From positions 1 to 64,000 of the forward strand of contig NZ_JAJUKH010000004.1 in assembly GCF_021538675.1 (NCBI RefSeq): DNA of 64,000 bases, written 5' to 3'. The translations under genes and the position numbers were made by a program. The stretch comes from Paenarthrobacter sp. AR 02. Lineage in GTDB: Bacteria > Actinomycetota > Actinomycetes > Actinomycetales > Micrococcaceae. Under the pieces are notes generated by a model. It was given only the letters and a program-made list of their open reading frames with translations, did no database searches and was not told the DNA's origin. This document shows positions 1-64,000 of the stretch, piece by piece. The stretch's first letter is position 1. Each line of letters begins with the position of its first letter.

Positions 1-68
1 CAACCGCGTCCGAACAACACCACCGCGGCCGCACGCTGTTCCTCGGACAATGAACTGCTCTTAAACAT
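1..68 (-). CDS. IS3-family transposase, N-terminal fragment (runs off the window)
   Basis: An ATG at 68 is preceded by GGGGAG at a suitable distance. The first 22 codons give a protein starting MFKSSSLSEEQRAAAVVLF, which looks like the start of the helix-turn-helix OrfA-type protein of IS3-family elements. The rest of the gene lies outside the window. The start, the ribosome binding site and the insertion-sequence terminus agree with each other. The exact IS subgroup cannot be named from this fragment. Confidence 0.55.
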   Translation of the reverse strand, partial: MFKSSSLSEEQRAAAVVLFGRG

Positions 69-127
69 CAAACTGCTCCCCGTAAGTCAGAACTGAATTT
101 TCAGTCCAACTTTCGGGGAGCAGTTCA
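1..127 (-). mobile_element. End of an IS3-like insertion sequence (partial)
   Basis: The outer end reads TGAACTGCTCCCCGAAAG on the minus strand from position 127 and is followed by the start of a transposase gene, so this is the left terminus of an insertion sequence that continues beyond the window. An exact 10-base inverted repeat (CTGCTCCCCG at about 71-80, CGGGGAGCAG at about 115-124) sits between the terminus and the transposase ribosome binding site. It could form a hairpin that hides the translation start in read-through transcripts. Family assignment rests on the terminus and the first 22 residues only. Confidence 0.6.
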
Positions 128-173
128 GATCCCGGCGCCTGCTTTGTTTGTTTGTTTACCGAGTCGGTAAGGC

Positions 174-863
174 CTACTTGGGCATCAGTACCGAATCAAC
201 CAGGTAAACCGTTGCGTTGGCGGTGTGGACGCCACCGCAGATCACGTTGGCTCCGTTAACCGTGAGGGCGTCCTTGGTGCCGGCTACGGTCACTTCGCCA
301 CCCTGGACAGTCTTGTGGGTGCCGACGATCTTGTCCGGGCTCAGCTGGCCGGGGACTACGTGGTAGGTGAGGATCTTGCTCAGCAGGGCGTCGTCCGTCT
401 TGAGCGTTTCGATCGTTGCGGGATCGATCTTGGCGAAGGCATCGTCAACCGGTGCGAACACCGTGAATTCGCTGCCGTTCAGGGTGGAAACCAGGTCCAC
501 CTTGGGGTTGAGCTTGCCCGAAACTGCGGCGGTCAGCGTCTTCAGCAGCGGGTTGTTGGACGCAGCTACCGCTACCGGGTCCTGGGCCATGCCCGTAACG
601 GAGCCGGCACCACTCGGTACCTGGGCGGCGTAACCGGCGCAGCCGGGGCCCACGAGGTCACGGGCAGGGTCCATGGCGGTGCTGGCCATGGCCGAGGAGG
701 ATGGCGACGGTGCCATCGAGGAAGGAGCCGCGGATGACGGTGCGGCTGCCGACGAGGATGCGGGGGTGCTGGTGGTGCTTGAACCACCACAGGCCGTGAG
801 TCCGAGAAGGGCGGCTGCAGTGAGGCCAACGAAGGCGAGGGCGGGGCGCTTTGTGGACAACAT
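174..863 (-). CDS. Fasciclin-domain lipoprotein
   Basis: The 229-residue product has a type II signal peptide ending in the lipobox LTAC (Cys25), then a Ser/Ala/Pro-rich linker to about residue 60, then one fasciclin (FAS1/BIgH3) domain from about residue 90 to the end. The motifs [14 protein letters not shown] and [10 protein letters not shown] are the conserved FAS1 blocks. It is expected to be tethered to the outer face of the membrane, where FAS1 domains act in adhesion or protein contacts. The start is supported by AAGGAG eight bases before the ATG. The gene stands alone next to an insertion-sequence end. Confidence 0.9.
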
Positions 864-1436
864 GTCATTCTCCTTGTTTTGTGGGACCTGGGCGTTGGTT
901 CCATCGGGTTGTGGGACACGGGCTGGGAATGGTGCGGCTGCATCGCTCTCGGTTTGTGTCTCACCAGCTATTCGGAGGTCACGACGGGGTGGATGGGTGC
1001 GGATTGAAAAAGTTTTTTAAGGCAGGTCTTTTCGTGGTGGGCGCTGGCTTGGTTGCGGGAGGAGCGTTCGACGCCGGTACTCGCCGCAGGCGCGACGGCT
1101 GCGGACCGCGGCGCACGCCGCCGATTGCATCGGCTAACCCGCGAAAACATCCGAATCAGAATGAGGTGGGTTCTCTCACGTATTTCCGGTCGCCCTGCTT
1201 AACTGGCATGAACTGGCGTTATGTCGTGTTGAGGTCAGCGTATCTCATCAGATGTACCAATTCGCCGATCTTCCGACCCTACCGAGATCTGTCCCGCGGC
1301 CCGTCGTCCCGCGAATGTAGGCGGTCGGCTGGCCTCATCCAAAGCTTCACTCCGCATTAAAATCCAACGATGGGCTAGAGACCGCAGCCTCTTGAACTCA
1401 ACCGGATAGAACACACGCACATTCTGAGTTGCGCTA
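864..1436. other. Gene-free stretch
   Basis: No convincing coding sequence is seen here. The short open frames are arginine-rich and lack ribosome binding sites. The part next to 864 must hold the promoter of the fasciclin gene. The stretch also marks the change from GC-rich DNA to the lower-GC block that starts at 1437. Confidence 0.4.
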
Positions 1437-2588
1437 TCACCAGTGGGTGAAATGAGACTTGGCGCTGTCGAGGATGTAGTTCCATTCTTTTAGATCGGCC
1501 CATTCAGGCTTTTCCGGGTGCTTCTCGGGCTCGTGACTCAGCCAGGACTGCTTGGCACCGATATCCCGTCGGTGCAGAAACCAGTCCCGGCTCGGATGAT
1601 GCAGGCCATCGCTAGTCAGATACCAAGGAGCAGAATCCGACCCGGCAACTTCCACGAGAGCGCTCTTGAACGGCAGCGAGCCCGGCACTCTGTTGCTGGC
1701 GTCAATGGCGGACCTAATCGACTTCTCAAACCGCGGAAGAACAGGTTTCCAGTCGATTTTCTCGGCCAGGCCACGTTGGCGCCTGCGGGCCATTTCCTCC
1801 GCCAACCTGATGGCGGCTTCTTCAAAGTGTTCGTCAGAACTCCAAACAACTTCTGCCCAAACGTCGTCCCCAGACGCCTTGAGGTGCAGTTCCTTATACT
1901 CCTCCGGTGGCGCCTGTCTCCTAGCGGGATTGTTGTAGGGCTGTAGTTCGTCGGGGAACCTCCACTGCAACCCGATATGCAAGCGCCCCGGTTCATCTTC
2001 GGCTTGGACCACTATGGAGTCCTGGGCCAAGGCGCTTACGTTGGATGCCTCCAAGAAGGAACCCAGCACCTTCTCGTGGGTGAAATCCTTAGCGAGGTCG
2101 GAAATGACCGCGTCCTGTTCGGCAAGCCGTTGATCGTAGAGTGAATTGATCCTGTCGGACAGGGGAGCCAATCGTTCATCCAAGTCGGCTTGGACGGCTT
2201 CGCGCACATCCTTCTTGACTTCTTCTGTGACCGATTTTGAGACTGTCTTGGTGATCACCCTGCGGAGCTTGGGTTCGAACAGAAGAAGCACAGCGGCAGA
2301 AAAAACGCCTACACCGAAGTTCGTGAAGATGGACTGCCATACCGCTACAGCATTGTCGCCGAGATTAGGAATGAAGGGCCCCCAAAAAGCTAAATAGGTC
2401 GTAACCACACCGCTAGCGGCAAGGACGCCAACCCACCCGAAATGAATGCCAGGCTCTCTATTTTCCACAAACCAAACAGTACAACTGCGGAGCGGATTAT
2501 ATAGAAGTGATGTCTCTACGAAGGACTGTAAGCCGCCATCTCTAGGTGGACTTGCCTTGTCTAAAGGCCAGGACCGGCAGCCCACCAT
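1437..2588 (-). CDS. Membrane protein of unknown function with coiled-coil region
   Basis: The 383-residue product is not recognised. Two likely membrane helices lie at about residues 49-72 and 87-106. They are followed by a charged, helix-prone segment (about 110-170, with repeated Val/Lys/Glu and Asp/Leu patterns) that could form a coiled coil, and then a soluble C-terminal domain of about 200 residues rich in Trp, Pro and charged residues. The start is uncertain: the ATG at 2588 has only a weak ribosome binding site and an in-frame GTG at 2468 is possible. The DNA is visibly less GC-rich than the flanking core genes. It is divergent from the OLD-like gene, so the two may share a promoter region (2589-2822) and a role. 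Confidence 0.65.
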   Translation of the reverse strand: MVGCRSWPLDKASPPRDGGLQSFVETSLLYNPLRSCTVWFVENREPGIHFGWVGVLAASGVVTTYLAFWGPFIPNLGDNAVAVWQSIFTNFGVGVFSAAVLLLFEPKLRRVITKTVSKSVTEEVKKDVREAVQADLDERLAPLSDRINSLYDQRLAEQDAVISDLAKDFTHEKVLGSFLEASNVSALAQDSIVVQAEDEPGRLHIGLQWRFPDELQPYNNPARRQAPPEEYKELHLKASGDDVWAEVVWSSDEHFEEAAIRLAEEMARRRQRGLAEKIDWKPVLPRFEKSIRSAIDASNRVPGSLPFKSALVEVAGSDSAPWYLTSDGLHHPSRDWFLHRRDIGAKQSWLSHEPEKHPEKPEWADLKEWNYILDSAKSHFTHW

Positions 2589-2822
2589 GGCCTTTCACTG
2601 GTTACGAACAGCCCGGTCGACCCTGGGCCTCGCATGCCTCTGCGTTTCCGCCTCCTTTGCATGATGACTTCCCACTTTGGAGCATCACCCTACTCAGACT
2701 CGCTGGCTTTGAGCACTGGCAGCCCATGCCTGCTCTTCGTCGGCAGCGACCGCTGGCAACGTCGCGTTCATTTTTGGAAAATGGTCATGACACCGCAGCC
2801 CTATCATTTACTGTTTATTCCT

Positions 2823-4676
2823 ATGACGGTACGCGAAGCCCAGCTGGATGATCTTCTAAGTGCTTATGGTGTGAAGAGAGGCAGCGCGCAGAACGTCAAC
2901 ATCGGCGTCACGGCTACCTATCTCCAAAGTGGTGATCGCATCGAGTTCGAACCCGCTGGCGTCACAGTCATCGCCGGTGCCAATAACTGTGGAAAATCCA
3001 CAATGCTCCGTGAGCTGAACCTGCTACTCCTTGGCCATGATGGAAATCCTCGGCTAATAGTCGGGAGTGTAGAGCGCCTCTTTGAGGGTGAACCAGTCGA
3101 CTTCGCTGACTGGCTGATCAAACATGCACAGTTCAACATCGACAGGAACCAGCCTGAGAACGCTAGTTTTCTACGCTTCGAGCACGGCATCCCTGTCAAG
3201 GGCTTCCTAATTCCGGATCATGGCGGATATGGAGCATCGTTCCGAATGGAATCGCTGTTCGGGGTCTTCGTTCGGCATCTGCCCGCGGGGCAGCGTGACA
3301 TCCATCCGGGCAGGCAGAAGGAAACTGTCCTGGCGCCGGCTACAGAGCCGCTCCAGCTTTTGAGTGAGAGCAAGACGCTGATGGACGAGCTCAATGCCAT
3401 CACATTCAAGATCCTTAAGAAGCGGCTACACCTAGACGATCTGAACCCTACGCTTGTGCTCCGTGTTGGGACACCTACGGTTGAGCGGCCCCAGGGAAAA
3501 TATGAGGATCCCGTCTCATACCAACTTGATGTCGAGTCGCTACCTCTGTTGTCAGATCAAGGGGACGGAATGAAAAGTCTCCTCAACATCCTTATTCCAC
3601 TCGTCACCGCCACGTACCCCATTCTCATCATCGACGAGCCTGAGGCGTTTCTACATCCACCCCAGGCATTCGCCTTGGGGCAAGTCTTGGGAAGGATCGC
3701 CGCGGAGAAGCGCTTACAGCTGATCCTCGCGACACACGACCGAAACATCATGGCCGGCCTGGTAAACGCTGAGGCTCCATTGTCCGTTGTGCGCCTGGTC
3801 AAGCAGCAAGACAAGCCCACGAGGGCCCACCAGCTCAAGTCGCAAGACCTTCGCGCCATCATGAAGGATCCAATCCTTAAGTACAGCCATGTGCTGGATG
3901 GCTTGTTCCACGAGGTCGTGATCCTGGCGGAAGCAGAAAGGGATTGCCGCTTCTACGAGGCCGCCCTGGATGAATATGAGAACGCCTCGTCAACGACACC
4001 TCAGGTCCCGTCACCAATGCCAGCAACAGAGGTGCTCTTTATTCCCACCGGCGGCACCAGCAACATGCCCCGGCTGGCGAAAGCACTAAGGTCTCTTAAT
4101 GTCCCCGTCGTAGCCTGCGCTGATTTGGATGTGCTGGATAAGAAGACCGTGCTCAAGAATATCGTTGAAGGGGTAGGGGGCCAATGGGCCGGCTTGGAAG
4201 AGGACTGGAATGCGGTAGTCGCGCCTCTGAATGCGGCCGCACCCCTGGAACATGCCGTAACTGTGGGGTCCAGAGTGCAAGCAGTTTTTGAATCGCTGGT
4301 CAGCCAGGATGCCTTTGCGATCTTTGATGGGGACGCTCGTAAACTTGTCAACGACGCCATGAAAGCCCAATCCCGTCCTTGGGACGAAGTGAAGCACCAC
4401 GGGATCTCTGAACTCCAGAGGGTGAATGTGGAGAACCCACGTGCTGTGCATCGGCTGGTCGCCGGGTTAGCAGACCAAGGAGTTGTCGTGGTTGAAGCCG
4501 GTGAGCTAGAGAGCTTCGGCCATGATTTGGGTGCCTATAAGGGGAAAACTTGGTTGCCTGCGGCGCTAGCGGCAAACCTTCAGAGCCGACCCGACGTTCA
4601 AGCACACGTAAAGCGTCTCCTCGGCGCCGCGGTACCGCTCACGTCGTGGAACGACACTTCCACCCCCCTCGCCTAG
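2823..4676 (+). CDS. OLD-like ATPase with C-terminal TOPRIM nuclease domain
   Basis: Numbered from the ATG at 2823, the 617-residue protein has a Walker A motif GANNCGKST (residues 52-60), an ABC-like signature region LSDQGDGMKSL (about 243-253), a Walker B motif LIIDEPEAFLHP (268-278) and an H-switch LATHD (302-306). The C-terminal part has TOPRIM features: VILAEAERD with the acidic residue near 370 and ACADLDVLD with Asp434 and Asp436. This order, an SMC/ABC-type ATPase split by an insertion and then a TOPRIM domain, is that of OLD-family proteins, which are nucleases linked to phage exclusion. The frame is open further upstream to 2634, but the DNA between looks non-coding. No UvrD-like partner of the Gabija type is adjacent. 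The DNA has lower GC than its surroundings. Confidence 0.8.
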   Translation: MTVREAQLDDLLSAYGVKRGSAQNVNIGVTATYLQSGDRIEFEPAGVTVIAGANNCGKSTMLRELNLLLLGHDGNPRLIVGSVERLFEGEPVDFADWLIKHAQFNIDRNQPENASFLRFEHGIPVKGFLIPDHGGYGASFRMESLFGVFVRHLPAGQRDIHPGRQKETVLAPATEPLQLLSESKTLMDELNAITFKILKKRLHLDDLNPTLVLRVGTPTVERPQGKYEDPVSYQLDVESLPLLSDQGDGMKSLLNILIPLVTATYPILIIDEPEAFLHPPQAFALGQVLGRIAAEKRLQLILATHDRNIMAGLVNAEAPLSVVRLVKQQDKPTRAHQLKSQDLRAIMKDPILKYSHVLDGLFHEVVILAEAERDCRFYEAALDEYENASSTTPQVPSPMPATEVLFIPTGGTSNMPRLAKALRSLNVPVVACADLDVLDKKTVLKNIVEGVGGQWAGLEEDWNAVVAPLNAAAPLEHAVTVGSRVQAVFESLVSQDAFAIFDGDARKLVNDAMKAQSRPWDEVKHHGISELQRVNVENPRAVHRLVAGLADQGVVVVEAGELESFGHDLGAYKGKTWLPAALAANLQSRPDVQAHVKRLLGAAVPLTSWNDTSTPLA

Positions 4677-4890
4677 CGAGCCCCCGGTTGTGGAAGCTGG
4701 ATATCCCAGTTTGTGAGTCGTCGGGTATGGGAGGCCCCCCGGCAGTATGACCTGAAAGAACTGGGACACGTATCTGTCGGGCGTGTCTCATTCCTATCTG
4801 ACTCATATCCCTTTTTCTTCAACGCAGCGGCCAACCTGCGACGCCAGACGGACTGTGCTCCATCTGAACTCACACCGGATGGGTTTTCTG

Positions 4891-6318
4891 TCATCGAGGC
4901 TTGGGTGTCAGCATTACCAGTGCGTTGACGGCCAGACTCGGATGACCGGGCACGACTTTGGAATCCGTTGACAAAACGATGGTGTTATCTATGGAAGGGT
5001 AGTCCCGAAGTTGCAATCCGTCATTCATGTTGGTTCCGACAACCTCAACCTGTTCACCGCGATATGAGGCAGTCAAGACCCAATCGTCCGCCGCACTCCC
5101 ACTGAAATCGAGTTCGAGAGCATCTCCATCAACAAGCGTTTCCGTTGTTTCATTTTCATAGAACGAGACAGGCCAGTCAAAGTCTGCTAGGCCCGGAACT
5201 TCGGTGAGGTTCTCAAAGACCGCCAAGGGTCCGTCATCATCCCATGCTGTCTCTACCCTTGGAATCGCCCAAGTATGCCGCACGGCGCCAACCGCCAAGC
5301 TATTGACTGTCCCTTTGTCCACCTGGAAAGTGACGCCGATATAGACCGCGCTATCCGAGTACAGCCGTTTCGTCCCCGTAACCTCGTAGTCTTCACCCTC
5401 TATGTCCCGAGTCACCTCAGGACCATACAGGTCCGTTAGGATGCATGCCTCCGCTTCGACGATCTGGGAGACCTTGTCCAGCTTTGCGTTCGAAAGACCC
5501 AAAAGGACCTTAGGGCCGGTAGCCGCGAATGCAAGTGGCCTCTCCTCCTCGATACTTCCAATCAAACTATTGGGCGATTCGAAGGACGTAAGGTCGATGT
5601 TACCCACCTCCCCTTGGAGGAAATCCGCACAACGCGCTACCAGGTAGTCCGGTGCCGGGGTCATGCGGAAGATGTGCTTGTTCAGCGCATCGGTACTTTT
5701 GAACGACTTAACGTCTTTGACACCCCAGCTGTTGTGGGCCTTTGCAAGGTCGCTGTCGCTGCTGAGGACTACGTACGCTTCGCCCTTATTTCCGGAGTGG
5801 TGGTGGTAGGCGCGATAAATCGCGCTATCAGCGGCGCCGGTCTTCACGGACTTCTCGTTTTTGTTGTTTTTGACGGCCCGGCCTTCCCGCGTGACCCTCT
5901 CGCCGGGTAAACGCACCAGGATCTGGTCTTTCAGAGCTTCCACAACTACCGGCTCGATAGGAATTACTTTGACGTGCGGACCAAGTTCTTTGATCCCGCG
6001 AAGAACGAATTCCAATGCTTCCTCAACCGTTGTTGGTTGGGCATCAATCTCGTTGATACCGGCAGCGACCAGTCGACTTCGGGCCTGATTGAGCGCAGAC
6101 CAGTCCTCCCGCAGATGATCCGCCCATTCCCAAATCACCGGTTCGGCAATCCAAATCTCCATAGCGCCGTGCTGCTTGGCCTGGTGAGCAAGCCCCCGCA
6201 GCTGGGCGAGATTGAAAGCTCCCCTACCCACTGCATTGGTGTCGATACCAATCGCCCGGACTTTCGATACCCATTCAGGAATTTCCGCCGTTAATTCTTG
6301 GGAGGTTTCACTTGTCAT
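4891..6318 (-). CDS. PIN-domain protein (predicted RNase) with long C-terminal extension
   Basis: The N-terminal ~200 residues look like a PIN-like nuclease domain: IGIDTNAV with Asp26, an acidic helix IAEPVIWEWADH with Glu59 and Glu64, AADSAIYRAY with Asp164, and VLSSDSDLAKA with Asp188 and Asp190. These are the spaced acidic residues that bind divalent metal in PIN nucleases. Residues 210-475 form a second region that I do not recognise. The product is 475 residues, much longer than a VapC toxin, and there is no small antitoxin gene beside it. It is convergent with the OLD-like gene (a 214-base gap) in the same low-GC block. The ribosome binding site before the ATG at 6318 is weak. Confidence 0.65.
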   Translation of the reverse strand: MTSETSQELTAEIPEWVSKVRAIGIDTNAVGRGAFNLAQLRGLAHQAKQHGAMEIWIAEPVIWEWADHLREDWSALNQARSRLVAAGINEIDAQPTTVEEALEFVLRGIKELGPHVKVIPIEPVVVEALKDQILVRLPGERVTREGRAVKNNKNEKSVKTGAADSAIYRAYHHHSGNKGEAYVVLSSDSDLAKAHNSWGVKDVKSFKSTDALNKHIFRMTPAPDYLVARCADFLQGEVGNIDLTSFESPNSLIGSIEEERPLAFAATGPKVLLGLSNAKLDKVSQIVEAEACILTDLYGPEVTRDIEGEDYEVTGTKRLYSDSAVYIGVTFQVDKGTVNSLAVGAVRHTWAIPRVETAWDDDGPLAVFENLTEVPGLADFDWPVSFYENETTETLVDGDALELDFSGSAADDWVLTASYRGEQVEVVGTNMNDGLQLRDYPSIDNTIVLSTDSKVVPGHPSLAVNALVMLTPKPR

Positions 6319-6404
6319 GAGGGCAATCGTCGTGCAGATGAGATCACGAAATCAAACGGGGCTCGGAGGTTGGTTGGCTTCGCCTTAGTCCTTGGACGTA
6401 AGAA

Positions 6405-7078
6405 CTAGTGCTGACAAGAAACCACGGCAAACGGACCTGTGGACGTTTGCTTCGCCGTTTGGACGCCGTTGCGCAATATCTGACAGGTGATGGTCGTCGC
6501 TCCTTCCCCTGACTGTGCGGTGACGCCGAAGGTGTTGTAGCCCCGTTCGATCTGTGACTCGGTGAAGAAATAATCCTTCTGGAATGGAGAGCTCACATCA
6601 TTGGCCTGTTCGGTGCTGAGCTTCCCATAAAGGCTGTTCCCAAACGTGGTACTGGATATGGGCCCATCCGCAGTGATGACGTAGCTAATCGTGATTCCCG
6701 CCGGCTGAGTCGGTGCGGCGGTGGCTGAGGGCTTCGGGACCATGGGTTCCATGATTAGACGGACTTCGTCGCCGGATCCCGGATTTCCGGCCGGTTCGAG
6801 ACGGACGAAACTCCAGGCCTCGTCCTTCAGCTGCCCGGGGCCGGCCCCATCCAGCTGGGTGCCGTTGACGTCCCAGATCGAATAAGAGACGTCGAATTTT
6901 TCGAGAGCGCGCTTGGCATGGGCGAGATCGTAGCCCTCCATGGCTGCAACATTAAGAGTTCTGCGAGGAGATGGAGTCGGTTGCTGACTCGTCGCTTCAG
7001 CCGGCGGTTTTGCTAGCGGTGCAGCACAGCCAGAAACAGACAATCCGATAATGGCAAGCCCCGAAACGTCCGCTTCAA
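6405..7078 (-). CDS. MmpS-like lipoprotein with PASTA-like segment; apparent 5' frameshift
   Basis: The body has a lipobox (LSVSGC), a Pro/Thr/Ser linker, a PASTA-like segment (EGYDLAHAKRALEKFDV) and a C-terminal domain resembling MmpS proteins: ISYVITADGP, then an aromatic/polar strand pattern, then ATTITCQILRNG and FAVVSCQH with two Cys likely paired. The frame is open only back to a TTG at 7091, which gives a poor signal peptide without positive charges. A TTG at 7078 in another frame, with GGGAG six bases upstream, starts LKRTFRG. Adding one base to the C run at 7059-7062 would join it into a good signal peptide, LKRTFRGLAIIGLSVSGC. This is either a real mutation or a sequencing indel. 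A convincing MmpL partner is not nearby. Confidence 0.6.
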
Positions 7079-7270
7079 TCCAGTCTCCCAAAAAGATCTA
7101 AATCCAACCTTCCAAGGCTAAATGAGCTACCCGGCTGTGGCGCATTCGCCACGAAACAAAGTCACGCAGTCGATCCATATGCGACCCCCCAAGGCCTGTT
7201 GTTTGATGCTACTCGGGCATGCCCGGTCGTCCGAGGCGAGTCCGTAACCGTCTGTGTGTGCCCTGCACGA

Positions 7271-7303
7271 AAAGGGAGAGACGCCTAACGCGTCTCTCCC
7301 TTT
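7271..7303 (-). terminator. Perfect 14-bp hairpin after the 7318-8208 gene
   Basis: AAAGGGAGAGACGC (7271-7284) pairs perfectly with GCGTCTCTCCCTTT (7290-7303) across a 5-base loop. It lies 15 bases past the stop of the minus-strand gene ending at 7318. The flanking T-run is only three bases, so termination strength is uncertain. Confidence 0.65.
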
Positions 7304-7317
7304 CCCATGCTTCAGTA

Positions 7318-8208
7318 CTAGCGGCTAAGCCCGTTCTTGCTTCTTTCGGCGCCCGAGGCTGCCCCTCCTCGAGTCTTCCTGGCTTTGGTGGTCTCTCCGA
7401 TTGTTATGGCTGCGCTGGGGTGTGTGCCCTCGGAGCGGGCGGCTGCGAGTCTGCCGCGGATCTGCGTTTCGTTGGCGTCTGTGCCGGCGAGTGATTCCGC
7501 GAATTTCTGGTGGTGCTCGGCGGAGCCGTAGCCGGCCTGTGCAGAGGTTTCGGTTTTCAGGCCTTGGTCTTTTAGCCGGCTGGTGTCGTTGCCGGTGACG
7601 CGGTTCTCGATCTCCCGGCCGACGTCTTCCGTGCGGGCGAAGAGTTCCTTCTCAGCCCTCTCGTAGCGCTGTTCCTGGGTGGACCATTTGGATCCTTTGA
7701 ATCGGCCCTCTGCCAGCAGTCTGGCTTCGCGGAGGTTCTTGGCTGCGTCCACGAAGGCGGGATTCTTGAAGTGTTCATCGCCTGCACCGTTGACGTTGGC
7801 GGTGGTTTCCTTAAGGAGCTGGTCGATGTCGGGTCCGTTGACGCCGTCCTTACCGATGAGGAACGTCCGCTCTTTGATTTCGGAGTCGGCTACCTCTCGT
7901 GCCTTGGGTGTTTTCGCGTTGTGGGCAAGCTGGAGTGCTTTGGTCAGTGCGGGGTTGGCCAGGTACTCCACCGGCACATGGTGGCGCTCAATCTCGGGGG
8001 CGAGTTTCGCCGATTGGGCGCGGAGTTCTTCGGCACGCGCGGCCGCAACCTCCTCTACCCCGACCCCAGCATCCGGACCTTCGGTAACTACATCCCGTTC
8101 CTCACAGAATGCGTCATTGATGGGAAGGTAGGAGTCATTCCAGGTACAGCGGACATCTGCAACGAACTCGGCATCCACGCACTGATCAAATAAAACTGCC
8201 TCACGCAT
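7318..8208 (-). CDS. Hypothetical protein, hydrophilic and helix-rich
   Basis: The 296-residue product is not recognised. It has no signal peptide or membrane helix. It is rich in Ala, Glu, Arg and Lys and is predicted to be mostly helical (for example AKNLREARLLAEGRF and YERAEKELFARTEDVGREIENR), with a basic, low-complexity C-terminal tail. No ribosome binding site is clear before the ATG at 8208, and the N-terminal part reads unlike the rest, so the gene may be the 3' part of a longer gene. The setting among gene remnants fits a plasmid- or element-derived protein, but no relaxase motif is visible. A strong hairpin follows the stop. Confidence 0.5.
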   Translation of the reverse strand: MREAVLFDQCVDAEFVADVRCTWNDSYLPINDAFCEERDVVTEGPDAGVGVEEVAAARAEELRAQSAKLAPEIERHHVPVEYLANPALTKALQLAHNAKTPKAREVADSEIKERTFLIGKDGVNGPDIDQLLKETTANVNGAGDEHFKNPAFVDAAKNLREARLLAEGRFKGSKWSTQEQRYERAEKELFARTEDVGREIENRVTGNDTSRLKDQGLKTETSAQAGYGSAEHHQKFAESLAGTDANETQIRGRLAAARSEGTHPSAAITIGETTKARKTRGGAASGAERSKNGLSR

Positions 8209-8267
8209 GGGGTCGGCATAAGTGTGTGGACGAGGTGGTGTTTCGGCTCGCCCGGTACGCTGTGGCC

Positions 8268-8360
8268 ATGCAGATTCGTGAAGCCACCCCGGATGACCTG
8301 GGACGTGTGATCGCGGACGACGGCCGATCAGACCTCATTCTCTTTGGGACGCGCCGATGA
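8268..8360 (+). pseudogene. GNAT acetyltransferase N-terminal remnant
   Basis: A 30-codon frame from the ATG at 8268 encodes MQIREATPDDLGRVIADDG and a short unrelated tail before a stop. The start is typical of GNAT N-acetyltransferases, but the acetyl-CoA-binding core is missing. It reads as the broken front end of a GNAT gene joined to the region that now precedes the MFS remnant. Confidence 0.4.
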
Positions 8361-8376
8361 GGCCCAGAGGAGTGAA

Positions 8377-9472
8377 GTGCGAAGCCCTTTGACCCTGCTG
8401 AAGCAGTACCCGAAGTTCCGTCGCGTTCTGCTCGGCGAAGGCTTGGCGATGGCAGGCGAAGCTGCATTCTCTATCGCACTGGCTTGGCTTGTCATTACAG
8501 CAACGGGGTCGATTGTTGCACTTGCTGGCGTGCTGCTGGCTCAGGCGATACCACGGGGAACGCTGTTGCTGCTTGGCGGTGCACTGACCGACCGCTTCTC
8601 GCCAGGTCGCGTCATGCTCGTCTGCCACTTAGGGCGTGCCGGCGCCATGGCATTGGTATCGATCATGAGCTTTACCGGCACCGTGCAACTGTGGCAGCTG
8701 TACGTCCTCGCTGCCATCACGGGTACTGCTTCCGCCTTCTTTGCGCCTGCCAGTGAGGCCGTGCTCCCGCGCCTGCTCCCCAAACAAGACCTTCCGCAAG
8801 GCAACGCAGTTCAAGGGGCAGTCGCGCAGGCTGCTTTCATTGTCGGCCCAATGGCAGGGGGCGTCCTTACTGCTTGGGGCGGCGCAGGTTTGGCCATTGC
8901 CGTCAACGCACGAGACCCGCATAGTCCTTCTGGTTATCAGTGCAGCCACACTGAGCTAGAGCGGAGTCTTCGCCATCGGGCTGCCGATGCTGGCAACTTC
9001 CCTCAGTGACTCGCCGCTTGCCCTTGGCATCCTCGTCTCCGGATGGGGCGCAGGCCAGCTGCTCGGAACCGTTGCAGCCGCCGTGACCGGCCTCCCTCAG
9101 CGGTGGGGCCTACTCATCATTTCCATGACACTCGTGGAAGGCGTCGCCTTTGCCCTGCTGGGCCAGACCAAAGAACCATATGTGGCAGCCATCATCCTCG
9201 CTTTGGTCGGGATAGGCGTCGCCTACAGCACCGATGTGTCCCTCCCAACATTCATTCAGACCCGCACCCCGAGCCACCTGCTGGGGCGGGTCAGCTCGGT
9301 ACTGGAACTGCCCAGGGTCATTCTTGAACCGGCATCCATAGCCTTGCTCGGCCTGGTTCTCGCCGGTTCCCTTCAATGGGGATTCCTTGCGGCCGCCGCC
9401 CCTGTATTGGTTGCCGGCGCAATCCTTTCCCTGGACAGACGGGCCCGAACGCTCACCGCCGATGGGACCTGA
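8377..9472 (+). pseudogene. MFS transporter broken by at least two frameshifts
   Basis: Frame one, from a GTG at 8377 with AGGAG just upstream, encodes the first half of an MFS exporter: FRRVLLGEGLAMAGEAAFS, GGALTDRFSPGRVMLV (the loop 2-3 motif) and an FFAPASEAVLPRL segment. At about 8918 the expected TM6 sequence continues in a second frame (TRIVLLVISAATLS, then a stop at about 8960). It continues in a third frame from about 8963 (GVFAIGLPMLATSLSDSPL) to the stop at 9472. The joined length of about 365 residues is short for this family, so part of the TM6-TM7 linker is probably lost as well. Neither half alone should transport. Confidence 0.75.
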
Positions 9473-9532
9473 GGAAGTGTTAGCGGCCTGATAGCGAGTC
9501 TTCTCCCGGAAAGAAAAACACGCAAAGCCCCC

Positions 9533-9653
9533 TAGAAGTACGGCTTCGTGATCAGTTCCAGCGCGTGTCCCGAGGGGTCTTTGAAGTACACCCCGCGGCC
9601 GCCGTGTTCGGTGTTCGTCTCGCCCGGGCGGGTCATTTGCGGATCGGCCTGAG
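9533..9653 (-). pseudogene. VOC/glyoxalase family C-terminal remnant
   Basis: On the minus strand, the frame ending at the TAG at 9533 encodes GGRGVYFKDPSGHALELITK and PYF, the conserved C-terminal block of vicinal-oxygen-chelate proteins with the metal-ligand Glu in the ALELIT segment. Upstream the similarity fades within about 40 residues and no start with a ribosome binding site is found. This is a leftover of a glyoxalase or bleomycin-resistance-like gene. Confidence 0.6.
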
Positions 9654-9726
9654 GCGATGATGGCGTGAAAGTCTAACAAAGCAGTTTCTCTGGCGGAGCG
9701 GCCAATCCCGATGGCAGGATGGGCGG

Positions 9727-10299
9727 ATGGCTATCGAAGTTCGCCCCGCCACGGTGTTCGATGACGTCAGGACCATGGTGGGACCCAAGAACCCCGGCTC
9801 CAATGTGTGCTGGTGCCTGAGTTACCGCATCCCATCCAAGCTAAACCTGAGCCTCCAACGCGAAGAGCGCGGCGCGTACGTTGAGAAGCTGGTCGCCGAG
9901 GATCCTCCGCCCGGGGTTTTGGCGTACGACGGCGACGAGGTAGTCGGATGGGCAGCGGTCCACCCGCGCAACGACACCAGTTTCGCAACGAACCGGAAGA
10001 TCCCGCACGTGGACGACGCAGAGGTGTGGTCCGTGTGGTGCATCCGGGTGCGGCCCGGGCATCGGGGAAAGGGCATCTCGCACGAACTCCTGCGTGGAGC
10101 CATCGACTTCGCCAGGGCCCACGGGGCCCCCGTCCTTGAGGGCTACCCCGTGGACAACAAGGGTGGAAAGGTGGACCTGACTATGGCCTATGTGGGGACA
10201 AGGAAGCTGTTCGAGAAGGCCGGCTTCAAGAAGGTCGCCGAAACCACGTCCGTACTCAACGGCTTTCCGAGAGTGTTGATGCGGCTGGAGCTCAGCTAG
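9727..10299 (+). CDS. GNAT family N-acetyltransferase
   Basis: The 190-residue protein has the GNAT fold signals: VVGWAAVHPR (strand 4), VWCIRVRPGHRGKGISHELL with the acetyl-CoA pyrophosphate-binding RGKG loop, and a C-terminal KLFEKAGFKKVAE followed by a final strand. The early Cys-Trp-Cys (VCWCLSYRIP) is seen in a branch of these enzymes of unknown substrate. The acceptor cannot be predicted. The gene is intact, unlike the remnants just upstream, and it ends eight bases into the convergent IclR gene. Confidence 0.85.
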   Translation: MAIEVRPATVFDDVRTMVGPKNPGSNVCWCLSYRIPSKLNLSLQREERGAYVEKLVAEDPPPGVLAYDGDEVVGWAAVHPRNDTSFATNRKIPHVDDAEVWSVWCIRVRPGHRGKGISHELLRGAIDFARAHGAPVLEGYPVDNKGGKVDLTMAYVGTRKLFEKAGFKKVAETTSVLNGFPRVLMRLELS

Positions 10300-11116
10300 T
10301 TCCTTGCAACCGTGCGGTCATCCGGTGCGCTTCCTCAAGCAGCAGCTTCCCCAGGTATTCCTGGCGCTCCGGGCGGAAGCGGGGTTCGATCCCTGTCAGG
10401 GACAACGCCCAGGCCGGCCGGCCCTGCTGGTCGAAGACTGCAGCACCCATCCCCCAACTGCCTTCGAGGATCAACCCGGGATTCACTGAGTACCCGGCCA
10501 GCCTTGTTTGCTCCAGATTCTCCCGCACCACGTCAGCAGGATGGCCGTCAGAAAAGTCACCTGCGTGCTCTGCCCATTCGGCCAGCAGCGCTTCCTGTTC
10601 TTCGGCGGGCAGGAAGGCCAGGATCGCCGTGCCCGCGGAGGCAACGCCCAAGGGAAACCGCACACCTTCATGGAGCACGAACGACCGTACCGGGAACGAG
10701 CCTTCCTCCCGCAGCACACAGACAGTTTCGTTGCCGCGCCGGATCGAGAAGAACGCGCTCTCGCCCGTCTCGGTAGCCAGCCTGCGAAGGGATGGGCGGG
10801 CGATGTCCTCCATGGGGAAACGGGCAGCTGCGACAGACCCGAGCAGGAAGATCTCGGGTCCGAGCACCCACTTTCCTGAGGACGAATCATGTTCCAGGAA
10901 GCCCTCGGCGGCCAGCGACGCCAGCAGCCGGTGAACAGTGGGCCGGGTGAGCCCGGATTCGCGGACCAGCCCGGCCAAGGACGTGCCTTCAGGCTTGCGA
11001 CCCACCAACCGCAGCAGTGCCGCCACCCGGCCCACTACCTGCGCTCCCTGAACTACCACGGTGCCCTCCAATGAGATTTCATCCACATTATGGACAGCAT
11101 CCAGTCTACCGTCCAC
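10292..11116 (-). CDS. IclR-family transcriptional regulator (PcaR/PobR-like)
   Basis: The protein has an N-terminal winged helix-turn-helix (about residues 28-85; TSLAGLVRESGLTRPTVHRLLASLAAEGFLEHD) and a C-terminal IclR effector-binding domain (about 100-270; FPVRSFVLHEGVRFPLGVASAGTAIL). It is divergent from the CoA-transferase/thiolase operon, so it probably controls that operon and itself. The true start may be a little downstream of 11116, because the palindrome at 11083-11095 would otherwise lie inside the coding region. The inducer is unknown and may be a 3-oxoacid or an aromatic catabolite. Confidence 0.85.
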   Translation of the reverse strand: MDGRLDAVHNVDEISLEGTVVVQGAQVVGRVAALLRLVGRKPEGTSLAGLVRESGLTRPTVHRLLASLAAEGFLEHDSSSGKWVLGPEIFLLGSVAAARFPMEDIARPSLRRLATETGESAFFSIRRGNETVCVLREEGSFPVRSFVLHEGVRFPLGVASAGTAILAFLPAEEQEALLAEWAEHAGDFSDGHPADVVRENLEQTRLAGYSVNPGLILEGSWGMGAAVFDQQGRPAWALSLTGIEPRFRPERQEYLGKLLLEEAHRMTARLQGTS

Positions 11117-11204
11117 ACCATGGGTGGTTGACCCTCCGGCTTCTTGACCCTGGCGGTGACCAAACCTAGGCTCCTAAGCAAGAAAGCAATGTCCACAAAG
11201 TGGA
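11083..11204. promoter_or_regulatory. Divergent promoter region with paired IclR-type operators
   Basis: TCCACATTATGGA (11083-11095) and TCCACAAAGTGGA (11192-11204) are two imperfect-centre palindromes with the same TCCA/TGGA arms. A weaker CCAC/GTGG pair lies at 11113-11127. A sigma-70-like promoter TTGACC (11144-11149), 17 bases, TAGGCT (11167-11172) points to the CoA-transferase operon. The second palindrome would overlap the start of its transcript. This fits control by the adjacent IclR protein. Confidence 0.5.
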
Positions 11205-11232
11205 AGCCAACCAAACTCAAAGAGGAGTTCCC

Positions 11233-11949
11233 GTGTCCAAGATCCACGCGAGCGCACCCACAGCGCTCCATGACCTCATGGCAGATGGCCTGACCATCGC
11301 CGTCGGAGGTTTTGGCCTGAGCGGCATCCCCGCAGACCTGATCGACGCCGTCCGCGAGTCGGGCGCGAAGGACCTGACCATCGTCTCCAACAACATGGGC
11401 GTGGACGGCAAGGGCCTGGGCGTGCTGATCGAGGCCGGGCAAGTCCGGAAGGTCATCGCATCCTATGTTGGCGAGAACAAGCTCTTCGCCGAGCAGTACC
11501 TGGCCGGCGAGCTGGAGGTTGAGTTCACCCCGCAGGGCACGCTTGCGGAGCGTCTTCGCGCTGGCGGCGCTGGGATTCCGGCGTTCTACACGCGGACCGG
11601 CGTGGGCACTTTGGTTGCCGAAGGCAAACCCTTGGAAGAGTTCGACGGCGTGACGTACGTCCGCGAGCGCGCCATCACCGCCGACGTCGCGCTGGTCCAC
11701 GCCCACACCGCCGATACCGACGGCAACCTGATCTACCGCTACACCGCCCGGAACTTCAACCCGGTGGTTGCCACCGCAGGCGCAGTGACCATCGCCGAGG
11801 CTGAGGTGATCGTCCAACCGGGCCAGCTGGATCCCAACCACATTGTCACCCCGGGTGTCTACGTCCAGCGGTTGGTGCAGGCAAGCAACAGGGTCAAGGA
11901 CATCGAGCAGCGCACGGTCCGCCAGCGCGTTGAAACCGCAGCCGTCTAG
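11233..11949 (+). CDS. 3-oxoacid CoA-transferase subunit A
   Basis: The product is a family I CoA-transferase alpha subunit: [19 protein letters not shown] is the glycine-rich motif, and [14 protein letters not shown] with [10 protein letters not shown] are conserved C-terminal blocks. With subunit B it moves CoA from succinyl-CoA to a 3-oxoacid such as acetoacetate or 3-oxoadipate. The GTG at 11233 with AGAGGAG upstream is preferred over the open frame back to 11200, which has no ribosome binding site. It is the first gene of a three-gene operon with subunit B and a thiolase. The substrate choice (ketone body or beta-ketoadipate) is not settled by sequence. Confidence 0.88.
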
Positions 11950-11972
11950 GAAGACAGAAGGAGCACATCACC

Positions 11973-12674
11973 ATGGCATGGACACGTGACCAGATGGCTG
12001 CCATCGCAGCCGAAGAATTGAACGACGGCGACTACGTCAACCTCGGCATCGGCATCCCCACATTGGTAGCCAACAACCTGCCCGACGGCGTCCGGGTGAT
12101 CCTCCAGAGCGAGAACGGCCTGCTCGGAATGGGCCCGTTCCCGTACGAGGGCGAGGAAGACGCGGACCTCATCAACGCCGGCAAGCAAACGGTGACGATC
12201 ACCCCGGGCGGCAGCATTTTCGACTCCGCCACCTCGTTCGGCATGATCCGCGGCGGCCACGTGAAGGTGGCCATCCTGGGTGCCATGCAGGTGTCCGGCG
12301 GCGGCGACCTCGCCAACTGGACCATCCCCGGCAAGATGGTCAAGGGCATGGGCGGTGCGATGGACCTGGTTGCAGGGACACCGCGCGTCGTCGTCCTCAC
12401 CGAACACAACGCCAAGGACGGCTCGGCCAAGATCGTCACCAACTGCACCCTCCCGCTCACGGGGCTTAACTGCGTGGACAGGATCATCACTGACCTCGCC
12501 GTATTCGATTTAGCCCCCGAAACAGAAACGCACGACGGCGGCACCCGCCTCGTGTTGACCCGTCTCGCCCCAGGCGTCACCGTGGAAGAGATCCGGAGCA
12601 AGACGGACGCTGGGTTCACAGTGGCGCTGGACGAAGACGCGCAGGAAAACACCCTCGAAGGAGCCAACGCATGA
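11973..12674 (+). CDS. 3-oxoacid CoA-transferase subunit B
   Basis: The 233-residue beta subunit has [17 protein letters not shown] near the N-terminus and the catalytic motif [11 protein letters not shown], whose Glu forms the glutamyl-CoA intermediate in this family. [23 protein letters not shown] is a conserved downstream block. The ATG at 11973 follows AGAAGGAG by a good spacing. The stop overlaps the thiolase start in an ATGA, so the two genes are translationally coupled. Confidence 0.9.
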
Positions 12675-13885
12675 GCCTGAAAGACCAGTTCGGTAAGGAC
12701 ATCCTGCTCACAGGGTGGGGCCACAGCAAGTTCGGCAAGCTGACGGACGACACCCTGGAATCGCTGATCGTCCACGTGGCAGGCGAAGCCATCCGGAACT
12801 CCGGCTTGGCCCCCAAAGACATCGACGAAATCTACCTGGGCCAGTTCAACTCGGGCATGCAGCCGCTGGGCTTCACATCGTCCCTGGCCCTCCAACTCTC
12901 CCCGGACCTCGCCCACGTCCCCGCGACCCGCACTGAGAACGCCTGCGCTTCCGGCTCTGCCGCATTCCAGCAGGGAGTCAAGGCCGTGCTCGCCGGAACC
13001 GCCCGCAACGTCCTGGTGATCGGCGCCGAAAAGATGACCGACGCGGGAGCCGACGTCGTGGGAGCCGCCCTGCTCGGCGCTTCCTACGAGATGGCCGGCA
13101 AGGCATCATCCACCGGTTTCACGGGGCTGTTCGCGGAGGTGGCCAAGCACTACGGGAAGCGCTATGGGGCAAACATTGCCGGCCCCGGATTCGAAGCGGG
13201 CCTCGGCGACGTCCTCGGTTCCATCGCCGCCAAGAACCACCGCAACGGCATGGACAACCCCTACGCCCAGATGCACCGGGACTTCGGCGAGGAGTTCTGC
13301 CGGACCATTTCGGACAAGAACCCCATGGTGGCCGAACCCTTGCGCCGCACCGACTGTTCGCCGGTCTCCGACGGCGCTGCCGCCGTCGTGCTGTCCACCC
13401 AGACAACCGGAGGTGCAACCGCACCCGTGCGCCTGGCGGGTTTCGGCCACGCGAACGATTTCTTCCCGGCCGAGAAGCGCGATCCCACGGAGTTCGCCGC
13501 CACCAGGGCGTCCTGGGAGCGCGCGTTCACCATGGCCGGCGTCGGAATTGATGGCCTGGACTTCGCCGAAGTGCACGACTGCTTCACCATCGCCGAGCTC
13601 ATCATGTACGAGGCCATGGGCCTGACCCCGCGCGGCGAAGGTTCCCGCGCCATCCAGGAGGGGTGGGTATATAAGGACGGCAAACTTCCCATCAACGTTT
13701 CCGGCGGCCTGAAGGCGAAGGGCCACCCTGTCGGCGCCACCGGCGTGTCCCAGCACGTCATCGCCGCCATGCAGCTCACGGGTACCGCGGGCGACATGCA
13801 GCTTCCCAACGCCCGACGGGGTGCCGTGCAGAACATGGGCGGCGTGGGCATCGCTAACTACGTAAGCGTGCTGGAAGCTCTCTAA
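12671..13885 (+). CDS. Thiolase (SCP2-type acetyl-CoA acetyltransferase-like)
   Basis: The 404-residue thiolase has the nucleophilic Cys in [10 protein letters not shown] (about residue 94), a [10 protein letters not shown] block and the C-terminal [17 protein letters not shown] with the active-site His. The overall sequence is of the SCP2/thiolase-like type rather than the PcaF/FadA type, which has a second Cys in a CxG motif near the end. It is expected to split a 3-oxoacyl-CoA made by the CoA-transferase just upstream, to which it is coupled by a 4-base overlap. The stop also overlaps that of the convergent ankyrin lipoprotein gene by 4 bases. Confidence 0.88.
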
Positions 13886-14574
13886 CCCCGGATCAGCCCA
13901 GCGATCTCCGTGAATCCGAGCCGCTCTGCGTTTTGCAGGGCGGTTCGGCCTTGGGGGTCGCGGATGTCCGGGTTCGCTCCGGCCTCGAGCAGCTGCCGCA
14001 CCACGTCCTGCTGGTTGGGGCCGCCGTTGTTGAGCAGGATGGCTTCCTGCATGGCTGTCCATCCCAGGTTGTTGACGTGGTCCACGGGCACGCCGGCGGC
14101 GATCAGGATCCGAACGGTTTCCGTGTGCCCGTGTTCGCTGGCCGGAATCAGGGCCGTGCCGCCGTACCGGTTAATGCTGCGCACGTCGGCCCCGGCGGCC
14201 AGGGTGAGCTGGAGAACCTCGTTGAAACCCTCGGCCCCTGCGTAGAGGAACGCGGAGTCCTGGATCCCATCCTTGGCGTTGACGTTTCCGCCCGCCGCGA
14301 TGAGCTCCCGGACCCGCGCAGGGTCGTTGGCTTTCGCGGCCAGGATGAGGAGTCGGTCGGTTTCCATCTGGGCCTCCGGGGACAGTTTGGGCGGCGTTGC
14401 CTCGGCAGCAAACGACGACGACGGGATCGGGCTGGCGCTCGACGGCGCCACGGACGCGGGGGCTGTCTGCGACGCGCCAGGTGAGACTGGGCTGGAAGGT
14501 GACGTTCCCGCCGTCGTACATCCCGCCAGCAGCCCGACCATCAGCAACCCAACCCCCGCCACCCGCTTTTTCAT
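13882..14574 (-). CDS. Ankyrin-repeat lipoprotein
   Basis: The product has a type II signal peptide with the lipobox LLAGC (Cys19), a Ser/Pro/Ala linker to about residue 65, and four or so ankyrin repeats: NDPARVRELIAAGGNVNAKD, FNEVLQLTLAAGADVRSINR, HTETVRILIAAGVPVDHVN, and QDVVRQLLEAGANPDIRDP. It should be an anchored, outward-facing scaffold for protein contacts. It starts two bases after the stop of the HbpS-like gene, so the two are co-transcribed. That makes the HbpS-like protein or its signalling partner a likely contact. Confidence 0.88.
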   Translation of the reverse strand: MKKRVAGVGLLMVGLLAGCTTAGTSPSSPVSPGASQTAPASVAPSSASPIPSSSFAAEATPPKLSPEAQMETDRLLILAAKANDPARVRELIAAGGNVNAKDGIQDSAFLYAGAEGFNEVLQLTLAAGADVRSINRYGGTALIPASEHGHTETVRILIAAGVPVDHVNNLGWTAMQEAILLNNGGPNQQDVVRQLLEAGANPDIRDPQGRTALQNAERLGFTEIAGLIRG

Positions 14575-14576
14575 GG

Positions 14577-15152
14577 CTACTTCGCTGCTTCGGCCAGGGC
14601 ATCCGCACCGGCGGTAGCGCAGGCTTCGTCGAGGGCGCCGTCAGGGGCACCGCCGACGCCGATTCCCGCCACCGAGACGCCGTTCACCTTCAGCGGCACG
14701 CCGCCGGACAGGAAGAGGGTGCCCGGGAGGTCGGCGATCGAGGGGCCGTTGCCGTTGATGCGCTTGGCAAGCTCACTGGTGGGGGCACCGAACGCGGCAG
14801 CCGTGTAGGCCTTCTGCTTGGCGGCTTCGATGGTGTGCTCGGCGGCGTTGTCACCGCGGAGGATGGCCTGGACCGTGCCGAAACGGTCCACCAGTGCGAC
14901 GGTCACGAACGGCAGCTTGTCCGCCTGGCACTTGGCGAGCGCAGCGTTGACGGCCTTGCTCGAGGCACCCACTGTGATGCGGTTCTGGGCAACCACGTAC
15001 TCCGGTGCGGGCTGGACGTCAGCCGGGGCTTTGGCCTCGACGGCGGCGGGGGCGGCGGCCGGCGCCACGGCGTTGGCCACAGCCGTGGCGCCACCGGTGA
15101 GCAACAATGCTCCAGCAGCGGCAACGGCAATCATCTTGTTGGACTTCTTCAC
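14577..15152 (-). CDS. Secreted GlcG/HbpS-like heme-binding protein
   Basis: The 191-residue product begins at a GTG (15152) with AAGGAG seven bases upstream. It has a signal peptide (KKSNKMIAVAAAGALLLTGG), an Ala/Pro linker and a GlcG/HbpS (DUF336) domain from about residue 50: VNAALAKCQADKLPFVTVAL, GTVQAILRGDNAAEHTIEAA, and GTLFLSGGVPLKVNG. In Streptomyces, HbpS binds heme outside the cell and works on the SenS sensor kinase. Here a NarL-type kinase/regulator pair is divergent from it, as in that system. The second gene of its operon encodes an ankyrin lipoprotein. Confidence 0.85.
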   Translation of the reverse strand: MKKSNKMIAVAAAGALLLTGGATAVANAVAPAAAPAAVEAKAPADVQPAPEYVVAQNRITVGASSKAVNAALAKCQADKLPFVTVALVDRFGTVQAILRGDNAAEHTIEAAKQKAYTAAAFGAPTSELAKRINGNGPSIADLPGTLFLSGGVPLKVNGVSVAGIGVGGAPDGALDEACATAGADALAEAAK

Positions 15153-15346
15153 GGCAATCTCCTTGTAGTCAGCGTCGGTACACCTCCATGCTCCCGGGGC
15201 GGGCCCGGTACCACATCGGCCCGAAGCAGCCCCCGGACTCATACTTTCCGCGGGCCGTATCAGCCAAAAGGTGGAGAGACCAACAGCCCTGCGGGCACCT
15301 AGCATGGAAAGAACGCCTTCAAGGGAAACGGGAACCGGAACCGACC

Positions 15347-16555
15347 ATGCCAACAGCCCCTCCACAGCCCGCACCAGGCGACCGGATCGGCCGGATCGAT
15401 GGCCGCATCGATGCCGTGGTCCACCTTGGCTTTGCCGTGCTCATGGTGGCGTCCGGGGTCCGCTACGTCATGCGCCACTCCCCCGCGGACAACCTGTGGA
15501 CAGTGGCCCTCGCGGCCGCGGTGTGCGTGCTGTACGCAATCACGGCGGTCCTGGCCGGCCCCCGCCTGCCAGGCCACCGCAACAGGCCATGGATGATCGC
15601 GCTGTTGGCCGCCTGGGCTGTTTTGGTTATTGTCGCCCCAAGCTTTGCGTGGTGCTCCTTCGCGATCTTCTTCCTGGCCCGCACGGCTTTCCGCGGCTGG
15701 GCAGGATACGTGGCCGGCGGCGCGACGGCGGCGGCCACCGCCGTCGGGCTCTTCCGCATGAGCGACTGGACGGACGTCGCAATGCTGCTCGGCCCGCTTG
15801 CCGCGGGGGTGCTTTTGACCCTCATCTACGACAAGATCGAGCGCGACGCCGCCCTCCAAAAGAAGCTTTTCGACGACGTCTCACAAGCCCAGGAGCAACT
15901 CGCCGCACGTGAACGGGAAGCCGGGATCGCCACGGAACGCCAGCGTGTTTCCCGCGAAATCCACGACACCGTAACCCAAGGGCTCGCCAGCAGCCTGCTG
16001 CTCCTGGAAGCGGCCCAGCGATCATGGCCAGCCGAAGCCGCCCAGGACGATGTGCGCCATGCGACCGGATTGTTACGGCGGAACCTTGCCGACACCCGCA
16101 GCCTGGTCCATGAACTCTCGGTCCCTGGCCTGGAATCCGGGCCCCTTCCCGAAGCCCTCGAACACGCAGCACGCCAATACGTGGACACTATCCGGGTCCA
16201 GGTCACCGGCGAGCCGCGGCCGCTTCCCAACGAGGTGCGTCACGCCCTGCTCCGGGTTACCCAAAGCGCCGCGGCCAACATCAACCTGCACGCCCGCGCC
16301 GAGCACGCCAGCGTCACCCTCGGCTACCTCCCGGACGCCGTCACCTTGGACGTGTTCGACGACGGCCGCGGCTTCGATCCCGGTTCGGTACCTCCGCCGT
16401 CGCCAACCGGCGCTTACGGGTTGCGGGCCATGAGGCAACGTGTGGAGCAGTTGGGCGGAGAATTGTCCGTGGAGAGCACCCCCGGCGAGGGCACCATCAT
16501 CGCCGCGCAACTGCCCCTGCCGGCTGCAGGCACCGAGACGAAGGAGCGCCGATGA
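15347..16555 (+). CDS. NarL-type sensor histidine kinase (SenS-like)
   Basis: From the ATG at 15347 the 402-residue protein has five or six membrane helices (about residues 22-165), then a HisKA_3 dimerisation domain with the phospho-His in ERQRVSREIHDTVTQGLAS, and a HATPase_c domain ending with DDGRGFDPGS and GAYGLRAMRQRVEQLGGEL. There is no large extracellular loop, so sensing is in the membrane or through a partner. The adjacent HbpS-like secreted protein is the natural candidate. The stop overlaps the response-regulator start in an ATGA. The frame is open upstream to 15107, but that part runs through the intergenic region. Confidence 0.88.
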   Translation: MPTAPPQPAPGDRIGRIDGRIDAVVHLGFAVLMVASGVRYVMRHSPADNLWTVALAAAVCVLYAITAVLAGPRLPGHRNRPWMIALLAAWAVLVIVAPSFAWCSFAIFFLARTAFRGWAGYVAGGATAAATAVGLFRMSDWTDVAMLLGPLAAGVLLTLIYDKIERDAALQKKLFDDVSQAQEQLAAREREAGIATERQRVSREIHDTVTQGLASSLLLLEAAQRSWPAEAAQDDVRHATGLLRRNLADTRSLVHELSVPGLESGPLPEALEHAARQYVDTIRVQVTGEPRPLPNEVRHALLRVTQSAAANINLHARAEHASVTLGYLPDAVTLDVFDDGRGFDPGSVPPPSPTGAYGLRAMRQRVEQLGGELSVESTPGEGTIIAAQLPLPAAGTETKERR

Positions 16556-17178
16556 GCACCATTTCCGTGCTGCTCGTGGATGACCACACAGTTGTCCGGA
16601 GCGGGCTCAAGGCGCTGCTGGGCACCCAAGCCGATATCGCCGTCGTCGGTGAAGCGGCATCAGGCGAAGAAGCGCTGGAAGCCGCCCAAGAGCACCAACC
16701 CGCGGTGGTCCTCATGGACCTGGCCATGGGCGCAGGGATGGATGGCATCGAGGCAATCAAGCAACTGCGCCAGCGCACACCCCACCAGGCGATCATCGTG
16801 TTCACCACCTACGATTCCGATGCCGACATTGTCCGCGCCGTTGATGCCGGTGCGATGGGGTATCTGCTGAAGGACGCGGCACCCGAGGAGATCTTCGCCG
16901 CCGTCCGCGGGGCTGTGCAGGGAAAGAGCGTCATGTCAGCTCCCGTCGCCTCGCGGCTGTTCCAACAACTACGTCATCCGGACGAGATCCTCACCCCGCG
17001 CGAAGCGGAACTGCTCAGCCTGTTGACCCAAGGCCTCAGCAATCGTGACCTGGGCAAACGCCTCTTCATCTCGGAAGCAACAGTGAAGACCCACCTCGCG
17101 CACATCTACGCAAAACTGGGCGTCGAAACCCGTGCGGCGGCCATCGCCACGGCCATCCGGCGCGAGGGGATGCGGTAA
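16552..17178 (+). CDS. NarL/LuxR-type response regulator (SenR-like)
   Basis: The 208-residue protein has a receiver domain (SVLLVDDHTVVRSGLKALL, phospho-acceptor Asp in VVLMDLAMG at about residue 55, switch Thr in IVFTTY, Lys in YLLKDA) and a C-terminal LuxR helix-turn-helix (LTPREAELLSLLTQGLSNRD and SEATVKTHLAHIYAKLGV). It is the partner of the kinase just upstream. It probably controls the divergent heme-binding/ankyrin pair as well as its own operon, but no operator could be assigned by eye. Confidence 0.92.
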   Translation: MSTISVLLVDDHTVVRSGLKALLGTQADIAVVGEAASGEEALEAAQEHQPAVVLMDLAMGAGMDGIEAIKQLRQRTPHQAIIVFTTYDSDADIVRAVDAGAMGYLLKDAAPEEIFAAVRGAVQGKSVMSAPVASRLFQQLRHPDEILTPREAELLSLLTQGLSNRDLGKRLFISEATVKTHLAHIYAKLGVETRAAAIATAIRREGMR

Positions 17179-17205
17179 CCCGCGGTGGTTGGTTACGCTG
17201 ACCCT

Positions 17206-17772
17206 ATGTCGGACACAGCGGATCGCAGAATGTTCAAGACCCCGGGAACTGCTTTGCTGGTCCGGGGAGCCCTCTCAATCGTTTTTGGCTTGCTGATCCT
17301 GGTACTGCCAAGCGCCACTGCCTTCGTGGTGGTGGTCATGTTCGGATTCTTCGCGATCATTGACGGCATCACCAGCGTGGCCCATTACTTCTACGACCCC
17401 GCGGGCCGGTCGCGCTGGTCCGTGGCGGGCGGTTTAATCTCCATCGCCGCCGGGATCGTGGCAATCGCCTGGCCCGGGCTGACGGCTGCGGCCATCGGTG
17501 TGCTCATCGGTTTGTGGGCTTTGGTGCTGGGCATTTCCCAGATCGTCCTGGCCCTTGCAGCGCGGACCTTCGTGCGGAGCTGGGGAATCTGGTTGCTGAT
17601 CGGCTTGCTCACCACAGTGTTCGGCATCGTTGTCCTGGCCAATCCTGGGCTCGGTTTGCTGGGCCTGGTAGCCATGCTGGCGGCATTCGCCATCGTGACC
17701 GGGTTGCTGCTGATCGCTTCCGGCATCGGGCTCCGCAAACTCGCCCACACGCAACCGCTGTACGGCCACTGA
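17206..17772 (+). CDS. HdeD/DUF308 family membrane protein
   Basis: The 188-residue protein, starting at the ATG at 17206, has six membrane helices in three repeats of a short hairpin, typical of DUF308/HdeD proteins. Repeats begin at GALSIVFGLLILVLPS, GGLISIAAGIVAIAWPG and GIWLLIGLLTTVFGIVVLAN. Homologues in enterobacteria are linked to acid resistance; here the role is unknown. It follows the response regulator by 27 bases and may be read from the same transcript. Confidence 0.85.
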   Translation: MSDTADRRMFKTPGTALLVRGALSIVFGLLILVLPSATAFVVVVMFGFFAIIDGITSVAHYFYDPAGRSRWSVAGGLISIAAGIVAIAWPGLTAAAIGVLIGLWALVLGISQIVLALAARTFVRSWGIWLLIGLLTTVFGIVVLANPGLGLLGLVAMLAAFAIVTGLLLIASGIGLRKLAHTQPLYGH

Positions 17773-17832
17773 TCCGGCGGTAAAAAGCGGTAGGGGGATG
17801 CGCTCAGCGCCAAGTTCGGTAAGTTAGTTGCT

Positions 17833-18639
17833 GTGAAGATAGCTACCTGGAATGTGAACTCCCTCCGTGCCCGCGCCGACCGGGTAGAAGCCTGGCTTGA
17901 GCGCAGCGACTGCGATGTCCTGGCAATCCAGGAGACCAAATGCAAGGACGAGAACTTCCCCTGGGAGCTCTTTGAACGCATGGGCTACGAGGTCGCGCAC
18001 TTCGGCGTGAACCAGTGGAACGGTGTGGCCATCGCCTCCCGCGTAGGCCTGGAGGACGTGGAGCGCACCTTCCTGGACCAGCCGGCGTTTGGCAAGGCCG
18101 GCAAGGACCCCGTCCAGGAAGCCCGCGCCATAGCGGCAACCTGCGGCGGTATCCGCATCTGGAGCCTCTACGTTCCCAACGGACGCTCGCTGGATGACGA
18201 ACACATGCCCTACAAGATCAAGTGGCTGGACGTCCTCCAGGGCCACGCAGCCGAATGGGTCAAGGCCGATCCGACCGCCCAGATCGCCCTCATGGGTGAC
18301 TGGAACATCGCCCCGTTCGACGAGGACGTCTGGGACATCCAGCTGTTCCGCGACAACAACTTCACGCACGTCAGCGAACCCGAGCGCGCCGCGTTCCACG
18401 CGTTCGAAGCAGCCGGCTTCACCGACGTCGTCCGTCCCTACACCCCGGGCCCGGGCGTCTACACATACTGGGATTACACGCAGCTTCGCTTCCCCAAGAA
18501 GGAAGGCATGCGCATCGATTTCTGCCTCGCATCACCAGCATTGGCCGCACGGGTCACCGGTGCTTCCATTGACCGGGAAGAGCGCAAAGGCAAGGGCGCC
18601 TCGGACCACGCACCGGTGATCGTGGAGCTCGCAGACTAG
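17833..18639 (+). CDS. xth: Exodeoxyribonuclease III
   Basis: The 268-residue enzyme of the endonuclease/exonuclease/phosphatase fold cuts at abasic sites and trims 3' ends in base excision repair. Visible motifs are MKIATWNVNSLRAR (Asn7), LAIQETK with the metal-ligand Glu, SLYVPNGR with the catalytic Tyr, MGDWNIAP with Asp/Asn, and KGASDHAPV with the final Asp-His pair. The start is a GTG at 17833. The length is normal for the family. Confidence 0.95.
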   Translation: MKIATWNVNSLRARADRVEAWLERSDCDVLAIQETKCKDENFPWELFERMGYEVAHFGVNQWNGVAIASRVGLEDVERTFLDQPAFGKAGKDPVQEARAIAATCGGIRIWSLYVPNGRSLDDEHMPYKIKWLDVLQGHAAEWVKADPTAQIALMGDWNIAPFDEDVWDIQLFRDNNFTHVSEPERAAFHAFEAAGFTDVVRPYTPGPGVYTYWDYTQLRFPKKEGMRIDFCLASPALAARVTGASIDREERKGKGASDHAPVIVELAD

Positions 18640-18673
18640 GCACATTCACACCGACGAAAGGGGGTGGCTGGAA

Positions 18674-19558
18674 ATGGCTGGAAACCTGTACCGGGGCCAG
18701 GCAGGGCTGCCCTTCTCGTCGTCGCTGCGCATTTACGAGCCACTCGAAGCGTTCCCGCCCGAGCAGCAGCAACAGCTTGCGGCGGCCGGCGGCAAGACAG
18801 GTTCCCGGGCCGCCGTCGAAAATGCGGAGCTCCAGGCCTCGCTGGGCCGCATCACGCGGCCCGGCGGGGATCCGTTCCCGACCGGTCGCACCGACCTCGT
18901 CCGGATGACGCGCGTGCCCGCGGGACGGCACGCCGCCCCTGATAAAGACGGGGACGACGCCGGGCGGCTGCTTTACTGCCCCAGCCAACTGGTGATTCGG
19001 GCCGGTTTGGCGGCCAACGCCCTGATGGACGGCGTGCACAGTCCACTGGCCGATCTGCTCATCCCGGTATCGCAAAGGGACAAGCACCAGGTCAGGATCG
19101 ACCGCCTCAACGCCGGCGAAGGCGCCAAGCGGGTGCACACCCGTGCGTCCACGTGGGGTATCCCGTTCAGTTGGTTCTCGCTCTTTGCCGAGTCGGACCG
19201 CAAGGATGTGGTGGAAGCTGACGGGCGTATCCTGACCGTCCGGGTATGGACTCCCCTCACCGAAGCATTGGAAAGGGCGCGTTTTGCCGTGGCCCACCTG
19301 GCTTTGGCTGCTCCCGACCTGGACATGCTGGACGACCTGACGCAACTCACGGAATGGCTGGAGCTGTTCCATGCGCAGTCGATGGTGGAGCTTGATTACG
19401 GTGCCGTGGCTGACAAGGTCTATCCGGACGACTCGCCCATGGATGTCCGGCTGGGCATCGAATGCCTGGCCGAAGGTGACATGACGGGGGCTGCCGCCGC
19501 ATACCGGCGCCTGGCATCACGGTGGATTCCCATCAGGCAGCTGGCACGCGCTTCCTAG
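18674..19558 (+). CDS. Conserved hypothetical protein
   Basis: The 294-residue product is not recognised. It has no signal peptide or membrane helix. The C-terminal part (about 190-285) is helical and repeat-like (TEALERARFAVAHLALAAPDL, EWLELFHAQSMVELDYGAVAD, LAEGDMTGAAAAYRRLASRW). An AAAGGGGG stretch lies about nine bases before the ATG. It is 34 bases downstream of the exonuclease III gene and is probably co-transcribed. It meets the LacI gene tail to tail with a 4-base overlap. Confidence 0.7.
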   Translation: MAGNLYRGQAGLPFSSSLRIYEPLEAFPPEQQQQLAAAGGKTGSRAAVENAELQASLGRITRPGGDPFPTGRTDLVRMTRVPAGRHAAPDKDGDDAGRLLYCPSQLVIRAGLAANALMDGVHSPLADLLIPVSQRDKHQVRIDRLNAGEGAKRVHTRASTWGIPFSWFSLFAESDRKDVVEADGRILTVRVWTPLTEALERARFAVAHLALAAPDLDMLDDLTQLTEWLELFHAQSMVELDYGAVADKVYPDDSPMDVRLGIECLAEGDMTGAAAAYRRLASRWIPIRQLARAS

Positions 19559-20652
19559 CTTTGGCTTTCCCCGCTGGGTGGGGCGGTGGTCTCCCGGACG
19601 ATCAACTCGTGCGGGGCAACCTGTGAATGAACAGCCCCGAAGTTGCCGTCGAGTTCGTCCAACAGCATCTTGGTGGCAAGCTCGGCCTGGTCGTCAGGGC
19701 GTTGGCCCACGGTGGTCAGGCCCAGCGACGACGAGAAATCGTGGTCATCGATGCCAATGACCGACAGGTCCTGGGGAACCCTGACACCGTGGCGGCCCGC
19801 TTCGAAGATCACGCCCATGGCCATCTCATCCGAGGAGCAGAAGATGGCTGTGGGTTTACGGCCGGGCTGGCTCCACAACCGGTTGAAAGCCTGCTGACCG
19901 CTGGCAACAGTGAAGTCCCCCCATTGGTCCCATTCCGGGCGGACTTCCAGGCCGGCGTCGGTCATGACCTCCTGGAAGGCGCGGATCCGCACCCGGGGAA
20001 CGTCGAAGTTCAGGTCCGTTTCGTCGTCGCCATGGAGCAGGGCAATATCCTTGTGCCCCAGGTCCAGCAGGTGTCGCACGGCGGTGGAAGCGGCGTCGTA
20101 ATCGTTGATACCGATGTACGCGCAATCCTCAACGTGACCACCCACCACTACTAACGGGATGTCGATCTTGTGGAGGTGTTCCAGTTCTTCCTCGGTCAAG
20201 GACATGCAAAGCACCAGGAGCGCATCGATTTGCTTGTAAACCATGGTGGAGCTGAATAGCCGCTCACGGTTGCTCCCGTGGCCGCCAAGGTTGAACAGGG
20301 ACAGGTTGTACTTGCGGGAATGCAATTCCCGGTCTGCGCCCTCGATGGCCTTGGAGAAGAACCAGCGGCTCACGAATGGAGCCAGGACGCCGATGGTCCG
20401 GGTGCGGCCCGTGGCCAGCCCCGAAGCCGACGACGACGCCACGTAGCCCAGCGAACTGGCCACCTCGAGGATCTTTTCGCGGGTAGCCGGGGACACTCGA
20501 GGCAAGCCCCTGACCGCCCGCGAAACAGTTGCTGTAGAGACGCCGGCCGCCATGGCGACGTCTTCGATGCTGACGCCCGTATGGCCGCCGCGTTGGGATC
20601 TACCCGTTGTTCGTGACACAGGCTCCCCTCTCCGGCCGCCGTTGCTCCGCAT
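19555..20652 (-). CDS. LacI-family regulator of the adjacent sugar importer
   Basis: The product has a LacI helix-turn-helix (SIEDVAMAAGVSTATVSRAVRGLPRVSPATREKIL) and a periplasmic-binding-like effector domain (TIGVLAPFVSRWF to VAPHELIVRETT). It lies directly downstream of the importer genes on the same strand and is likely to repress them until an alpha-glucoside is bound. The start may be the ATG at 20652 (AAGG nearby) or the in-frame GTG 12 codons later (GAGGGGAG nearby). A GC-rich inverted repeat at 20684-20721 lies in front of it. Confidence 0.88.
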   Translation of the reverse strand: MRSNGGRRGEPVSRTTGRSQRGGHTGVSIEDVAMAAGVSTATVSRAVRGLPRVSPATREKILEVASSLGYVASSSASGLATGRTRTIGVLAPFVSRWFFSKAIEGADRELHSRKYNLSLFNLGGHGSNRERLFSSTMVYKQIDALLVLCMSLTEEELEHLHKIDIPLVVVGGHVEDCAYIGINDYDAASTAVRHLLDLGHKDIALLHGDDETDLNFDVPRVRIRAFQEVMTDAGLEVRPEWDQWGDFTVASGQQAFNRLWSQPGRKPTAIFCSSDEMAMGVIFEAGRHGVRVPQDLSVIGIDDHDFSSSLGLTTVGQRPDDQAELATKMLLDELDGNFGAVHSQVAPHELIVRETTAPPSGESQS

Positions 20653-20683
20653 TTACCTTATGTGGGACTTGCCGTCTGCAGCA

Positions 20684-20721
20684 CCCGGTTACGCAACGGC
20701 GTAATGCGCTGCGTAACCGGG
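20684..20721. repeat. Inverted repeat between permease and regulator genes
   Basis: CCCGGTTACGCA (20684-20695) pairs perfectly with TGCGTAACCGGG (20710-20721) over a 14-base gap, and a second TTACGC/GCGTAA pair is nested inside. On the minus strand it follows the permease gene and precedes the LacI gene. It could be a terminator without a T-run or an autoregulatory operator. Confidence 0.55.
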
Positions 20722-20731
20722 GCGGCAATGG

Positions 20732-21697
20732 TTATCCCTTGAGACCGCCGGAAAGAAGGCCTCGCACGAAGTACCGCTGCAGGCCGAAGAAGACCAGGAG
20801 CGGGATGATGATCGAGACGAATGCCGCTGCCGGGTTCAAGTAATCCCGGGCACCGCGGGTACCGGAAATCTCGGCCAGGCGTTGGGTGATGGGAGCAACG
20901 TCCGCAGTTCCACCCGAGAACACCAGCGCCACCAGCAGGTCGTTCCAGACCCACAGGAACTGGAAGATCGCCAGCGATGCCAGTGCCGGCACGGACAGCG
21001 GCAGGATGATCCGCCAGAAGATGGTGCTGTGCCCGGCGCCGTCCACCCTTGCAGCCTCGATCACTTCACCGGGAATCTCAGAGATGAAGTTGTGGAGGAG
21101 GAAGATACCCAGCGGGAGCCCGAACATGGTGTGGGCGATCCACAGCTGTGCATACGAACCGGCAGGGAGGTGGAGCGTCTGCGTGAAGAACTGCAGCAGC
21201 GGGATCAGTGCCATCTGCAGCGGAATGATCTGCAGGGCGAAAACGAAGATGAAAAGAGCGTCGCGGCCCTTGAACTTGCCCCAGGCGAAAACGTAGGCGG
21301 CCATCGAAGCGAGCACCAGAACAAAGATGGTGACCGGGATGACGATCGCGACCGAGTTGACGAAGTACTGGGACAGGTTGGCCGACTGCGAGCCCGCGGG
21401 GGTCAGGACGTCCGCGTAGTTCTTGAATGTGAAGTCCCAGTCAACGAAGGCATTCCACCAACCGTTGGAGCGGGGCCCAACCTGCTTCGCAGCAGGACGG
21501 AACGACGTAACGAACAGGCCGAACGTGGGTACGGACCATACGACGGCGATGATGATGGCTGCCGCTGTTGCCCACTTGGAGGTGAGCTTGGTCTTGACCC
21601 GCCGCATCATCGGCTGGGCGTCCTCCGTGGGATCGGATCCAGGACGCTGCCGGGTTGCGGCCTTCGAAACCTCTTTCGGGGCTGGCGTGGCTGTCAA
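20732..21697 (-). CDS. Sugar ABC transporter permease (AglG-like)
   Basis: The 321-residue protein has a charged N-terminal tail of about 35 residues and six membrane helices. The EAA loop EVIEAARVDGAGHSTIFWRI contacts the ATPase. It is the MalG-type second permease of a carbohydrate ABC importer (CUT1). The start at 21697 overlaps the stop of the MalF-type gene by four bases, so the pair is coupled. The closest type by eye is the alpha-glucoside AglG group. Confidence 0.88.
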   Translation of the reverse strand: MTATPAPKEVSKAATRQRPGSDPTEDAQPMMRRVKTKLTSKWATAAAIIIAVVWSVPTFGLFVTSFRPAAKQVGPRSNGWWNAFVDWDFTFKNYADVLTPAGSQSANLSQYFVNSVAIVIPVTIFVLVLASMAAYVFAWGKFKGRDALFIFVFALQIIPLQMALIPLLQFFTQTLHLPAGSYAQLWIAHTMFGLPLGIFLLHNFISEIPGEVIEAARVDGAGHSTIFWRIILPLSVPALASLAIFQFLWVWNDLLVALVFSGGTADVAPITQRLAEISGTRGARDYLNPAAAFVSIIIPLLVFFGLQRYFVRGLLSGGLKG

Positions 21698-22665
21698 TGG
21701 ATCTCCCTTTGCTTGCGAAGGACTCGAGCGTTGTACACGACGATCGGCAGCACCATCAGGAACAGGATCAGGGCCAATGCCGCACCACGACCCGGTTCGC
21801 CGGCACGGAAGGCCTGCGTGTACATTTCGTTGGCCACAACCGAGGTGTCGTAGTTACCGGCCGTCATGGTCCGGACAATGTCGAACACCTTCAGGGTGGC
21901 GATCGTGATGGTGGTCAGGACCACCACAAGTGCTCCACGGATGCCGGGCACGGTCACGTTGCGGAACTGCTGCCAGGCATTGGCGCCGTCAAGGCGGGCC
22001 GCCTCGATAAGTTCCACCGGAACACCCTTGATGGCAGCCGAGAGAATGACCATGGCGAAACCGGTCTGGATCCAGACCATCACAACGATCAGGAAGATCG
22101 TGTTTTCCGGGGCGTCCAGGAGGAACTGCTTTGGATCCAACCCCAAGGCGTCCCTGAGGAAGTTGATGACACCGGTCTGTTCGAGGCCAGGGCCGCGGTA
22201 GTCATAGACGAGCTTCCAGATGATGCCGGCGCCCACGAAGGAGATGGCCATCGGCATGAAGACCAAGGACTTAAGGACCTTCTCGCCGCGGGCCTTGTCG
22301 ATGAAGACTGCGTAGGCCAGGCCGAAGCTCGTGGACAAAAGGGGGACCAGGACGGTCCAAATAACGGTGTTCCGCAGCGTGGTCAAAGCCTCAGGCTGCG
22401 TGAACATCCAGACAAAGTTGTCGAAACCATTTCCGTTGCCGCTGGCGTCCGTGAAGGCCAGCATTGACGTGCGAACCGCGGGGTACACGAGTCCCACGAG
22501 CATGAGAATACCTGCCGGTGCGAGGAAGCCGGCCACGGTGACCTTGTCCTTGACCGATTTCGGTGCCCTGTCCACCACCAACATGATGATGCCGATAATC
22601 GCCGCGAAGATCGCCAGCGCTATCACTACTTGAAGGAGTTTTCCTCCGATAAAATCCATACCCAA
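21694..22665 (-). CDS. Sugar ABC transporter permease (AglF-like)
   Basis: The 323-residue MalF-type permease has an extra N-terminal membrane helix (LLQVVIALAIFAAIIGIIML), as in AglF, then the usual six-helix core and the EAA loop ELIEAARLDGANAWQQFRNV. It pairs with the downstream permease. No ATP-binding subunit gene is present in this operon, so a shared MsmK-type ATPase encoded elsewhere is expected. Confidence 0.88.
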   Translation of the reverse strand: MGMDFIGGKLLQVVIALAIFAAIIGIIMLVVDRAPKSVKDKVTVAGFLAPAGILMLVGLVYPAVRTSMLAFTDASGNGNGFDNFVWMFTQPEALTTLRNTVIWTVLVPLLSTSFGLAYAVFIDKARGEKVLKSLVFMPMAISFVGAGIIWKLVYDYRGPGLEQTGVINFLRDALGLDPKQFLLDAPENTIFLIVVMVWIQTGFAMVILSAAIKGVPVELIEAARLDGANAWQQFRNVTVPGIRGALVVVLTTITIATLKVFDIVRTMTAGNYDTSVVANEMYTQAFRAGEPGRGAALALILFLMVLPIVVYNARVLRKQREIH

Positions 22666-22700
22666 CCTCCGGGGCGTGAGTGAATCACTGAGTTCCGGGA

Positions 22701-22749
22701 AAAGCGCTGCCTCCCGACCAGGCGAAACCAGGCAGGGAGGCAGCGCTTT
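22701..22749 (-). terminator. 15-bp perfect hairpin inside the importer operon
   Basis: AAAGCGCTGCCTCCC (22701-22715) pairs perfectly with GGGAGGCAGCGCTTT (22735-22749) across a 19-base loop. It begins six bases after the stop of the binding-protein gene and lies before the permease genes. Such hairpins reduce read-through or protect the upstream mRNA, which gives more binding protein than permease. Confidence 0.7.
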
Positions 22750-22754
22750 CGTAG

Positions 22755-24098
22755 TTAGCTCTTAGGCCAGCTGGCTTCGATGCTGTCCGTTACCTGCTGC
22801 GAAGAGCTGCCATTGATCCAGGCAACAATGCCCTTCCAGAAGGAGTTGGAACCCACTGCACTCGGCATCAGGTCAGAGCCGTCAAACCGGAAGACAGTCT
22901 TGGGATCCTGGAGGAGCTGGATGGACTGCTTGTCCAGGGCCGACTGGGCGTTGTTCGGGTCAAGGCCCTTGTTTGCGCTGATGGCACCGCCGAGCTTCAC
23001 GCGGTTGTTGGCGAAGTCTGCGCTTGCCATGAATGCCAGGTAAGCCTGGACCTCAGGGGTGTCCTTGTAAGCGCCAACGGTTTCACCGCCACCGGTGATG
23101 GCCGTGCCCTTGGACTCGTCGATGGGAGGAGTCATGAACGCCCAGACGTCACCGTCCTCGGCAACGTTGGTGCCCGCGGGCCAGTTGGATGCCTGGAACG
23201 AGGCCTGGTGGTGCATGGCGCACTGGCCATCAAGTACCGGCTGGCCGGCCTGAGCGAATGCCGTGCTCAGGATCGAGCGGGGGTCACCGAAGCCACCGTT
23301 GACGTAGTTCGGGTTGAGGAGGATGTCGCCAACCTGGTCGAATGCCTTGACGATCTTGGGGTCGTTGAAAGGAATCGTGTGGTTGACCCACTGGTCGTAT
23401 ACCTCGGGGCCCTGGGCGCGCAGGACAACGTCCTCGATCCAGTCAGTACCCGGCCAGCCCGTTGCTTCACCGGATTCGAACCCGGCACACCACGGCTTCA
23501 TGGTCTTGTCATCGGCGATCTTCTTGGTGAGGTCCATCATCTGTGCCCACGTCTTGGGAACTTCCCAGCCCTTGTCCTTGAAGGTCTTGGGTGAGTACCA
23601 GACGTAGCCCTTGACGTTCGCGAGCATCGGGGCGCCGTAGTAGGTGCCATCCACGGTGCCGTACTTCTTCCAGTCAGGGGACCAGTTCTTGTCCACCAGG
23701 TCGGAGACGGTCTTGGGAGCGGGCTTGAGGTAGCCGGCGCGGGCCTGGGTGGCGAGCAGGCCGGGCTGCGGGAAGATCGCTACGTCAGGAGCGGTTCCGG
23801 ACTGGGCGCGGACGCCAATCTGGGTCTCGAATTCCTTGCTGCCTTCGTACTTGACGGTGATGCCCGTGCACTGCTCGAACTGCTTCCAGGATTCTTCGAG
23901 GTTAGTGGCCTCGGTGTCCACGATCGTGGAGTACACCGAAACGGTCTTGCCTTCGTGCTTGCCGTATGTGTCGTAGGCAGAACAGTCGCTGGATCCGGCA
24001 GTGGATCCCCCGCCTCCGCTGTTGCCGCTGCAGGCGGACATGGTAAGTGCCAGGACACCGGCGGCTGCGACCGGTAGCAGGTACTTGGTTTTCTTCAT
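22755..24098 (-). CDS. Sugar ABC transporter substrate-binding lipoprotein (AglE-like)
   Basis: From the ATG at 24098 (GAGGAG eight bases upstream) the 447-residue product has a lipoprotein signal peptide with the lipobox TMSAC, then a CUT1-type solute-binding domain (KTVSVYSTIVDTEATNLEESW, GTAPDVAIFPQPGLLATQA, GWPGTDWIEDVVLR). It captures the sugar outside the cell for the two permeases encoded downstream. The most likely ligands are alpha-glucosides such as trehalose, maltose or sucrose, which is inferred from the AglEFG-like set. A LacI-type operator lies upstream. Confidence 0.88.
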   Translation of the reverse strand: MKKTKYLLPVAAAGVLALTMSACSGNSGGGGSTAGSSDCSAYDTYGKHEGKTVSVYSTIVDTEATNLEESWKQFEQCTGITVKYEGSKEFETQIGVRAQSGTAPDVAIFPQPGLLATQARAGYLKPAPKTVSDLVDKNWSPDWKKYGTVDGTYYGAPMLANVKGYVWYSPKTFKDKGWEVPKTWAQMMDLTKKIADDKTMKPWCAGFESGEATGWPGTDWIEDVVLRAQGPEVYDQWVNHTIPFNDPKIVKAFDQVGDILLNPNYVNGGFGDPRSILSTAFAQAGQPVLDGQCAMHHQASFQASNWPAGTNVAEDGDVWAFMTPPIDESKGTAITGGGETVGAYKDTPEVQAYLAFMASADFANNRVKLGGAISANKGLDPNNAQSALDKQSIQLLQDPKTVFRFDGSDLMPSAVGSNSFWKGIVAWINGSSSQQVTDSIEASWPKS

Positions 24099-24182
24099 GC
24101 TAAAGACTCCTCGCTGAGTACAAGTGATTCGGCGGCGCAATTGATGTGGTGACGCTCACACTAGCGATGATTATCGCAAATA

Positions 24183-24196
24183 TGCAAGCGCTTACA
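24183..24196. promoter_or_regulatory. LacI-type operator upstream of the sugar importer
   Basis: TGCAAGCGCTTACA is an almost perfect palindrome around AAGCGCTT, the usual layout of LacI-family sites. It lies 85 bases upstream of the binding-protein start. The LacI regulator encoded at the end of this operon is the likely ligand. Confidence 0.6.
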
Positions 24197-24345
24197 CGCA
24201 CCGTAACCACAACGATACAAAGCAGCCTGCCTAATTTATATCTACTCCAGTCGTGGCGCCATTGGCCCCGATATGGCGGGCGTGGAGCATGATTGCCCAT
24301 TATCCGATTTGATTGCCCAATATTGCCTATGGAAAACTAAGAAGT

Positions 24346-24747
24346 GTGGATGAACTTGAAGCACTACAGACCATCGGCCGACTGATCAAGGAAGAACGCC
24401 TGGCGCAAGGGCTGAGCCAGGTGCAGTTGGCCAAGCAGGCTGGAACGGCCATCAAGACCGTCCGGACGCTGGAATCGGGAACCCGCCGCGCGCAGGAGAT
24501 CAACCAACGCAAGCTTGAACATGCCCTGGGTTGGCGTGCCGGTTCGGTGTCCGAGGTCCTCAAAGGGAAGTCAACGTTCGCCCCGGACATGATCACCCCG
24601 GACGACATGCGCAATGCCGACGAAACCCGGCAGGGCCCACCCCGGGTCGCCGTTCCCGCTGCCCCCATCGCGCGGGCATCGCACCTTTCCGACGAGGAAC
24701 TCCTCGCCGAGATCACCTACCGCATGATGCACCGCAACAGGGGCTAG
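24346..24747 (+). CDS. XRE-family helix-turn-helix regulator
   Basis: The product of about 133 residues has a Cro/CI-type helix-turn-helix in its first 65 residues (IGRLIKEERLAQGLSQVQLA, then KQAGTAIKTVRTLESGTR), a linker, and a C-terminal helix SDEELLAEITYRMMHRN. There is no clear effector domain. A GTG at 24346 is the suggested start; the frame is open back to 24313 without a good ribosome binding site. It lies between two unrelated operons and its targets are unknown. Confidence 0.8.
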   Translation: MDELEALQTIGRLIKEERLAQGLSQVQLAKQAGTAIKTVRTLESGTRRAQEINQRKLEHALGWRAGSVSEVLKGKSTFAPDMITPDDMRNADETRQGPPRVAVPAAPIARASHLSDEELLAEITYRMMHRNRG

Positions 24748-24759
24748 CCTCCGCGGAGA

Positions 24760-25467
24760 TCAGCCCTTGCGGCGAACCATTTCATTGATCCAGATGGGCG
24801 CGAACGGTGACGTGCAGTTGGGCGGGGTGGGATAGTCCTTGAGGACTTCCAAACGCTCACCGATGCTGAGCGCCCGGGAGCGATGCCCAGGGTGCTCGAT
24901 CCCGATCTGTGCCAGGCAGTTGTTCATGGCCCACTGAAGCCGTTCCGGGGCGTCCTTCATGTCGGCCTCGATCAGGTCCAGGAGCTGGTTCAGGTCCAGG
25001 CCCTCGGGCTTCTTGACGATACGTTCGGAGGTCAGGGCCCAACCGGCGGCGGCCACCACGGGGTCCGCGTCGGAAAACCACAAGATCCGCAGTTCTTCGC
25101 AGTAGGGGCTTTTCTTGACCACATAGTTGACGAGCCAGTCGTTGACCTTCGGGGTCTTCGCTTGGCGCACCATGCTGTCCAGTTCGTCTTTGGCAAAGGC
25201 TTTTGGCCGGCAGATCAGCAAAGACAGGAGCCTGGCGGCAGTGTCCCCAGTGTTCCAAAGTTCCCGGGCCAGGTCCTGTTGCGTCTTCAGCCTCTTGGCC
25301 ACGGCACGCAACTTGCTGAGATTTACTCCATGATCGTCGCCGTGTCTTTCGTTCACTTCGCGCGCACGGGGGTCCTCCAAGGCGGCCAGTTCGGCCATCA
25401 CCTCAGCCAGTGACGCCTCAAGCGTCTGGGTTCCAGCCACCGCGGCCTCCCGTCCTGCGTGGAGCAT
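24760..25467 (-). CDS. DNA alkylation repair (AlkD-like HEAT-repeat) protein
   Basis: The 235-residue helical protein has the HEAT-like layout of AlkD/AlkC-type DNA glycosylases: DLARELWNTGDTAARLLSLL, WLVNYVVKKSPYCEELRILW, FSDADPVVAAAGWALTSERI, and ERLQWAMNNCLAQIGIEHP. Such proteins remove or bind alkylated bases without flipping them. The catalytic Asp cannot be assigned with certainty by eye. It is nine bases downstream of the last gene of the Asp23 operon and may be co-transcribed with it. Confidence 0.7.
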   Translation of the reverse strand: MLHAGREAAVAGTQTLEASLAEVMAELAALEDPRAREVNERHGDDHGVNLSKLRAVAKRLKTQQDLARELWNTGDTAARLLSLLICRPKAFAKDELDSMVRQAKTPKVNDWLVNYVVKKSPYCEELRILWFSDADPVVAAAGWALTSERIVKKPEGLDLNQLLDLIEADMKDAPERLQWAMNNCLAQIGIEHPGHRSRALSIGERLEVLKDYPTPPNCTSPFAPIWINEMVRRKG

Positions 25468-25476
25468 TTCCTGCCA

Positions 25477-26088
25477 TCAGCGAACCCGTTCAGCACGGGT
25501 GAACCTTGACCGGGCGCCCGAAACCATGTGGACCAGCACCGGAGTCTTCTGCCCAATCACCAGGTCAAGGGCTTCAACCAGTTGGGAAACCTCGGCAGCA
25601 AGGATGTGGGGTGCTACTCCTTGCCTGGGTTGGATGCGGATGCGCAGCCCCGGCTTTCCTTTCACCTCAAGGGTGGCCACAGACGCGCTGGCGAGGTCGG
25701 TCCTCTCGGAAAGTGCGGCACGCAGCGCCTGCTCGGCGACGCCCCCGCCAATCCGGACTTGGCCGTCGACGTCGCTGTCGTCATCGCTGGACACCAGGAA
25801 GTTGGCCCGGCCTTTACCTTGCTGGGATAGCCAGGCAATCATCGCCACAATGATGGCCACAAGGACGAGGCCGGCCACGATCCACAGCCAGCTCTCCTCC
25901 CGCCCGGGAAAGCGGGTGTCCCTGAAGAGCTGTTCCGTCCGCGCCCATGCTCCGGCGGACCAGCCATGCCACCAGGCGGCAACGGCAGGAACCGTGGCCA
26001 ACAGCAGGAGAAGGAGCCCGACGGCAAGGAGCTTCACTCCGATGATGAACAGCAGCACGCGGTTAAGAGCCCGCGGTGTTCCATTCAC
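25477..26088 (-). CDS. AmaP-like alkaline-shock accessory membrane protein
   Basis: The 203-residue protein has two membrane helices (about residues 9-35 and 68-85) and then a soluble domain of about 110 residues (GGVAEQALRAALSERTDLAS to LVEALDLVIGQKTPVLVHM) that resembles Asp23-associated AmaP proteins. It is the last gene of a five-gene chain in which every neighbour overlaps by four bases. Its role is probably to help anchor Asp23-type proteins at the membrane under envelope stress. Confidence 0.75.
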   Translation of the reverse strand: MNGTPRALNRVLLFIIGVKLLAVGLLLLLLATVPAVAAWWHGWSAGAWARTEQLFRDTRFPGREESWLWIVAGLVLVAIIVAMIAWLSQQGKGRANFLVSSDDDSDVDGQVRIGGGVAEQALRAALSERTDLASASVATLEVKGKPGLRIRIQPRQGVAPHILAAEVSQLVEALDLVIGQKTPVLVHMVSGARSRFTRAERVR

Positions 26089-26726
26089 GCTCCGATCACC
26101 CCCGACGACGCAAGGTTGACCCGAACCGAAGGCATCGGCACCGGCGACATTTCTTCAAGTTCAGCCTGGACCGCGGACCGAACCGCTTCCTCGCTCACGC
26201 GGCTGCCGGAAGTGGGCCTTACATTGACCACCACCAGTTGCCGCGACACGACCACCATGACTTGTTCCTGCGTGACATTCGCAGCGGTCCGGGCCCTCCG
26301 GGCCAGCGCCGAAGCCAAGACCTCGTCATCGACGACGACGGCGGTGCGCGGGTCGCGTAGGAGATGACGGGCACGGCGGCCCGGCAGCACTGCGTGGAGG
26401 AGGAAAAACAGCCCGACCATGGCAATCACAGCACCACTGGCACCCAGCAGCAACGGCGAAATACCCTCCGGCAGGGCGATGGCGCGTTCGGCCGCAGTAC
26501 TGGGATCGATCAACCACGGGGGCTGTCCAACTGCACGGACGCCGGATTCGAGCAAAGCGTAGACGCAAAGGACAATGACCAGCACTGCCGCAATGGTGGC
26601 TGCTCCGGCACGGGACGAGTGCGTTTCACGGCGCAGGATGCGGGCCATCTCCGGGTCCTCCCCGGCAACCGGGCTGGCCCCGGAATTCACTGCATTCAAG
26701 GTTCGAGTTTCTTGATCCTGCGTCAT
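26085..26726 (-). CDS. DUF6286-like membrane protein of the Asp23 operon
   Basis: The 213-residue product has two membrane helices (AGAATIAAVLVIVLCVYALLE, and LLLGASGAVIAMVGLFFLLHA) followed by a C-terminal domain with an Asp23-like strand pattern (ARRARTAANVTQEQVMVVVSR and VNVRPTSG). It overlaps both neighbours by four bases, so it is part of the same transcript and likely the same membrane-associated complex. Confidence 0.7.
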   Translation of the reverse strand: MTQDQETRTLNAVNSGASPVAGEDPEMARILRRETHSSRAGAATIAAVLVIVLCVYALLESGVRAVGQPPWLIDPSTAAERAIALPEGISPLLLGASGAVIAMVGLFFLLHAVLPGRRARHLLRDPRTAVVVDDEVLASALARRARTAANVTQEQVMVVVSRQLVVVNVRPTSGSRVSEEAVRSAVQAELEEMSPVPMPSVRVNLASSGVIGA

Positions 26727-27103
26727 TGAACGCGCCCACCCTCCGTAACCTGGGCTCCACTGATCCTGATGTCCACACGGCTTAGCTGGGAGCCGCTGAG
26801 CCGGGTGACGATCTCCAACACTGTGGCCTTGGCCGCCACGGACCGGTCCCAGATCGATCCTCCGAAGCCCTGGACCCGGTTGGGATCACGAAGGACCTCG
26901 GTCAGGGCCGGAATACTGATAGGTGCCACGATCGACAAAGCCAGCAGGCCGTCGTCGTCCGCCCAATCGGCCCGGATGTCACTGGCCTCAACGCCGAGGG
27001 CCTCGGCGGCCGCGGCGCGGGCCAAGGATGTCAGAGCCTGGGTGCTGATCCGGTTGTGGCCGGCCAGGCTGGTGGTGGATTCCACAGCCTCAGCCACGCT
27101 CAT
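26723..27103 (-). CDS. Asp23/Gls24-like protein (short form)
   Basis: The 126-residue soluble protein has an alternating strand pattern (DGLLALSIVAPISIPAL, QLSRVDIRISGAQVTEG) consistent with the Asp23/Gls24 envelope stress family, though more divergent than the first gene of the operon. It is preceded by a DUF2273-like small membrane protein gene, a pairing typical of Asp23 loci. Confidence 0.65.
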   Translation of the reverse strand: MSVAEAVESTTSLAGHNRISTQALTSLARAAAAEALGVEASDIRADWADDDGLLALSIVAPISIPALTEVLRDPNRVQGFGGSIWDRSVAAKATVLEIVTRLSGSQLSRVDIRISGAQVTEGGRVQ

Positions 27104-27291
27104 GACGAAGAGCGCCGGCCCGTAATGGCGTCCAGCACGCTGCGCAAGTCCAGCTTGCCGTCAGCCGCACGACCCAGCAGCGCGCCGATGCCCATGAAAA
27201 GCAGCGATATGAGGAAGCCCCACAACCCGAACGACAGCGACATGAAAGCCACAAAGGCGCCGATCGCGATTCCCACCACGGTCATACTCAT
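27100..27291 (-). CDS. DUF2273-like small membrane protein
   Basis: The 63-residue product has two closely spaced membrane helices (VVGIAIGAFVAFMSLSFG, and GFLISLLFMGIGALLGRA) and a charged C-terminal tail. Small proteins of this type are encoded next to Asp23 proteins and help hold them at the membrane. It overlaps both neighbours by four bases. Confidence 0.8.
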   Translation of the reverse strand: MSMTVVGIAIGAFVAFMSLSFGLWGFLISLLFMGIGALLGRAADGKLDLRSVLDAITGRRSSS

Positions 27292-27734
27292 TGGAGCGCA
27301 TCCCTTTCCACTACGACGGTTTTGCCACCGGGGGACTTCACAGGCGGGGCGATATAGACGTCCGTGATTTCGACATTGACTTCGATAACCTGCAGTCCAA
27401 CCAGTTCCTCGACAGCCCTGAAGACAGCCGACCGCACTTGGTTGGCGACGCCGTGAAGGGGATGGCCGTAGAGGGCAACAAGATTGATGTCCACGGCCAC
27501 CTGGGTCTCGCCGACCTCGGCCCGTACACCGGCTGCGTGGTCTGAGCTGCCCACGGCGTCGCGGATAGCGCCCAGGGCACGCGAGGGGCCCGAACCCAGG
27601 GAGTAGACGCCAGGAACTGTCCGGGCAGCGATCCCGGCTACCTTGGCCACCGCAGCCTCGGAGATGATGGTGCGTCCGGTCCCGACGATCTGGCCACCAG
27701 GCACGGGCTCAAGCTGCACGTTCTGTTCTTCCAT
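27288..27734 (-). CDS. Asp23/Gls24 family envelope stress response protein
   Basis: The 148-residue protein has the family pattern: GRTIISEAAVAKVAGIAART with VPGVYSLG, then VAVDINLVALYGHPLHGVAN and VEVNVEITDVYI. It is the first gene of a five-gene operon that ends at 25477. Asp23-type proteins are abundant, membrane-tethered stress proteins. The start has an AAGGGGAG-type site upstream of the ATG at 27734. Confidence 0.88.
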   Translation of the reverse strand: MEEQNVQLEPVPGGQIVGTGRTIISEAAVAKVAGIAARTVPGVYSLGSGPSRALGAIRDAVGSSDHAAGVRAEVGETQVAVDINLVALYGHPLHGVANQVRSAVFRAVEELVGLQVIEVNVEITDVYIAPPVKSPGGKTVVVERDALQ

Positions 27735-27920
27735 GGAGCACTCCCCTTCTCTTGACTACCACCCTAGCGTCTAGCCCCGACGCTTTGGCTACAAGGCCCG
27801 CGAGCCATTCGGTGGTCCGGATCGGGTTATCCACAACCACCAATATTTGACTGGGTAGCGCCCGATCGCTCCACCTAGACTGGCCGACACATCGCCACAA
27901 AAGCTTCTGGGGAGCCTGTC

Positions 27921-30384
<2,464 letters not shown>

Positions 30385-30386
30385 AA

Positions 30387-31223
30387 CTACTTACCAACTC
30401 CGTCAGCCAGTCCACGGATGAAGTACCGCTGTCCGGCAAAGAAGAGCACAATCACCGGAATTGCCGCGATTGCCATGCCCGCGAAGACTACGGGATAGTC
30501 CGTGCCGTGCTTGGACATCAGATTTGTCAGTCCCACGGGCAGGGTTTGCAGCGCTCCCCCGCTGGTGAACACCATGGCAAAAAGGTACTCGTTCCACGTA
30601 AACAGGATGTTCAGGAGAACAGTCGAAACCAGGATCGGCTTGCACATGGGCAAGATAACCTGCCAAAACGTCCGGGCCTTCGACGCACCGTCGACGGAAG
30701 CTGCTTCGTCCACCTCGGCAGGCAGGTCCATCATGTACGCCCGGATAAGGAACGTGGTGAAAGGAACCCGGAATGCCGTGTACAGGATGAGCAGTGCCCA
30801 GAGATTGTTGTACAGCCCCAGGCTTTGGAACATCTTGACCAGCGGGATGAGGGCAACCGTGGGAGCGAGCATCAGGCCGCCAAGAATGAGAATGAGCACC
30901 ACCCTGTTGAAAGGGATGTTGACCCTGGTCAACCCATAGGCGGCCCAGGCGCTGATAAATACTGTCGCGATGGTGGAAGCTACGGTAACCAGGACGCTGG
31001 TTGTGAGGTAGTTGCCCACCCCTCGATTCCATGCAGTGATGTAGTTGTCCCATTTCCATGCAACGGGCATGGCGAAAGGATTGGAAAACAGCTCCGCGTT
31101 GGACTTCACACCGTTGAGCAGCATCCAGACCAAGGGATAAATAACGACGACGGCGAGGGCAACCAGGAACGCTTTGATGAGGACCCGGCCAAGCACCAGC
31201 AGCAGGGCTGAGCGCGTCACCAT
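30387..31223 (-). CDS. ABC transporter permease (fructosamine locus, MalG-type)
   Basis: The 278-residue protein has six membrane helices and the EAA loop AEVDEAASVDGASKARTFWQ typical of CUT1 importers. It overlaps the stop of the partner permease by seven bases. With the binding protein encoded upstream it should import an Amadori compound such as fructosyl-amino acids. No ATPase gene is present in the locus. Confidence 0.88.
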   Translation of the reverse strand: MVTRSALLLVLGRVLIKAFLVALAVVVIYPLVWMLLNGVKSNAELFSNPFAMPVAWKWDNYITAWNRGVGNYLTTSVLVTVASTIATVFISAWAAYGLTRVNIPFNRVVLILILGGLMLAPTVALIPLVKMFQSLGLYNNLWALLILYTAFRVPFTTFLIRAYMMDLPAEVDEAASVDGASKARTFWQVILPMCKPILVSTVLLNILFTWNEYLFAMVFTSGGALQTLPVGLTNLMSKHGTDYPVVFAGMAIAAIPVIVLFFAGQRYFIRGLADGVGK

Positions 31224-32188
31224 TGGACCCTCCTTTTCTTGGAGATACGAAGTTGAATGACGGCCAGGACCAGGGTGATGATGAAGACGGCAGTGGCGAC
31301 GGCGGCCGCATAACCGAAGTCATTGCGGACGAATCCACTCCTGTAGAGCCACGTGCCAAGGACCTGACTGGAGTTGTTGGGCCCTCCGCTGGTCATCACC
31401 ATGACTTCGTTGAACACTTGGAAGGCTCCGGACACCGTGACGATCATCATGAGTCCGGTCATTTCCCTGACGAGAGGCAAGGAGATCGAAAAGAAGCGCT
31501 GGAAGGGGCCAACGCCGTCGATCGACGCAGCTTCATAAAGTTCGGAGGGGATCCGTTGGAGCGCCACCGAGAAGAGAAGCGTGCAGTATCCAAATCCCTG
31601 CCACTGGCTCATGGCGATGATCGCAAAGATCGCCGTGTTCTCCTGTCCCAGCCATGCTTGCGTGAAATTTCCCAGGCCCAGGGCATCCAGGGCCGCGTTG
31701 AGGATGCCCATCTCGGGTTCATAGATGAAGTAGAACAAGAGGCCGGCGACTGTCAGGGAGATGGCGGACGGAACAAAGTAGATGGCGCGGAGGATTCCCC
31801 TCCACCGTTGGCTTCGCAGTCCCTCAATCATCGCTGCGAGGATCATCGCGCCGAATACCTGGAAGGCTATGGAGATGACCGCGTACAGCGTGTTGTTAAG
31901 GAGGGACTTCCAGAAGATGGGGTCATTGAACATGCGGACGTAGTTGTCCGCGCCTACAAAGGTTTGCCGACCGCTGTAGATATCCCATTTGAGGAAGCTG
32001 AACCCAAGGTTCTGCACCAGGGGCAAGTAGGCGAACAAACCCAGCAGCAGAACGGCCGGCAGTACCCACACAACGTTGCGCCAGCCATGAGCCCGGACAG
32101 GCTTGCGTGTCCTGCTTTTCGGCGACTTAGTGGACAGAGGTGCCGGAGGCGGAGCCGCGGATTTCCAGGCGGTATCGGAAACAGTCAT
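31217..32188 (-). CDS. ABC transporter permease (fructosamine locus, MalF-type)
   Basis: The 323-residue protein has a charged N-terminal tail of about 35 residues, six membrane helices and the EAA loop SELYEAASIDGVGPFQRFF. It starts 11 bases after the binding-protein stop. It forms the channel with the downstream permease. The importer operon order is binding protein, MalF-type, MalG-type, epimerase. Confidence 0.88.
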   Translation of the reverse strand: MTVSDTAWKSAAPPPAPLSTKSPKSRTRKPVRAHGWRNVVWVLPAVLLLGLFAYLPLVQNLGFSFLKWDIYSGRQTFVGADNYVRMFNDPIFWKSLLNNTLYAVISIAFQVFGAMILAAMIEGLRSQRWRGILRAIYFVPSAISLTVAGLLFYFIYEPEMGILNAALDALGLGNFTQAWLGQENTAIFAIIAMSQWQGFGYCTLLFSVALQRIPSELYEAASIDGVGPFQRFFSISLPLVREMTGLMMIVTVSGAFQVFNEVMVMTSGGPNNSSQVLGTWLYRSGFVRNDFGYAAAVATAVFIITLVLAVIQLRISKKRRVQW

Positions 32189-32199
32189 GGCACTGCCTG

Positions 32200-33522
32200 C
32201 TACTTTGCTGCACTGGAAGCTGCCCGGACAGAAGCAAGAACCTGGTCCGCAGTCTGCGTTCCGGCCACCAGGGATTCCCCACCGGCCAACCAGGCATCAG
32301 CGACTGCAGGAACAGTAACGGAGTCCAGCCACGTGATGGCCGCGGATGCTTCGTTCACCTGTTTGATGCCCTCGATCACAGGCCCGGAGGAGTTCGCGGC
32401 GGACACCGCACCTTTGACCGCGCTGGGCTGACCGTACGGCGGAGCCGACAGTTTGGCAGCGTTCTGGCTGTTGGTAGCGAATTTCATGAAGTCGGCTGCG
32501 AGTGCGGCGTTCTTGGAACGCGCATTGATGATGTAACCCTCGGGGGACCCTTCAATGGCCTGCGGATCTCCCTTGGCGTCTGCTGCCGCCGGAAGCTTGA
32601 AAATGCTCAATCCATCACGCTTGAGCTTTGAGTCGGCGGAGGCGGTGGAGTCGAATTCAAGGATCTCCTGGTAGTACATTCCGGACTTCCCCTCAGCCAG
32701 GGCCTGCTGCGCAGTGGTGTAGAGGACGCCGTTTGAATCCTTGCCACTGCCGGTGCACTTGTTGACCAGGGTGGTGAATTGGCCCATGGCCTTGAGGTAA
32801 CCCGCGTCGTCGAGTTTGGCAGTTTCCGGGCTGAAGTCTGCTTGCAGAACGTCGGCGGGCACCTCGTAGGCGAAGAGCTGCTGCAGGTAGTGCAGACCCG
32901 GCCAACCGTCCTTGTTGCCGAAGGAGATCGGCTCGTAGCCGGCTTCCTTTAGCACTGAACAGGACGAAATGAGCTCATCGAAGGTCGTCGGCGGTGTCAG
33001 GTTGAGTTCCTTGAAGATCCGCTGGTTGTAACCCATGAACTTACCGTTGTTGTAGAGCGGGACGGCAAAGTATTTTCCGTCTTTGGCGAACGCTTTCAGC
33101 GCGGACTCCCCGAAGTTCTTTCCCCACTCAGTGCCGGGGGCAATGACGGGGGTCAGATCTGCTGCGAGGCCTCCGTCAATGAAGTTATTGGCCCAGCTGC
33201 CCGCCCAGGTGAAGTAGATGTCCGGCATGGCTTGGGACGCAGTAAGCGTCTTGGTCTTGTCCTTGATGCTCTGGTCCGTCTCCTGGATGAGATCGAAGGA
33301 CACTTCAGGATGCAGCTTTTTGTACTCCGCGGCCAGGTCCTCAAAGTAGGGCTCCAAGGGGTCGCCGCCAAACTTGGTGAGGATGCTGAGGGTTCCTGTG
33401 TATTGCGGCTCAGCATTGGGATCCAGGGCAGCAGCCGGCTGGCTGCCGCCGCCGGCACATCCGGTGAGCGCCATAGCGGCGCCGGCCAGCAATGCCATCA
33501 ATGATTGGGTGCTTTTACGCAT
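32200..33522 (-). CDS. ABC transporter substrate-binding lipoprotein (fructosamine locus)
   Basis: The 440-residue product has a lipoprotein signal peptide (lipobox LTGC) and a CUT1-type binding domain (GTLSILTKFGGDPLEPYFED, ASQAMPDIYFTWAGSWANNF, FAVPLYNNGKFMGYNQRIF). It is the first gene of the import operon. A palindrome related to the one in front of the deglycase gene lies about 133 bases upstream, which places it under the same LacI regulator. The ligand is inferred from the neighbouring Frl-like enzymes. Confidence 0.85.
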   Translation of the reverse strand: MRKSTQSLMALLAGAAMALTGCAGGGSQPAAALDPNAEPQYTGTLSILTKFGGDPLEPYFEDLAAEYKKLHPEVSFDLIQETDQSIKDKTKTLTASQAMPDIYFTWAGSWANNFIDGGLAADLTPVIAPGTEWGKNFGESALKAFAKDGKYFAVPLYNNGKFMGYNQRIFKELNLTPPTTFDELISSCSVLKEAGYEPISFGNKDGWPGLHYLQQLFAYEVPADVLQADFSPETAKLDDAGYLKAMGQFTTLVNKCTGSGKDSNGVLYTTAQQALAEGKSGMYYQEILEFDSTASADSKLKRDGLSIFKLPAAADAKGDPQAIEGSPEGYIINARSKNAALAADFMKFATNSQNAAKLSAPPYGQPSAVKGAVSAANSSGPVIEGIKQVNEASAAITWLDSVTVPAVADAWLAGGESLVAGTQTADQVLASVRAASSAAK

Positions 33523-33654
33523 GAGTTCTTCTTTCGGTCGAAGGGCCGATCAGCCGGGCTCCTCTGTGGGAGTTGGAAGTCATGCCCGCCGTTGGGGTGG
33601 CTTCACAGTGACGGGCTGAAAGGTAACTCCTGATTGAAACGTTGGGGTGAAACG

Positions 33655-33672
33655 TGTGATACCGGTACCACA
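33655..33672. promoter_or_regulatory. Operator in front of the fructosamine import operon
   Basis: TGTGATACCGGTACCACA is a near-perfect palindrome centred on CCGG. It shares GATACCGGTA with the perfect palindrome at 36925-36940. Its position, 133 bases upstream of the binding-protein gene, suits LacI-type repression. Confidence 0.65.
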
Positions 33673-33731
33673 GTGAATCATGATTTGTTGCGCCGGGGAA
33701 GAGAGCAAAGAAAATTAGGGCAGGGAATTTT

Positions 33732-34838
33732 CTATTCGCTGCCGGCAGCCCGCACGGGGCCGTCCGACGAGCGGGCGACCAGCAGCGAGGGCAGGACGTG
33801 CTTCTTCGAGGCAGAGGTGTCGCCGTCGATCCGCGCGATGAGCTGTTGGGAAGCGACCACACCCATTTGGCGCATGGGTTGCTGGATCATGGTCAGTGGT
33901 GGTTCCATGACTGCCGCCCAGGGACTGTCGTCGAACCCGATCAGGGAGACGTCCTTCAGCAAGCGCAGGTTTTTGGCACGCAAGGAATGAAGTGCTCCCA
34001 CCGTGGCCTCAGTCTCGGTGGTGAAAATGGCAGTGGGTGGGTCCGCAAGGGCCAGCATCCCGCTGACCGCCCGCGTCGCCTGGCCCTCGTTCTTGAGAAC
34101 ATGGGTGATGAGCGCAGTGTCGAAAGGAATCCCGGCCTCTTCGAGCGCATCGAGATAACCCCTCAACCGCTCGCCGTCACTCCACAGTGCTTCGTCCAGG
34201 ATGCTGTGCATCTGTTTCAAATCCGTCGCCGGGCTCAGGGTCACTGGCCCCCACGCGAACGCTATGCGGCGATGACCGTTGTGGATGAGCGACGCAACGG
34301 CAGACCTCGCCGCTTCCCGGTTGTCGATCACCACCGAATCCGTCTCCAGTTTGTCCACCAAGCGGTCGATGAGAACCACAGGGGTTCCTCGATCAATGGC
34401 GCTGGAGAGATGTGAGACGTCATCACTTCGTCCCGCAGCTGAGGCCACAATGAGGCCATCCACTTGTTTTGCAAGCAAGACGGCGATCGCGTCGCGCTCC
34501 AGCTCAAGCTTCTCGTCAGTGCTCAGGATGATGGCATCGTAGCCGGCCGTTTTGGCCGTTTCCGAAATGCCTTTGAGCACGCCCGAGAAGAACGGGTTTG
34601 CCACATCTGCCAGCACAATTCCGAGGGTTTTGGTGACCCCGGTGGTCATGCTTCGAGCCAACGTGTTGGGCTGGTAACCCAATTTCTCGGCTGCGCGCAT
34701 CACCTTGGCCCGCGTGGCTTCACTGACCGATCCATAGTTGCCCAAGGTCCGGGCTACCGTCGCCCTGCCCACTCCGGCGGCCGCTGCCACCTCGGTTATG
34801 GTCGGGGCAGCCGGGTGGTTCTGATGATCCGTCGCCAT
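33732..34838 (-). CDS. LacI-family regulator of the fructosamine locus
   Basis: The 368-residue protein has a LacI helix-turn-helix (TITEVAAAAGVGRATVARTL, then GNYGSVSEATRAKVMRAAEK) and an effector domain (KTLGIVLADVANPFFSGVL, SLIGFDDSPWAAVMEPPLT). The start at 34838 follows AAAGGGG. It sits between the import operon and the kinase gene. The two shared palindromes at 33655 and 36925 are its likely targets. Confidence 0.88.
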   Translation of the reverse strand: MATDHQNHPAAPTITEVAAAAGVGRATVARTLGNYGSVSEATRAKVMRAAEKLGYQPNTLARSMTTGVTKTLGIVLADVANPFFSGVLKGISETAKTAGYDAIILSTDEKLELERDAIAVLLAKQVDGLIVASAAGRSDDVSHLSSAIDRGTPVVLIDRLVDKLETDSVVIDNREAARSAVASLIHNGHRRIAFAWGPVTLSPATDLKQMHSILDEALWSDGERLRGYLDALEEAGIPFDTALITHVLKNEGQATRAVSGMLALADPPTAIFTTETEATVGALHSLRAKNLRLLKDVSLIGFDDSPWAAVMEPPLTMIQQPMRQMGVVASQQLIARIDGDTSASKKHVLPSLLVARSSDGPVRAAGSE

Positions 34839-34913
34839 CCGGCCCCTTTCAGCTGTGGAATCCGCGTTTTGCGGCTCCGTCCGTGGATTTATCTCTGCAA
34901 CAGATCCTAGTAG

Positions 34914-35798
34914 CTACTTCGAGTGCCCGGCCGCTACCTCCACTGCCCGGCCATAACCGAAGGCTCCCTCCACATAGCACTGCGCCGCGGCGAACTCGGC
35001 CCCTCGGACCAGGGCCTTCCGGCAGTCCTCAACCGGCGGCAGAAACGATCGATTCCAACCGGAACTCAACAGACTGACCACGAGTCCCGCCAGGAAGGCA
35101 TCACCGCAACCCATAGTGTCCGCAAACCGCAGCGGATCGGTAGGTGCCGCTGCCTGCGTAAGGAAGCGTTCGCCGTCGTACATCATTGCGCCCGACTGGC
35201 CGCGAGTCCCCACCGCAAGCGAAGCGCCTGCTGCGTGGACGCGTTTTAGTTCATTTTCGACGGCGGCAACGGTCATGTTTCCGCACGACAAGAGTGCCAG
35301 GTCCACGTAGGGCGCCGTCTGCGCCAGATAGGCGTCCGTTCTACGTTCCGGCTCGGACGAATAGTCGAAACTGACCAGTGTCCCGGCGCTTCGCAAGGCA
35401 GGTAACTGGTTCTCCGAAGCAGAGTAGACGCTCGAATGGACCAGATGGGCGGAGGCCAGGTACCGGAGGTGTTCATCCTCCAGTACGAAGGGATCGCTTG
35501 TGGTGACGCCTCCCTGGTTCCAGCCCAGGAAGATGCGGTCACCGTCCACCACCTTGATCTCAGTGACCCCGTTGAGGCCGTCGCGCGTGATGCACCGGCT
35601 GGTGTCAACACCCTCCGCATCAATGGCTTCGCGGACAAAAGTGCCCAGCGGATCCGAGCCAAAGACGCCGAGATAGGCGGATTCAACCCCCAGCCGGCGG
35701 GCAAAGACCGCAACGTTGACGCAGTTCCCCCCGGGGTACATCACTTTACGGTCGAGAAAACGGTCCACAATGTTGTCCCCGAAACCGATTACTTTCAT
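34914..35798 (-). CDS. frlD: FrlD-like fructosamine 6-kinase (PfkB family)
   Basis: The 294-residue PfkB-family kinase begins MKVIGFGDNIVDRFLD, has the sugar-binding GGNCVNVAVFARRLG block and ends with the catalytic-base motif DTMGCGDAFLAG. The N-terminal GDNIVD and the lack of a long lid segment match E. coli FrlD, which makes fructoselysine 6-phosphate. It is 81 bases downstream of the FrlB-like gene on the same strand. The start has AGGAA upstream. Function is inferred from family and context. Confidence 0.82.
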   Translation of the reverse strand: MKVIGFGDNIVDRFLDRKVMYPGGNCVNVAVFARRLGVESAYLGVFGSDPLGTFVREAIDAEGVDTSRCITRDGLNGVTEIKVVDGDRIFLGWNQGGVTTSDPFVLEDEHLRYLASAHLVHSSVYSASENQLPALRSAGTLVSFDYSSEPERRTDAYLAQTAPYVDLALLSCGNMTVAAVENELKRVHAAGASLAVGTRGQSGAMMYDGERFLTQAAAPTDPLRFADTMGCGDAFLAGLVVSLLSSGWNRSFLPPVEDCRKALVRGAEFAAAQCYVEGAFGYGRAVEVAAGHSK

Positions 35799-35879
35799 GC
35801 TGTTCCTGTCTCGAATCTGCGGGCCCGGACAGCGCCGGGCCCGCAGCGCGGCCTTATGCCTTTGCGGGCGTTGCGCTGG

Positions 35880-36881
35880 TCAGTATTCGACAACCCGGTA
35901 GTAGCGGCGCAGATCCAGGGAGTGGTTCCGTACGCGCTCGAGGTGCTTGCTGAAACGGTCAAGTACCGTGTCCAGAATCAGCGGGGAAAGGAGTGCACGG
36001 AATCGAGGACTAATCCCCGGGAGTTCGTAGTCCTTGCTGTCCAGCAAGGTGGTGTTCTTGCTGTAGTTTTCGGCGAATTTGGCCACCCGATCCATCAGAG
36101 GTCGGGTTTCGTCCTCGCCCAGGAGCAACATGAGGCTGGTGTCTTCCTCGATGAGTTCAAGGGAACCGTGGAAGAACTCCGCGCCGTGCACACGGGTGGT
36201 CCGGAGCCACTGCATTTCTTCCAGAATGCACATGGAATACAGGTAGGTAAGGCCCCACAGGTTTCCGGTGCCCACCAGGAAATGGTAGTCAGCGTCCTTG
36301 TTCTTCTCCGCGAACGCTTCAGCCACTGATTCTGCTTGACGGGCGACGTCGACCAAGCTTTCGGGGATGGTCTGGAGTTCTGCAGCGAGTTCTTCGTACC
36401 CTTCAAATTCGCCCCGGACGGCGAGAAGGCGGGTGCTCAAGAGAATCATTGGGATATCGAAGGGCCAGGTTTTAGGTTCGGTCACCAAGGCGACATCCAA
36501 GGCTTTGGCGAACGGGCTGTCACCGAATCCAGTGAACCCAATGGTGTATGCACCCTTGGCCTTGGCGAACTCGATGGCCTCAATAATGTCTTCCGTCGTA
36601 CCCGAAACGGACGCGAAGACAGCCACGGAGCCGGGGCCGAACGTGGGGTCCTGGGTCAGCATCAGCTCTTTGCCGATGGACGCACGGACGGGCAAGGTGG
36701 AGCGGGACCGGATGAAGTGCTCGTATGGCAGCATCGCGGCATAGGTCCCGCCCGCGCCGATGAGGAACAGGTTGGTCATCCCGCGCTGCTGGATGGAGTC
36801 AACCACCGTTTCGATTTGTCCCTGCAGTGCCAGTGCGCTGCGGGTCTGCGTGAGGAATTCCTCTTCTTTGAAGCCAAGCAC
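35880..36881 (-). CDS. frlB: FrlB-like fructosamine 6-phosphate deglycase (SIS domains)
   Basis: The 333-residue protein has two SIS domains (LFLIGAGGTYAAMLPYEHFI, VAVFASVSGTTEDIIEAIEF, LVGTGNLWGLTYLYSMCILE, and VHGAEFFHGSLELIEEDTSL). Its end, RRYYRVVEY, closely matches the C-terminus of E. coli FrlB. FrlB splits fructoselysine 6-phosphate into glucose 6-phosphate and lysine. The GTG at 36881 with AAAGGA six bases upstream is preferred; the frame is open to 36923. A perfect palindromic operator lies just upstream. Confidence 0.82.
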   Translation of the reverse strand: MLGFKEEEFLTQTRSALALQGQIETVVDSIQQRGMTNLFLIGAGGTYAAMLPYEHFIRSRSTLPVRASIGKELMLTQDPTFGPGSVAVFASVSGTTEDIIEAIEFAKAKGAYTIGFTGFGDSPFAKALDVALVTEPKTWPFDIPMILLSTRLLAVRGEFEGYEELAAELQTIPESLVDVARQAESVAEAFAEKNKDADYHFLVGTGNLWGLTYLYSMCILEEMQWLRTTRVHGAEFFHGSLELIEEDTSLMLLLGEDETRPLMDRVAKFAENYSKNTTLLDSKDYELPGISPRFRALLSPLILDTVLDRFSKHLERVRNHSLDLRRYYRVVEY

Positions 36882-36924
36882 GGATGGTCCTTTCACTATG
36901 AGGATCTGAGAGAGTTGAAACAAG

Positions 36925-36940
36925 TTGATACCGGTATCAA
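36925..36940. promoter_or_regulatory. Perfect palindromic operator in front of the deglycase/kinase operon
   Basis: TTGATACCGGTATCAA is a perfect 16-base palindrome centred on CCGG, about 44 bases upstream of the frlB-like start. It matches the site at 33655-33672 in its GATACCGGTA core, as expected for two operators of one LacI-family protein. Confidence 0.75.
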
Positions 36941-37157
36941 GATGTGGTCATCATGGTGTCATGGGGAATCGGGGGCGTCAATAGATACGGTTGGCGTGGT
37001 TTTTCGGAGGACTTAGGTAGCGGGTTCCCGCCGAAACGTTAGGAGGATGCCCTACGGGCGAAAAACGGGCACGTACCCAGCATGAGGACCGACCTGATCA
37101 GGACGGCAGTTCGCTGTCCCTAAAGGGAGGCCTTCGAGCGCGCACTCTGCGTGTGCG

Positions 37158-38354
37158 TTATCCGTGGATGGGTTTGCTCAGGTTGAGGCTGATGGTCTGG
37201 CCTGGGACTAACTCTCCGGAGGGCAGGTCTGAGAAGGCGTACCAGACACGGTCGGTGCCGGCGAGCGGGCGGTTCGCCGATGACAGGTCCGCGACCTCCG
37301 GAATTCCGAAACGGAAAGCGATCTGCCGCTCGGTGTCCCCTGGGGCAGTGTTGTAGGTCAGGGGGATCCCTTCGGCGTCTGTGGTGTACGTGCCTTGTGC
37401 ACCCTCAATGACGGTATCGCCGGGCATGAGTCTGAGCTTGGTTCCCGCCGGGATGGTTCGGTCGGCTGTGAGGGTCGTGTTCCACCGGAGCAACTGGTCG
37501 GTGGTGCACCGGAATTTGTAGCCGATGCTGTCGAGGGAGTCACCGTCGACGGTGGTGTAGAAAATCGCCTGGCCGAAGGAATTGTTGATGCTCATTCCTT
37601 TGCCCGATCTGCTGTCCACCGGGTTTTTCTGCAGTTGGATGTGGTTCCCGGCACGGATGAAGTAGACATTGCCCTTCTCGTACGTGAAGGCGACCTTGTT
37701 GGCTTCAGCCAGTTGTTCTTCGGTGATTCCAAACCGGTAAGTGATCCCGGCAAGGGTGTCACCGGGCTCGATCGTGTAGCTGGTGGGTATGCCGTTCGCG
37801 TCCACGATGGCCGTCCCTGTTGCTCCGATGGTTGGACCCGGAGCGGGGAAGGATCGAAGCGTCGTGTTGGGTGCCAATTCGCTGCCGGCCTGAATCCCGT
37901 TGAATTCAGCGAGTTTCTTCTCGCTGATGCCCAGGTGAGCAGCTACTGCCGTTATCGTGTCACCGGGGACTGTGGTGTAGTAGGCGACGTTGCCAAAGGA
38001 GTCGGTAACTGTGCTCCCTCCCAGGGAAGATTTTCCAGAACCGGTCGGTGTCGCAGCCGGGATGACTGCTTCTCCCGTGGGGAACGCAGCGGTGTTGTCC
38101 GGTTGCGACGCCAGGTTAGCGCCGACCAAAACGGCGGCGGCGACGGCCGCTGCGGCAACCCCGGCACCCGCGAGACGCCCCCAGTGACGTTTGGCCGGCG
38201 CACGGTGGACGTGGATGGATGCGCCATCCGCGAGGGAAATGAAATTGGGGTCATCGGAGTAGGCATGGGACTGGCCCGGCAGGACGCCCGGGGTTGTTCC
38301 CGGGTCGGGGAGCTGGGGTTTGGCGTTTTTCATGAGTTGTTCGATGCGGTCCAT
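37158..38354 (-). CDS. Membrane-anchored LysM-repeat protein linked to an ECF sigma factor
   Basis: From the ATG at 38354 the 398-residue product has a cytoplasmic N-terminal part of about 55 residues (MDRIEQLMKNAKPQLPDPG), one membrane helix (LAGAGVAAAAVAAAVLVGAN), and an outer part with four LysM-like repeats, each starting near a Y-x-x-x-x-GDT motif (YTTVPGDTITAVAAHLGIS, YTIEPGDTLAGITYRFGIT, YTTVDGDSLDSIGYKFRCT, YNTAPGDTERQIAFRFGIP). It starts just after the stop of the sigma factor gene, the place usually held by an anti-sigma factor. LysM repeats bind peptidoglycan or chitin-like glycans. No ZAS or RskA-type motif is seen. Confidence 0.8.
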   Translation of the reverse strand: MDRIEQLMKNAKPQLPDPGTTPGVLPGQSHAYSDDPNFISLADGASIHVHRAPAKRHWGRLAGAGVAAAAVAAAVLVGANLASQPDNTAAFPTGEAVIPAATPTGSGKSSLGGSTVTDSFGNVAYYTTVPGDTITAVAAHLGISEKKLAEFNGIQAGSELAPNTTLRSFPAPGPTIGATGTAIVDANGIPTSYTIEPGDTLAGITYRFGITEEQLAEANKVAFTYEKGNVYFIRAGNHIQLQKNPVDSRSGKGMSINNSFGQAIFYTTVDGDSLDSIGYKFRCTTDQLLRWNTTLTADRTIPAGTKLRLMPGDTVIEGAQGTYTTDAEGIPLTYNTAPGDTERQIAFRFGIPEVADLSSANRPLAGTDRVWYAFSDLPSGELVPGQTISLNLSKPIHG

Positions 38355-38356
38355 GG

Positions 38357-38863
38357 CTAGACTTCCCGTTCTGTCATGAGGTGTTGTGGTGCGGCTTTCG
38401 CGAAAGCTTTGCGGGCCCTGTGGAGCCGGACTGCCGCTGCGGATGACGTACATCCAAGGCTTTCGGCCAGTTCGGCAGTGGTGAGATCGTCCCAATAGGA
38501 GAGCATCAGAATTTCCCGGTCCCGGTCCTTGAGACGGGACAGGATCACGGCGACGCTTCCTCGCTGGCCATCATCGTGCGTAGTGGCGTCTTGGGTGCGG
38601 GCTTCTTCCGCGAGTCGTTCCATAAGTTGCTCGCGGCGGCGTCGGCCTTTGTACTCATTGCCCAGCACGTTCCTGGCTGTGGCGATCAGCCATCCGATAC
38701 CGGGGGGTTCGGGTGGTTGTTTCTCCCAGACAATCCGGAACACGTCGTTGGCAAGTTCCTCAGCCCGTTCACGGTCGTTGATCCGATACGCGATGTACTG
38801 GTAGATGCGGCTGAAGTGCTCAGCATGAAGAGCGATCAGTTCCTGCTCTCTGGTAGCCAACAT
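38357..38863 (-). CDS. ECF-type RNA polymerase sigma factor
   Basis: The 168-residue protein has region 2 (HFSRIYQYIAYRINDRERAE and ELANDVFRIVWEKQ) and region 4 (LKDRDREILMLSYWDDLTTA, then ELAESLGCTSSAAAVRLHRA). The length is typical of ECF sigma factors. It is cotranscribed with the membrane LysM protein that follows at once, so that protein is the likely regulator. The target promoters are unknown; the operon's own promoter is a usual target. Confidence 0.88.
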   Translation of the reverse strand: MLATREQELIALHAEHFSRIYQYIAYRINDRERAEELANDVFRIVWEKQPPEPPGIGWLIATARNVLGNEYKGRRRREQLMERLAEEARTQDATTHDDGQRGSVAVILSRLKDRDREILMLSYWDDLTTAELAESLGCTSSAAAVRLHRARKAFAKAAPQHLMTEREV

Positions 38864-39131
38864 CTGGTTCTGTTCCCCCGGGCTCGTGCGATTTGATCAG
38901 TCAACTCATTAGTGTCCCGGGAACCGTCGTTTCTTACACAACAGGCGAGAATGTTTGGAAAGGGCCGAGATCGACGTGGACGGTTGTGACCCACGCGGGA
39001 CGCTCCTGATTATCCATCTCCCGCTCTTGTTGTTGCCGGAGGTGGACGACTGTGTGGACCCGGGAGTCATAGAGGGATTGCCGTGCCAGAGTTTGGAGGT
39101 GCAGAGCATCGGTACCGGTAGAGTGCGCTTC
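38864..39131. other. Gene-free stretch between divergent units
   Basis: No supported coding sequence is seen. It holds the promoter of the sigma factor operon on the minus strand and whatever drives the broken membrane gene on the plus strand. No palindrome of regulatory quality was noticed. Confidence 0.35.
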
Positions 39132-39818
39132 ATGACATTGGGGGATGGAAAAGCCACTCGCGTCCGTCGCCCGTGGACCTTCGCCGGGGTATGCCTCATG
39201 GTTGTTTCGATGCACTGCTGCTGTTCGGCCTGACGCAGGTGCCCCCAATACAGCTGCTACCCGGCTACGTTGTTGCCCATCTGCTGATTGGGGCTAGCAT
39301 CTTCCGCCCAATGGGAAAGATTGTCGTCGCGGCAGGCAGCTGCGTTCCTGGTTCCCGGCCTCCTGCTTGCTGTCACGACGCTACTGAACCTGGGGTTCTG
39401 GGCAGGCGGTTGGTTGATCGGGCTTCCCACCTGGGGCCTCCTGCTGAGTCAATGGACTCCTGAGAACCCGCTCAGCATTGGCCGGCTACTGAAGTTTCTC
39501 GGTCTGCTTGTACTAGGCCTGGTGATCTTCACGTTCAATGCGATCTACCCGGTCCTCGGACTAGGACTTTTCCTGCTGCCGGCAATTCCCCTGGTCCGGC
39601 TGGTTTCCCCGAACTACCGGACCCGGGCCCTACAGACCGCCGTAGAACTTGTCCTGGGGGTAGCCGCAGTTTTATTCGCTCTTGCGGTTCCCACCCCGGA
39701 AGGCTCATGGTCCTCCCTTTGGGCCACAATAGGCGGAGCAGCTACCATCGGACTCCTGATGGCGTACTGGGCACGGCGAGTTCCCCAGCGGACGGGCCGT
39801 TTGCAGCCGCGCTACTGA
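39132..39818 (+). pseudogene. Membrane protein gene, apparently frameshifted twice
   Basis: A first frame from the ATG at 39132 gives a basic start and a membrane helix (PWTFAGVCLMVVSM). A helix then continues in a second frame near 39205 (LLLFGLTQVPPIQLLPGYVV), and from about 39335 the sequence continues in a third frame (AAAFLVPGLLLAVTTLLNLG onward) to the stop at 39818. The last frame alone encodes about five helices and ends in a basic tail. The joined product would be a membrane protein of about 228 residues. The switches lie near CTG and CG repeats, so sequencing error is possible. The family is not recognised. Confidence 0.45.
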
Positions 39819-39901
39819 GCCAGTGTTCTGGCACGTAATAGATCCCGGTTTCCATCTTTTTCGCGAGCTGGTCGCCCACGCCGGACGGGTCGCCGTGCGT
39901 T

Positions 39902-39938
39902 AAAGAAGAAAAGCACCAGTTCCGAAGAACTGATGCTT
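39902..39938 (-). terminator. Terminator after the tRNA cluster
   Basis: On the minus strand AAGCATCAGTTC, the tetraloop TTCG and GAACTGGTGCTT form a stable hairpin followed by a T-rich run (TTCTTCTTT). It comes directly after tRNA-Phe and ends the tRNA transcript. Confidence 0.85.
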
Positions 39939-39943
39939 CCCAG

Positions 39944-40019
39944 TGGTGGCTCCGACCGGCGTCGATCCGGTGACCTTTCGATTTTCAGTCGAACGCTCTA
40001 CCAACTGAGCTACAGAGCC
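39944..40019 (-). tRNA. tRNA-Phe (GAA)
   Basis: The cloverleaf is complete: acceptor GGCTCTG/CGGAGCC, D arm with AGCTCAGTTGGTAGAGC, anticodon loop CTGAAAA reading GAA, and T arm with GGATCGACGCC. The 3' CCA is encoded. It is the last of three tRNA genes on the minus strand. Confidence 0.95.
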
Positions 40020-40065
40020 TAGGTGACATGTCACCTTGAGAACCGAATTTCTCCGGCGCTCAGAG

Positions 40066-40139
40066 CGACCCTGACGGGACTTGAACCCGCGACCTCCGCC
40101 GTGACAGGGCGGCGCGCTAACCAACTGCGCTACAGGGCC
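40066..40139 (-). tRNA. tRNA-Asp (GTC)
   Basis: The acceptor GGCCCTG pairs with CAGGGTC. The anticodon loop is CTGTCAC (GTC) and the T loop is GGTTCAAGTCC. CCA is not encoded. It lies between tRNA-Glu and tRNA-Phe. Confidence 0.95.
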
Positions 40140-40224
40140 TTGCGTTTGCAGTATCTCTACCGCGTTTTTTTCAAGGCTTCTAGCTTACCAGACTTTTTTC
40201 ATCCGATTTACCACTTGCCTTGCG

Positions 40225-40297
40225 TACCCCCAACGGGATTCGAACCCGTGCCGCCGCCGTGAAAGGGCGGTGTCCTAGGCCGCTAGACGATGGGGGC
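40225..40297 (-). tRNA. tRNA-Glu (TTC)
   Basis: The acceptor GCCCCCA pairs with TGGGGGT (first pair G-U). The anticodon loop is CTTTCAC (TTC) and the T loop is GGTTCGAATCC. CCA is not encoded. It is the first gene of the three-tRNA cluster. Confidence 0.95.
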
Positions 40298-40531
40298 CTG
40301 AACTCAATTCGGATTTTGCAAGGAAAAGGAACGCTTTACGCGTTCTTTCCGTGTCTCGCTCGTCCGAACTGGACTCTAAAACTTTAGAGCATAGATAGCG
40401 ATATTCCCAAATCGAGCTCTGCAGGCCCCAAGGGCCCTCGCTGCAAGGGCCCACAAAGATTGGCAGGATCTTGTCCTGACGCGTCCGAAAACCGCCAGCT
40501 GCCCAGGGGCCTCCCCGGCTACATTGGCTTT

Positions 40532-41473
40532 ATGACAACCACCACCCCGGCCGAACCCGGCCAGCCTTCCCCGGACCTGCCCAAGCGCACCACCCCTGCG
40601 CCGGCTGCGGCCATCAGTAAACTCGGCGTCGTCGCCGTCATTGTCACCGTGGTCCTTTGGGCTTCAGCTTTTGTTGGCATACGCGCCGTCGGCCCCAGCT
40701 TCTCCCCCGGTTCCTTGACGCTCGGACGTTTGGCGGTTGCCGCCGTCGTGCTTGGAATTGTGGTGCTGCCAACCCTGAAGGTCTGGCCGAGCGGACGCGA
40801 GTGGCTGCCGATCCTCGCATACGGGGTGATGTGGTTTGGAGGCTACAACGTGGCACTGAACGCCGCGGAGCACATGCTCGACGCCGGAACCAGCGCCATG
40901 CTGATCAACGTTTCGCCCATCCTGATCGCAATCCTCGCAGGCATCTTCCTCAAAGAAGGCTTCCCAAGGTGGCTGCTGATCGGCAGCGGCGTGGCATTCT
41001 GCGGGGTGGCGATGATCGCGTTGGGTTCCGGACAGCGTTCGACGGCGGACGTGGCCGGCGTGCTGTTGTGCTTGCTTGCCGCCGTGCTCGCCTCGGTGAG
41101 CGCGATCCTGCAGAAGCCGGTGCTGCGGAAATTTTCGGCCGGCCAGGCGACGTGGTTTGGCATCATGGTGGGCGCTGTGTGCTGCCTGCCCTGGACCGGG
41201 CAACTGATCTCGGAGGTGCAGGCGGCACCGCTCCCCGCCACCTTGGGCCTCGTCTACCTGGGTATCTTCCCTACCGCCATCGCCTTCACCACCTGGGCGT
41301 ACGCGCTATCCCTGATCTCGGCTGGAAAGCTGGCCGCCACAACGTACCTGGTCCCAGGCACCACCATCCTGATTTCGTGGGCCGTCCTCCAGGAAGTGCC
41401 CACCATCTGGGGACTCATTGGCGGCGTGGTGTGCTTGGTCGGAGTAGGACTGACCCGGCGCAGGGGCCGTTAG
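40532..41473 (+). CDS. EamA-family (DMT) transporter
   Basis: The 313-residue protein has ten membrane helices in two EamA repeats (VIVTVVLWASAFVGIRAVGP and LLCLLAAVLASVSAILQKPV are the starts of the two halves). It is a metabolite exporter or importer of the drug/metabolite superfamily; the substrate is unknown. The ATG at 40532 has no clear ribosome binding site, and TACATT lies about 12 bases upstream, so the mRNA may be leaderless. It meets the kinase gene tail to tail with a 4-base overlap. Confidence 0.85.
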   Translation: MTTTTPAEPGQPSPDLPKRTTPAPAAAISKLGVVAVIVTVVLWASAFVGIRAVGPSFSPGSLTLGRLAVAAVVLGIVVLPTLKVWPSGREWLPILAYGVMWFGGYNVALNAAEHMLDAGTSAMLINVSPILIAILAGIFLKEGFPRWLLIGSGVAFCGVAMIALGSGQRSTADVAGVLLCLLAAVLASVSAILQKPVLRKFSAGQATWFGIMVGAVCCLPWTGQLISEVQAAPLPATLGLVYLGIFPTAIAFTTWAYALSLISAGKLAATTYLVPGTTILISWAVLQEVPTIWGLIGGVVCLVGVGLTRRRGR

Positions 41474-42393
41474 CGGGCCATCCCGGCCAGAAGCTCACGG
41501 TGTGTTGGCGGATTGGCCCCCGGGCGGCCCACCGTGATGGACGCTGCCATGGACGCGATGCTGCCGATCCGTTCCAGCACCGTAGGCGCCATACCGTCGC
41601 TCCCCCGCAGCAAAAGGCCCATGATCAGCGCCGACATGTAGGAATCTCCGGCCCCGATTGTGTCGGCCACGCTAGACGGAATCGCGGGAACACTGAGCTG
41701 TATGTGCCGGGTTGCCATCAACGAACCCTGCGCGCCCCGGGTGATGACTGCCAAGCCTGTGCCCAGCCCAAGAAGGTGGCTCGCGGTTTCCTCCAGGGTT
41801 TTGTTGGGGTAGAGCCAGCGGGCGTCCGAGCCGCTCATCCGGACAACGCTGGTCAACGGCACGATCTCTTCGAACAGGGATAGAGCCTCACGGTGGGTTC
41901 CCAGGAGATCGGGGCGGATGTTGGGGTCGTACGTGACCATGCAGCCTCCGCGCGCCTGCTCCAACAAACTCCGGACGACTCCTGCGCCCGGCTCCAGGAA
42001 CGTGGCGATGGAACCGGTGTGCAGGATCCGCGGAGCATACGGGAGGGCGACGGGAGCCAGCGCCCAATCAATATCGAACGTGTATGTTGCCGAGCCGTCG
42101 GCAGCGATCCGCGCGGTCGCCGTCGCCGTCTCCTGCAGCGATTTGGACCCAGGCAACAGCACGACGCCGGCGCTCTGCAGGTGCGCTGCTATGGCGTCGC
42201 CCCGTTCGTCGCGGCCGATCGCGGTCAACAGGCCTGCTTTGACGTCCAGGCGGCCCAGGCCGTAGGCGACATTTGCCGGCGAGCCGCCGGGGTATTCGGC
42301 CACCCCGTCGGCGGACTGCACGATGTCGATCAATGCCTCACCCACCACGACGACGTCGAGTGGTTCGGGCGCGAGGGAAGAGGTGGCAGTCAT
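41470..42393 (-). CDS. PfkB-family carbohydrate kinase (fructokinase-like)
   Basis: The 307-residue kinase has VVVVGEALIDIV at the start, the sugar-binding YPGGSPANVAYGLGRL block and the catalytic motif DTIGAGDSYMSAL near the end. The GGSPANVA form is that of fructokinases. It would phosphorylate a free hexose with ATP in the cytoplasm. There is no linked transporter or sucrose gene, so the substrate is inferred from family only. Confidence 0.85.
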   Translation of the reverse strand: MTATSSLAPEPLDVVVVGEALIDIVQSADGVAEYPGGSPANVAYGLGRLDVKAGLLTAIGRDERGDAIAAHLQSAGVVLLPGSKSLQETATATARIAADGSATYTFDIDWALAPVALPYAPRILHTGSIATFLEPGAGVVRSLLEQARGGCMVTYDPNIRPDLLGTHREALSLFEEIVPLTSVVRMSGSDARWLYPNKTLEETASHLLGLGTGLAVITRGAQGSLMATRHIQLSVPAIPSSVADTIGAGDSYMSALIMGLLLRGSDGMAPTVLERIGSIASMAASITVGRPGANPPTHRELLAGMAR

Positions 42394-42483
42394 GCGGTTC
42401 CTGAGTCTATTGAAGAAGGATTGAATTCAGTATCCCGCATGATGACCGGGCCCAATGCTGTCTCCGCGGACTAAAGTCGAACC

Positions 42484-42984
42484 ATGCCCGCGAACCTTCC
42501 TCCCGGCCTGCCCATCGTTCCGGACGGCGACCTTCCTTCGTCCAAGCTGCCGGCGCGCACTCCCGTGCACAGCCCCGCTGAGGGCGGCACCGTGGACGCC
42601 ATCCCCGCCGGTGCCCCCTTCGAGATGTCGCCCGAGGACTTCGAAGAGGCCGTCAGCGACGCACTTCAACTCATCCCGCCCAAAGCCGCGAGCGCCATGG
42701 ATAACGTGGCGATCTTCATCGAAGACGAGTACACGCCCCAGCCCGGCGAAAATCCGGAGACCGTGCTGCTGGGACTTTACGAGGGCGTCCCGCTGACAGA
42801 ACGCGACTCCTGGTGGGAGGCAGGCTCCCTGCCGGATCGGATCACTATCTTCCGCCAGCCCATCCTGGACATCTGCACTACACGCGAGGAAGTAATCGAC
42901 GAAGTGGCGATCACGGTAGTCCACGAGATCGCACATCACTTCGGAATAGATGACGACCGCCTTCATGAGCTCGGCTGGGGATAG
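42484..42984 (+). CDS. Minimal metallopeptidase (zincin) family protein
   Basis: The 166-residue protein has the zinc-binding HExxH motif in VVHEIAHHFGIDDDRLHELG near the C-terminus and an acidic helix FEEAVSDALQLIPPKAASAM before it. This is the layout of the small actinobacterial zincin-like metallopeptidase family. The natural substrate is unknown. Its stop lies 11 bases before the start chosen for the CDF gene, so the two are probably co-transcribed. Confidence 0.88.
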   Translation: MPANLPPGLPIVPDGDLPSSKLPARTPVHSPAEGGTVDAIPAGAPFEMSPEDFEEAVSDALQLIPPKAASAMDNVAIFIEDEYTPQPGENPETVLLGLYEGVPLTERDSWWEAGSLPDRITIFRQPILDICTTREEVIDEVAITVVHEIAHHFGIDDDRLHELGWG

Positions 42985-42994
42985 CCTTGTAGGC

Positions 42995-43915
42995 ATGGGG
43001 CACGACCACAACCACTCCCACGGAGTCACAGCAACCGGCAAGCATCGGAAACGGCTCATTGCCGTCTTGGCCATCACGCTCGGTGTGGTGGGCATCCAGG
43101 TAATCGGCGCCGTCGTCTCCGGCTCGCTGGCACTGCTGGCCGACGCCGGACACATGCTTTCCGACGCCGCAGGCGTCTTCATCGCACTCATGGCAGCGTG
43201 GATTGCCACCCGCCCGGCCAGCGACCAACGGACCTACGGGTACCAGCGTGCTGAAGTACTTGCCGCGCTGGCCAACGCCCTGATCCTCATTGTCATCGCC
43301 GTGGTGATCATGCTTGAGGCCATCCGGCGGTTCGGCGAAACCACCGAGATCCACACGGATGTCATGCTGTGGGCAGCCATCGTGGGTGCCGTTGCCAACC
43401 TTGTTTCGCTCCTCATCCTGCAAGGCGCCCAAAAGGAGAGCCTGAACATCCGCGGGGCCTACCTTGAGGTCCTCGGCGATCTTCTCGGATCAATCGCCGT
43501 GATCGTCGCCGCCATCGTGATCATGACCACGGGGTTCGCGGCGGCGGACCCCATTGCCTCCATGCTGATCGCATTGATGATCATTCCGCGGGCATGGAAC
43601 CTGCTCCGTGATGTGGTGGACGTTTTGCTGGAGGCAACTCCGAAGGGCGTGGATGTGAACATGATCCGGGAGCACATCATTGCCGTGGACGGCGTGGTGG
43701 AAGCCCACGACATCCACATCTGGACCATCACCTCCGGGGTGCCGGTATTCTCAGCCCACGTGGTTGTGGAGGACGAGGTCCTCAACGCCAGGGGCGCGGA
43801 CCTCATCCTGGATCAGTTGGGATCGTGCCTGGGCCGGCACTTCGACACCGAGCACTGCACATTCCAGTTGGAGCCCGTGAGCCACTCGGAGCACGAGTCA
43901 CACCAGCACGCTTAA
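42995..43915 (+). CDS. Cation diffusion facilitator (Zn/Cd/Co efflux)
   Basis: From the ATG at 42995 the 306-residue protein begins with a His-rich metal-binding stretch (MGHDHNHSHG). It has six membrane helices with HMLSDAAGVF (transport-site His/Asp) and GDLLGS with its Asp, then a C-terminal cytoplasmic domain (VVEAHDIHIWTITSGVPVFS) and a His-rich end. It exports divalent metal by proton antiport, like ZitB or CzcD. It overlaps the convergent phosphotransferase stop by four bases. Confidence 0.9.
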   Translation: MGHDHNHSHGVTATGKHRKRLIAVLAITLGVVGIQVIGAVVSGSLALLADAGHMLSDAAGVFIALMAAWIATRPASDQRTYGYQRAEVLAALANALILIVIAVVIMLEAIRRFGETTEIHTDVMLWAAIVGAVANLVSLLILQGAQKESLNIRGAYLEVLGDLLGSIAVIVAAIVIMTTGFAAADPIASMLIALMIIPRAWNLLRDVVDVLLEATPKGVDVNMIREHIIAVDGVVEAHDIHIWTITSGVPVFSAHVVVEDEVLNARGADLILDQLGSCLGRHFDTEHCTFQLEPVSHSEHESHQHA

Positions 43916-46680
43916 ACTGCTCCGCCGGTTAGGTCCTCCACGGTCACCGTCCCTGCAGCACCGTCGACCGTTAGCTGCTGACCCGAGTCGATCCTGGCAG
44001 TAGCATCCGGAACGCCCACAACTGCCGGGATGCCGTACTCGCGGGCTACCACTGCGCCATGGGAGTTTGGCCCGCCCATCTCCATGACGAGCCCTCCGGC
44101 CGTGAGGAACAGAGGAGTCCAGCCGGGGTCCGTGGAAGGGGCCACGAGTATCTCGCCGGGCTCGAGGTGTGCGCCTACGGGGTCCATGATGACCCTGGCC
44201 CGCGCCGTCACCAGGCCAGCCGACGCCGGGCTGCCGGACAGAGTGCCCGGCCCCGCCTGAAGCCCCCGTGGCGCGGTAGCTTCGGGCTCGGTACCGTCGG
44301 ACAACAGCAGCCTGGGGATATGCCTCCGCCGCAACTCCAGCTCGTATGCCGCACGCCGTTCCGCCACAACCCCACGAAGGTCTCCCCCGGCAAGCGCAAC
44401 CTCGGCGTCATCGAGGTCAAGGAAAAAGATGTCCTCAGCGTCTTCGATCCGTTGGGACGCCGCCAGGCCATTCCCGACCAGGAGCAACTGCTCCCGTGCC
44501 GCTGCCAGCCCCAGGACCAGGTTGTACTTGGGCAGCTCCCGAAGCCCCGCGAACCTCCTTGTCCGGTCCAGCGCGGTACGCACGACGGCAGCGTGCAGCG
44601 GGCTCTTTGCCCTGGCACGAGCCACCAGGCGCGCGACCTGGTCATCCGCCTCCCTGGCGGCTTTGTCGAACTGCTGGTCCGGAGTATCCGCTCCGGGTTC
44701 AAGGCGCAGGTAATTGGCCACGACTCCAAGGACATGGGTTGGATCGTCCGCCCATCGCGGCATGCCGAGGTCGATTTCAGCCACTGCCCGGTGCCCGTAT
44801 TCCAGAAGGAAGGCCCTCATCCCGGACTGGGCGACAGGCGGAAGGGTGGCATCCCGGTAGTGGACCGCCAACTCCGCTGCCGTGCGGCCCAGCATGAAAG
44901 ACGTGGCATCGGGGTCTTGCCGGATGTCCGAGGCAAGGTGCCACAGGGCCAGGTCCATCTGCGTGGTCACGTTGTTGGCGAGGCCGCGGATGACGGTTTG
45001 AAGTTCGCTGTACGGAGCTTGGGACCCCAGGAGACGGCGCACCAGGGCGAGCATGGCGAAGCCGAGCACTGGAAGGGGCAACACGGTGGGCACCGTGGGA
45101 AATACCTGCTCGCCCAGGATTCTTTGGACATACGCAATCCGTTGATGGGCAGTGGCGTCCTCGGGGACGGAAAAGGAACGGCGCAGTTCCGCAGTGAGCC
45201 GGTCCACACGTTTCATGGCCGAAGCAGGAGCGATCAGGCCGCGGAGAAGTGACTCCGGGACACGGTATTTGGCGGCCACTGGTCCTACGTGTCGGATCAG
45301 CTTCAGGGGTGTTTTGATGGTCACTGAGAATCGCGGGTCCTCGAAAAGGGCCCGCATCAGTGTTGCGGAGCGGGCTTCCATGACATCGAACACCCGGGGA
45401 ACAATGGCGCGGCCAATCCGGCTCCGCAGCACCGCCGTGAGATCGAAGAAGATGCGCTGCCCGGCTTCGTAATAGGCCGGTGGGCCCGAGCGTGGATCCG
45501 GCACATCGAAGGACGCCGTTGTCGCGACGCAAGAGGCCACCAGGCGGATGCCCGCCAAGCCCATAGGCGTTAATGGCCGGGTAAGACCCTGGGCAAGGCT
45601 GAAATTCAAGAACGCGTGCTCTCCTGGGAGCGGAGGATTCCGGGTCATCTGCGGATACAGCGTGGTGATGGGCCGGGATTGGGTCAGCCAGAGCTTGCCC
45701 GCGCCGTCGATGGCCCATTCTGTGTCCTGGGGTGCCCCGTAGTGCTGCTCCACCTGGCGGGCCAACCCGGCGAGGTCCAGGATCTGCCGATCATCCAGGC
45801 AGGCTTTCAGTGCGGACCCACCGGACTGCTCCGACGCCGCCCGTTCGATGCGTTCCGTGCCACCACCGGGCAGCGGCCGGATCTCCACGAGCCTGTCACC
45901 CACGGATCGCCTCACGATGGTCCGGCTGTTGATGTCCACCACATACTGGTCCGGGTTCACCGCCCCTGACACAACGGCCTCTCCCAAACCGGGGGACGCG
46001 TCTATCACAGCCTCGTGGCGCTTCCCGGTGACCGGGTTGGCTGTGAACATGACGCCTGCCGTAGCGGAATCAACCATCTCCTGAACGACCACCGCGAGGG
46101 CCACCGATGAATGGTCCACGTTGTTGGTGGTCCGGTAGCTGACGGCGCGGTCTGTCCAGAGGGACGCCCAACAGCGGCCAACGGCCTCCAGGACCGCCTC
46201 CGCACCCACGACGTTGAGGAACGTGTCCTGCTGACCGGCGAAGCTGGCGCTGGGCAGGTCCTCTGCAGTTGCAGACGACCTGACGGCCACGGGCACCTCC
46301 TCGCCGAGATCCCGGTATGCCGCGAGGACCGCCTCCGCGACTTCGCTTGGGATACCGGCGTCGAGCACCACTGATCGGGCGCGGGCAGCCAGGCCGTTCA
46401 GCGTGCCAGTATCCGTGGACCCCGCCTCAGAGAGTTCGCGAAGGACTGTATCCAAGCCGGCAGCAGCGAGTGCCCGCCGGTACGCGTGGGTGGTGAGGCA
46501 AAACCCGGGTGGGACAGGCAGGCCCGCGCTAACCAGTTCACCGAGGTTGGCGGCCTTCCCGCCAACCTCCGAAAGCATGCTCCCCCGTATTTTGGCGATG
46601 TCCACGATGAACGCCTGGGCGGCCTTGCGAGGGCCAGCCGGGTGGCCCTCCGGCTGGTCCAGTGGCTGCTGGCTGTCCAT
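43912..46680 (-). CDS. Rifampin-phosphotransferase-like / PEP-synthase-related protein
   Basis: The 922-residue protein starts with a PPDK-type ATP-grasp domain (about 25-345; GGKAANLGELVSAGLPVPPG, AVRSSATAEDLPSASFAGQQ, GVMFTANPVTG), then has a helical middle domain of about 450 residues, and ends with the swivelling His domain (GGPNSHGAVVAREYGIPAVV, catalytic His874). The His domain at the very C-terminus is the order in rifampin phosphotransferases (RPH). PEP synthase has it in the middle, followed by a PEP-binding barrel that is absent here. It is therefore more likely RPH-like than a PEP synthase. It follows the universal stress protein gene by 18 bases. Confidence 0.8.
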   Translation of the reverse strand: MDSQQPLDQPEGHPAGPRKAAQAFIVDIAKIRGSMLSEVGGKAANLGELVSAGLPVPPGFCLTTHAYRRALAAAGLDTVLRELSEAGSTDTGTLNGLAARARSVVLDAGIPSEVAEAVLAAYRDLGEEVPVAVRSSATAEDLPSASFAGQQDTFLNVVGAEAVLEAVGRCWASLWTDRAVSYRTTNNVDHSSVALAVVVQEMVDSATAGVMFTANPVTGKRHEAVIDASPGLGEAVVSGAVNPDQYVVDINSRTIVRRSVGDRLVEIRPLPGGGTERIERAASEQSGGSALKACLDDRQILDLAGLARQVEQHYGAPQDTEWAIDGAGKLWLTQSRPITTLYPQMTRNPPLPGEHAFLNFSLAQGLTRPLTPMGLAGIRLVASCVATTASFDVPDPRSGPPAYYEAGQRIFFDLTAVLRSRIGRAIVPRVFDVMEARSATLMRALFEDPRFSVTIKTPLKLIRHVGPVAAKYRVPESLLRGLIAPASAMKRVDRLTAELRRSFSVPEDATAHQRIAYVQRILGEQVFPTVPTVLPLPVLGFAMLALVRRLLGSQAPYSELQTVIRGLANNVTTQMDLALWHLASDIRQDPDATSFMLGRTAAELAVHYRDATLPPVAQSGMRAFLLEYGHRAVAEIDLGMPRWADDPTHVLGVVANYLRLEPGADTPDQQFDKAAREADDQVARLVARARAKSPLHAAVVRTALDRTRRFAGLRELPKYNLVLGLAAAREQLLLVGNGLAASQRIEDAEDIFFLDLDDAEVALAGGDLRGVVAERRAAYELELRRRHIPRLLLSDGTEPEATAPRGLQAGPGTLSGSPASAGLVTARARVIMDPVGAHLEPGEILVAPSTDPGWTPLFLTAGGLVMEMGGPNSHGAVVAREYGIPAVVGVPDATARIDSGQQLTVDGAAGTVTVEDLTGGAV

Positions 46681-46698
46681 CGCTGGGGATCCCTGCCG

Positions 46699-47736
46699 CT
46701 AAGCTGCGCCGAGCATTGGCCCGAAATTGGGCCGATCGGCAAGCCTCGGATCTTCCCGGTCCGGAACTACCAGCACCGGCCCCTTCGCGTGATGGAGGAC
46801 TCCATCAGACGTGGACCCAAGGAGCATCCCGGCGAATCCGCCGCGGCCACGGGTGCCGAGGACCACGAGCTCAACGGCGCGGCTTGTTTCGACCAGGACA
46901 TCCACCGGAGCGCCGTCCCGGAGCTCTGTCTCTATGGTCAGTCGCGGGAAATGGCTCTGAAGCCAGGCCAAGCCCGCATCCAACTGCACCTTGATGTCGG
47001 CGAAGAGGGCATCGCGATCAAGCGGGGCGGGTACCCATGCGAGGGAACCGCTGTATTGGGGAACAGCGCAGATCACACGGAGCTTGGCGCCCATGCGCTG
47101 TGCCTGCTCCGCAGCCTCGAGAACAGCTACGCGGGCCTGCTCGGAGCCGTCCACGCCTACTGCCACGACATTCTCGACAGTGCGGGGGCCGGCCTTGGCG
47201 TGCTCGGCTTTGATGTGTTTGTCCTCGGTGCTCTCCCCGAGGCGGTCCGCGCAGTACAGCGGTACGGTCACCGTGGGGCACTTGGCATGGGCGGGCAAAG
47301 CACTGCTCACTGACCCCAGGAGGCGCCCAACGAATCCGCCGCGGCCCCGGCTCCCGAAGACCAGAAGCGCTGCTTCCGCCGAGAGGTCGAGGAGGACACC
47401 TGCGGCATCACCGTTTTCGACCGAAGCATCCACGTCGATCGAATAGGCAGAAACCTTATCCAGGGCTTGCTTGACGATTGCATCGGCGCCTTCGCGGATG
47501 ACGGAGTCGTCCACGGTGGCGTAGCCTCCGTCCAGACCAGATGCGGCAAAAATGGGGACCGAGTAGGCCGTGACGATATGCAAGGGGAGCTGGCGACGCT
47601 CTGCTTCACGCGCTGCCCAGACCAAGGCGCACTGGCCGTGCTCGGATCCGTCCACCCCAACGACGATGCCGCCGGGGGCAACCGCCGATTCCTCGCCATC
47701 GCGTGGCACTTCATTGTGTCTTTCGTGCTGGTCCAT
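46699..47736 (-). CDS. Tandem universal stress protein
   Basis: The 345-residue protein has two Usp domains: IVVGVDGSEHGQCALVWAAR with the ATP-binding loop GSRGRGGFVGRLLGSVSS, and VAVGVDGSEQARVAVLEAAE with GTRGRGGFAGMLLGSTSDG. Both keep the G-x2-G-x9-G(S/T) nucleotide motif. It heads a two-gene operon with the RPH-like protein. Tandem Usp proteins in actinobacteria rise in stationary phase or low oxygen. Confidence 0.92.
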   Translation of the reverse strand: MDQHERHNEVPRDGEESAVAPGGIVVGVDGSEHGQCALVWAAREAERRQLPLHIVTAYSVPIFAASGLDGGYATVDDSVIREGADAIVKQALDKVSAYSIDVDASVENGDAAGVLLDLSAEAALLVFGSRGRGGFVGRLLGSVSSALPAHAKCPTVTVPLYCADRLGESTEDKHIKAEHAKAGPRTVENVVAVGVDGSEQARVAVLEAAEQAQRMGAKLRVICAVPQYSGSLAWVPAPLDRDALFADIKVQLDAGLAWLQSHFPRLTIETELRDGAPVDVLVETSRAVELVVLGTRGRGGFAGMLLGSTSDGVLHHAKGPVLVVPDREDPRLADRPNFGPMLGAA

Positions 47737-48150
47737 TGGGCCCGCCTCTCCACCTACTGCTTGATGTTCCGGCTATTCTGCCAGAGGTTCTCTGCACGGA
47801 ATTCCCTGACTCTCCAAATGTCAATGGCCGGGGTAGGAGAAACTTGGAATCTCTCCTTCCAATGCCCACTATTCTCGGTCGGAAGTACCGAATCAAGGCG
47901 ACTTCGGGCTATGTGCATAACGGTCCGGGCTCAGTTCAAAACGCACGGGATCGGCCTGCTGGCGGACACGAAAAACACGTCGCCGGGAAGGCTACCCATG
48001 GCCGAAAAAGTTCGGTAGTGTTCGAGTCACTGAATAGCCGGGCAGCGTGTCTCAGGACACACCCCGGCTGTTAATTTGCGGCCGCTTGGGGAACTCGGAC
48101 GCGATCCCACGCGATGCCGCAGGGCACACACGTCAAGGAGGAACCAAGCA
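47737..48150. other. Gene-free divergent region with a leader hairpin
   Basis: No supported gene is present. It separates the universal stress protein operon from the flavoprotein-like gene. A two-part hairpin lies at 48036-48069: AGCCGGG pairs with CCCGGCT, and inside it GTGTC pairs with GACAC over a TCAG loop. It sits in the probable 5' leader of the gene that starts at 48151. Confidence 0.5.
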
Positions 48151-48837
48151 GTGTCACTCACGCCTGATTCCGGCACGGAACGAACCACCACAGTGGTTAT
48201 CGGCGCCGGCCTCTCCGGTCTGGCTGTTGCCAGCGAGCTCAGCCGCTACGGGGTGGGCTCCATCGTCGTTGACGGGTTCGGGTCGCTCTCAACCACCGGG
48301 CCTTCGACCCACACTGGAATGCTCCAGCGCTGCGACATCTCCGATCCCGCCATGCAGGAACGCAGCGAGATTCTCCGCCACCTGCGCAACTACGCCGCCA
48401 ACCATCAATTGGACGTTCGCAGCACCACCCGTGCCGTTCGCCTGGATTTCCTGGGCTCCGACCAGTTACAGCAGACGGGTCACGTCGCATCGGCGGCCCT
48501 CCGGGGCAGGATCGTTTTCGGCCCCCTCGAATCCACTCCCCGTCAGTGGGCGGTCCACACCGCCCAAGGTGTCCTGCTGGCCGACCACGTCGTGGTGACG
48601 CGGTGCGCCCAGAGCCAGCTGCGCCGGATGCTGGCAGAGCTTGGAATCGCCGTCGGCCAGAATTTCGCCGCGGCAATGCGTGCCGTGGGGATGCACCTTG
48701 TGGGCGTCGGAGAACTCATTACCCCGACTCCCAAAGAAGTCCTTCGGCAGGCCAAAGCTGTGGGGCAGGCAATTTCCGCCAAGGTGGCCCTACCGGCAGG
48801 CAACGGCATGGCCGGAAGCGGCGTAGCCATCGCCTAG
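48151..48837 (+). CDS. FAD/NAD(P)-binding (Rossmann) protein, short
   Basis: The product begins at a GTG preceded by AAGGAGG. It has a dinucleotide-binding motif TTVVIGAGLSGLAVASELSR, with an acidic end to strand 2 (VVDGFG), and a later strand LLADHVVVTRCAQSQLRRML that resembles the second nucleotide block of flavoprotein monooxygenases. At 228 residues it is much shorter than a full monooxygenase and has no clear substrate domain. It may be a stand-alone flavoprotein or a shortened derivative. A terminator follows. Confidence 0.7.
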   Translation: MSLTPDSGTERTTTVVIGAGLSGLAVASELSRYGVGSIVVDGFGSLSTTGPSTHTGMLQRCDISDPAMQERSEILRHLRNYAANHQLDVRSTTRAVRLDFLGSDQLQQTGHVASAALRGRIVFGPLESTPRQWAVHTAQGVLLADHVVVTRCAQSQLRRMLAELGIAVGQNFAAAMRAVGMHLVGVGELITPTPKEVLRQAKAVGQAISAKVALPAGNGMAGSGVAIA

Positions 48838-48886
48838 GACGGCCGCTTCACCGCCACTGGAACTTTTGCGCACATTTCTTAACGCC

Positions 48887-48933
48887 AAAGGCCGGCACCC
48901 TCGAAGAATGAATCTTCGAAGATGCCGGCCTTT
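48887..48933. terminator. Bidirectional terminator
   Basis: AAAGGCCGGCA pairs with TGCCGGCCTTT, and an inner TCGAAGA/TCTTCGA stem extends the hairpin. The A-run on one side and the T-run on the other fit termination in both directions. It lies between the convergent flavoprotein-like and NlpC/P60 genes. Confidence 0.85.
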
Positions 48934-48950
48934 GAACTGAAGCGTGAGGC

Positions 48951-49736
48951 TTATGCGCCTGCGCGTACGTACGTGATGGGACCAGTTGCGGTCAACCAGC
49001 TGATCGGGTGGATACCCGTCTGGTTGCCGTTGATGCCACCGCTGATGGCCTGGCCGTTGCCGATGTAGATTGCAACGTGGCCGGACTGGACGATCATGTC
49101 GCCGGGCTGGGGGCTGCTGACGACCTTGCCGTAGTTCATGAACTGCATGGGCGCGAGGTCACCAACGGGGATACCTGCGGAGCCGAGGGCCCGCTCCACC
49201 ATGGCGGTGCAGTCCTGCATGATGCCGATCTGGGCGTAAGCCGAGGCAACCATGGCGGCGTTGACTCCACCGACGGCCGGTGCAGCGGCTGCAGGAGCAG
49301 CGGCGGCCGGAGCGGCTGCAACTGACGCGGCAGCCTTTGCTACAGGAGCGGCTGCGGCAGGTGCTGCCACTGCTGCCTTCTTGGCAACAGGTGCCTCAAC
49401 CACGGGAGCCGGCTTCTCGATGACCGGAGCTGCTACGGAAGCAACAGCAGGGCGCTCGAAGTTGACAGTAGCCGTAGCTGCGGCGGTTACAACCTTGGTG
49501 GGAGCCTCGGAAACGGTCTCGGCGACCGTGGCGGGGCTGGAGTCACGCTGAACCGGGGTTTCGGCTGCGTGGGCAGCGATGGAGCCGGTCAGGACAAGGC
49601 CCGAGGCTGCTGCGATAACAGCTGCCTGGCGGCCAGCGCCGGAAGCGTTGCTGGCGACTGCCTTGGAGATGGAGATGAACGGATTAGGACGTACGCTGTC
49701 CGCCTTACGACGGCCGCGAAGAATGCTTGAAGACAT
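48951..49736 (-). CDS. Secreted NlpC/P60 peptidoglycan hydrolase
   Basis: The 261-residue product has a long signal peptide (hydrophobic part AAVIAAASGLVLTGSIAAHA), an Ala/Pro-rich linker to about residue 150, and a C-terminal NlpC/P60 domain. MQDCTAMVERALGSAGIPV carries the nucleophile Cys and SGHVAIYIGNG the catalytic His. It cuts cell-wall peptides and acts outside the membrane. The usual residue after the Cys is changed (DCTAM rather than DCSGL). Expression should be controlled by the c-di-AMP riboswitch just upstream, as for actinobacterial wall hydrolases. Confidence 0.88.
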   Translation of the reverse strand: MSSSILRGRRKADSVRPNPFISISKAVASNASGAGRQAAVIAAASGLVLTGSIAAHAAETPVQRDSSPATVAETVSEAPTKVVTAAATATVNFERPAVASVAAPVIEKPAPVVEAPVAKKAAVAAPAAAAPVAKAAASVAAAPAAAAPAAAAPAVGGVNAAMVASAYAQIGIMQDCTAMVERALGSAGIPVGDLAPMQFMNYGKVVSSPQPGDMIVQSGHVAIYIGNGQAISGGINGNQTGIHPISWLTATGPITYVRAGA

Positions 49737-49749
49737 GAAAAAGCCTCTC

Positions 49750-49915
49750 CCGATGCCTGCGAGGTTAGCTGTCGGATTCGGATGGGAGTCACCCGGCCAC
49801 TATCCCCCGCTGTTCAGCGGAAGCATCGTGACTTCACCCCAAGGCACGCTCGAAAGCGACCTAAATTGGGTTCCCCGTCTCTGCCGTAAGGTTTGTCTGC
49901 GAACGGATTCCGGAC
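49750..49915 (-). promoter_or_regulatory. ydaO/yuaA-type c-di-AMP riboswitch
   Basis: The minus strand upstream of the NlpC/P60 gene has the conserved blocks in order: GGGGAACCC (complement of 49868-49876), GGGGTGAA (complement of 49833-49840), CCGGGTGACTCCCATCC, and GACAGCTAACCTCGCAGGC (complement of 49755-49773). This is the consensus of the ydaO-yuaA class. The aptamer ends about 15 bases before the start codon, so binding should affect both transcription and translation. Boundaries are approximate. Confidence 0.88.
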
Positions 49916-50082
49916 TGCGGCAGAGCTAGGCAATCAGGCCGGAAGTGCCCGCTACGTGGAACAGGCACAGGTTCTACGGTACGCGATGATCTCGCCGAAG
50001 TCACATTTAAGTAACGAGAACCGGGGTTTTGGCGTGTCGCAGTAACCAATCCGAGATATTCGCAGCTACGTAGAAAAGCCTG

Positions 50083-50715
50083 TTATTCCGCGGAATCTCC
50101 CGCATTTGAGTCGTTGGAGGCGGCGAGTTTCTTCCGGGCGGTAACGGCGAGATAGATCACAAGGCCCACAGCAACCACGGCCAGTCCCACGATGCTCCAC
50201 GGGAAAGGTTGGGACGCGTCCGCGGCCGGGGTGCTGGTGGCAGTACCGGGCGCTGCGGTTCCCGCCGTCGGAACCGTATTTGAAGGTGCCGACGACGACG
50301 GCGAGGCACCCGCGGTGCCGCTCGTCGCCGTCGCGCTTCCAGCAGCGGCCTTGAACGTGAAGGTGCCCTCGATGGGGTGCGAATCGGAGCTGACGACCCG
50401 CCAAACCACGGTGTATTCGCCAGCCGGCGCGCCTTCGCGGATCTTCTGGACCGCCTGGTTGTCGATGATTTCGACGGGTCCCTCCGCCCAGTTTTCGCCG
50501 CCCGCAGTGACGGTTACGCCCGATCCGATGGCCAGCGGCCGGTTGTTGAACGTGATGGAGACCGACGCCGGGACAGCAGCCACGCTGGAACCGTTGGCTG
50601 GCGCTGTGGATTCGGCGACGTCGTGCGCGGAGGCCGGGCCCGCGGAAAACAGCAAGGCGGATGCGAAGGCCAGGGCGGCAACGACGGCGGCCAGAAGCGG
50701 GCGGATGGTGCGCAT
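50083..50715 (-). CDS. CopC-domain copper-resistance-like membrane protein
   Basis: From the ATG at 50715 (AGGAG upstream) the 210-residue product has a signal peptide cleaved near ASAHDVAES, so the mature protein begins with the Cu(II)-binding His typical of CopC. The CopC domain follows (APANGSSVAAVPASVSITFN, GEYTVVWRVVSSDSHPIEGT with the second His). Then come a Ser/Thr/Pro linker and a C-terminal membrane helix (SIVGLAVVAVGLVIYLAVTA). It should hold copper at the outer face of the membrane. No CopD gene is adjacent. Confidence 0.88.
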   Translation of the reverse strand: MRTIRPLLAAVVAALAFASALLFSAGPASAHDVAESTAPANGSSVAAVPASVSITFNNRPLAIGSGVTVTAGGENWAEGPVEIIDNQAVQKIREGAPAGEYTVVWRVVSSDSHPIEGTFTFKAAAGSATATSGTAGASPSSSAPSNTVPTAGTAAPGTATSTPAADASQPFPWSIVGLAVVAVGLVIYLAVTARKKLAASNDSNAGDSAE

Positions 50716-50828
50716 GGGGCGGTTTCTCCTAGTGTTGGCTTCCTTACAGACTAGGCGAATCGTCAGGAGGCCCATATCCGACGGCATAGGATTTGAGGGC
50801 ACACTCCCCTCGATCCCCGGAGTCCTTC

Positions 50829-52271
50829 ATGCTTAAACAAGGTTCTGCCATCGACCGCTACTTCAAGATTTCCGAGCGTGGCTCCACATACTCCCGGGAA
50901 ATCCGAGGTGGCTTCGCAACCTTCTTCGCCATGAGCTACATCGTGGTCCTTAACCCGTTGATCCTTTCCGGGCAGGATTCCAGCGGAGCGTCGCTGGGAT
51001 TCACCGCCGTCGCGGCCACCACGGCATTCGTCGCGGGCATCCTGACCATCCTCATGGGCGCCTGGGCCAAGCACCCGTTCGCCGTGGCCACGGGCCTGGG
51101 CGTTAACGCGTTCGTAGCGGTGACCGTCGCCTCGCACCCGGGCCTGACATGGCCGGACATGATGGGCCTGGTGGTCCTCTCGGGCCTGACCATGCTGATC
51201 CTCGTTCTCACCGGTTTCCGTACCGCCGTATTCAAGGCCGTACCGGAAGCGCTCAAGACCGCGATCGTGGTGGGCATCGGCCTCTTCATCGCACTGATCG
51301 GCCTGGTCAATGCAGGGTTCGTCCGCCGCATCCCTGACGCCGCCGGCACAACCGTTCCGCTGGGATTGGGCGTCGACGGGAAACTGCTCGGCTGGCCCAC
51401 CCTGGTGTTTGCCTTCGGCCTGATCCTGACCATCGCACTGGTGGTCCGCAAGGTCCGTGGCGCCATCCTGATCGGCATCGTGGCATCGACGGCTTTGGCC
51501 GCCATCCTTGAGTTCACGCTCCACATCGGCCCGAGCAACGACGGCACCAACATCAACCCGCGCGGCTGGTCCCTTGTTGCCCCGACCCTGACCAAGTGGG
51601 GTGCCCCGGACCTGTCACTTATAGGTAAGGCCAACCCCTTCGGCGCGTTTGAACACCTCGGCTTTATTGCCGCAGCGCTCCTGGCATTCGTGATCCTTTT
51701 GAGCATCTTCTTCGACGCGATGGGCACCATGGTCGGCCTGGCCAACGAAGCAGGGACCGTTGACAAGGATGGCAACATCCCCAACGTTGACCGGGTCCTG
51801 CAGGTGGATGCCCTCGGCGCGATCGTCGGCGGCGGCGCATCTGTTTCCTCCAACCAGATCTTCGTTGAGTCCGGCGCAGGCATCGGCGAAGGCGCACGCA
51901 CGGGTCTCGCCTCGATCGTTACCGGCGTGTTGTTCCTGGTGGCCATGTTCTTCACGCCGCTGATCAACCTCGTCCCCTTTGAAGCCGTGGCGCCCGCACT
52001 GGTTGTTGTGGGCTTCATGATGGTTTCCCAGGTGGGCAAGATCGACTGGCAGGACTGGGGCGTGGGCATCCCCGCCTTCCTGACCATCGCCCTCATGCCG
52101 TTCACATACTCCATCGCAAACGGCCTGGGCGCGGGTTTCATCTCCTTCGTCCTGATCCGCACGTTCCAGGGCCGCGCCCGCGAAGTTCACCCGCTCATGT
52201 GGGCCGTCGCCGCCGCGTTCCTGCTGTTCTTCGGAATCGGAACAGTGGAGGAACTGCTGGGCGTCAAATAG
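50829..52271 (+). CDS. NCS2/AzgA-type purine permease
   Basis: The 480-residue protein, from the ATG at 50829 with GGAG upstream, has about 12-14 membrane helices. It carries the AzgA-type signature STYSREIRGGFATFFAMSYI, with VNPLIL-like NPLILSG and GLGVNAFVAV, and the conserved SIFFDAMGTMVGLANEAG segment. It imports adenine, guanine or hypoxanthine with protons. Its 3' end lies directly before hutG. Confidence 0.9.
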   Translation: MLKQGSAIDRYFKISERGSTYSREIRGGFATFFAMSYIVVLNPLILSGQDSSGASLGFTAVAATTAFVAGILTILMGAWAKHPFAVATGLGVNAFVAVTVASHPGLTWPDMMGLVVLSGLTMLILVLTGFRTAVFKAVPEALKTAIVVGIGLFIALIGLVNAGFVRRIPDAAGTTVPLGLGVDGKLLGWPTLVFAFGLILTIALVVRKVRGAILIGIVASTALAAILEFTLHIGPSNDGTNINPRGWSLVAPTLTKWGAPDLSLIGKANPFGAFEHLGFIAAALLAFVILLSIFFDAMGTMVGLANEAGTVDKDGNIPNVDRVLQVDALGAIVGGGASVSSNQIFVESGAGIGEGARTGLASIVTGVLFLVAMFFTPLINLVPFEAVAPALVVVGFMMVSQVGKIDWQDWGVGIPAFLTIALMPFTYSIANGLGAGFISFVLIRTFQGRAREVHPLMWAVAAAFLLFFGIGTVEELLGVK

Positions 52272-52275
52272 CCGC

Positions 52276-52293
52276 ATTCCGGTATTTCAGACA
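52276..52293. promoter_or_regulatory. hut-type inverted repeat before hutG
   Basis: ATTCCGGTATTTCAGACA matches the site before hutU (58345-58362) at 16 of 18 bases. It lies 54 bases upstream of the hutG start. It is a candidate binding site for the IclR regulator encoded at 58623-59429. Confidence 0.65.
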
Positions 52294-52346
52294 CTCCGGA
52301 CCCGGAACTGCTGGCTTTGGCAGTCCGGGTCCGGTGTGCTTTAACC

Positions 52347-53294
52347 ATGGAAACAAGCGTCCCCACAGTAGATGTCAGCCCCACCCCGTGGACCGGCCGG
52401 TTCGACGGCACCGGCGCTGAGCATCGCCGGTGGTGGCAGGCCATTGCCCCGCACACGCCCGAAGCCTCCGCAGCAGCCACGCGTCCCGCCGTCGTGCTTG
52501 GTTTTTGCAGCGACGCCGGCGTGCTTCGCAACAAGGGCCGCACAGGTGCGGCAGCGGCCCCTGCCGCGATCCGTTCGGCGCTTGGCCCGCTGGCCTTCCA
52601 CCTGGGCCGGGACGTGTTCGACGCCGGTGACGTAGTTGTGGAGGACGACTCGCTGGAAGCGGGCCAAGAGCGCGCCGGCCGCGCCATTTCAGGACTGCTC
52701 GACGCCGGGAACCTCACCGTAGTGCTGGGCGGCGGCCATGAGACCGCGTTCGCCAGCTACCTGGGCGTAGCCGGTTCTGAGGTGCTCCAAGGCAAACGGC
52801 TGGGCGTCCTGAACCTGGATGCCCACTTTGACCTGCGCGATGACCCCACGCCGAGCTCGGGCACTCCGTTCCTGCAGATGGCCCGCGCGGAAGCTGCCGT
52901 GGGACGCGAACTGCAGTACGCCGTCGTCGGAATTTCCGAACCAAACAACACGCGGACGCTCTTCGACACGGCGGACCGGCTCGGCGTGAAGTACCTGCTC
53001 GATGAACAGTGCTCGGCGGAAGCCGCGGAGATCTTTGTTTCCGATTTCCTGGCCGGCGTGGACGCCCTCTACCTGACGATCGATCTTGACGTGATGCCTG
53101 CTTCAGTAGCCCCCGGGGTAAGCGCACCCGCCGCGTATGGGGTGCCCTTGCCGGTGATCAGTGCGATCTGTCGGCAGGTTGCGGCCAGCGGTAAGTTGCT
53201 CCACTTGGATGTCGCCGAGCTGAATCCGGAGTTCGACATCGATTCCCGGACTGCCAAAGTCGCAGCCCGGTTGGTGAACACCCTCCTCGCATAG
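52347..53294 (+). CDS. hutG: Formimidoylglutamase
   Basis: The 315-residue ureohydrolase-family enzyme splits N-formimidoyl-glutamate into glutamate and formamide in histidine breakdown. The manganese-binding motifs are visible: VLGGGHETAFAS, LNLDAHFDLRD and YLTIDLDVMPASVAPGVSAP. The start at 52347 is chosen because the frame upstream runs through the operator. HutH, HutU and their regulator are encoded 1.6 kb away, and a shared repeat in front links them. Confidence 0.9.
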   Translation: METSVPTVDVSPTPWTGRFDGTGAEHRRWWQAIAPHTPEASAAATRPAVVLGFCSDAGVLRNKGRTGAAAAPAAIRSALGPLAFHLGRDVFDAGDVVVEDDSLEAGQERAGRAISGLLDAGNLTVVLGGGHETAFASYLGVAGSEVLQGKRLGVLNLDAHFDLRDDPTPSSGTPFLQMARAEAAVGRELQYAVVGISEPNNTRTLFDTADRLGVKYLLDEQCSAEAAEIFVSDFLAGVDALYLTIDLDVMPASVAPGVSAPAAYGVPLPVISAICRQVAASGKLLHLDVAELNPEFDIDSRTAKVAARLVNTLLA

Positions 53295-53354
53295 CTTCGC
53301 GGGCCCTTTCCCGTTCGCACTCCGCCGTTTAGCCTGTGAGGAGGAAGGACGGCG

Positions 53355-53816
53355 ATGAGCGCAATTCCTGTGCAGGACAAGTGGGCCTGGGTGTCCGGGC
53401 TACTCGCTGTTGGGTTGGGGCTGGCCGCCCACATGGCCGCTGGCGGAAGCGCCCCGGCCATCCCCGTCGTCTTGGGCTTCGCCGCGCTGTGTTGCCTGGC
53501 TGCGCAACTCCTGGCCCGCTGGGTCCATGGGCCTTTGCTGTTGCTGCTGGCATCCGGTGTGGCGCAGCAACTGCTGCACTTGGGGTTCGTCGCGTTCGGA
53601 GGCTACTTCCCCGGCACCGGGCTGGTGGAGCACCTTCATGGCACGGGCCAGGGGCTCGGCGATGTGCCCGCGGCGGGTGCCTCCGACGGCGGCTCGCCGC
53701 ACATCATGCTCTACACCCATATGGCTGCCGCGATTCTTACCCTCGTAGTGACCGCCGGAGTAACCAGGCTTCTCAATCGCGCGTCACTGCGGGCAACCGA
53801 GGGCAACACCGCGTAG
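53355..53816 (+). CDS. Small membrane protein of unknown function
   Basis: The 153-residue product has four membrane helices (WVSGLLAVGLGLAAHMAAGG, IPVVLGFAALCCLAAQLLAR, GPLLLLLASGVAQQLLHLGF, and MLYTHMAAAILTLVVTAGVT), with several His on the helices. The start follows GGAGGAAGGA. The layout is like small copper- or cytochrome-related membrane proteins, but nothing specific is recognised. Confidence 0.75.
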   Translation: MSAIPVQDKWAWVSGLLAVGLGLAAHMAAGGSAPAIPVVLGFAALCCLAAQLLARWVHGPLLLLLASGVAQQLLHLGFVAFGGYFPGTGLVEHLHGTGQGLGDVPAAGASDGGSPHIMLYTHMAAAILTLVVTAGVTRLLNRASLRATEGNTA

Positions 53817-53880
53817 TCCCGCGACAGGCAGGGCAACGAACGTTGGAAACCGCGTATCCGGGCACCTAGTGTCGTTGGAG

Positions 53881-53954
53881 CGTGGTGTACCCAAGAGGCC
53901 AGGGAGCTGCCTGCAAAGCAGCGCACGCGGGTTCGAATCCCGCCACCACGTCCA
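53881..53954 (+). tRNA. tRNA-Cys (GCA)
   Basis: The acceptor CGTGGTG pairs with CACCACG. The anticodon arm is GCTGCCTGCAAAGCAGC with anticodon GCA, and the T loop is GGTTCGAATCC. The discriminator is U, as expected for tRNA-Cys, and CCA is encoded. Confidence 0.93.
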
Positions 53955-54146
53955 ATCGCCCTCCCGGATCATCCAGCGAGGCGGCACAAAATGCGGGTGT
54001 TTCGTCCAAACATTGGCATCAGGTGCCACCTCGGCGCGCCTGAGACCCAGGTCACGGAAGTGGGAGTCATCTTACAGATATATGCCTTCCTCCGACTATG
54101 ATTGATGGGTCGCCCTCGCATGCGGCAATTAATAGGAGGCCCCCCA

Positions 54147-54368
54147 ATGACCCCTGCAATGATTGCAGAACGCGAAATCCGCCTGTCCTTTTCCAAGGCA
54201 GACGAGATCCACGACGGACTCGACCGCGCCGTGGATGCACTGATCGAAAACGCAGCAGCAGACGCTAACTGCGGCATTCTGGTGACCCGGCACGAGCCAG
54301 GCACCTACACCGTGGCTCTGGACGAATCCGTTCCCTTCGGTCAGACCCGCGAAGTACTCGCTGCCTGA
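54147..54368 (+). CDS. Small conserved protein of unknown function
   Basis: The 73-residue product (MTPAMIAEREIRLSFSKADE and onward) starts after GGAGG with good spacing. It is soluble, acidic and mixed alpha/beta, ending with GTYTVALDESVPFGQTREVL. No known family is recognised. A strong terminator follows 40 bases later, so this is a self-standing, expressed gene. Confidence 0.7.
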   Translation: MTPAMIAEREIRLSFSKADEIHDGLDRAVDALIENAAADANCGILVTRHEPGTYTVALDESVPFGQTREVLAA

Positions 54369-54406
54369 TTGTCGTCCCTGACGGCACCCACGGCAGCGAA
54401 CAAACA

Positions 54407-54467
54407 ACCGGGGCCCGTCCCCTCTCCGCATCTACTACCCGCGGAGAGGGAACGAGCCCCGGTTTTT
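54407..54467. terminator. Long terminator hairpin
   Basis: ACCGGGGC...CTCTCCGC pairs with GCGGAGAG...GCCCCGGT over an ATCTACTACCC loop, followed by TTTTTG. It ends the small gene on the plus strand and can also serve the convergent gene at 54475-54723. Confidence 0.85.
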
Positions 54468-54474
54468 GTTTAAG

Positions 54475-54723
54475 CTACGCCCGGCGGAGAGTCACGCCGT
54501 CGGACTTCATGAACAGTTCCTTGCCCTCTTCGGTGACACCAGGTCCCGAATGTTCAAGCCACACGACGTTCCCGCTGCTGGAAATCTCCTCGATCCGGCC
54601 GGTTGCGATGACGTGGGCGTACTTGACCACTTCCACCGACTCGCCGACTTTCAGCATCCTCCAGTCCGAAACCGTAGCCGAGTGGGCGCTTCGCCTGGAC
54701 AGGACTGCTCCGCGTGCCTTCAT
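54475..54723 (-). CDS. Small protein of unknown function (SH3-like)
   Basis: The 82-residue product has a basic N-terminus and a beta-rich core (SDWRMLKVGESVEVVKYAHV, ATGRIEEISSSGNVVWLEHS) that could form a small barrel of the KOW/SH3 kind. No family is assigned. The upstream gap of about 200 bases to hutH holds its promoter. Confidence 0.55.
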   Translation of the reverse strand: MKARGAVLSRRSAHSATVSDWRMLKVGESVEVVKYAHVIATGRIEEISSSGNVVWLEHSGPGVTEEGKELFMKSDGVTLRRA

Positions 54724-54920
54724 TGAACTTCTACCCCTTTGTGGATGTTCTTTGTTGTGTATTGAGTTGTGAACGGTTGACCGTCAAGCCCACGGCAACG
54801 CTGGCGTGGACGTGACGTACACCATAAGTTCTACTACATTTGCCGCGCCCCGGTGGTTGCGTTGCGGACAAACACCGGGGCATGACAAATCTGCTCACGA
54901 AATGAGCGTTTTATTCGACG

Positions 54921-56513
54921 TCAGGCCAAAATCCCGACGGCGGATTCGGCGGCCGCGCGAACGGCACCCGAGCCAACCAAACGGTCAGCCGCTTCCAGTT
55001 CCGGTGATAGGAACCGGTCGGTTCCCGGCCCCTGGACCAGTTCACGAAGCACCTCAAGCACGGCCGCGCCGGCCGGTCCCGGGGTGAGTTCGCCGTCGGA
55101 CATTTGCGTCCGCATGTCGATGGCGCGGGCGCTGGTAACGAGCTCGACGGCGAGTACCCGGCGCAGGTTCTCCACAGCCTTCCGCAGCTTCCGGGCAGCG
55201 TGCCAGCCCATGGACACGTGGTCTTCCTGCATGGCGGAGCTCGGGATGGAGTCCACCGATGCCGGAACGGCCAGCCGCTTGTTGTCCGAGACAAGCCCGG
55301 CCTGCGTGTACTGGGCGATCATCAGGCCGGAGTCAACGCCCGGGTCTCCGGCGAGGAAGGCCGGAAGTCCGTGGGAGCGGGCCGGATCCAGCATGCGGTC
55401 CGTGCGGCGCTCAGCGATGGAGCTGAGGTCGGCGATCGCGATGGCCAGGAAGTCCAGGACATACGCCACGGGGGCGCCGTGGAAGTTGCCGTTGGACGTG
55501 ACCCGGCCGTCGGGAAGGACCACGGGGTTGTCGATGGCTGCGGCGAGTTCGCGGGAAGCCACCAGCGCGGCGTGGTCCACGGTGTCGCGGACTGCACCGG
55601 CAACCTGGGGTGCGCAACGCAGCGAGTAGGCGTCCTGCACCTTGGTGTCGTTGATCCGGTGGGATGCCACGATCGGCGAGTTGGACAGGACCCGGAGCAT
55701 GTTGTCCGCGCTGGCGGCTTGGCCGGGGTGCGGACGGAGTGCTGCGTGAAGCTCGGGCAGGAACACCTGGTCGGTGCCAAGGAGGGCCTCGACGCTGAGC
55801 GCGGCGGTGACATCCGCCGTCGCAAGCAGCATGCGGATGTCGGCGATGGCCATCAGCAGCATCCCCAGCATGCCCTCGGTGCCGTTGACCAGCGCCAGGC
55901 CTTCCTTCTCGGCCAGCGTGACCGGCTCAATGCCGTGCTGCGCGAGCAGCTCAGCAACGGGTGCCTTGCCGGCGGTGCCGTACAGTTCGCCGTCGGGTCC
56001 GGTCGCTTCGCCTTCACCCATGAGAACCAGCGCGCAGTGGGAGAGCGGGGCGAGGTCGCCGGAGCAGCCCAGCGAACCGAATTCGCGGACCAGCGGTGTG
56101 ATGCCGGCGTTCAGGACTTCCACCATGGTCTGCAGAACGACGGGACGGACACCCGTGCGGCCCGAAGCCAAGGTCTTGGCGCGGAGGAACATGATGCCGC
56201 GCACCACTTCACGCTCCACAGCCGGGCCCATTCCTGCAGCGTGGCTGCGGATCAGCGACTTTTGCAGCTGCGTGCGGAGATCGTTGGGGATGTGGCGGTT
56301 GGCCAGCGCGCCGAAGCCCGTGGAAATGCCGTAGGCCGGGACATCGCTCGTGGCGAGGCTGTCGATATGCGCACGGACCTTGGCGACGTTGTCCAGGGCT
56401 TCCTGGGAGATGGCCACCTTGGCGTGGAGGCGCGCGACGGCGACGACGTCTTCCGGGGTCACGCCGGAAGAGCCGAGGGTGACAGTGAGTTGTTCGTTGG
56501 AGGTTATGGTCAT
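54921..56513 (-). CDS. hutH: Histidine ammonia-lyase
   Basis: The 530-residue enzyme removes ammonia from histidine to give urocanate. The electrophilic MIO group forms from the triad in REFGSLGCSGDLAPLSH; here it is Cys150-Ser151-Gly152 rather than the common Ala-Ser-Gly. YGISTGFGALANRH carries the active-site Tyr, and AMQEDHVSMGWHAARKL is the conserved later block. The ATG at 56513 is five bases past the urocanase stop, so hutU and hutH form one operon. Confidence 0.95.
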   Translation of the reverse strand: MTITSNEQLTVTLGSSGVTPEDVVAVARLHAKVAISQEALDNVAKVRAHIDSLATSDVPAYGISTGFGALANRHIPNDLRTQLQKSLIRSHAAGMGPAVEREVVRGIMFLRAKTLASGRTGVRPVVLQTMVEVLNAGITPLVREFGSLGCSGDLAPLSHCALVLMGEGEATGPDGELYGTAGKAPVAELLAQHGIEPVTLAEKEGLALVNGTEGMLGMLLMAIADIRMLLATADVTAALSVEALLGTDQVFLPELHAALRPHPGQAASADNMLRVLSNSPIVASHRINDTKVQDAYSLRCAPQVAGAVRDTVDHAALVASRELAAAIDNPVVLPDGRVTSNGNFHGAPVAYVLDFLAIAIADLSSIAERRTDRMLDPARSHGLPAFLAGDPGVDSGLMIAQYTQAGLVSDNKRLAVPASVDSIPSSAMQEDHVSMGWHAARKLRKAVENLRRVLAVELVTSARAIDMRTQMSDGELTPGPAGAAVLEVLRELVQGPGTDRFLSPELEAADRLVGSGAVRAAAESAVGILA

Positions 56514-56517
56514 GTTC

Positions 56518-58245
56518 TTACTTCTCATTCATGGGGATACGGACGCCGCGTTCGTTGGCGACCTCGACGGCGCGGTCGTAGCCGGCGTCGACGTGGCGGA
56601 TGACGCCCATGCCGGGGTCGTTGGTCAGGAGTCGTTCGAGCTTCTCCGCGGCGAGGTCCGTGCCGTCAGCGACGGAGACCTGCCCGGCGTGGAGTGACCG
56701 TCCGATGCCGACGCCGCCGCCGTGGTGGATGGATACCCACGTGGCACCGGAGGAGGTGTTGATCAGGGCGTTGAGCAGGGGCCAGTCAGCAATCGCGTCG
56801 GAACCGTCCTTCATGGATTCGGTCTCCCGGTACGGGGATGCGACCGAGCCGGAGTCCAGGTGGTCACGGCCGATCACGATCGGGGCCTTGACCTTGCCTT
56901 CTTTCACGAGCTGGTTGAAGAGCAGGCCGGCCTTGGCGCGTTCGCCATACCCGAGCCAGCAAATGCGGGCCGGCAACCCTTCGAATTCCACGCGGTCCGC
57001 AGCAGCGTCGAGCCACTTGTGCAGGTGCGTGTTCTCCGGGAAGAGCTCCTTGATGGCCTTGTCCGTGACGGCAATGTCCTCGGGGTCGCCTGACAGCGCA
57101 ACCCAGCGGAACGGGCCAAGGCCCTCGCAGAACAACGGCCTGATGTACGCCGGGACGAAGCCCGGGAACTCAAAGGCACGGTCGTAGCCGCCCTTGCGGG
57201 CCTCGTCGCGGATGGAGTTGCCGTAGTCGAAGACCTCGGCACCGGCGTCCTGGAATTCCACCATCGCCTGTACATGGCGGGCCATGGAGGCCTGTGCCTT
57301 CTTGGTGAATCCTTCCGGGTCGGATTCCGCTTCGGTGTGCCACTCATCGACGTTGATGCCCTCGGGAAGGTAGGACAAGGGATCGTGCGCGGAGGTCTGG
57401 TCCGTGACCACGTCAATGGTCAGCTCTCCGGCCTTGTGGCGGCGAAGCAGTTCCGGGAACACCTCGGCGGCGTTGCCCACGTAGCCTACGGACCAGCCAC
57501 GGCGCTCTTCCTTGGCCTTCTGGACCTTCGCAATCGCGGTATCCAGGTCGGTTTCGACCTCGTCGAGGTAGCGCTTGCCGGCGCGGCGACGCAATCGGGA
57601 CTCATCCACATCAACGATCAAACACGCGCCATCATTGAGCGTCACCGCCAGCGGCTGGGCTCCGCCCATGCCGCCACACCCACCAGTGAGGGTCAGCGTC
57701 CCGGCCAGCGGACCCTCGGTGGAACCTTCCACGGCGGGGGCCGGGTGGCGGCCCTCTGAAGCGAGCTTGTTTCCGACGGCGGCAAACGTTTCGTACGTGC
57801 CCTGCAGGATGCCCTGGGTACCGATGTAGATCCAGGAACCGGCCGTCATCTGGCCGTACATCATCAAGCCCTCGGCCTCGAGACGGCGGAACTCGGGCCA
57901 CGTTGCCCAGTCACCCACGAGGTTGGAGTTGGCCAGAAGTACGCGCGGCGCCCACTCGTGGGTGCGGAAAACGCCCACCGGCTTGCCGGACTGGACCAGG
58001 AGGGTCTCGTCTTTCTCCATGGTTTCCAGGGTCCGGGTGATCGCATCGAATGCGGCCCAGGAGCGGACAGCGCGGCCCGTGCCGCCATAGACCACCAGGT
58101 CATCCGGACGCTCGGCAACCTCGGGGTCCAGGTTATTCATCAGCATGCGCAACGGCGCTTCGGTCTGCCACGACTTGGCAGTAAGTTCAGTACCTCGCGC
58201 GGCCTTGACCGGACGGGCACCAGTGGTGAAATCGGCGGGTGCCAT
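56518..58245 (-). CDS. hutU: Urocanate hydratase
   Basis: The 575-residue enzyme turns urocanate into imidazolonepropionate, using NAD+ as an electrophile. Conserved parts include [40 protein letters not shown] (NAD-binding), [15 protein letters not shown], and [20 protein letters not shown] near the C-terminus. The length is normal. It is the first gene of the hutUH operon and is preceded by a copy of the hut inverted repeat. Confidence 0.96.
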
Positions 58246-58344
58246 GGTGACTCCTTCGTCTGTGGGGAAGTATGGACTGGAAAGATCTTCTGCTTCTACT
58301 AAAGCCCCTCAATCGCGCCGCCGGAACGGCTTTGGGAAGGCTGC

Positions 58345-58362
58345 TGTCCGGTATTTCAGACA
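58345..58362. promoter_or_regulatory. hut-type inverted repeat before hutU
   Basis: TGTCCGGTATTTCAGACA has half-sites TGTCyG and CAGACA separated by six bases. It lies 100 bases upstream of the hutU start. It matches sites before hutG, before the amino-acid permease and, more weakly, before the IclR gene. Confidence 0.7.
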
Positions 58363-58441
58363 TACGCCCTTGCTGCGCCGGCAGTCCGCGGGGTGCTTGG
58401 AGGGGCGCCAGCAGCCCTCGTATTTACGCGGCAAGGAGAGC

Positions 58442-58618
58442 ATGCTGGACCCTCACCAGAGCGAGTTTGGGCGGATGGCAAGCCCCACTGAAATCCTTGC
58501 GGTGGATCGGCCCCGGCACATCCGGACCCGTTTCGGCAACACAATCCTGAAAGGCGAATCGGACGTCAGGTTCGTGCCGGAGGGCCAAGGCGAGCACGAA
58601 GCCCGGGACAACCCGTAA
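58442..58618 (+). CDS. Possible small protein between hutU and its regulator
   Basis: An ATG at 58442 follows AAGGAG and opens a 58-codon frame (MLDPHQSEFGRMASPTEILA to GEHEARDNP) that stops four bases before the convergent IclR gene stop. The product is soluble and charged, with no known family. The ribosome binding site is good but spaced rather close. Without homologues it remains a candidate. Confidence 0.4.
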   Translation: MLDPHQSEFGRMASPTEILAVDRPRHIRTRFGNTILKGESDVRFVPEGQGEHEARDNP

Positions 58619-58622
58619 AGGG

Positions 58623-59429
58623 TTAGCCGGCGGGGCGGCCGTGTATCCGGACCGACAGTTCGTCCGCCGCCTTCCGGATGCGCGCGGCCAGCACGGGCCA
58701 CTGCTCAGCCGGCACTTTGTCCTCCAGGAACGTGACGGCGACTGCCGCCGTCGGCCATCCCACATGGTCCGTTACCGCAGCGGCGATTGAACCGAATCCG
58801 GGGGTGATTTCGCCGTTTTCCGTGGCGTAGCCGCGCTGCCGGACCTGGTCCAGGTGCGATGACAAGGCCGAGTACTTCATGATGGGGAACTCGACTTCGT
58901 GACGGGAGGTAAAGGCCGCGGCGTTCGGATAGAGGGCCCGCACCTGCGACTTGGGCAGGGCGGCGAGGATGGCGCGGCCGGAGGCCGTGAGGTGGCTGGG
59001 AAGGCGGACGCCGACGTCGGTTACCAGGCTCGGGCGGTTCTTGGCGCGTTCCTCAACGATGTAGAGGACATCGCGTCCGTGGAGCACGGCGAGGTGCGCG
59101 CTTTCGCCGATGACGTCAACCAGCGAGGCGAGCATGGGCCGGCCAAGGCGGGAAAGTGGTTCCTGCCGGGAGTACGCCGAGCTGAGCTCGAAGGCGCTGA
59201 TTCCCAGCCCGTAGCGCTGTTCCTCGTGCAGGTGGAGGACGAAGCCGTTGGCCTCCATGACGCCAAGCAGGTGGTACACGCTGGACCGGGGCAGACCGAG
59301 CGCCGTGGCAATGTTCGACGCCGCCATGGGACCACGGCGCGAGGCCAGCAGTTTCAGGATCCGCAGGGTGTTCTCGGCAGCCGGGACCTTGGACGTGGCC
59401 TTTCCGGGCGCTACTGGAGTGGTTGTCAT
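58623..59429 (-). CDS. IclR-family regulator of the hut genes
   Basis: The 268-residue protein has a winged helix-turn-helix ([20 protein letters not shown], with [20 protein letters not shown]) and an IclR effector domain ([40 protein letters not shown]). It lies between hutU and the divergent amino-acid permease. The shared inverted repeats before all the hut units are its likely targets. The effector is probably urocanate or histidine, by analogy with other Hut regulators. Confidence 0.88.
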
Positions 59430-59472
59430 GGTTCCTCACTGCTCGGCTTATCCGGGAGCCCCGAACCGGAAG

Positions 59473-59558
59473 TGTCCGGTATCCCGTACTCAAGCGTGCA
59501 CCCCCGGCTGCCCATCCACCAACCAGCTGGCGGTGATGAGTGTCTGAAATGCCAGACC
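59473..59558. promoter_or_regulatory. Two hut-type inverted repeats between the regulator and the permease
   Basis: TGTCCGGTATCCCGTACT (59473-59490) lies near the IclR start and is the weaker copy. TGTCTGAAATGCCAGACC (59541-59558) is a clean inverted repeat (GTCTG, six bases, CAGAC) on the permease side. The layout suits autoregulation plus control of the permease. Confidence 0.6.
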
Positions 59559-59672
59559 ACGGATCCGGCTGTCTGCGATCAAAGACACCAAAGCCGCGTG
59601 AGTCCCATCACAAGGGCCCCAAAAGTGATCTGCTGGATAGCGATCCCCTCCCAAAGACGAGAAGGTTTTACT

Positions 59673-61109
59673 ATGCAACAAACCAAGCTGGCTGCGGAGA
59701 GCTCTGTGCTCCAAGCCGCGGGTACGGCGCTCAGCCGAGGCCTCAACGTCCGCCACATCCGCTTCATGGCCCTCGGATCCGCGATTGGTACGGGCCTTTT
59801 CTACGGCTCCGCCTCCGCCATCCAAAAGGCAGGTCCGGCGGTCCTGCTTGCCTACATTATTGGCGGCGCCGCCGTATTCATGGTGATGCGTGCGCTCGGC
59901 GAGATGGCCGTTCGCCACCCCGTGTCCGGCTCTTTCGGCCAGTACGCCAGCCGCTATCTTGGCCCGTTCGCAGGGTTCGTGACCGGTTGGACCTATGTAT
60001 TTGAAATGGCGATCGTGGCCATCGCCGACGTTACGGCCTTCAGTATCTACATGGGCTTCTGGTTCCCACAGGTGGACAGGTGGATTTGGGTGCTTGCGAT
60101 CATCCTGTTCCTGGGCGCCATGAACCTGCTCAGCGTGAAGGTGTTCGGCGAGCTTGAGTTCTGGTTCTCGCTGATCAAGGTGGTGGCGATTATCGCCATG
60201 ATCATCGGCGGTGCGGCGATCGTCGTGTTTGGCTTCCAAACGGGCGACGGCGGTGGCGTGGCACCGGGACTGGGGAACCTCGTGAACCACGGCGGTTTGT
60301 TCCCGAACGGATTCGAAGGGCTCCTGGCCGCGTTCGCCGTCGTAATGTTTGCGTTCGGTGGGATCGAAACCATCGGCATCACCGCAGGTGAAGCAGCGGA
60401 CCCCAAGAAGGTCATTCCGCAGGCGGTTAACACGGTGCCCGTCCGCGTCCTGCTGTTCTACGTCCTGACGCTTGGTGTGCTGATGAGCATCTTCCCGTGG
60501 AACGAGATCGGCAGCAGCGGCAGCCCGTTCGTGCAGATTTTTGATGGCCTGGGCATCCCGGCTGCGCCGCACATCCTCAACGCAGTGGTCATCACCGCAG
60601 CCCTGTCAGCTATCAACAGCGACATCTTCGGAGCCGGTCGCATCCTCTTCGGATTGGCCCAGCAGGGGCACGCACCGAAGAGTTTCGGCAAGGTCTCCCG
60701 GCATGGCGTGCCGTGGATGACCGTGGTGATGATGGGCGGGATCCTGCTGGTCGGGGTGGTTTTGAACGCTGTCATCCCGGAGGACGTGTTTGTGCTCATC
60801 TCGTCCATCGCAACCTTCGCCACGGTGTGGGTGTGGGTGATGATCCTGGTTTCGCACGTCGCAATGAAGCGGGAGATCAAGCGGAAGGGGCTCCCCGCGT
60901 CCGAGTTCGGTTCGCCGCTGTGGCCCGCTGCTTCGATCCTGACCATGGCGTTCATGGCCATGGTGATCGTGATCCTGGGCGTCTTCGAAGACACACGCGT
61001 CGCTCTGTACGTGGGTGGAACCTGGCTGGTCCTGCTGTTCGTGGCTTACAAGCTATGGGTGCGCGGCGGGGGCCTGCGCCGTGCTGAGCTGGTGGACGAG
61101 ACCGCCTGA
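59673..61109 (+). CDS. Amino-acid permease (AAT family; likely histidine uptake)
   Basis: From the ATG at 59673 (GAGAAGG upstream) the 478-residue protein has 12 membrane helices and the APC/AAT signature ([20 protein letters not shown] with [39 protein letters not shown]). The conserved EAADPKK block and the [14 protein letters not shown] segment are also present. It imports an amino acid with protons. Histidine is the most likely substrate because it is in the hut cluster and carries the shared operator, but AAT permeases for proline or aromatic amino acids look alike. Confidence 0.9.
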
Positions 61110-61127
61110 TTCCCTGCGCCGAGAGTG

Positions 61128-61168
61128 CAGTTAATGCCAATGTTCACGAAGAAAATTGGCATTAACTG
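61128..61168. repeat. Palindromic element A (left of the qor pair)
   Basis: CAGTTAATGCCAAT (61128-61141) pairs perfectly with ATTGGCATTAACTG (61155-61168) over a 13-base loop. It lies between the convergent permease and QorB-like genes, where it may act as a two-way terminator. It shares TTAATGCCAATGTTC-type sequence with element B at 62553-62593. Confidence 0.8.
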
Positions 61169-61185
61169 TCATCTCGCGGAGCTGT

Positions 61186-62049
61186 TTAGACGGAAGCAGC
61201 GGCGGAACGCACGGCCTCGGACAACGGAGTCGACGGGCGTCCGATCAGCTTGCTCAGGTCCCCTCCGGTCACCAGGAGATCTCCGCGGGCAATGCCCAGA
61301 TCGGAGTCGGCCAGGATCTCCGCAAAGGCTTCCGGAACGCCAACGCTTGTCAGCAGCCCCGCGTACTCAGCCGCGGTCAGGTCGTTATAAGCGATGGTTT
61401 GACCGAAAGCTGCCGTGATTTCAGCAGCGAGTTCAGCCATGGTGAAAGCATCGTCCCCACCGAGCTCGTACACTTTTCCGGCCTGGTTGTCAGCGACCAG
61501 GACAGCCGCAGCCGCATGAGCATAGTCGGCGCGGGTTGCACCACTGACCTTGCCATTTCCTGCGCTACCCGCAAGCGCTCCCTGGGCCAGCGTGCCCGGC
61601 AGTTGCTCGGTGTAGTTCTCCAAGTACCAGCCGTTCCGCAGGAGCACGAACGGGACGCCGGATTCCTTGAGGATGGCCTCGGTAGCCTGGTGCTCGGCCG
61701 CCAGTTTCATTCCGGTGGTTTCGGCGTTTGCGATGCTGGTGTAAGCGAGAAGCTCCACTCCTTCCGCCTTCGCTGCTTCAATCACCGTACGGTGCTGCTC
61801 CACGCGCTGGCCCACGGCACTGCCGGAGATCAGCAGGACCTTGCTGGCACCTTTCAGTGCTTCTGCAACTGAAGCGGCGTCTTCATAATCCATTGTCCTG
61901 ACCTGAACGCCACGGTCCGCAAAATCGGCCAGCTTCTCGATCGAACGGCCTGCAGCAATGATGGTCTCTGCGGGGACGTTGCGCTCCAAGAGTGCCTCTA
62001 CTACGTGACGGCCCAGCTGTCCGGTTGCTCCAGTGATAACGATGCTCAT
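61186..62049 (-). CDS. NAD(P)H-dependent quinone oxidoreductase-like protein (QorB/NmrA type)
   Basis: From the ATG at 62049 (GAGAGGAA upstream) the 287-residue protein begins MSIVITGATGQLGRHVVEAL, the Rossmann motif of atypical short-chain dehydrogenases of the NmrA/QorB type. It continues with KVLLISGSAVGQRVEQHRTV and VLLRNGWYLENYTEQLPGTL. It probably reduces quinones with NADPH. It is divergent from an HxlR-type regulator, the arrangement known for qorB/qorR. Confidence 0.85.
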   Translation of the reverse strand: MSIVITGATGQLGRHVVEALLERNVPAETIIAAGRSIEKLADFADRGVQVRTMDYEDAASVAEALKGASKVLLISGSAVGQRVEQHRTVIEAAKAEGVELLAYTSIANAETTGMKLAAEHQATEAILKESGVPFVLLRNGWYLENYTEQLPGTLAQGALAGSAGNGKVSGATRADYAHAAAAVLVADNQAGKVYELGGDDAFTMAELAAEITAAFGQTIAYNDLTAAEYAGLLTSVGVPEAFAEILADSDLGIARGDLLVTGGDLSKLIGRPSTPLSEAVRSAAASV

Positions 62050-62122
62050 GGTGTTCCTCTCCAAGGTTTTTGCTCTGTCATGCTGGTCAACGAGCCAAGA
62101 AGCCATAAACTTCCCAAAAGAG

Positions 62123-62147
62123 AGTACGCACTTTAAGGTAAGGTACT
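62123..62147. promoter_or_regulatory. Inverted repeat in the qor divergent promoter
   Basis: AGTAC (62123-62127) and GTACT (62143-62147) form an inverted repeat in the 101-base gap between the oxidoreductase and regulator genes, directly before the regulator start. It is a candidate QorR-type operator. Confidence 0.4.
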
Positions 62148-62150
62148 GAC

Positions 62151-62528
62151 ATGAAAGTAAGTGCCATACCCGCCCCGCTCCCGGCCACCCTCGCCGACGG
62201 CGTGTTCCCGGCCGGCTGCCCCAGCCGGACGGTGCTGGACCACATCACGAGCAAGTGGGGCGTGCTCATTCTGCTGTCGCTCTCGGAGGGTGAGCAACGG
62301 TGGAGCGAACTTCGACGCCGGGCTGACGGCATCAGCGAAAAAATGCTGGCCCAAACCCTCAAAACACTCGAAAAGGACGGCCTGGTCCGCCGCGATGCGC
62401 AGCCCGTCATCCCGCCCCGCGTGGACTACAGCCTGACCGAACGAGGCCGCGAACTTGCCGCCCTGCTCATCCCCTTGGTGACGTGGGCCTTCGACAATGC
62501 CGAGGCCATCATCGGCGGCGAAGGTTAG
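62151..62528 (+). CDS. HxlR-type redox regulator (QorR-like)
   Basis: The 125-residue protein has an HxlR/DUF24 winged helix (CPSRTVLDHITSKWGVLILL, WSELRRRADGISEKMLAQTL, KTLEKDGLVRR). A single N-terminal Cys (GCPSRTVLD) is placed as in QorR-type thiol sensors. Oxidation would release it from the shared promoter and switch on the quinone oxidoreductase gene. This role is inferred from the family and the divergent pair. Confidence 0.88.
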   Translation: MKVSAIPAPLPATLADGVFPAGCPSRTVLDHITSKWGVLILLSLSEGEQRWSELRRRADGISEKMLAQTLKTLEKDGLVRRDAQPVIPPRVDYSLTERGRELAALLIPLVTWAFDNAEAIIGGEG

Positions 62529-62552
62529 GCCGGCTCCGACCGCCGAAACTAC

Positions 62553-62593
62553 AAGTAATGCCAATGTTCGCGTCGAACATTGGCATTACTTGG
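62553..62593. repeat. Palindromic element B (right of the qor pair)
   Basis: CAAGTAATGCCAATGTTCG (62553-62571) pairs perfectly with CGAACATTGGCATTACTTG (62575-62593) across a 3-base loop. This is a 19-bp stem. It lies between the convergent regulator and 3-hydroxybutyrate dehydrogenase genes. It shares TAATGCCAATGTTC with element A, and both are followed by CATCTC. Confidence 0.85.
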
Positions 62594-62609
62594 CATCTCA
62601 CCGGGGCTG

Positions 62610-63359
62610 CTATCGGGCCGACCACCCACCGTCCATGGTGTAGCTCGCGCCGGTGACCATACCGGCGTCGTCGGAGGCCATCCAGGCTGCCAGCGACGCA
62701 ACTTCCTCCACCTCGACCAGCCGCTTCACTGCCGATTCCGTCAGCATCACCTTGGCCAGGACCTCGGCCTCGGGAATGCCATGGAGCCGGGCCTGGTCGG
62801 CGATTTGCTTCTCAACAAGGGGCGTGCGGACGTAACCCGGGTTGATGCAGTTGGAGGTGACCCCGTGCTCTCCCCCTTCCAAGGCGGTGACCTTGCTGAG
62901 CCCCTCGAGGCCGTGCTTGGCGGACACGTAGGCGCTTTTGTAGGCCGAGGCCCGGAGTCCATGGACGGAGGAGATGTTGATGATCCGGCCGAACCCGTTG
63001 GCGTACATGTGCGGGAGCGCGGCCCTGATGAGGAGGAACGGCGCCTCCAGCATCAGGGCCAGGATCCGCCGGAACTCCGCGGGTTCGAACTCCTCAATCG
63101 GCGCAACTTTCTGGATGCCCGCGTTGTTGACCAGGATGTCGCAGTCCAGGCTCAGTGCCGCGAGGGCGTCGACGTCCAAGAGGTCCACCGTCCACGCCGT
63201 GCCGCCCAGCTCATCGGCGAGGGACGCAGCTCCGGAGGCATCGACGTCGGCCACTACAACTTTCGCCCCACGGGCGGCCAGCGCCCGGGCACAGGCCGCC
63301 CCGATTCCGCTCGCACCGCCGGTCACCAATGCTTTGCGTCCGTTCAAGGAGTTGTCCAT
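62610..63359 (-). CDS. 3-hydroxybutyrate dehydrogenase
   Basis: The 249-residue short-chain dehydrogenase has the NAD-binding GGASGIGAACARALAARGAK motif, NNAGIQ, the catalytic Ser in INISSVHGLRAS and the YKSAYVSAKHG Tyr/Lys pair. NPGYVRTPLVEKQIADQAR is typical of 3-hydroxybutyrate dehydrogenases. It oxidises 3-hydroxybutyrate to acetoacetate. It lies four bases after the MFS gene stop and is co-transcribed with it. The CoA-transferase/thiolase operon at 11-14 kb could use the acetoacetate. Confidence 0.88.
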   Translation of the reverse strand: MDNSLNGRKALVTGGASGIGAACARALAARGAKVVVADVDASGAASLADELGGTAWTVDLLDVDALAALSLDCDILVNNAGIQKVAPIEEFEPAEFRRILALMLEAPFLLIRAALPHMYANGFGRIINISSVHGLRASAYKSAYVSAKHGLEGLSKVTALEGGEHGVTSNCINPGYVRTPLVEKQIADQARLHGIPEAEVLAKVMLTESAVKRLVEVEEVASLAAWMASDDAGMVTGASYTMDGGWSAR

Positions 63360-63363
63360 CGAA

Positions 63364-64000
63364 TCAGCCCTTCTTTATTGGCGAGGCAGTCGTCAGTCCG
63401 TGACGTTCGGCATCGGCTTCGTCCACGGATTCGAGCGCGATGCCCTTGGTCTCCTTCAGGGAAACGACGGCGACGGCGGTAATCGCGCAGGCGACCACCA
63501 GGTAGATCGCGGTGGGGAGCCAGGAGCCCGTGTCCTTGAGCCACTGCGTTGCCAGCAGGGGCGCCAGTGAGCCTGCGAAGATCGAGGTGACCTGCGAGCC
63601 GAGCGAAACGCCGGAGTAGCGCATGCGGGTGGGGAAGAGTTCGGACATGATGGCCGGCTGCCCCGCGTACATGAAGGCATGCAGGCACAGGCCGATGGTC
63701 ACGGCGAGCACGATGACCACGGCGTTCTTGGTGTCGAACATGGGGAAGGCGAAGAACGGCCACGTCGCGCCGGTGATGGCACCAATCAGGTACACGGGCT
63801 TGCGTCCCCACGAGTCCACGAGGCGTCCAACCTGCGGGATGACCAGGAAGTGGATGAGGTGTGCGATCAGGAGAGCCAGCAGGAGCGAGGAAGTGTCGTA
63901 CTTGTGGACGCTCTTGAGATAGACGATCGCGAAGCTCACCACGAGGTAGTACATGATGTTCTCCGCGAACCGGAGTCCCATGGCCTGCAGGATGCCCTTG
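63364..64000 (-). CDS. MFS metabolite/proton symporter, C-terminal part (cut by window end)
   Basis: The frame is open to the window edge without a start and encodes the last six membrane helices of an MFS symporter of the metabolite:H+ type (KGILQAMGLRFAENIMYYLV, RLVDSWGRKPVYLIGAITGA, ELFPTRMRYSGVSLGSQV). The C-terminal tail is charged. It lies upstream of the 3-hydroxybutyrate dehydrogenase gene in one operon, so a short hydroxy or keto acid is a plausible substrate. Confidence 0.88.
   Translation of the reverse strand, partial: KGILQAMGLRFAENIMYYLVVSFAIVYLKSVHKYDTSSLLLALLIAHLIHFLVIPQVGRLVDSWGRKPVYLIGAITGATWPFFAFPMFDTKNAVVIVLAVTIGLCLHAFMYAGQPAIMSELFPTRMRYSGVSLGSQVTSIFAGSLAPLLATQWLKDTGSWLPTAIYLVVACAITAVAVVSLKETKGIALESVDEADAERHGLTTASPIKKG

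Follow-up and report, generated by a model that had tools for sequence, protein, structure and literature searches.

The question raised by the beginning of the window, that is the whole stretch of 64,000 nucleotides analysed here, is whether three neighbouring genes work together. A membrane protein gene, an ATPase-TOPRIM gene of the OLD type and a PIN-domain gene lie there side by side in positions 1437-6318, and an earlier note had proposed them as a candidate defence module on an acquired island. The answer which can be held with good confidence is that the block belongs to an acquired, partly plasmid-derived insertion of 8.5 kb carrying three independent single-gene accessory loci, namely a Class 1 OLD, a solitary PIN protein which is probably an RNase restrained by itself, and an unrelated membrane protein, and not a three-gene system. 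The features are listed in Table 1.

Table 1. Features in and around the block, in window coordinates
Feature	Position	Strand	Remarks
Fasciclin gene	177-863		flank of the insertion
Acquired insertion	1017-9531	none	8.5 kb, ends approximate; empty site in the near relative G638
Membrane protein ORF	1437-2588	-	383 aa; two hydrophobic segments followed by a charged stretch; fold of the C-terminal region not recognised
OLD ORF, longest open form	2634-4676	+	680 aa from ATG 2634
OLD-family ABC ATPase-TOPRIM, fitting Class 1 (solitary)	2823-4676	+	617 aa, from the more likely start
Solitary PIN-domain protein (predicted fold)	4891-6318	-	475 aa; PIN domain at about residues 13-219 and beta-rich C-terminal half
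Putative lipoprotein ORF	6405-7091	-	228 aa; the label 'lipoprotein' is the authors' reading
Truncated 3' part of the gene following the relaxase on Arthrobacter/Paenarthrobacter plasmids	7318-8046	-	blastn against plasmids, 74-83% DNA identity
Major-facilitator transporter remnant	8344-9472	+	apparently split over two frames (ORFs 8344-9009 and 8987-9472)
IclR-type regulator	10295-11116		flank of the insertion; family name is the authors' reading

The ORF listing of the window contains all three genes at the positions given in the earlier note, and the lower GC ascribed to the block was found as well: it amounts to 0.558 in 1437-6318 versus 0.632 in 174-1016 and 0.651 in 9532-20000, with equal or lower values in 12 of 592 stretches of that length across the 64 kb. 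The arrangement is also as described there, the membrane protein and OLD genes being divergent and the OLD and PIN genes convergent, so that a common transcription unit for the trio does not exist. The start of the OLD gene is more likely ATG 2823 than ATG 2634, since the nearest relative (L045, 51% identical, on an IMG/VR viral contig) aligns from there. The membrane protein probably starts near residue 41, about 40 codons into its longest ORF and perhaps at GTG 2468, because in its relatives the alignment begins at about residues 39-49 or further on, and TATAAT stands within the first 38 codons.

The acquired island has been retained, but its extent is wider than the three genes. At this site 8,515 bp of the window face 75 bp in the near relative G638 (blastn and alignment), and G638 is collinear with the window to position 1016 and then again from 9532: positions 11450-10600 of its site (L106) match window 169-1016, and positions 10524-10407 match 9532-9649 (blastn). 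A further difference is located beyond the insertion, where about 420 bp in G638 stand against 58 bp at window 9650-9707. Apart from the three genes the insertion holds the putative lipoprotein (no Pfam match above cut-off, no tblastn match in the sets of 33 and 61 loci described below), a truncated plasmid gene and the frame-split transporter, whose ORF 8344-9009 is matched by MFS_3 at 3.5e-16 in the Pfam scan. Between the two insertion end regions no direct repeats of at least nine bases were found, and thereby no signature of an att site or a transposon. The earlier note had taken the flanking insertion-sequence end (1-120) to fit an acquired island; it is the edge of the contig, outside the insertion and beyond the fasciclin gene, and its sequence is found at four other places in the window's genome, three of them contig starts. 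Relatives of the two flanking genes are common in the genus sample (IclR-type regulator in 21 of 21 genomes, fasciclin gene in 20 of 21). Apart from the window's genome, two genomes alone have them as neighbours, G638 with a gap of 1.36 kb and G642 with one of about 235 bp; in the remaining 18, either one gene is absent or the two are separated by a long distance or lie on separate contigs.

At least part of the insertion is derived from a plasmid, as the truncated mobilisation-region gene at 7318-8046 indicates. When positions 1001-8300 were compared by blastn, 37 plasmid records from Arthrobacter, Paenarthrobacter and Pseudarthrobacter were matched, 35 of them typed as conjugative, and the 20 listed of these 37 matches are all placed at about 7318-8046 with 74-83% identity. 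Eleven plasmid regions were inspected: ten of the records matched by blastn, and pYA7-1b, which was reached via OLD. The relaxase-neighbour gene encodes 355-532 aa in the ten blastn-matched records, and the window retains its 3' part only. An annotated relaxase or mobilization protein is located 5' of this gene in nine of the 11 regions, seven of the nine having MobC in addition; near the gene of pAD52 only MobC is named (PLSDB gene table, incomplete), and beside that of pStoSoilB3 neither a relaxase or mobilization protein nor MobC is named. A longer copy is present in the window's own genome, on contig C1 (168.5 kb) with 83% identity; beside it, where the relaxase would be expected, is an ORF of 545 aa.

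The attribution of the second gene to the OLD-type ATPase-TOPRIM proteins is well founded. Pfam matches are AAA_21 (7.3e-16), AAA_15 and, just above its cut-off, OLD-like_TOPRIM (6.1e-5), and Old is the best PADLOC model (9.6e-20), the profiles of Gabija GajA and retron-Eco8 OLD being matched more weakly. Thermus OLD comes first in the PDB profile search (5.4e-13), and comparison of alignment A3 with the P2 Old profile yields a probability of 96.7 over 161 columns. For P2 Old, eleven residues are given whose mutation abolished killing (PMC7049728). All 11 have a counterpart in the alignment of the window protein, nine of them identical and two exchanged between Asp and Glu. The ATPase motifs K58 (Walker A), D271 (Walker B), H278 (D-loop His) and H305 (H-loop) align with P2 Old K37, D299, H306 and H332 and are invariant in the nine A3 sequences; in the TOPRIM part E370, D434 and D436 of metal A, D374, E561 and E563 of metal B, and K573 likewise align with P2 Old residues (PMC7049728). 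Ten of the 11 functional columns are invariant in A3, window included, and K573 is replaced by another residue than Lys in three of nine sequences. No helicase or reverse transcriptase was met among the block ORFs scanned. An Rfam search of 1-10000 produced no family above its gathering score (one match, far below it) and no retron RNA up to E 0.5. On account of the residue correspondence and the lack of such a partner, the protein fits Class 1, the solitary OLDs.

Alignment A3 finds 37 relatives of this OLD protein on viral contigs, where the single protein finds none, as it finds none on the genome contigs; seven plasmid records contain one, and tblastn against 50,697 phage records gave no match. 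Class 1 OLDs are rare, 0.45% of bacterial genomes being the figure which one paper cites from others (PMC13261556), and they are described in a review as single genes which do not stand near other candidate defence genes (PMC10568477). The PIN gene adjoins OLD in the window, unlike what the review says of Class 1 surroundings (PMC10568477).

The third protein has the PIN catalytic acids attributed to it in the earlier note. In 20 sequences including that of the window, D26 is conserved in 19 of 19 covered, E64 in 19 of 20, D164 in all 20 and D188 in 19 of 20, and E59 and D131 are invariant. By sequence the protein attains no Pfam cut-off, its match to PIN_12 (E 0.036) being below it, and weak matches to this family occur in seven of the 20 members, the best at 3.6e-4. 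In an AlphaFold2 model of the full protein (pLDDT 78.5, 20 sequences), which has no Foldseek match at E <= 0.001, residues 13-219 or so match PIN structures in VIA, best 5h4h_B with Z 10.8 and rmsd 3.5 over 140 aligned residues. The six best VIA rows comprise a VapC4 toxin, two exosome subunits, SMG6 and two archaeal proteins without assigned function (Z 10.8-10.2, 125-144 residues, rmsd 3.1-3.8), and many more PIN and VapC entries are placed below them. The assignment of the predicted PIN fold rests on this match together with the conserved residues and the weak PIN_12 matches. Catalytic acids of PIN type do not by themselves prove RNase activity.

Behind the PIN domain there are 249-331 residues in 15 of 19 relatives and 97-178 in the remaining four. 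In the window protein this region, residues 222-475, is predicted to be beta-rich (pLDDT 81.8); Foldseek returned nothing for it at E <= 0.001, and the best VIA match (LinA and others, about 80-90 residues) has Z 6.9, within the level which the tool calls 'common'. The alignment scan of genome contigs for PIN relatives gave 24 loci, 19 of which form alignment A4 (L094 and L101-L104 were omitted because they are broken or partial or have uncertain starts) and 14 of these 19 alignment A6. Six plasmid records, all from Streptomyces, have relatives of the PIN half only. No relative was found in 50,697 phage records (tblastn), nor on viral contigs with either the single PIN protein or alignment A1, and none of the 20 members matches any model of PADLOC (PADLOC-DB of 2023).

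As for the membrane protein, the two hydrophobic segments ascribed to it are seen as two hydropathy peaks in 19-residue windows starting near residues 50 and 86, the second one stronger, and a charged stretch follows. Relatives are present in seven of 244 other family genomes, and the 8-member alignment A2 has 16 invariant columns, among them W52, W249, W322 and W369. Neither a convincing relative nor a known domain was found in Pfam, PADLOC, PHROG or PDB, a weak PADLOC match to LeoA (0.0043) being limited to one of the eight members; plasmid records and, with alignment A5, viral contigs contain no relative. It is a solitary accessory protein, unrelated to OLD and PIN.

Whether the three genes belong together was examined in a family sample of 245 genomes and a class sample of 394, which partly overlap; in the OLD searches the best 3-5 candidates per genome were scored at E <= 1e-30. 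The families are sparse. In the family sample PIN occurs in three genomes (G000, which is the window's own, G191 and G119), the membrane protein in eight (G000, G198, G223, G126, G181, G171, G163 and G216) and OLD in five (G000, G187, G089, G110 and G151), and in the class sample the counts are one for PIN, two for the membrane protein (one weak) and four for OLD. G000 is the sole overlap: no two of the three families were found together in any of the 244 other family or 393 other class genomes at these thresholds. The genomes G198 and G223, with membrane protein relatives of about 70% identity, match neither OLD (E <= 1e-30) nor PIN, and G191, which has the closest PIN relative (39-40%), matches neither of the other two.

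The same picture is obtained from single loci. In 61 of them (24 from the PIN alignment scan and 37 OLD loci from the viral scan, among them L045, covered over 13.8 kb) tblastn with the three window proteins as queries detected no further family of the trio in flanking DNA reaching at most 6 or 10 kb, and a previous set of 33 loci, in part duplicate cuts of one place, has no two families together either; L032 in that set has OLD together with a piece of the relaxase-neighbour gene. Clustering of neighbours gave no recurrent partner beside relatives of any of the three proteins. Around the 24 PIN loci, for which families common to at least three loci were reported, two transposase-like families (four and three loci) and one unnamed family (three loci) appeared. 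Of 11 OLD loci, four share a recombinase-like family and two a small family, and among seven membrane protein loci there are two families, each in two. Over the mixed loci of all three families several further unnamed pairs were formed, the sole extra pair within one family being transposase-like (L019 and L023). The labels transposase-like and recombinase-like are the authors' reading of the sequences. The OLD relatives are mostly 28-51% identical and the PIN relatives mostly 18-39%. The open-licence literature searched contained no account of such a trio or of this PIN family.

The co-occurrence check proposed in the earlier note therefore turned out negative in the genomes and loci covered, and the working module is not supported. 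A new three-part defence system, with OLD as sensor, the PIN RNase as effector and the membrane protein as second effector, would agree with the contiguity of the trio within one acquired block and with the known occurrence in defence of both ATPase-TOPRIM proteins and PIN proteins, but the absence of any recurrence in the 245 family genomes, 394 class genomes and 61 loci, the orientation incompatible with an operon and the existence of the 70% membrane protein relatives in G198 and G223 without the other two make it extremely improbable, and the trio as one system was rejected on these grounds. Because most OLD and PIN relatives are distant, the genes might still have become partners recently, in this strain alone. 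It is also conceivable that the genes are idle or decaying cargo which a plasmid fragment brought in and which does nothing for the host today. The truncated relaxase-neighbour gene and the frame-split transporter would suit such a state; the three main genes, however, run uninterrupted to the length of their relatives, and the catalytic residues of OLD and PIN are preserved, which leaves this reading unlikely.

A narrower alternative concerns the PIN gene, which could be the toxin of a toxin-antitoxin pair with a 73-aa ORF (4673-4894) whose ATG overlaps the PIN stop codon in an ATGA-type manner. The best matches to this ORF, at E 1.1 in 121 loci and at E 0.9 in plasmids, are not convincing as homologues, no small same-strand ORF is common within 450 bp of 20 PIN genes, and VapC is much shorter than the PIN protein, so such a pairing is highly improbable. 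Three independent single-gene loci on a partly plasmid-derived insertion thus stay the preferred explanation.

Under this explanation a defence role is likely for at least the OLD gene, judged from its family. Its most likely mode of action is that of P2 Old, namely abortive infection: the ATPase part would probably sense a disturbance caused by a phage, as P2 Old responds to RecBC loss, the TOPRIM part would then cut nucleic acid, and the infected cell would stop growing. P2 Old is reported to sense RecBC inhibition and to cleave a host tRNA (PMC13261556), tRNA being the target reported in the cell and DNA the one in vitro. The same source states that the anti-phage effects of YbjD, an E. coli Class 1 OLD, persist without its TOPRIM domain and that archaeal Cran1 acts in the cell cycle, so a P2-like mechanism need not hold here (PMC13261556). 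The PIN protein is probably a self-restrained RNase, which the beta-rich C-terminal half would hold back until some trigger frees it, to judge from the conserved acids, the predicted fold and the precedent of DS-3 of DefensePredictor, a one-protein PIN ribonuclease defence system (PMC13092281); it is this known solitary protein which makes self-restraint the best guess. The membrane protein would remain a separate accessory locus.

A bolder proposal, rather doubtful, is that the PIN family represents undescribed solitary defence RNases of actinobacteria, in which the conserved beta-rich domain at the C terminus would recognise a phage product and keep the N-terminal PIN nuclease silent, with neither antitoxin nor partner needed. 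The practical consequence is that a weak lead, a trio without recurrence, has been removed. The OLD gene adds to a known family and is useful, since it encodes a Class 1 OLD from actinobacteria whose active site is complete, and few Class 1 OLDs have been tested. The solitary PIN family with its conserved beta-rich half is the part which lies beyond the defence profiles searched (PADLOC-DB of 2023), and it is the main candidate for bench work.

In comparison to known systems, the window OLD shares with the Class 1 OLDs (P2 Old, Thermus scotoductus OLD, E. coli YbjD) an ABC ATPase with a C-terminal TOPRIM domain, the absence of a partner gene, rarity and, in its relatives, an occurrence on viral contigs and plasmids, but it belongs to a 617-aa subfamily from actinobacteria in which more residues precede Walker A, and it is 19% identical to P2 Old. 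Gabija GajA (Class 2) and retron-Eco8 OLD (Class 3) are of the same two-domain type. Unlike in Gabija, the gene downstream of the window OLD is not a GajB helicase but the convergent PIN gene, and unlike in the retron, no reverse transcriptase is present among the scanned block ORFs. VapC toxins are paired with VapB. They have the PIN fold and the catalytic acids in common with the window protein, yet measure about 130-146 residues in the matched structures against 475 aa, and no antitoxin gene is recognisable here. DS-3, compared here by its published description, is likewise a single protein with a PIN nuclease and no antitoxin for which self-inhibition has been proposed, but its PIN is split between the N and C terminus (PMC13092281), whereas in the window protein the whole PIN domain is N-terminal and the beta-rich half comes after it.

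At the left edge of the window, the insertion-sequence end is a repeat with four other copies in the same genome, three of these four being located at contig starts, and it is the point where the assembly breaks. Next to the acquired insertion, the window has 58 bp vs about 420 bp in its near relative G638, which is a second difference between the two at the insertion site.

For the 73-aa ORF, an unlikely candidate for an antitoxin to the PIN gene, no convincing homologue was found in the 121 loci and the plasmids searched. In a Streptomyces canus plasmid (L044), the annotated ORF of the PIN relative stops inside the PIN region, lacks the usual fourth acid and is followed by a separate ORF; this relative is possibly a split or broken copy. 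The OLD homologue of plasmid pYA7-1b is probably broken, because it is split across two overlapping ORFs; it is oriented with the 3' end towards the relaxase-neighbour gene.

Within about 7 kb on the 3' side of the relaxase-neighbour gene of Micrococcaceae plasmids (loci L127, L032, L121, L122 and L123), the cargo differs between all plasmids opened. Defence-like cargo, as marked in the table, was noticed several times, among chosen examples with no control count, and metabolic genes are carried by pCZY among other plasmids.

Features of the window and of the compared loci
Feature	Location	Strand	Remark
Insertion-sequence end	window 1-120
58-bp stretch	window 9650-9707
73-aa ORF	window 4673-4894	(-)	own ATG overlaps stop codon of PIN gene
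PIN relative	L044, 4950-5525
Separate ORF	L044, 5536-6429
OLD homologue	pYA7-1b, L032:7432-9026		cargo, with ThsB-type TIR gene and PDC-S35 gene
1307-aa protein	contig C1 of the window's own genome, L127 (G000:C1:18000-36000)		cargo; weak matches to STAND-NTPase and Cap4-nuclease
YhcG-type PDDEXK nuclease (PDC-S02)	pACHL02		cargo
PDDEXK nuclease	pLDW-10		cargo; by annotation
Toxin-antitoxin pair	pYA7-1a		cargo
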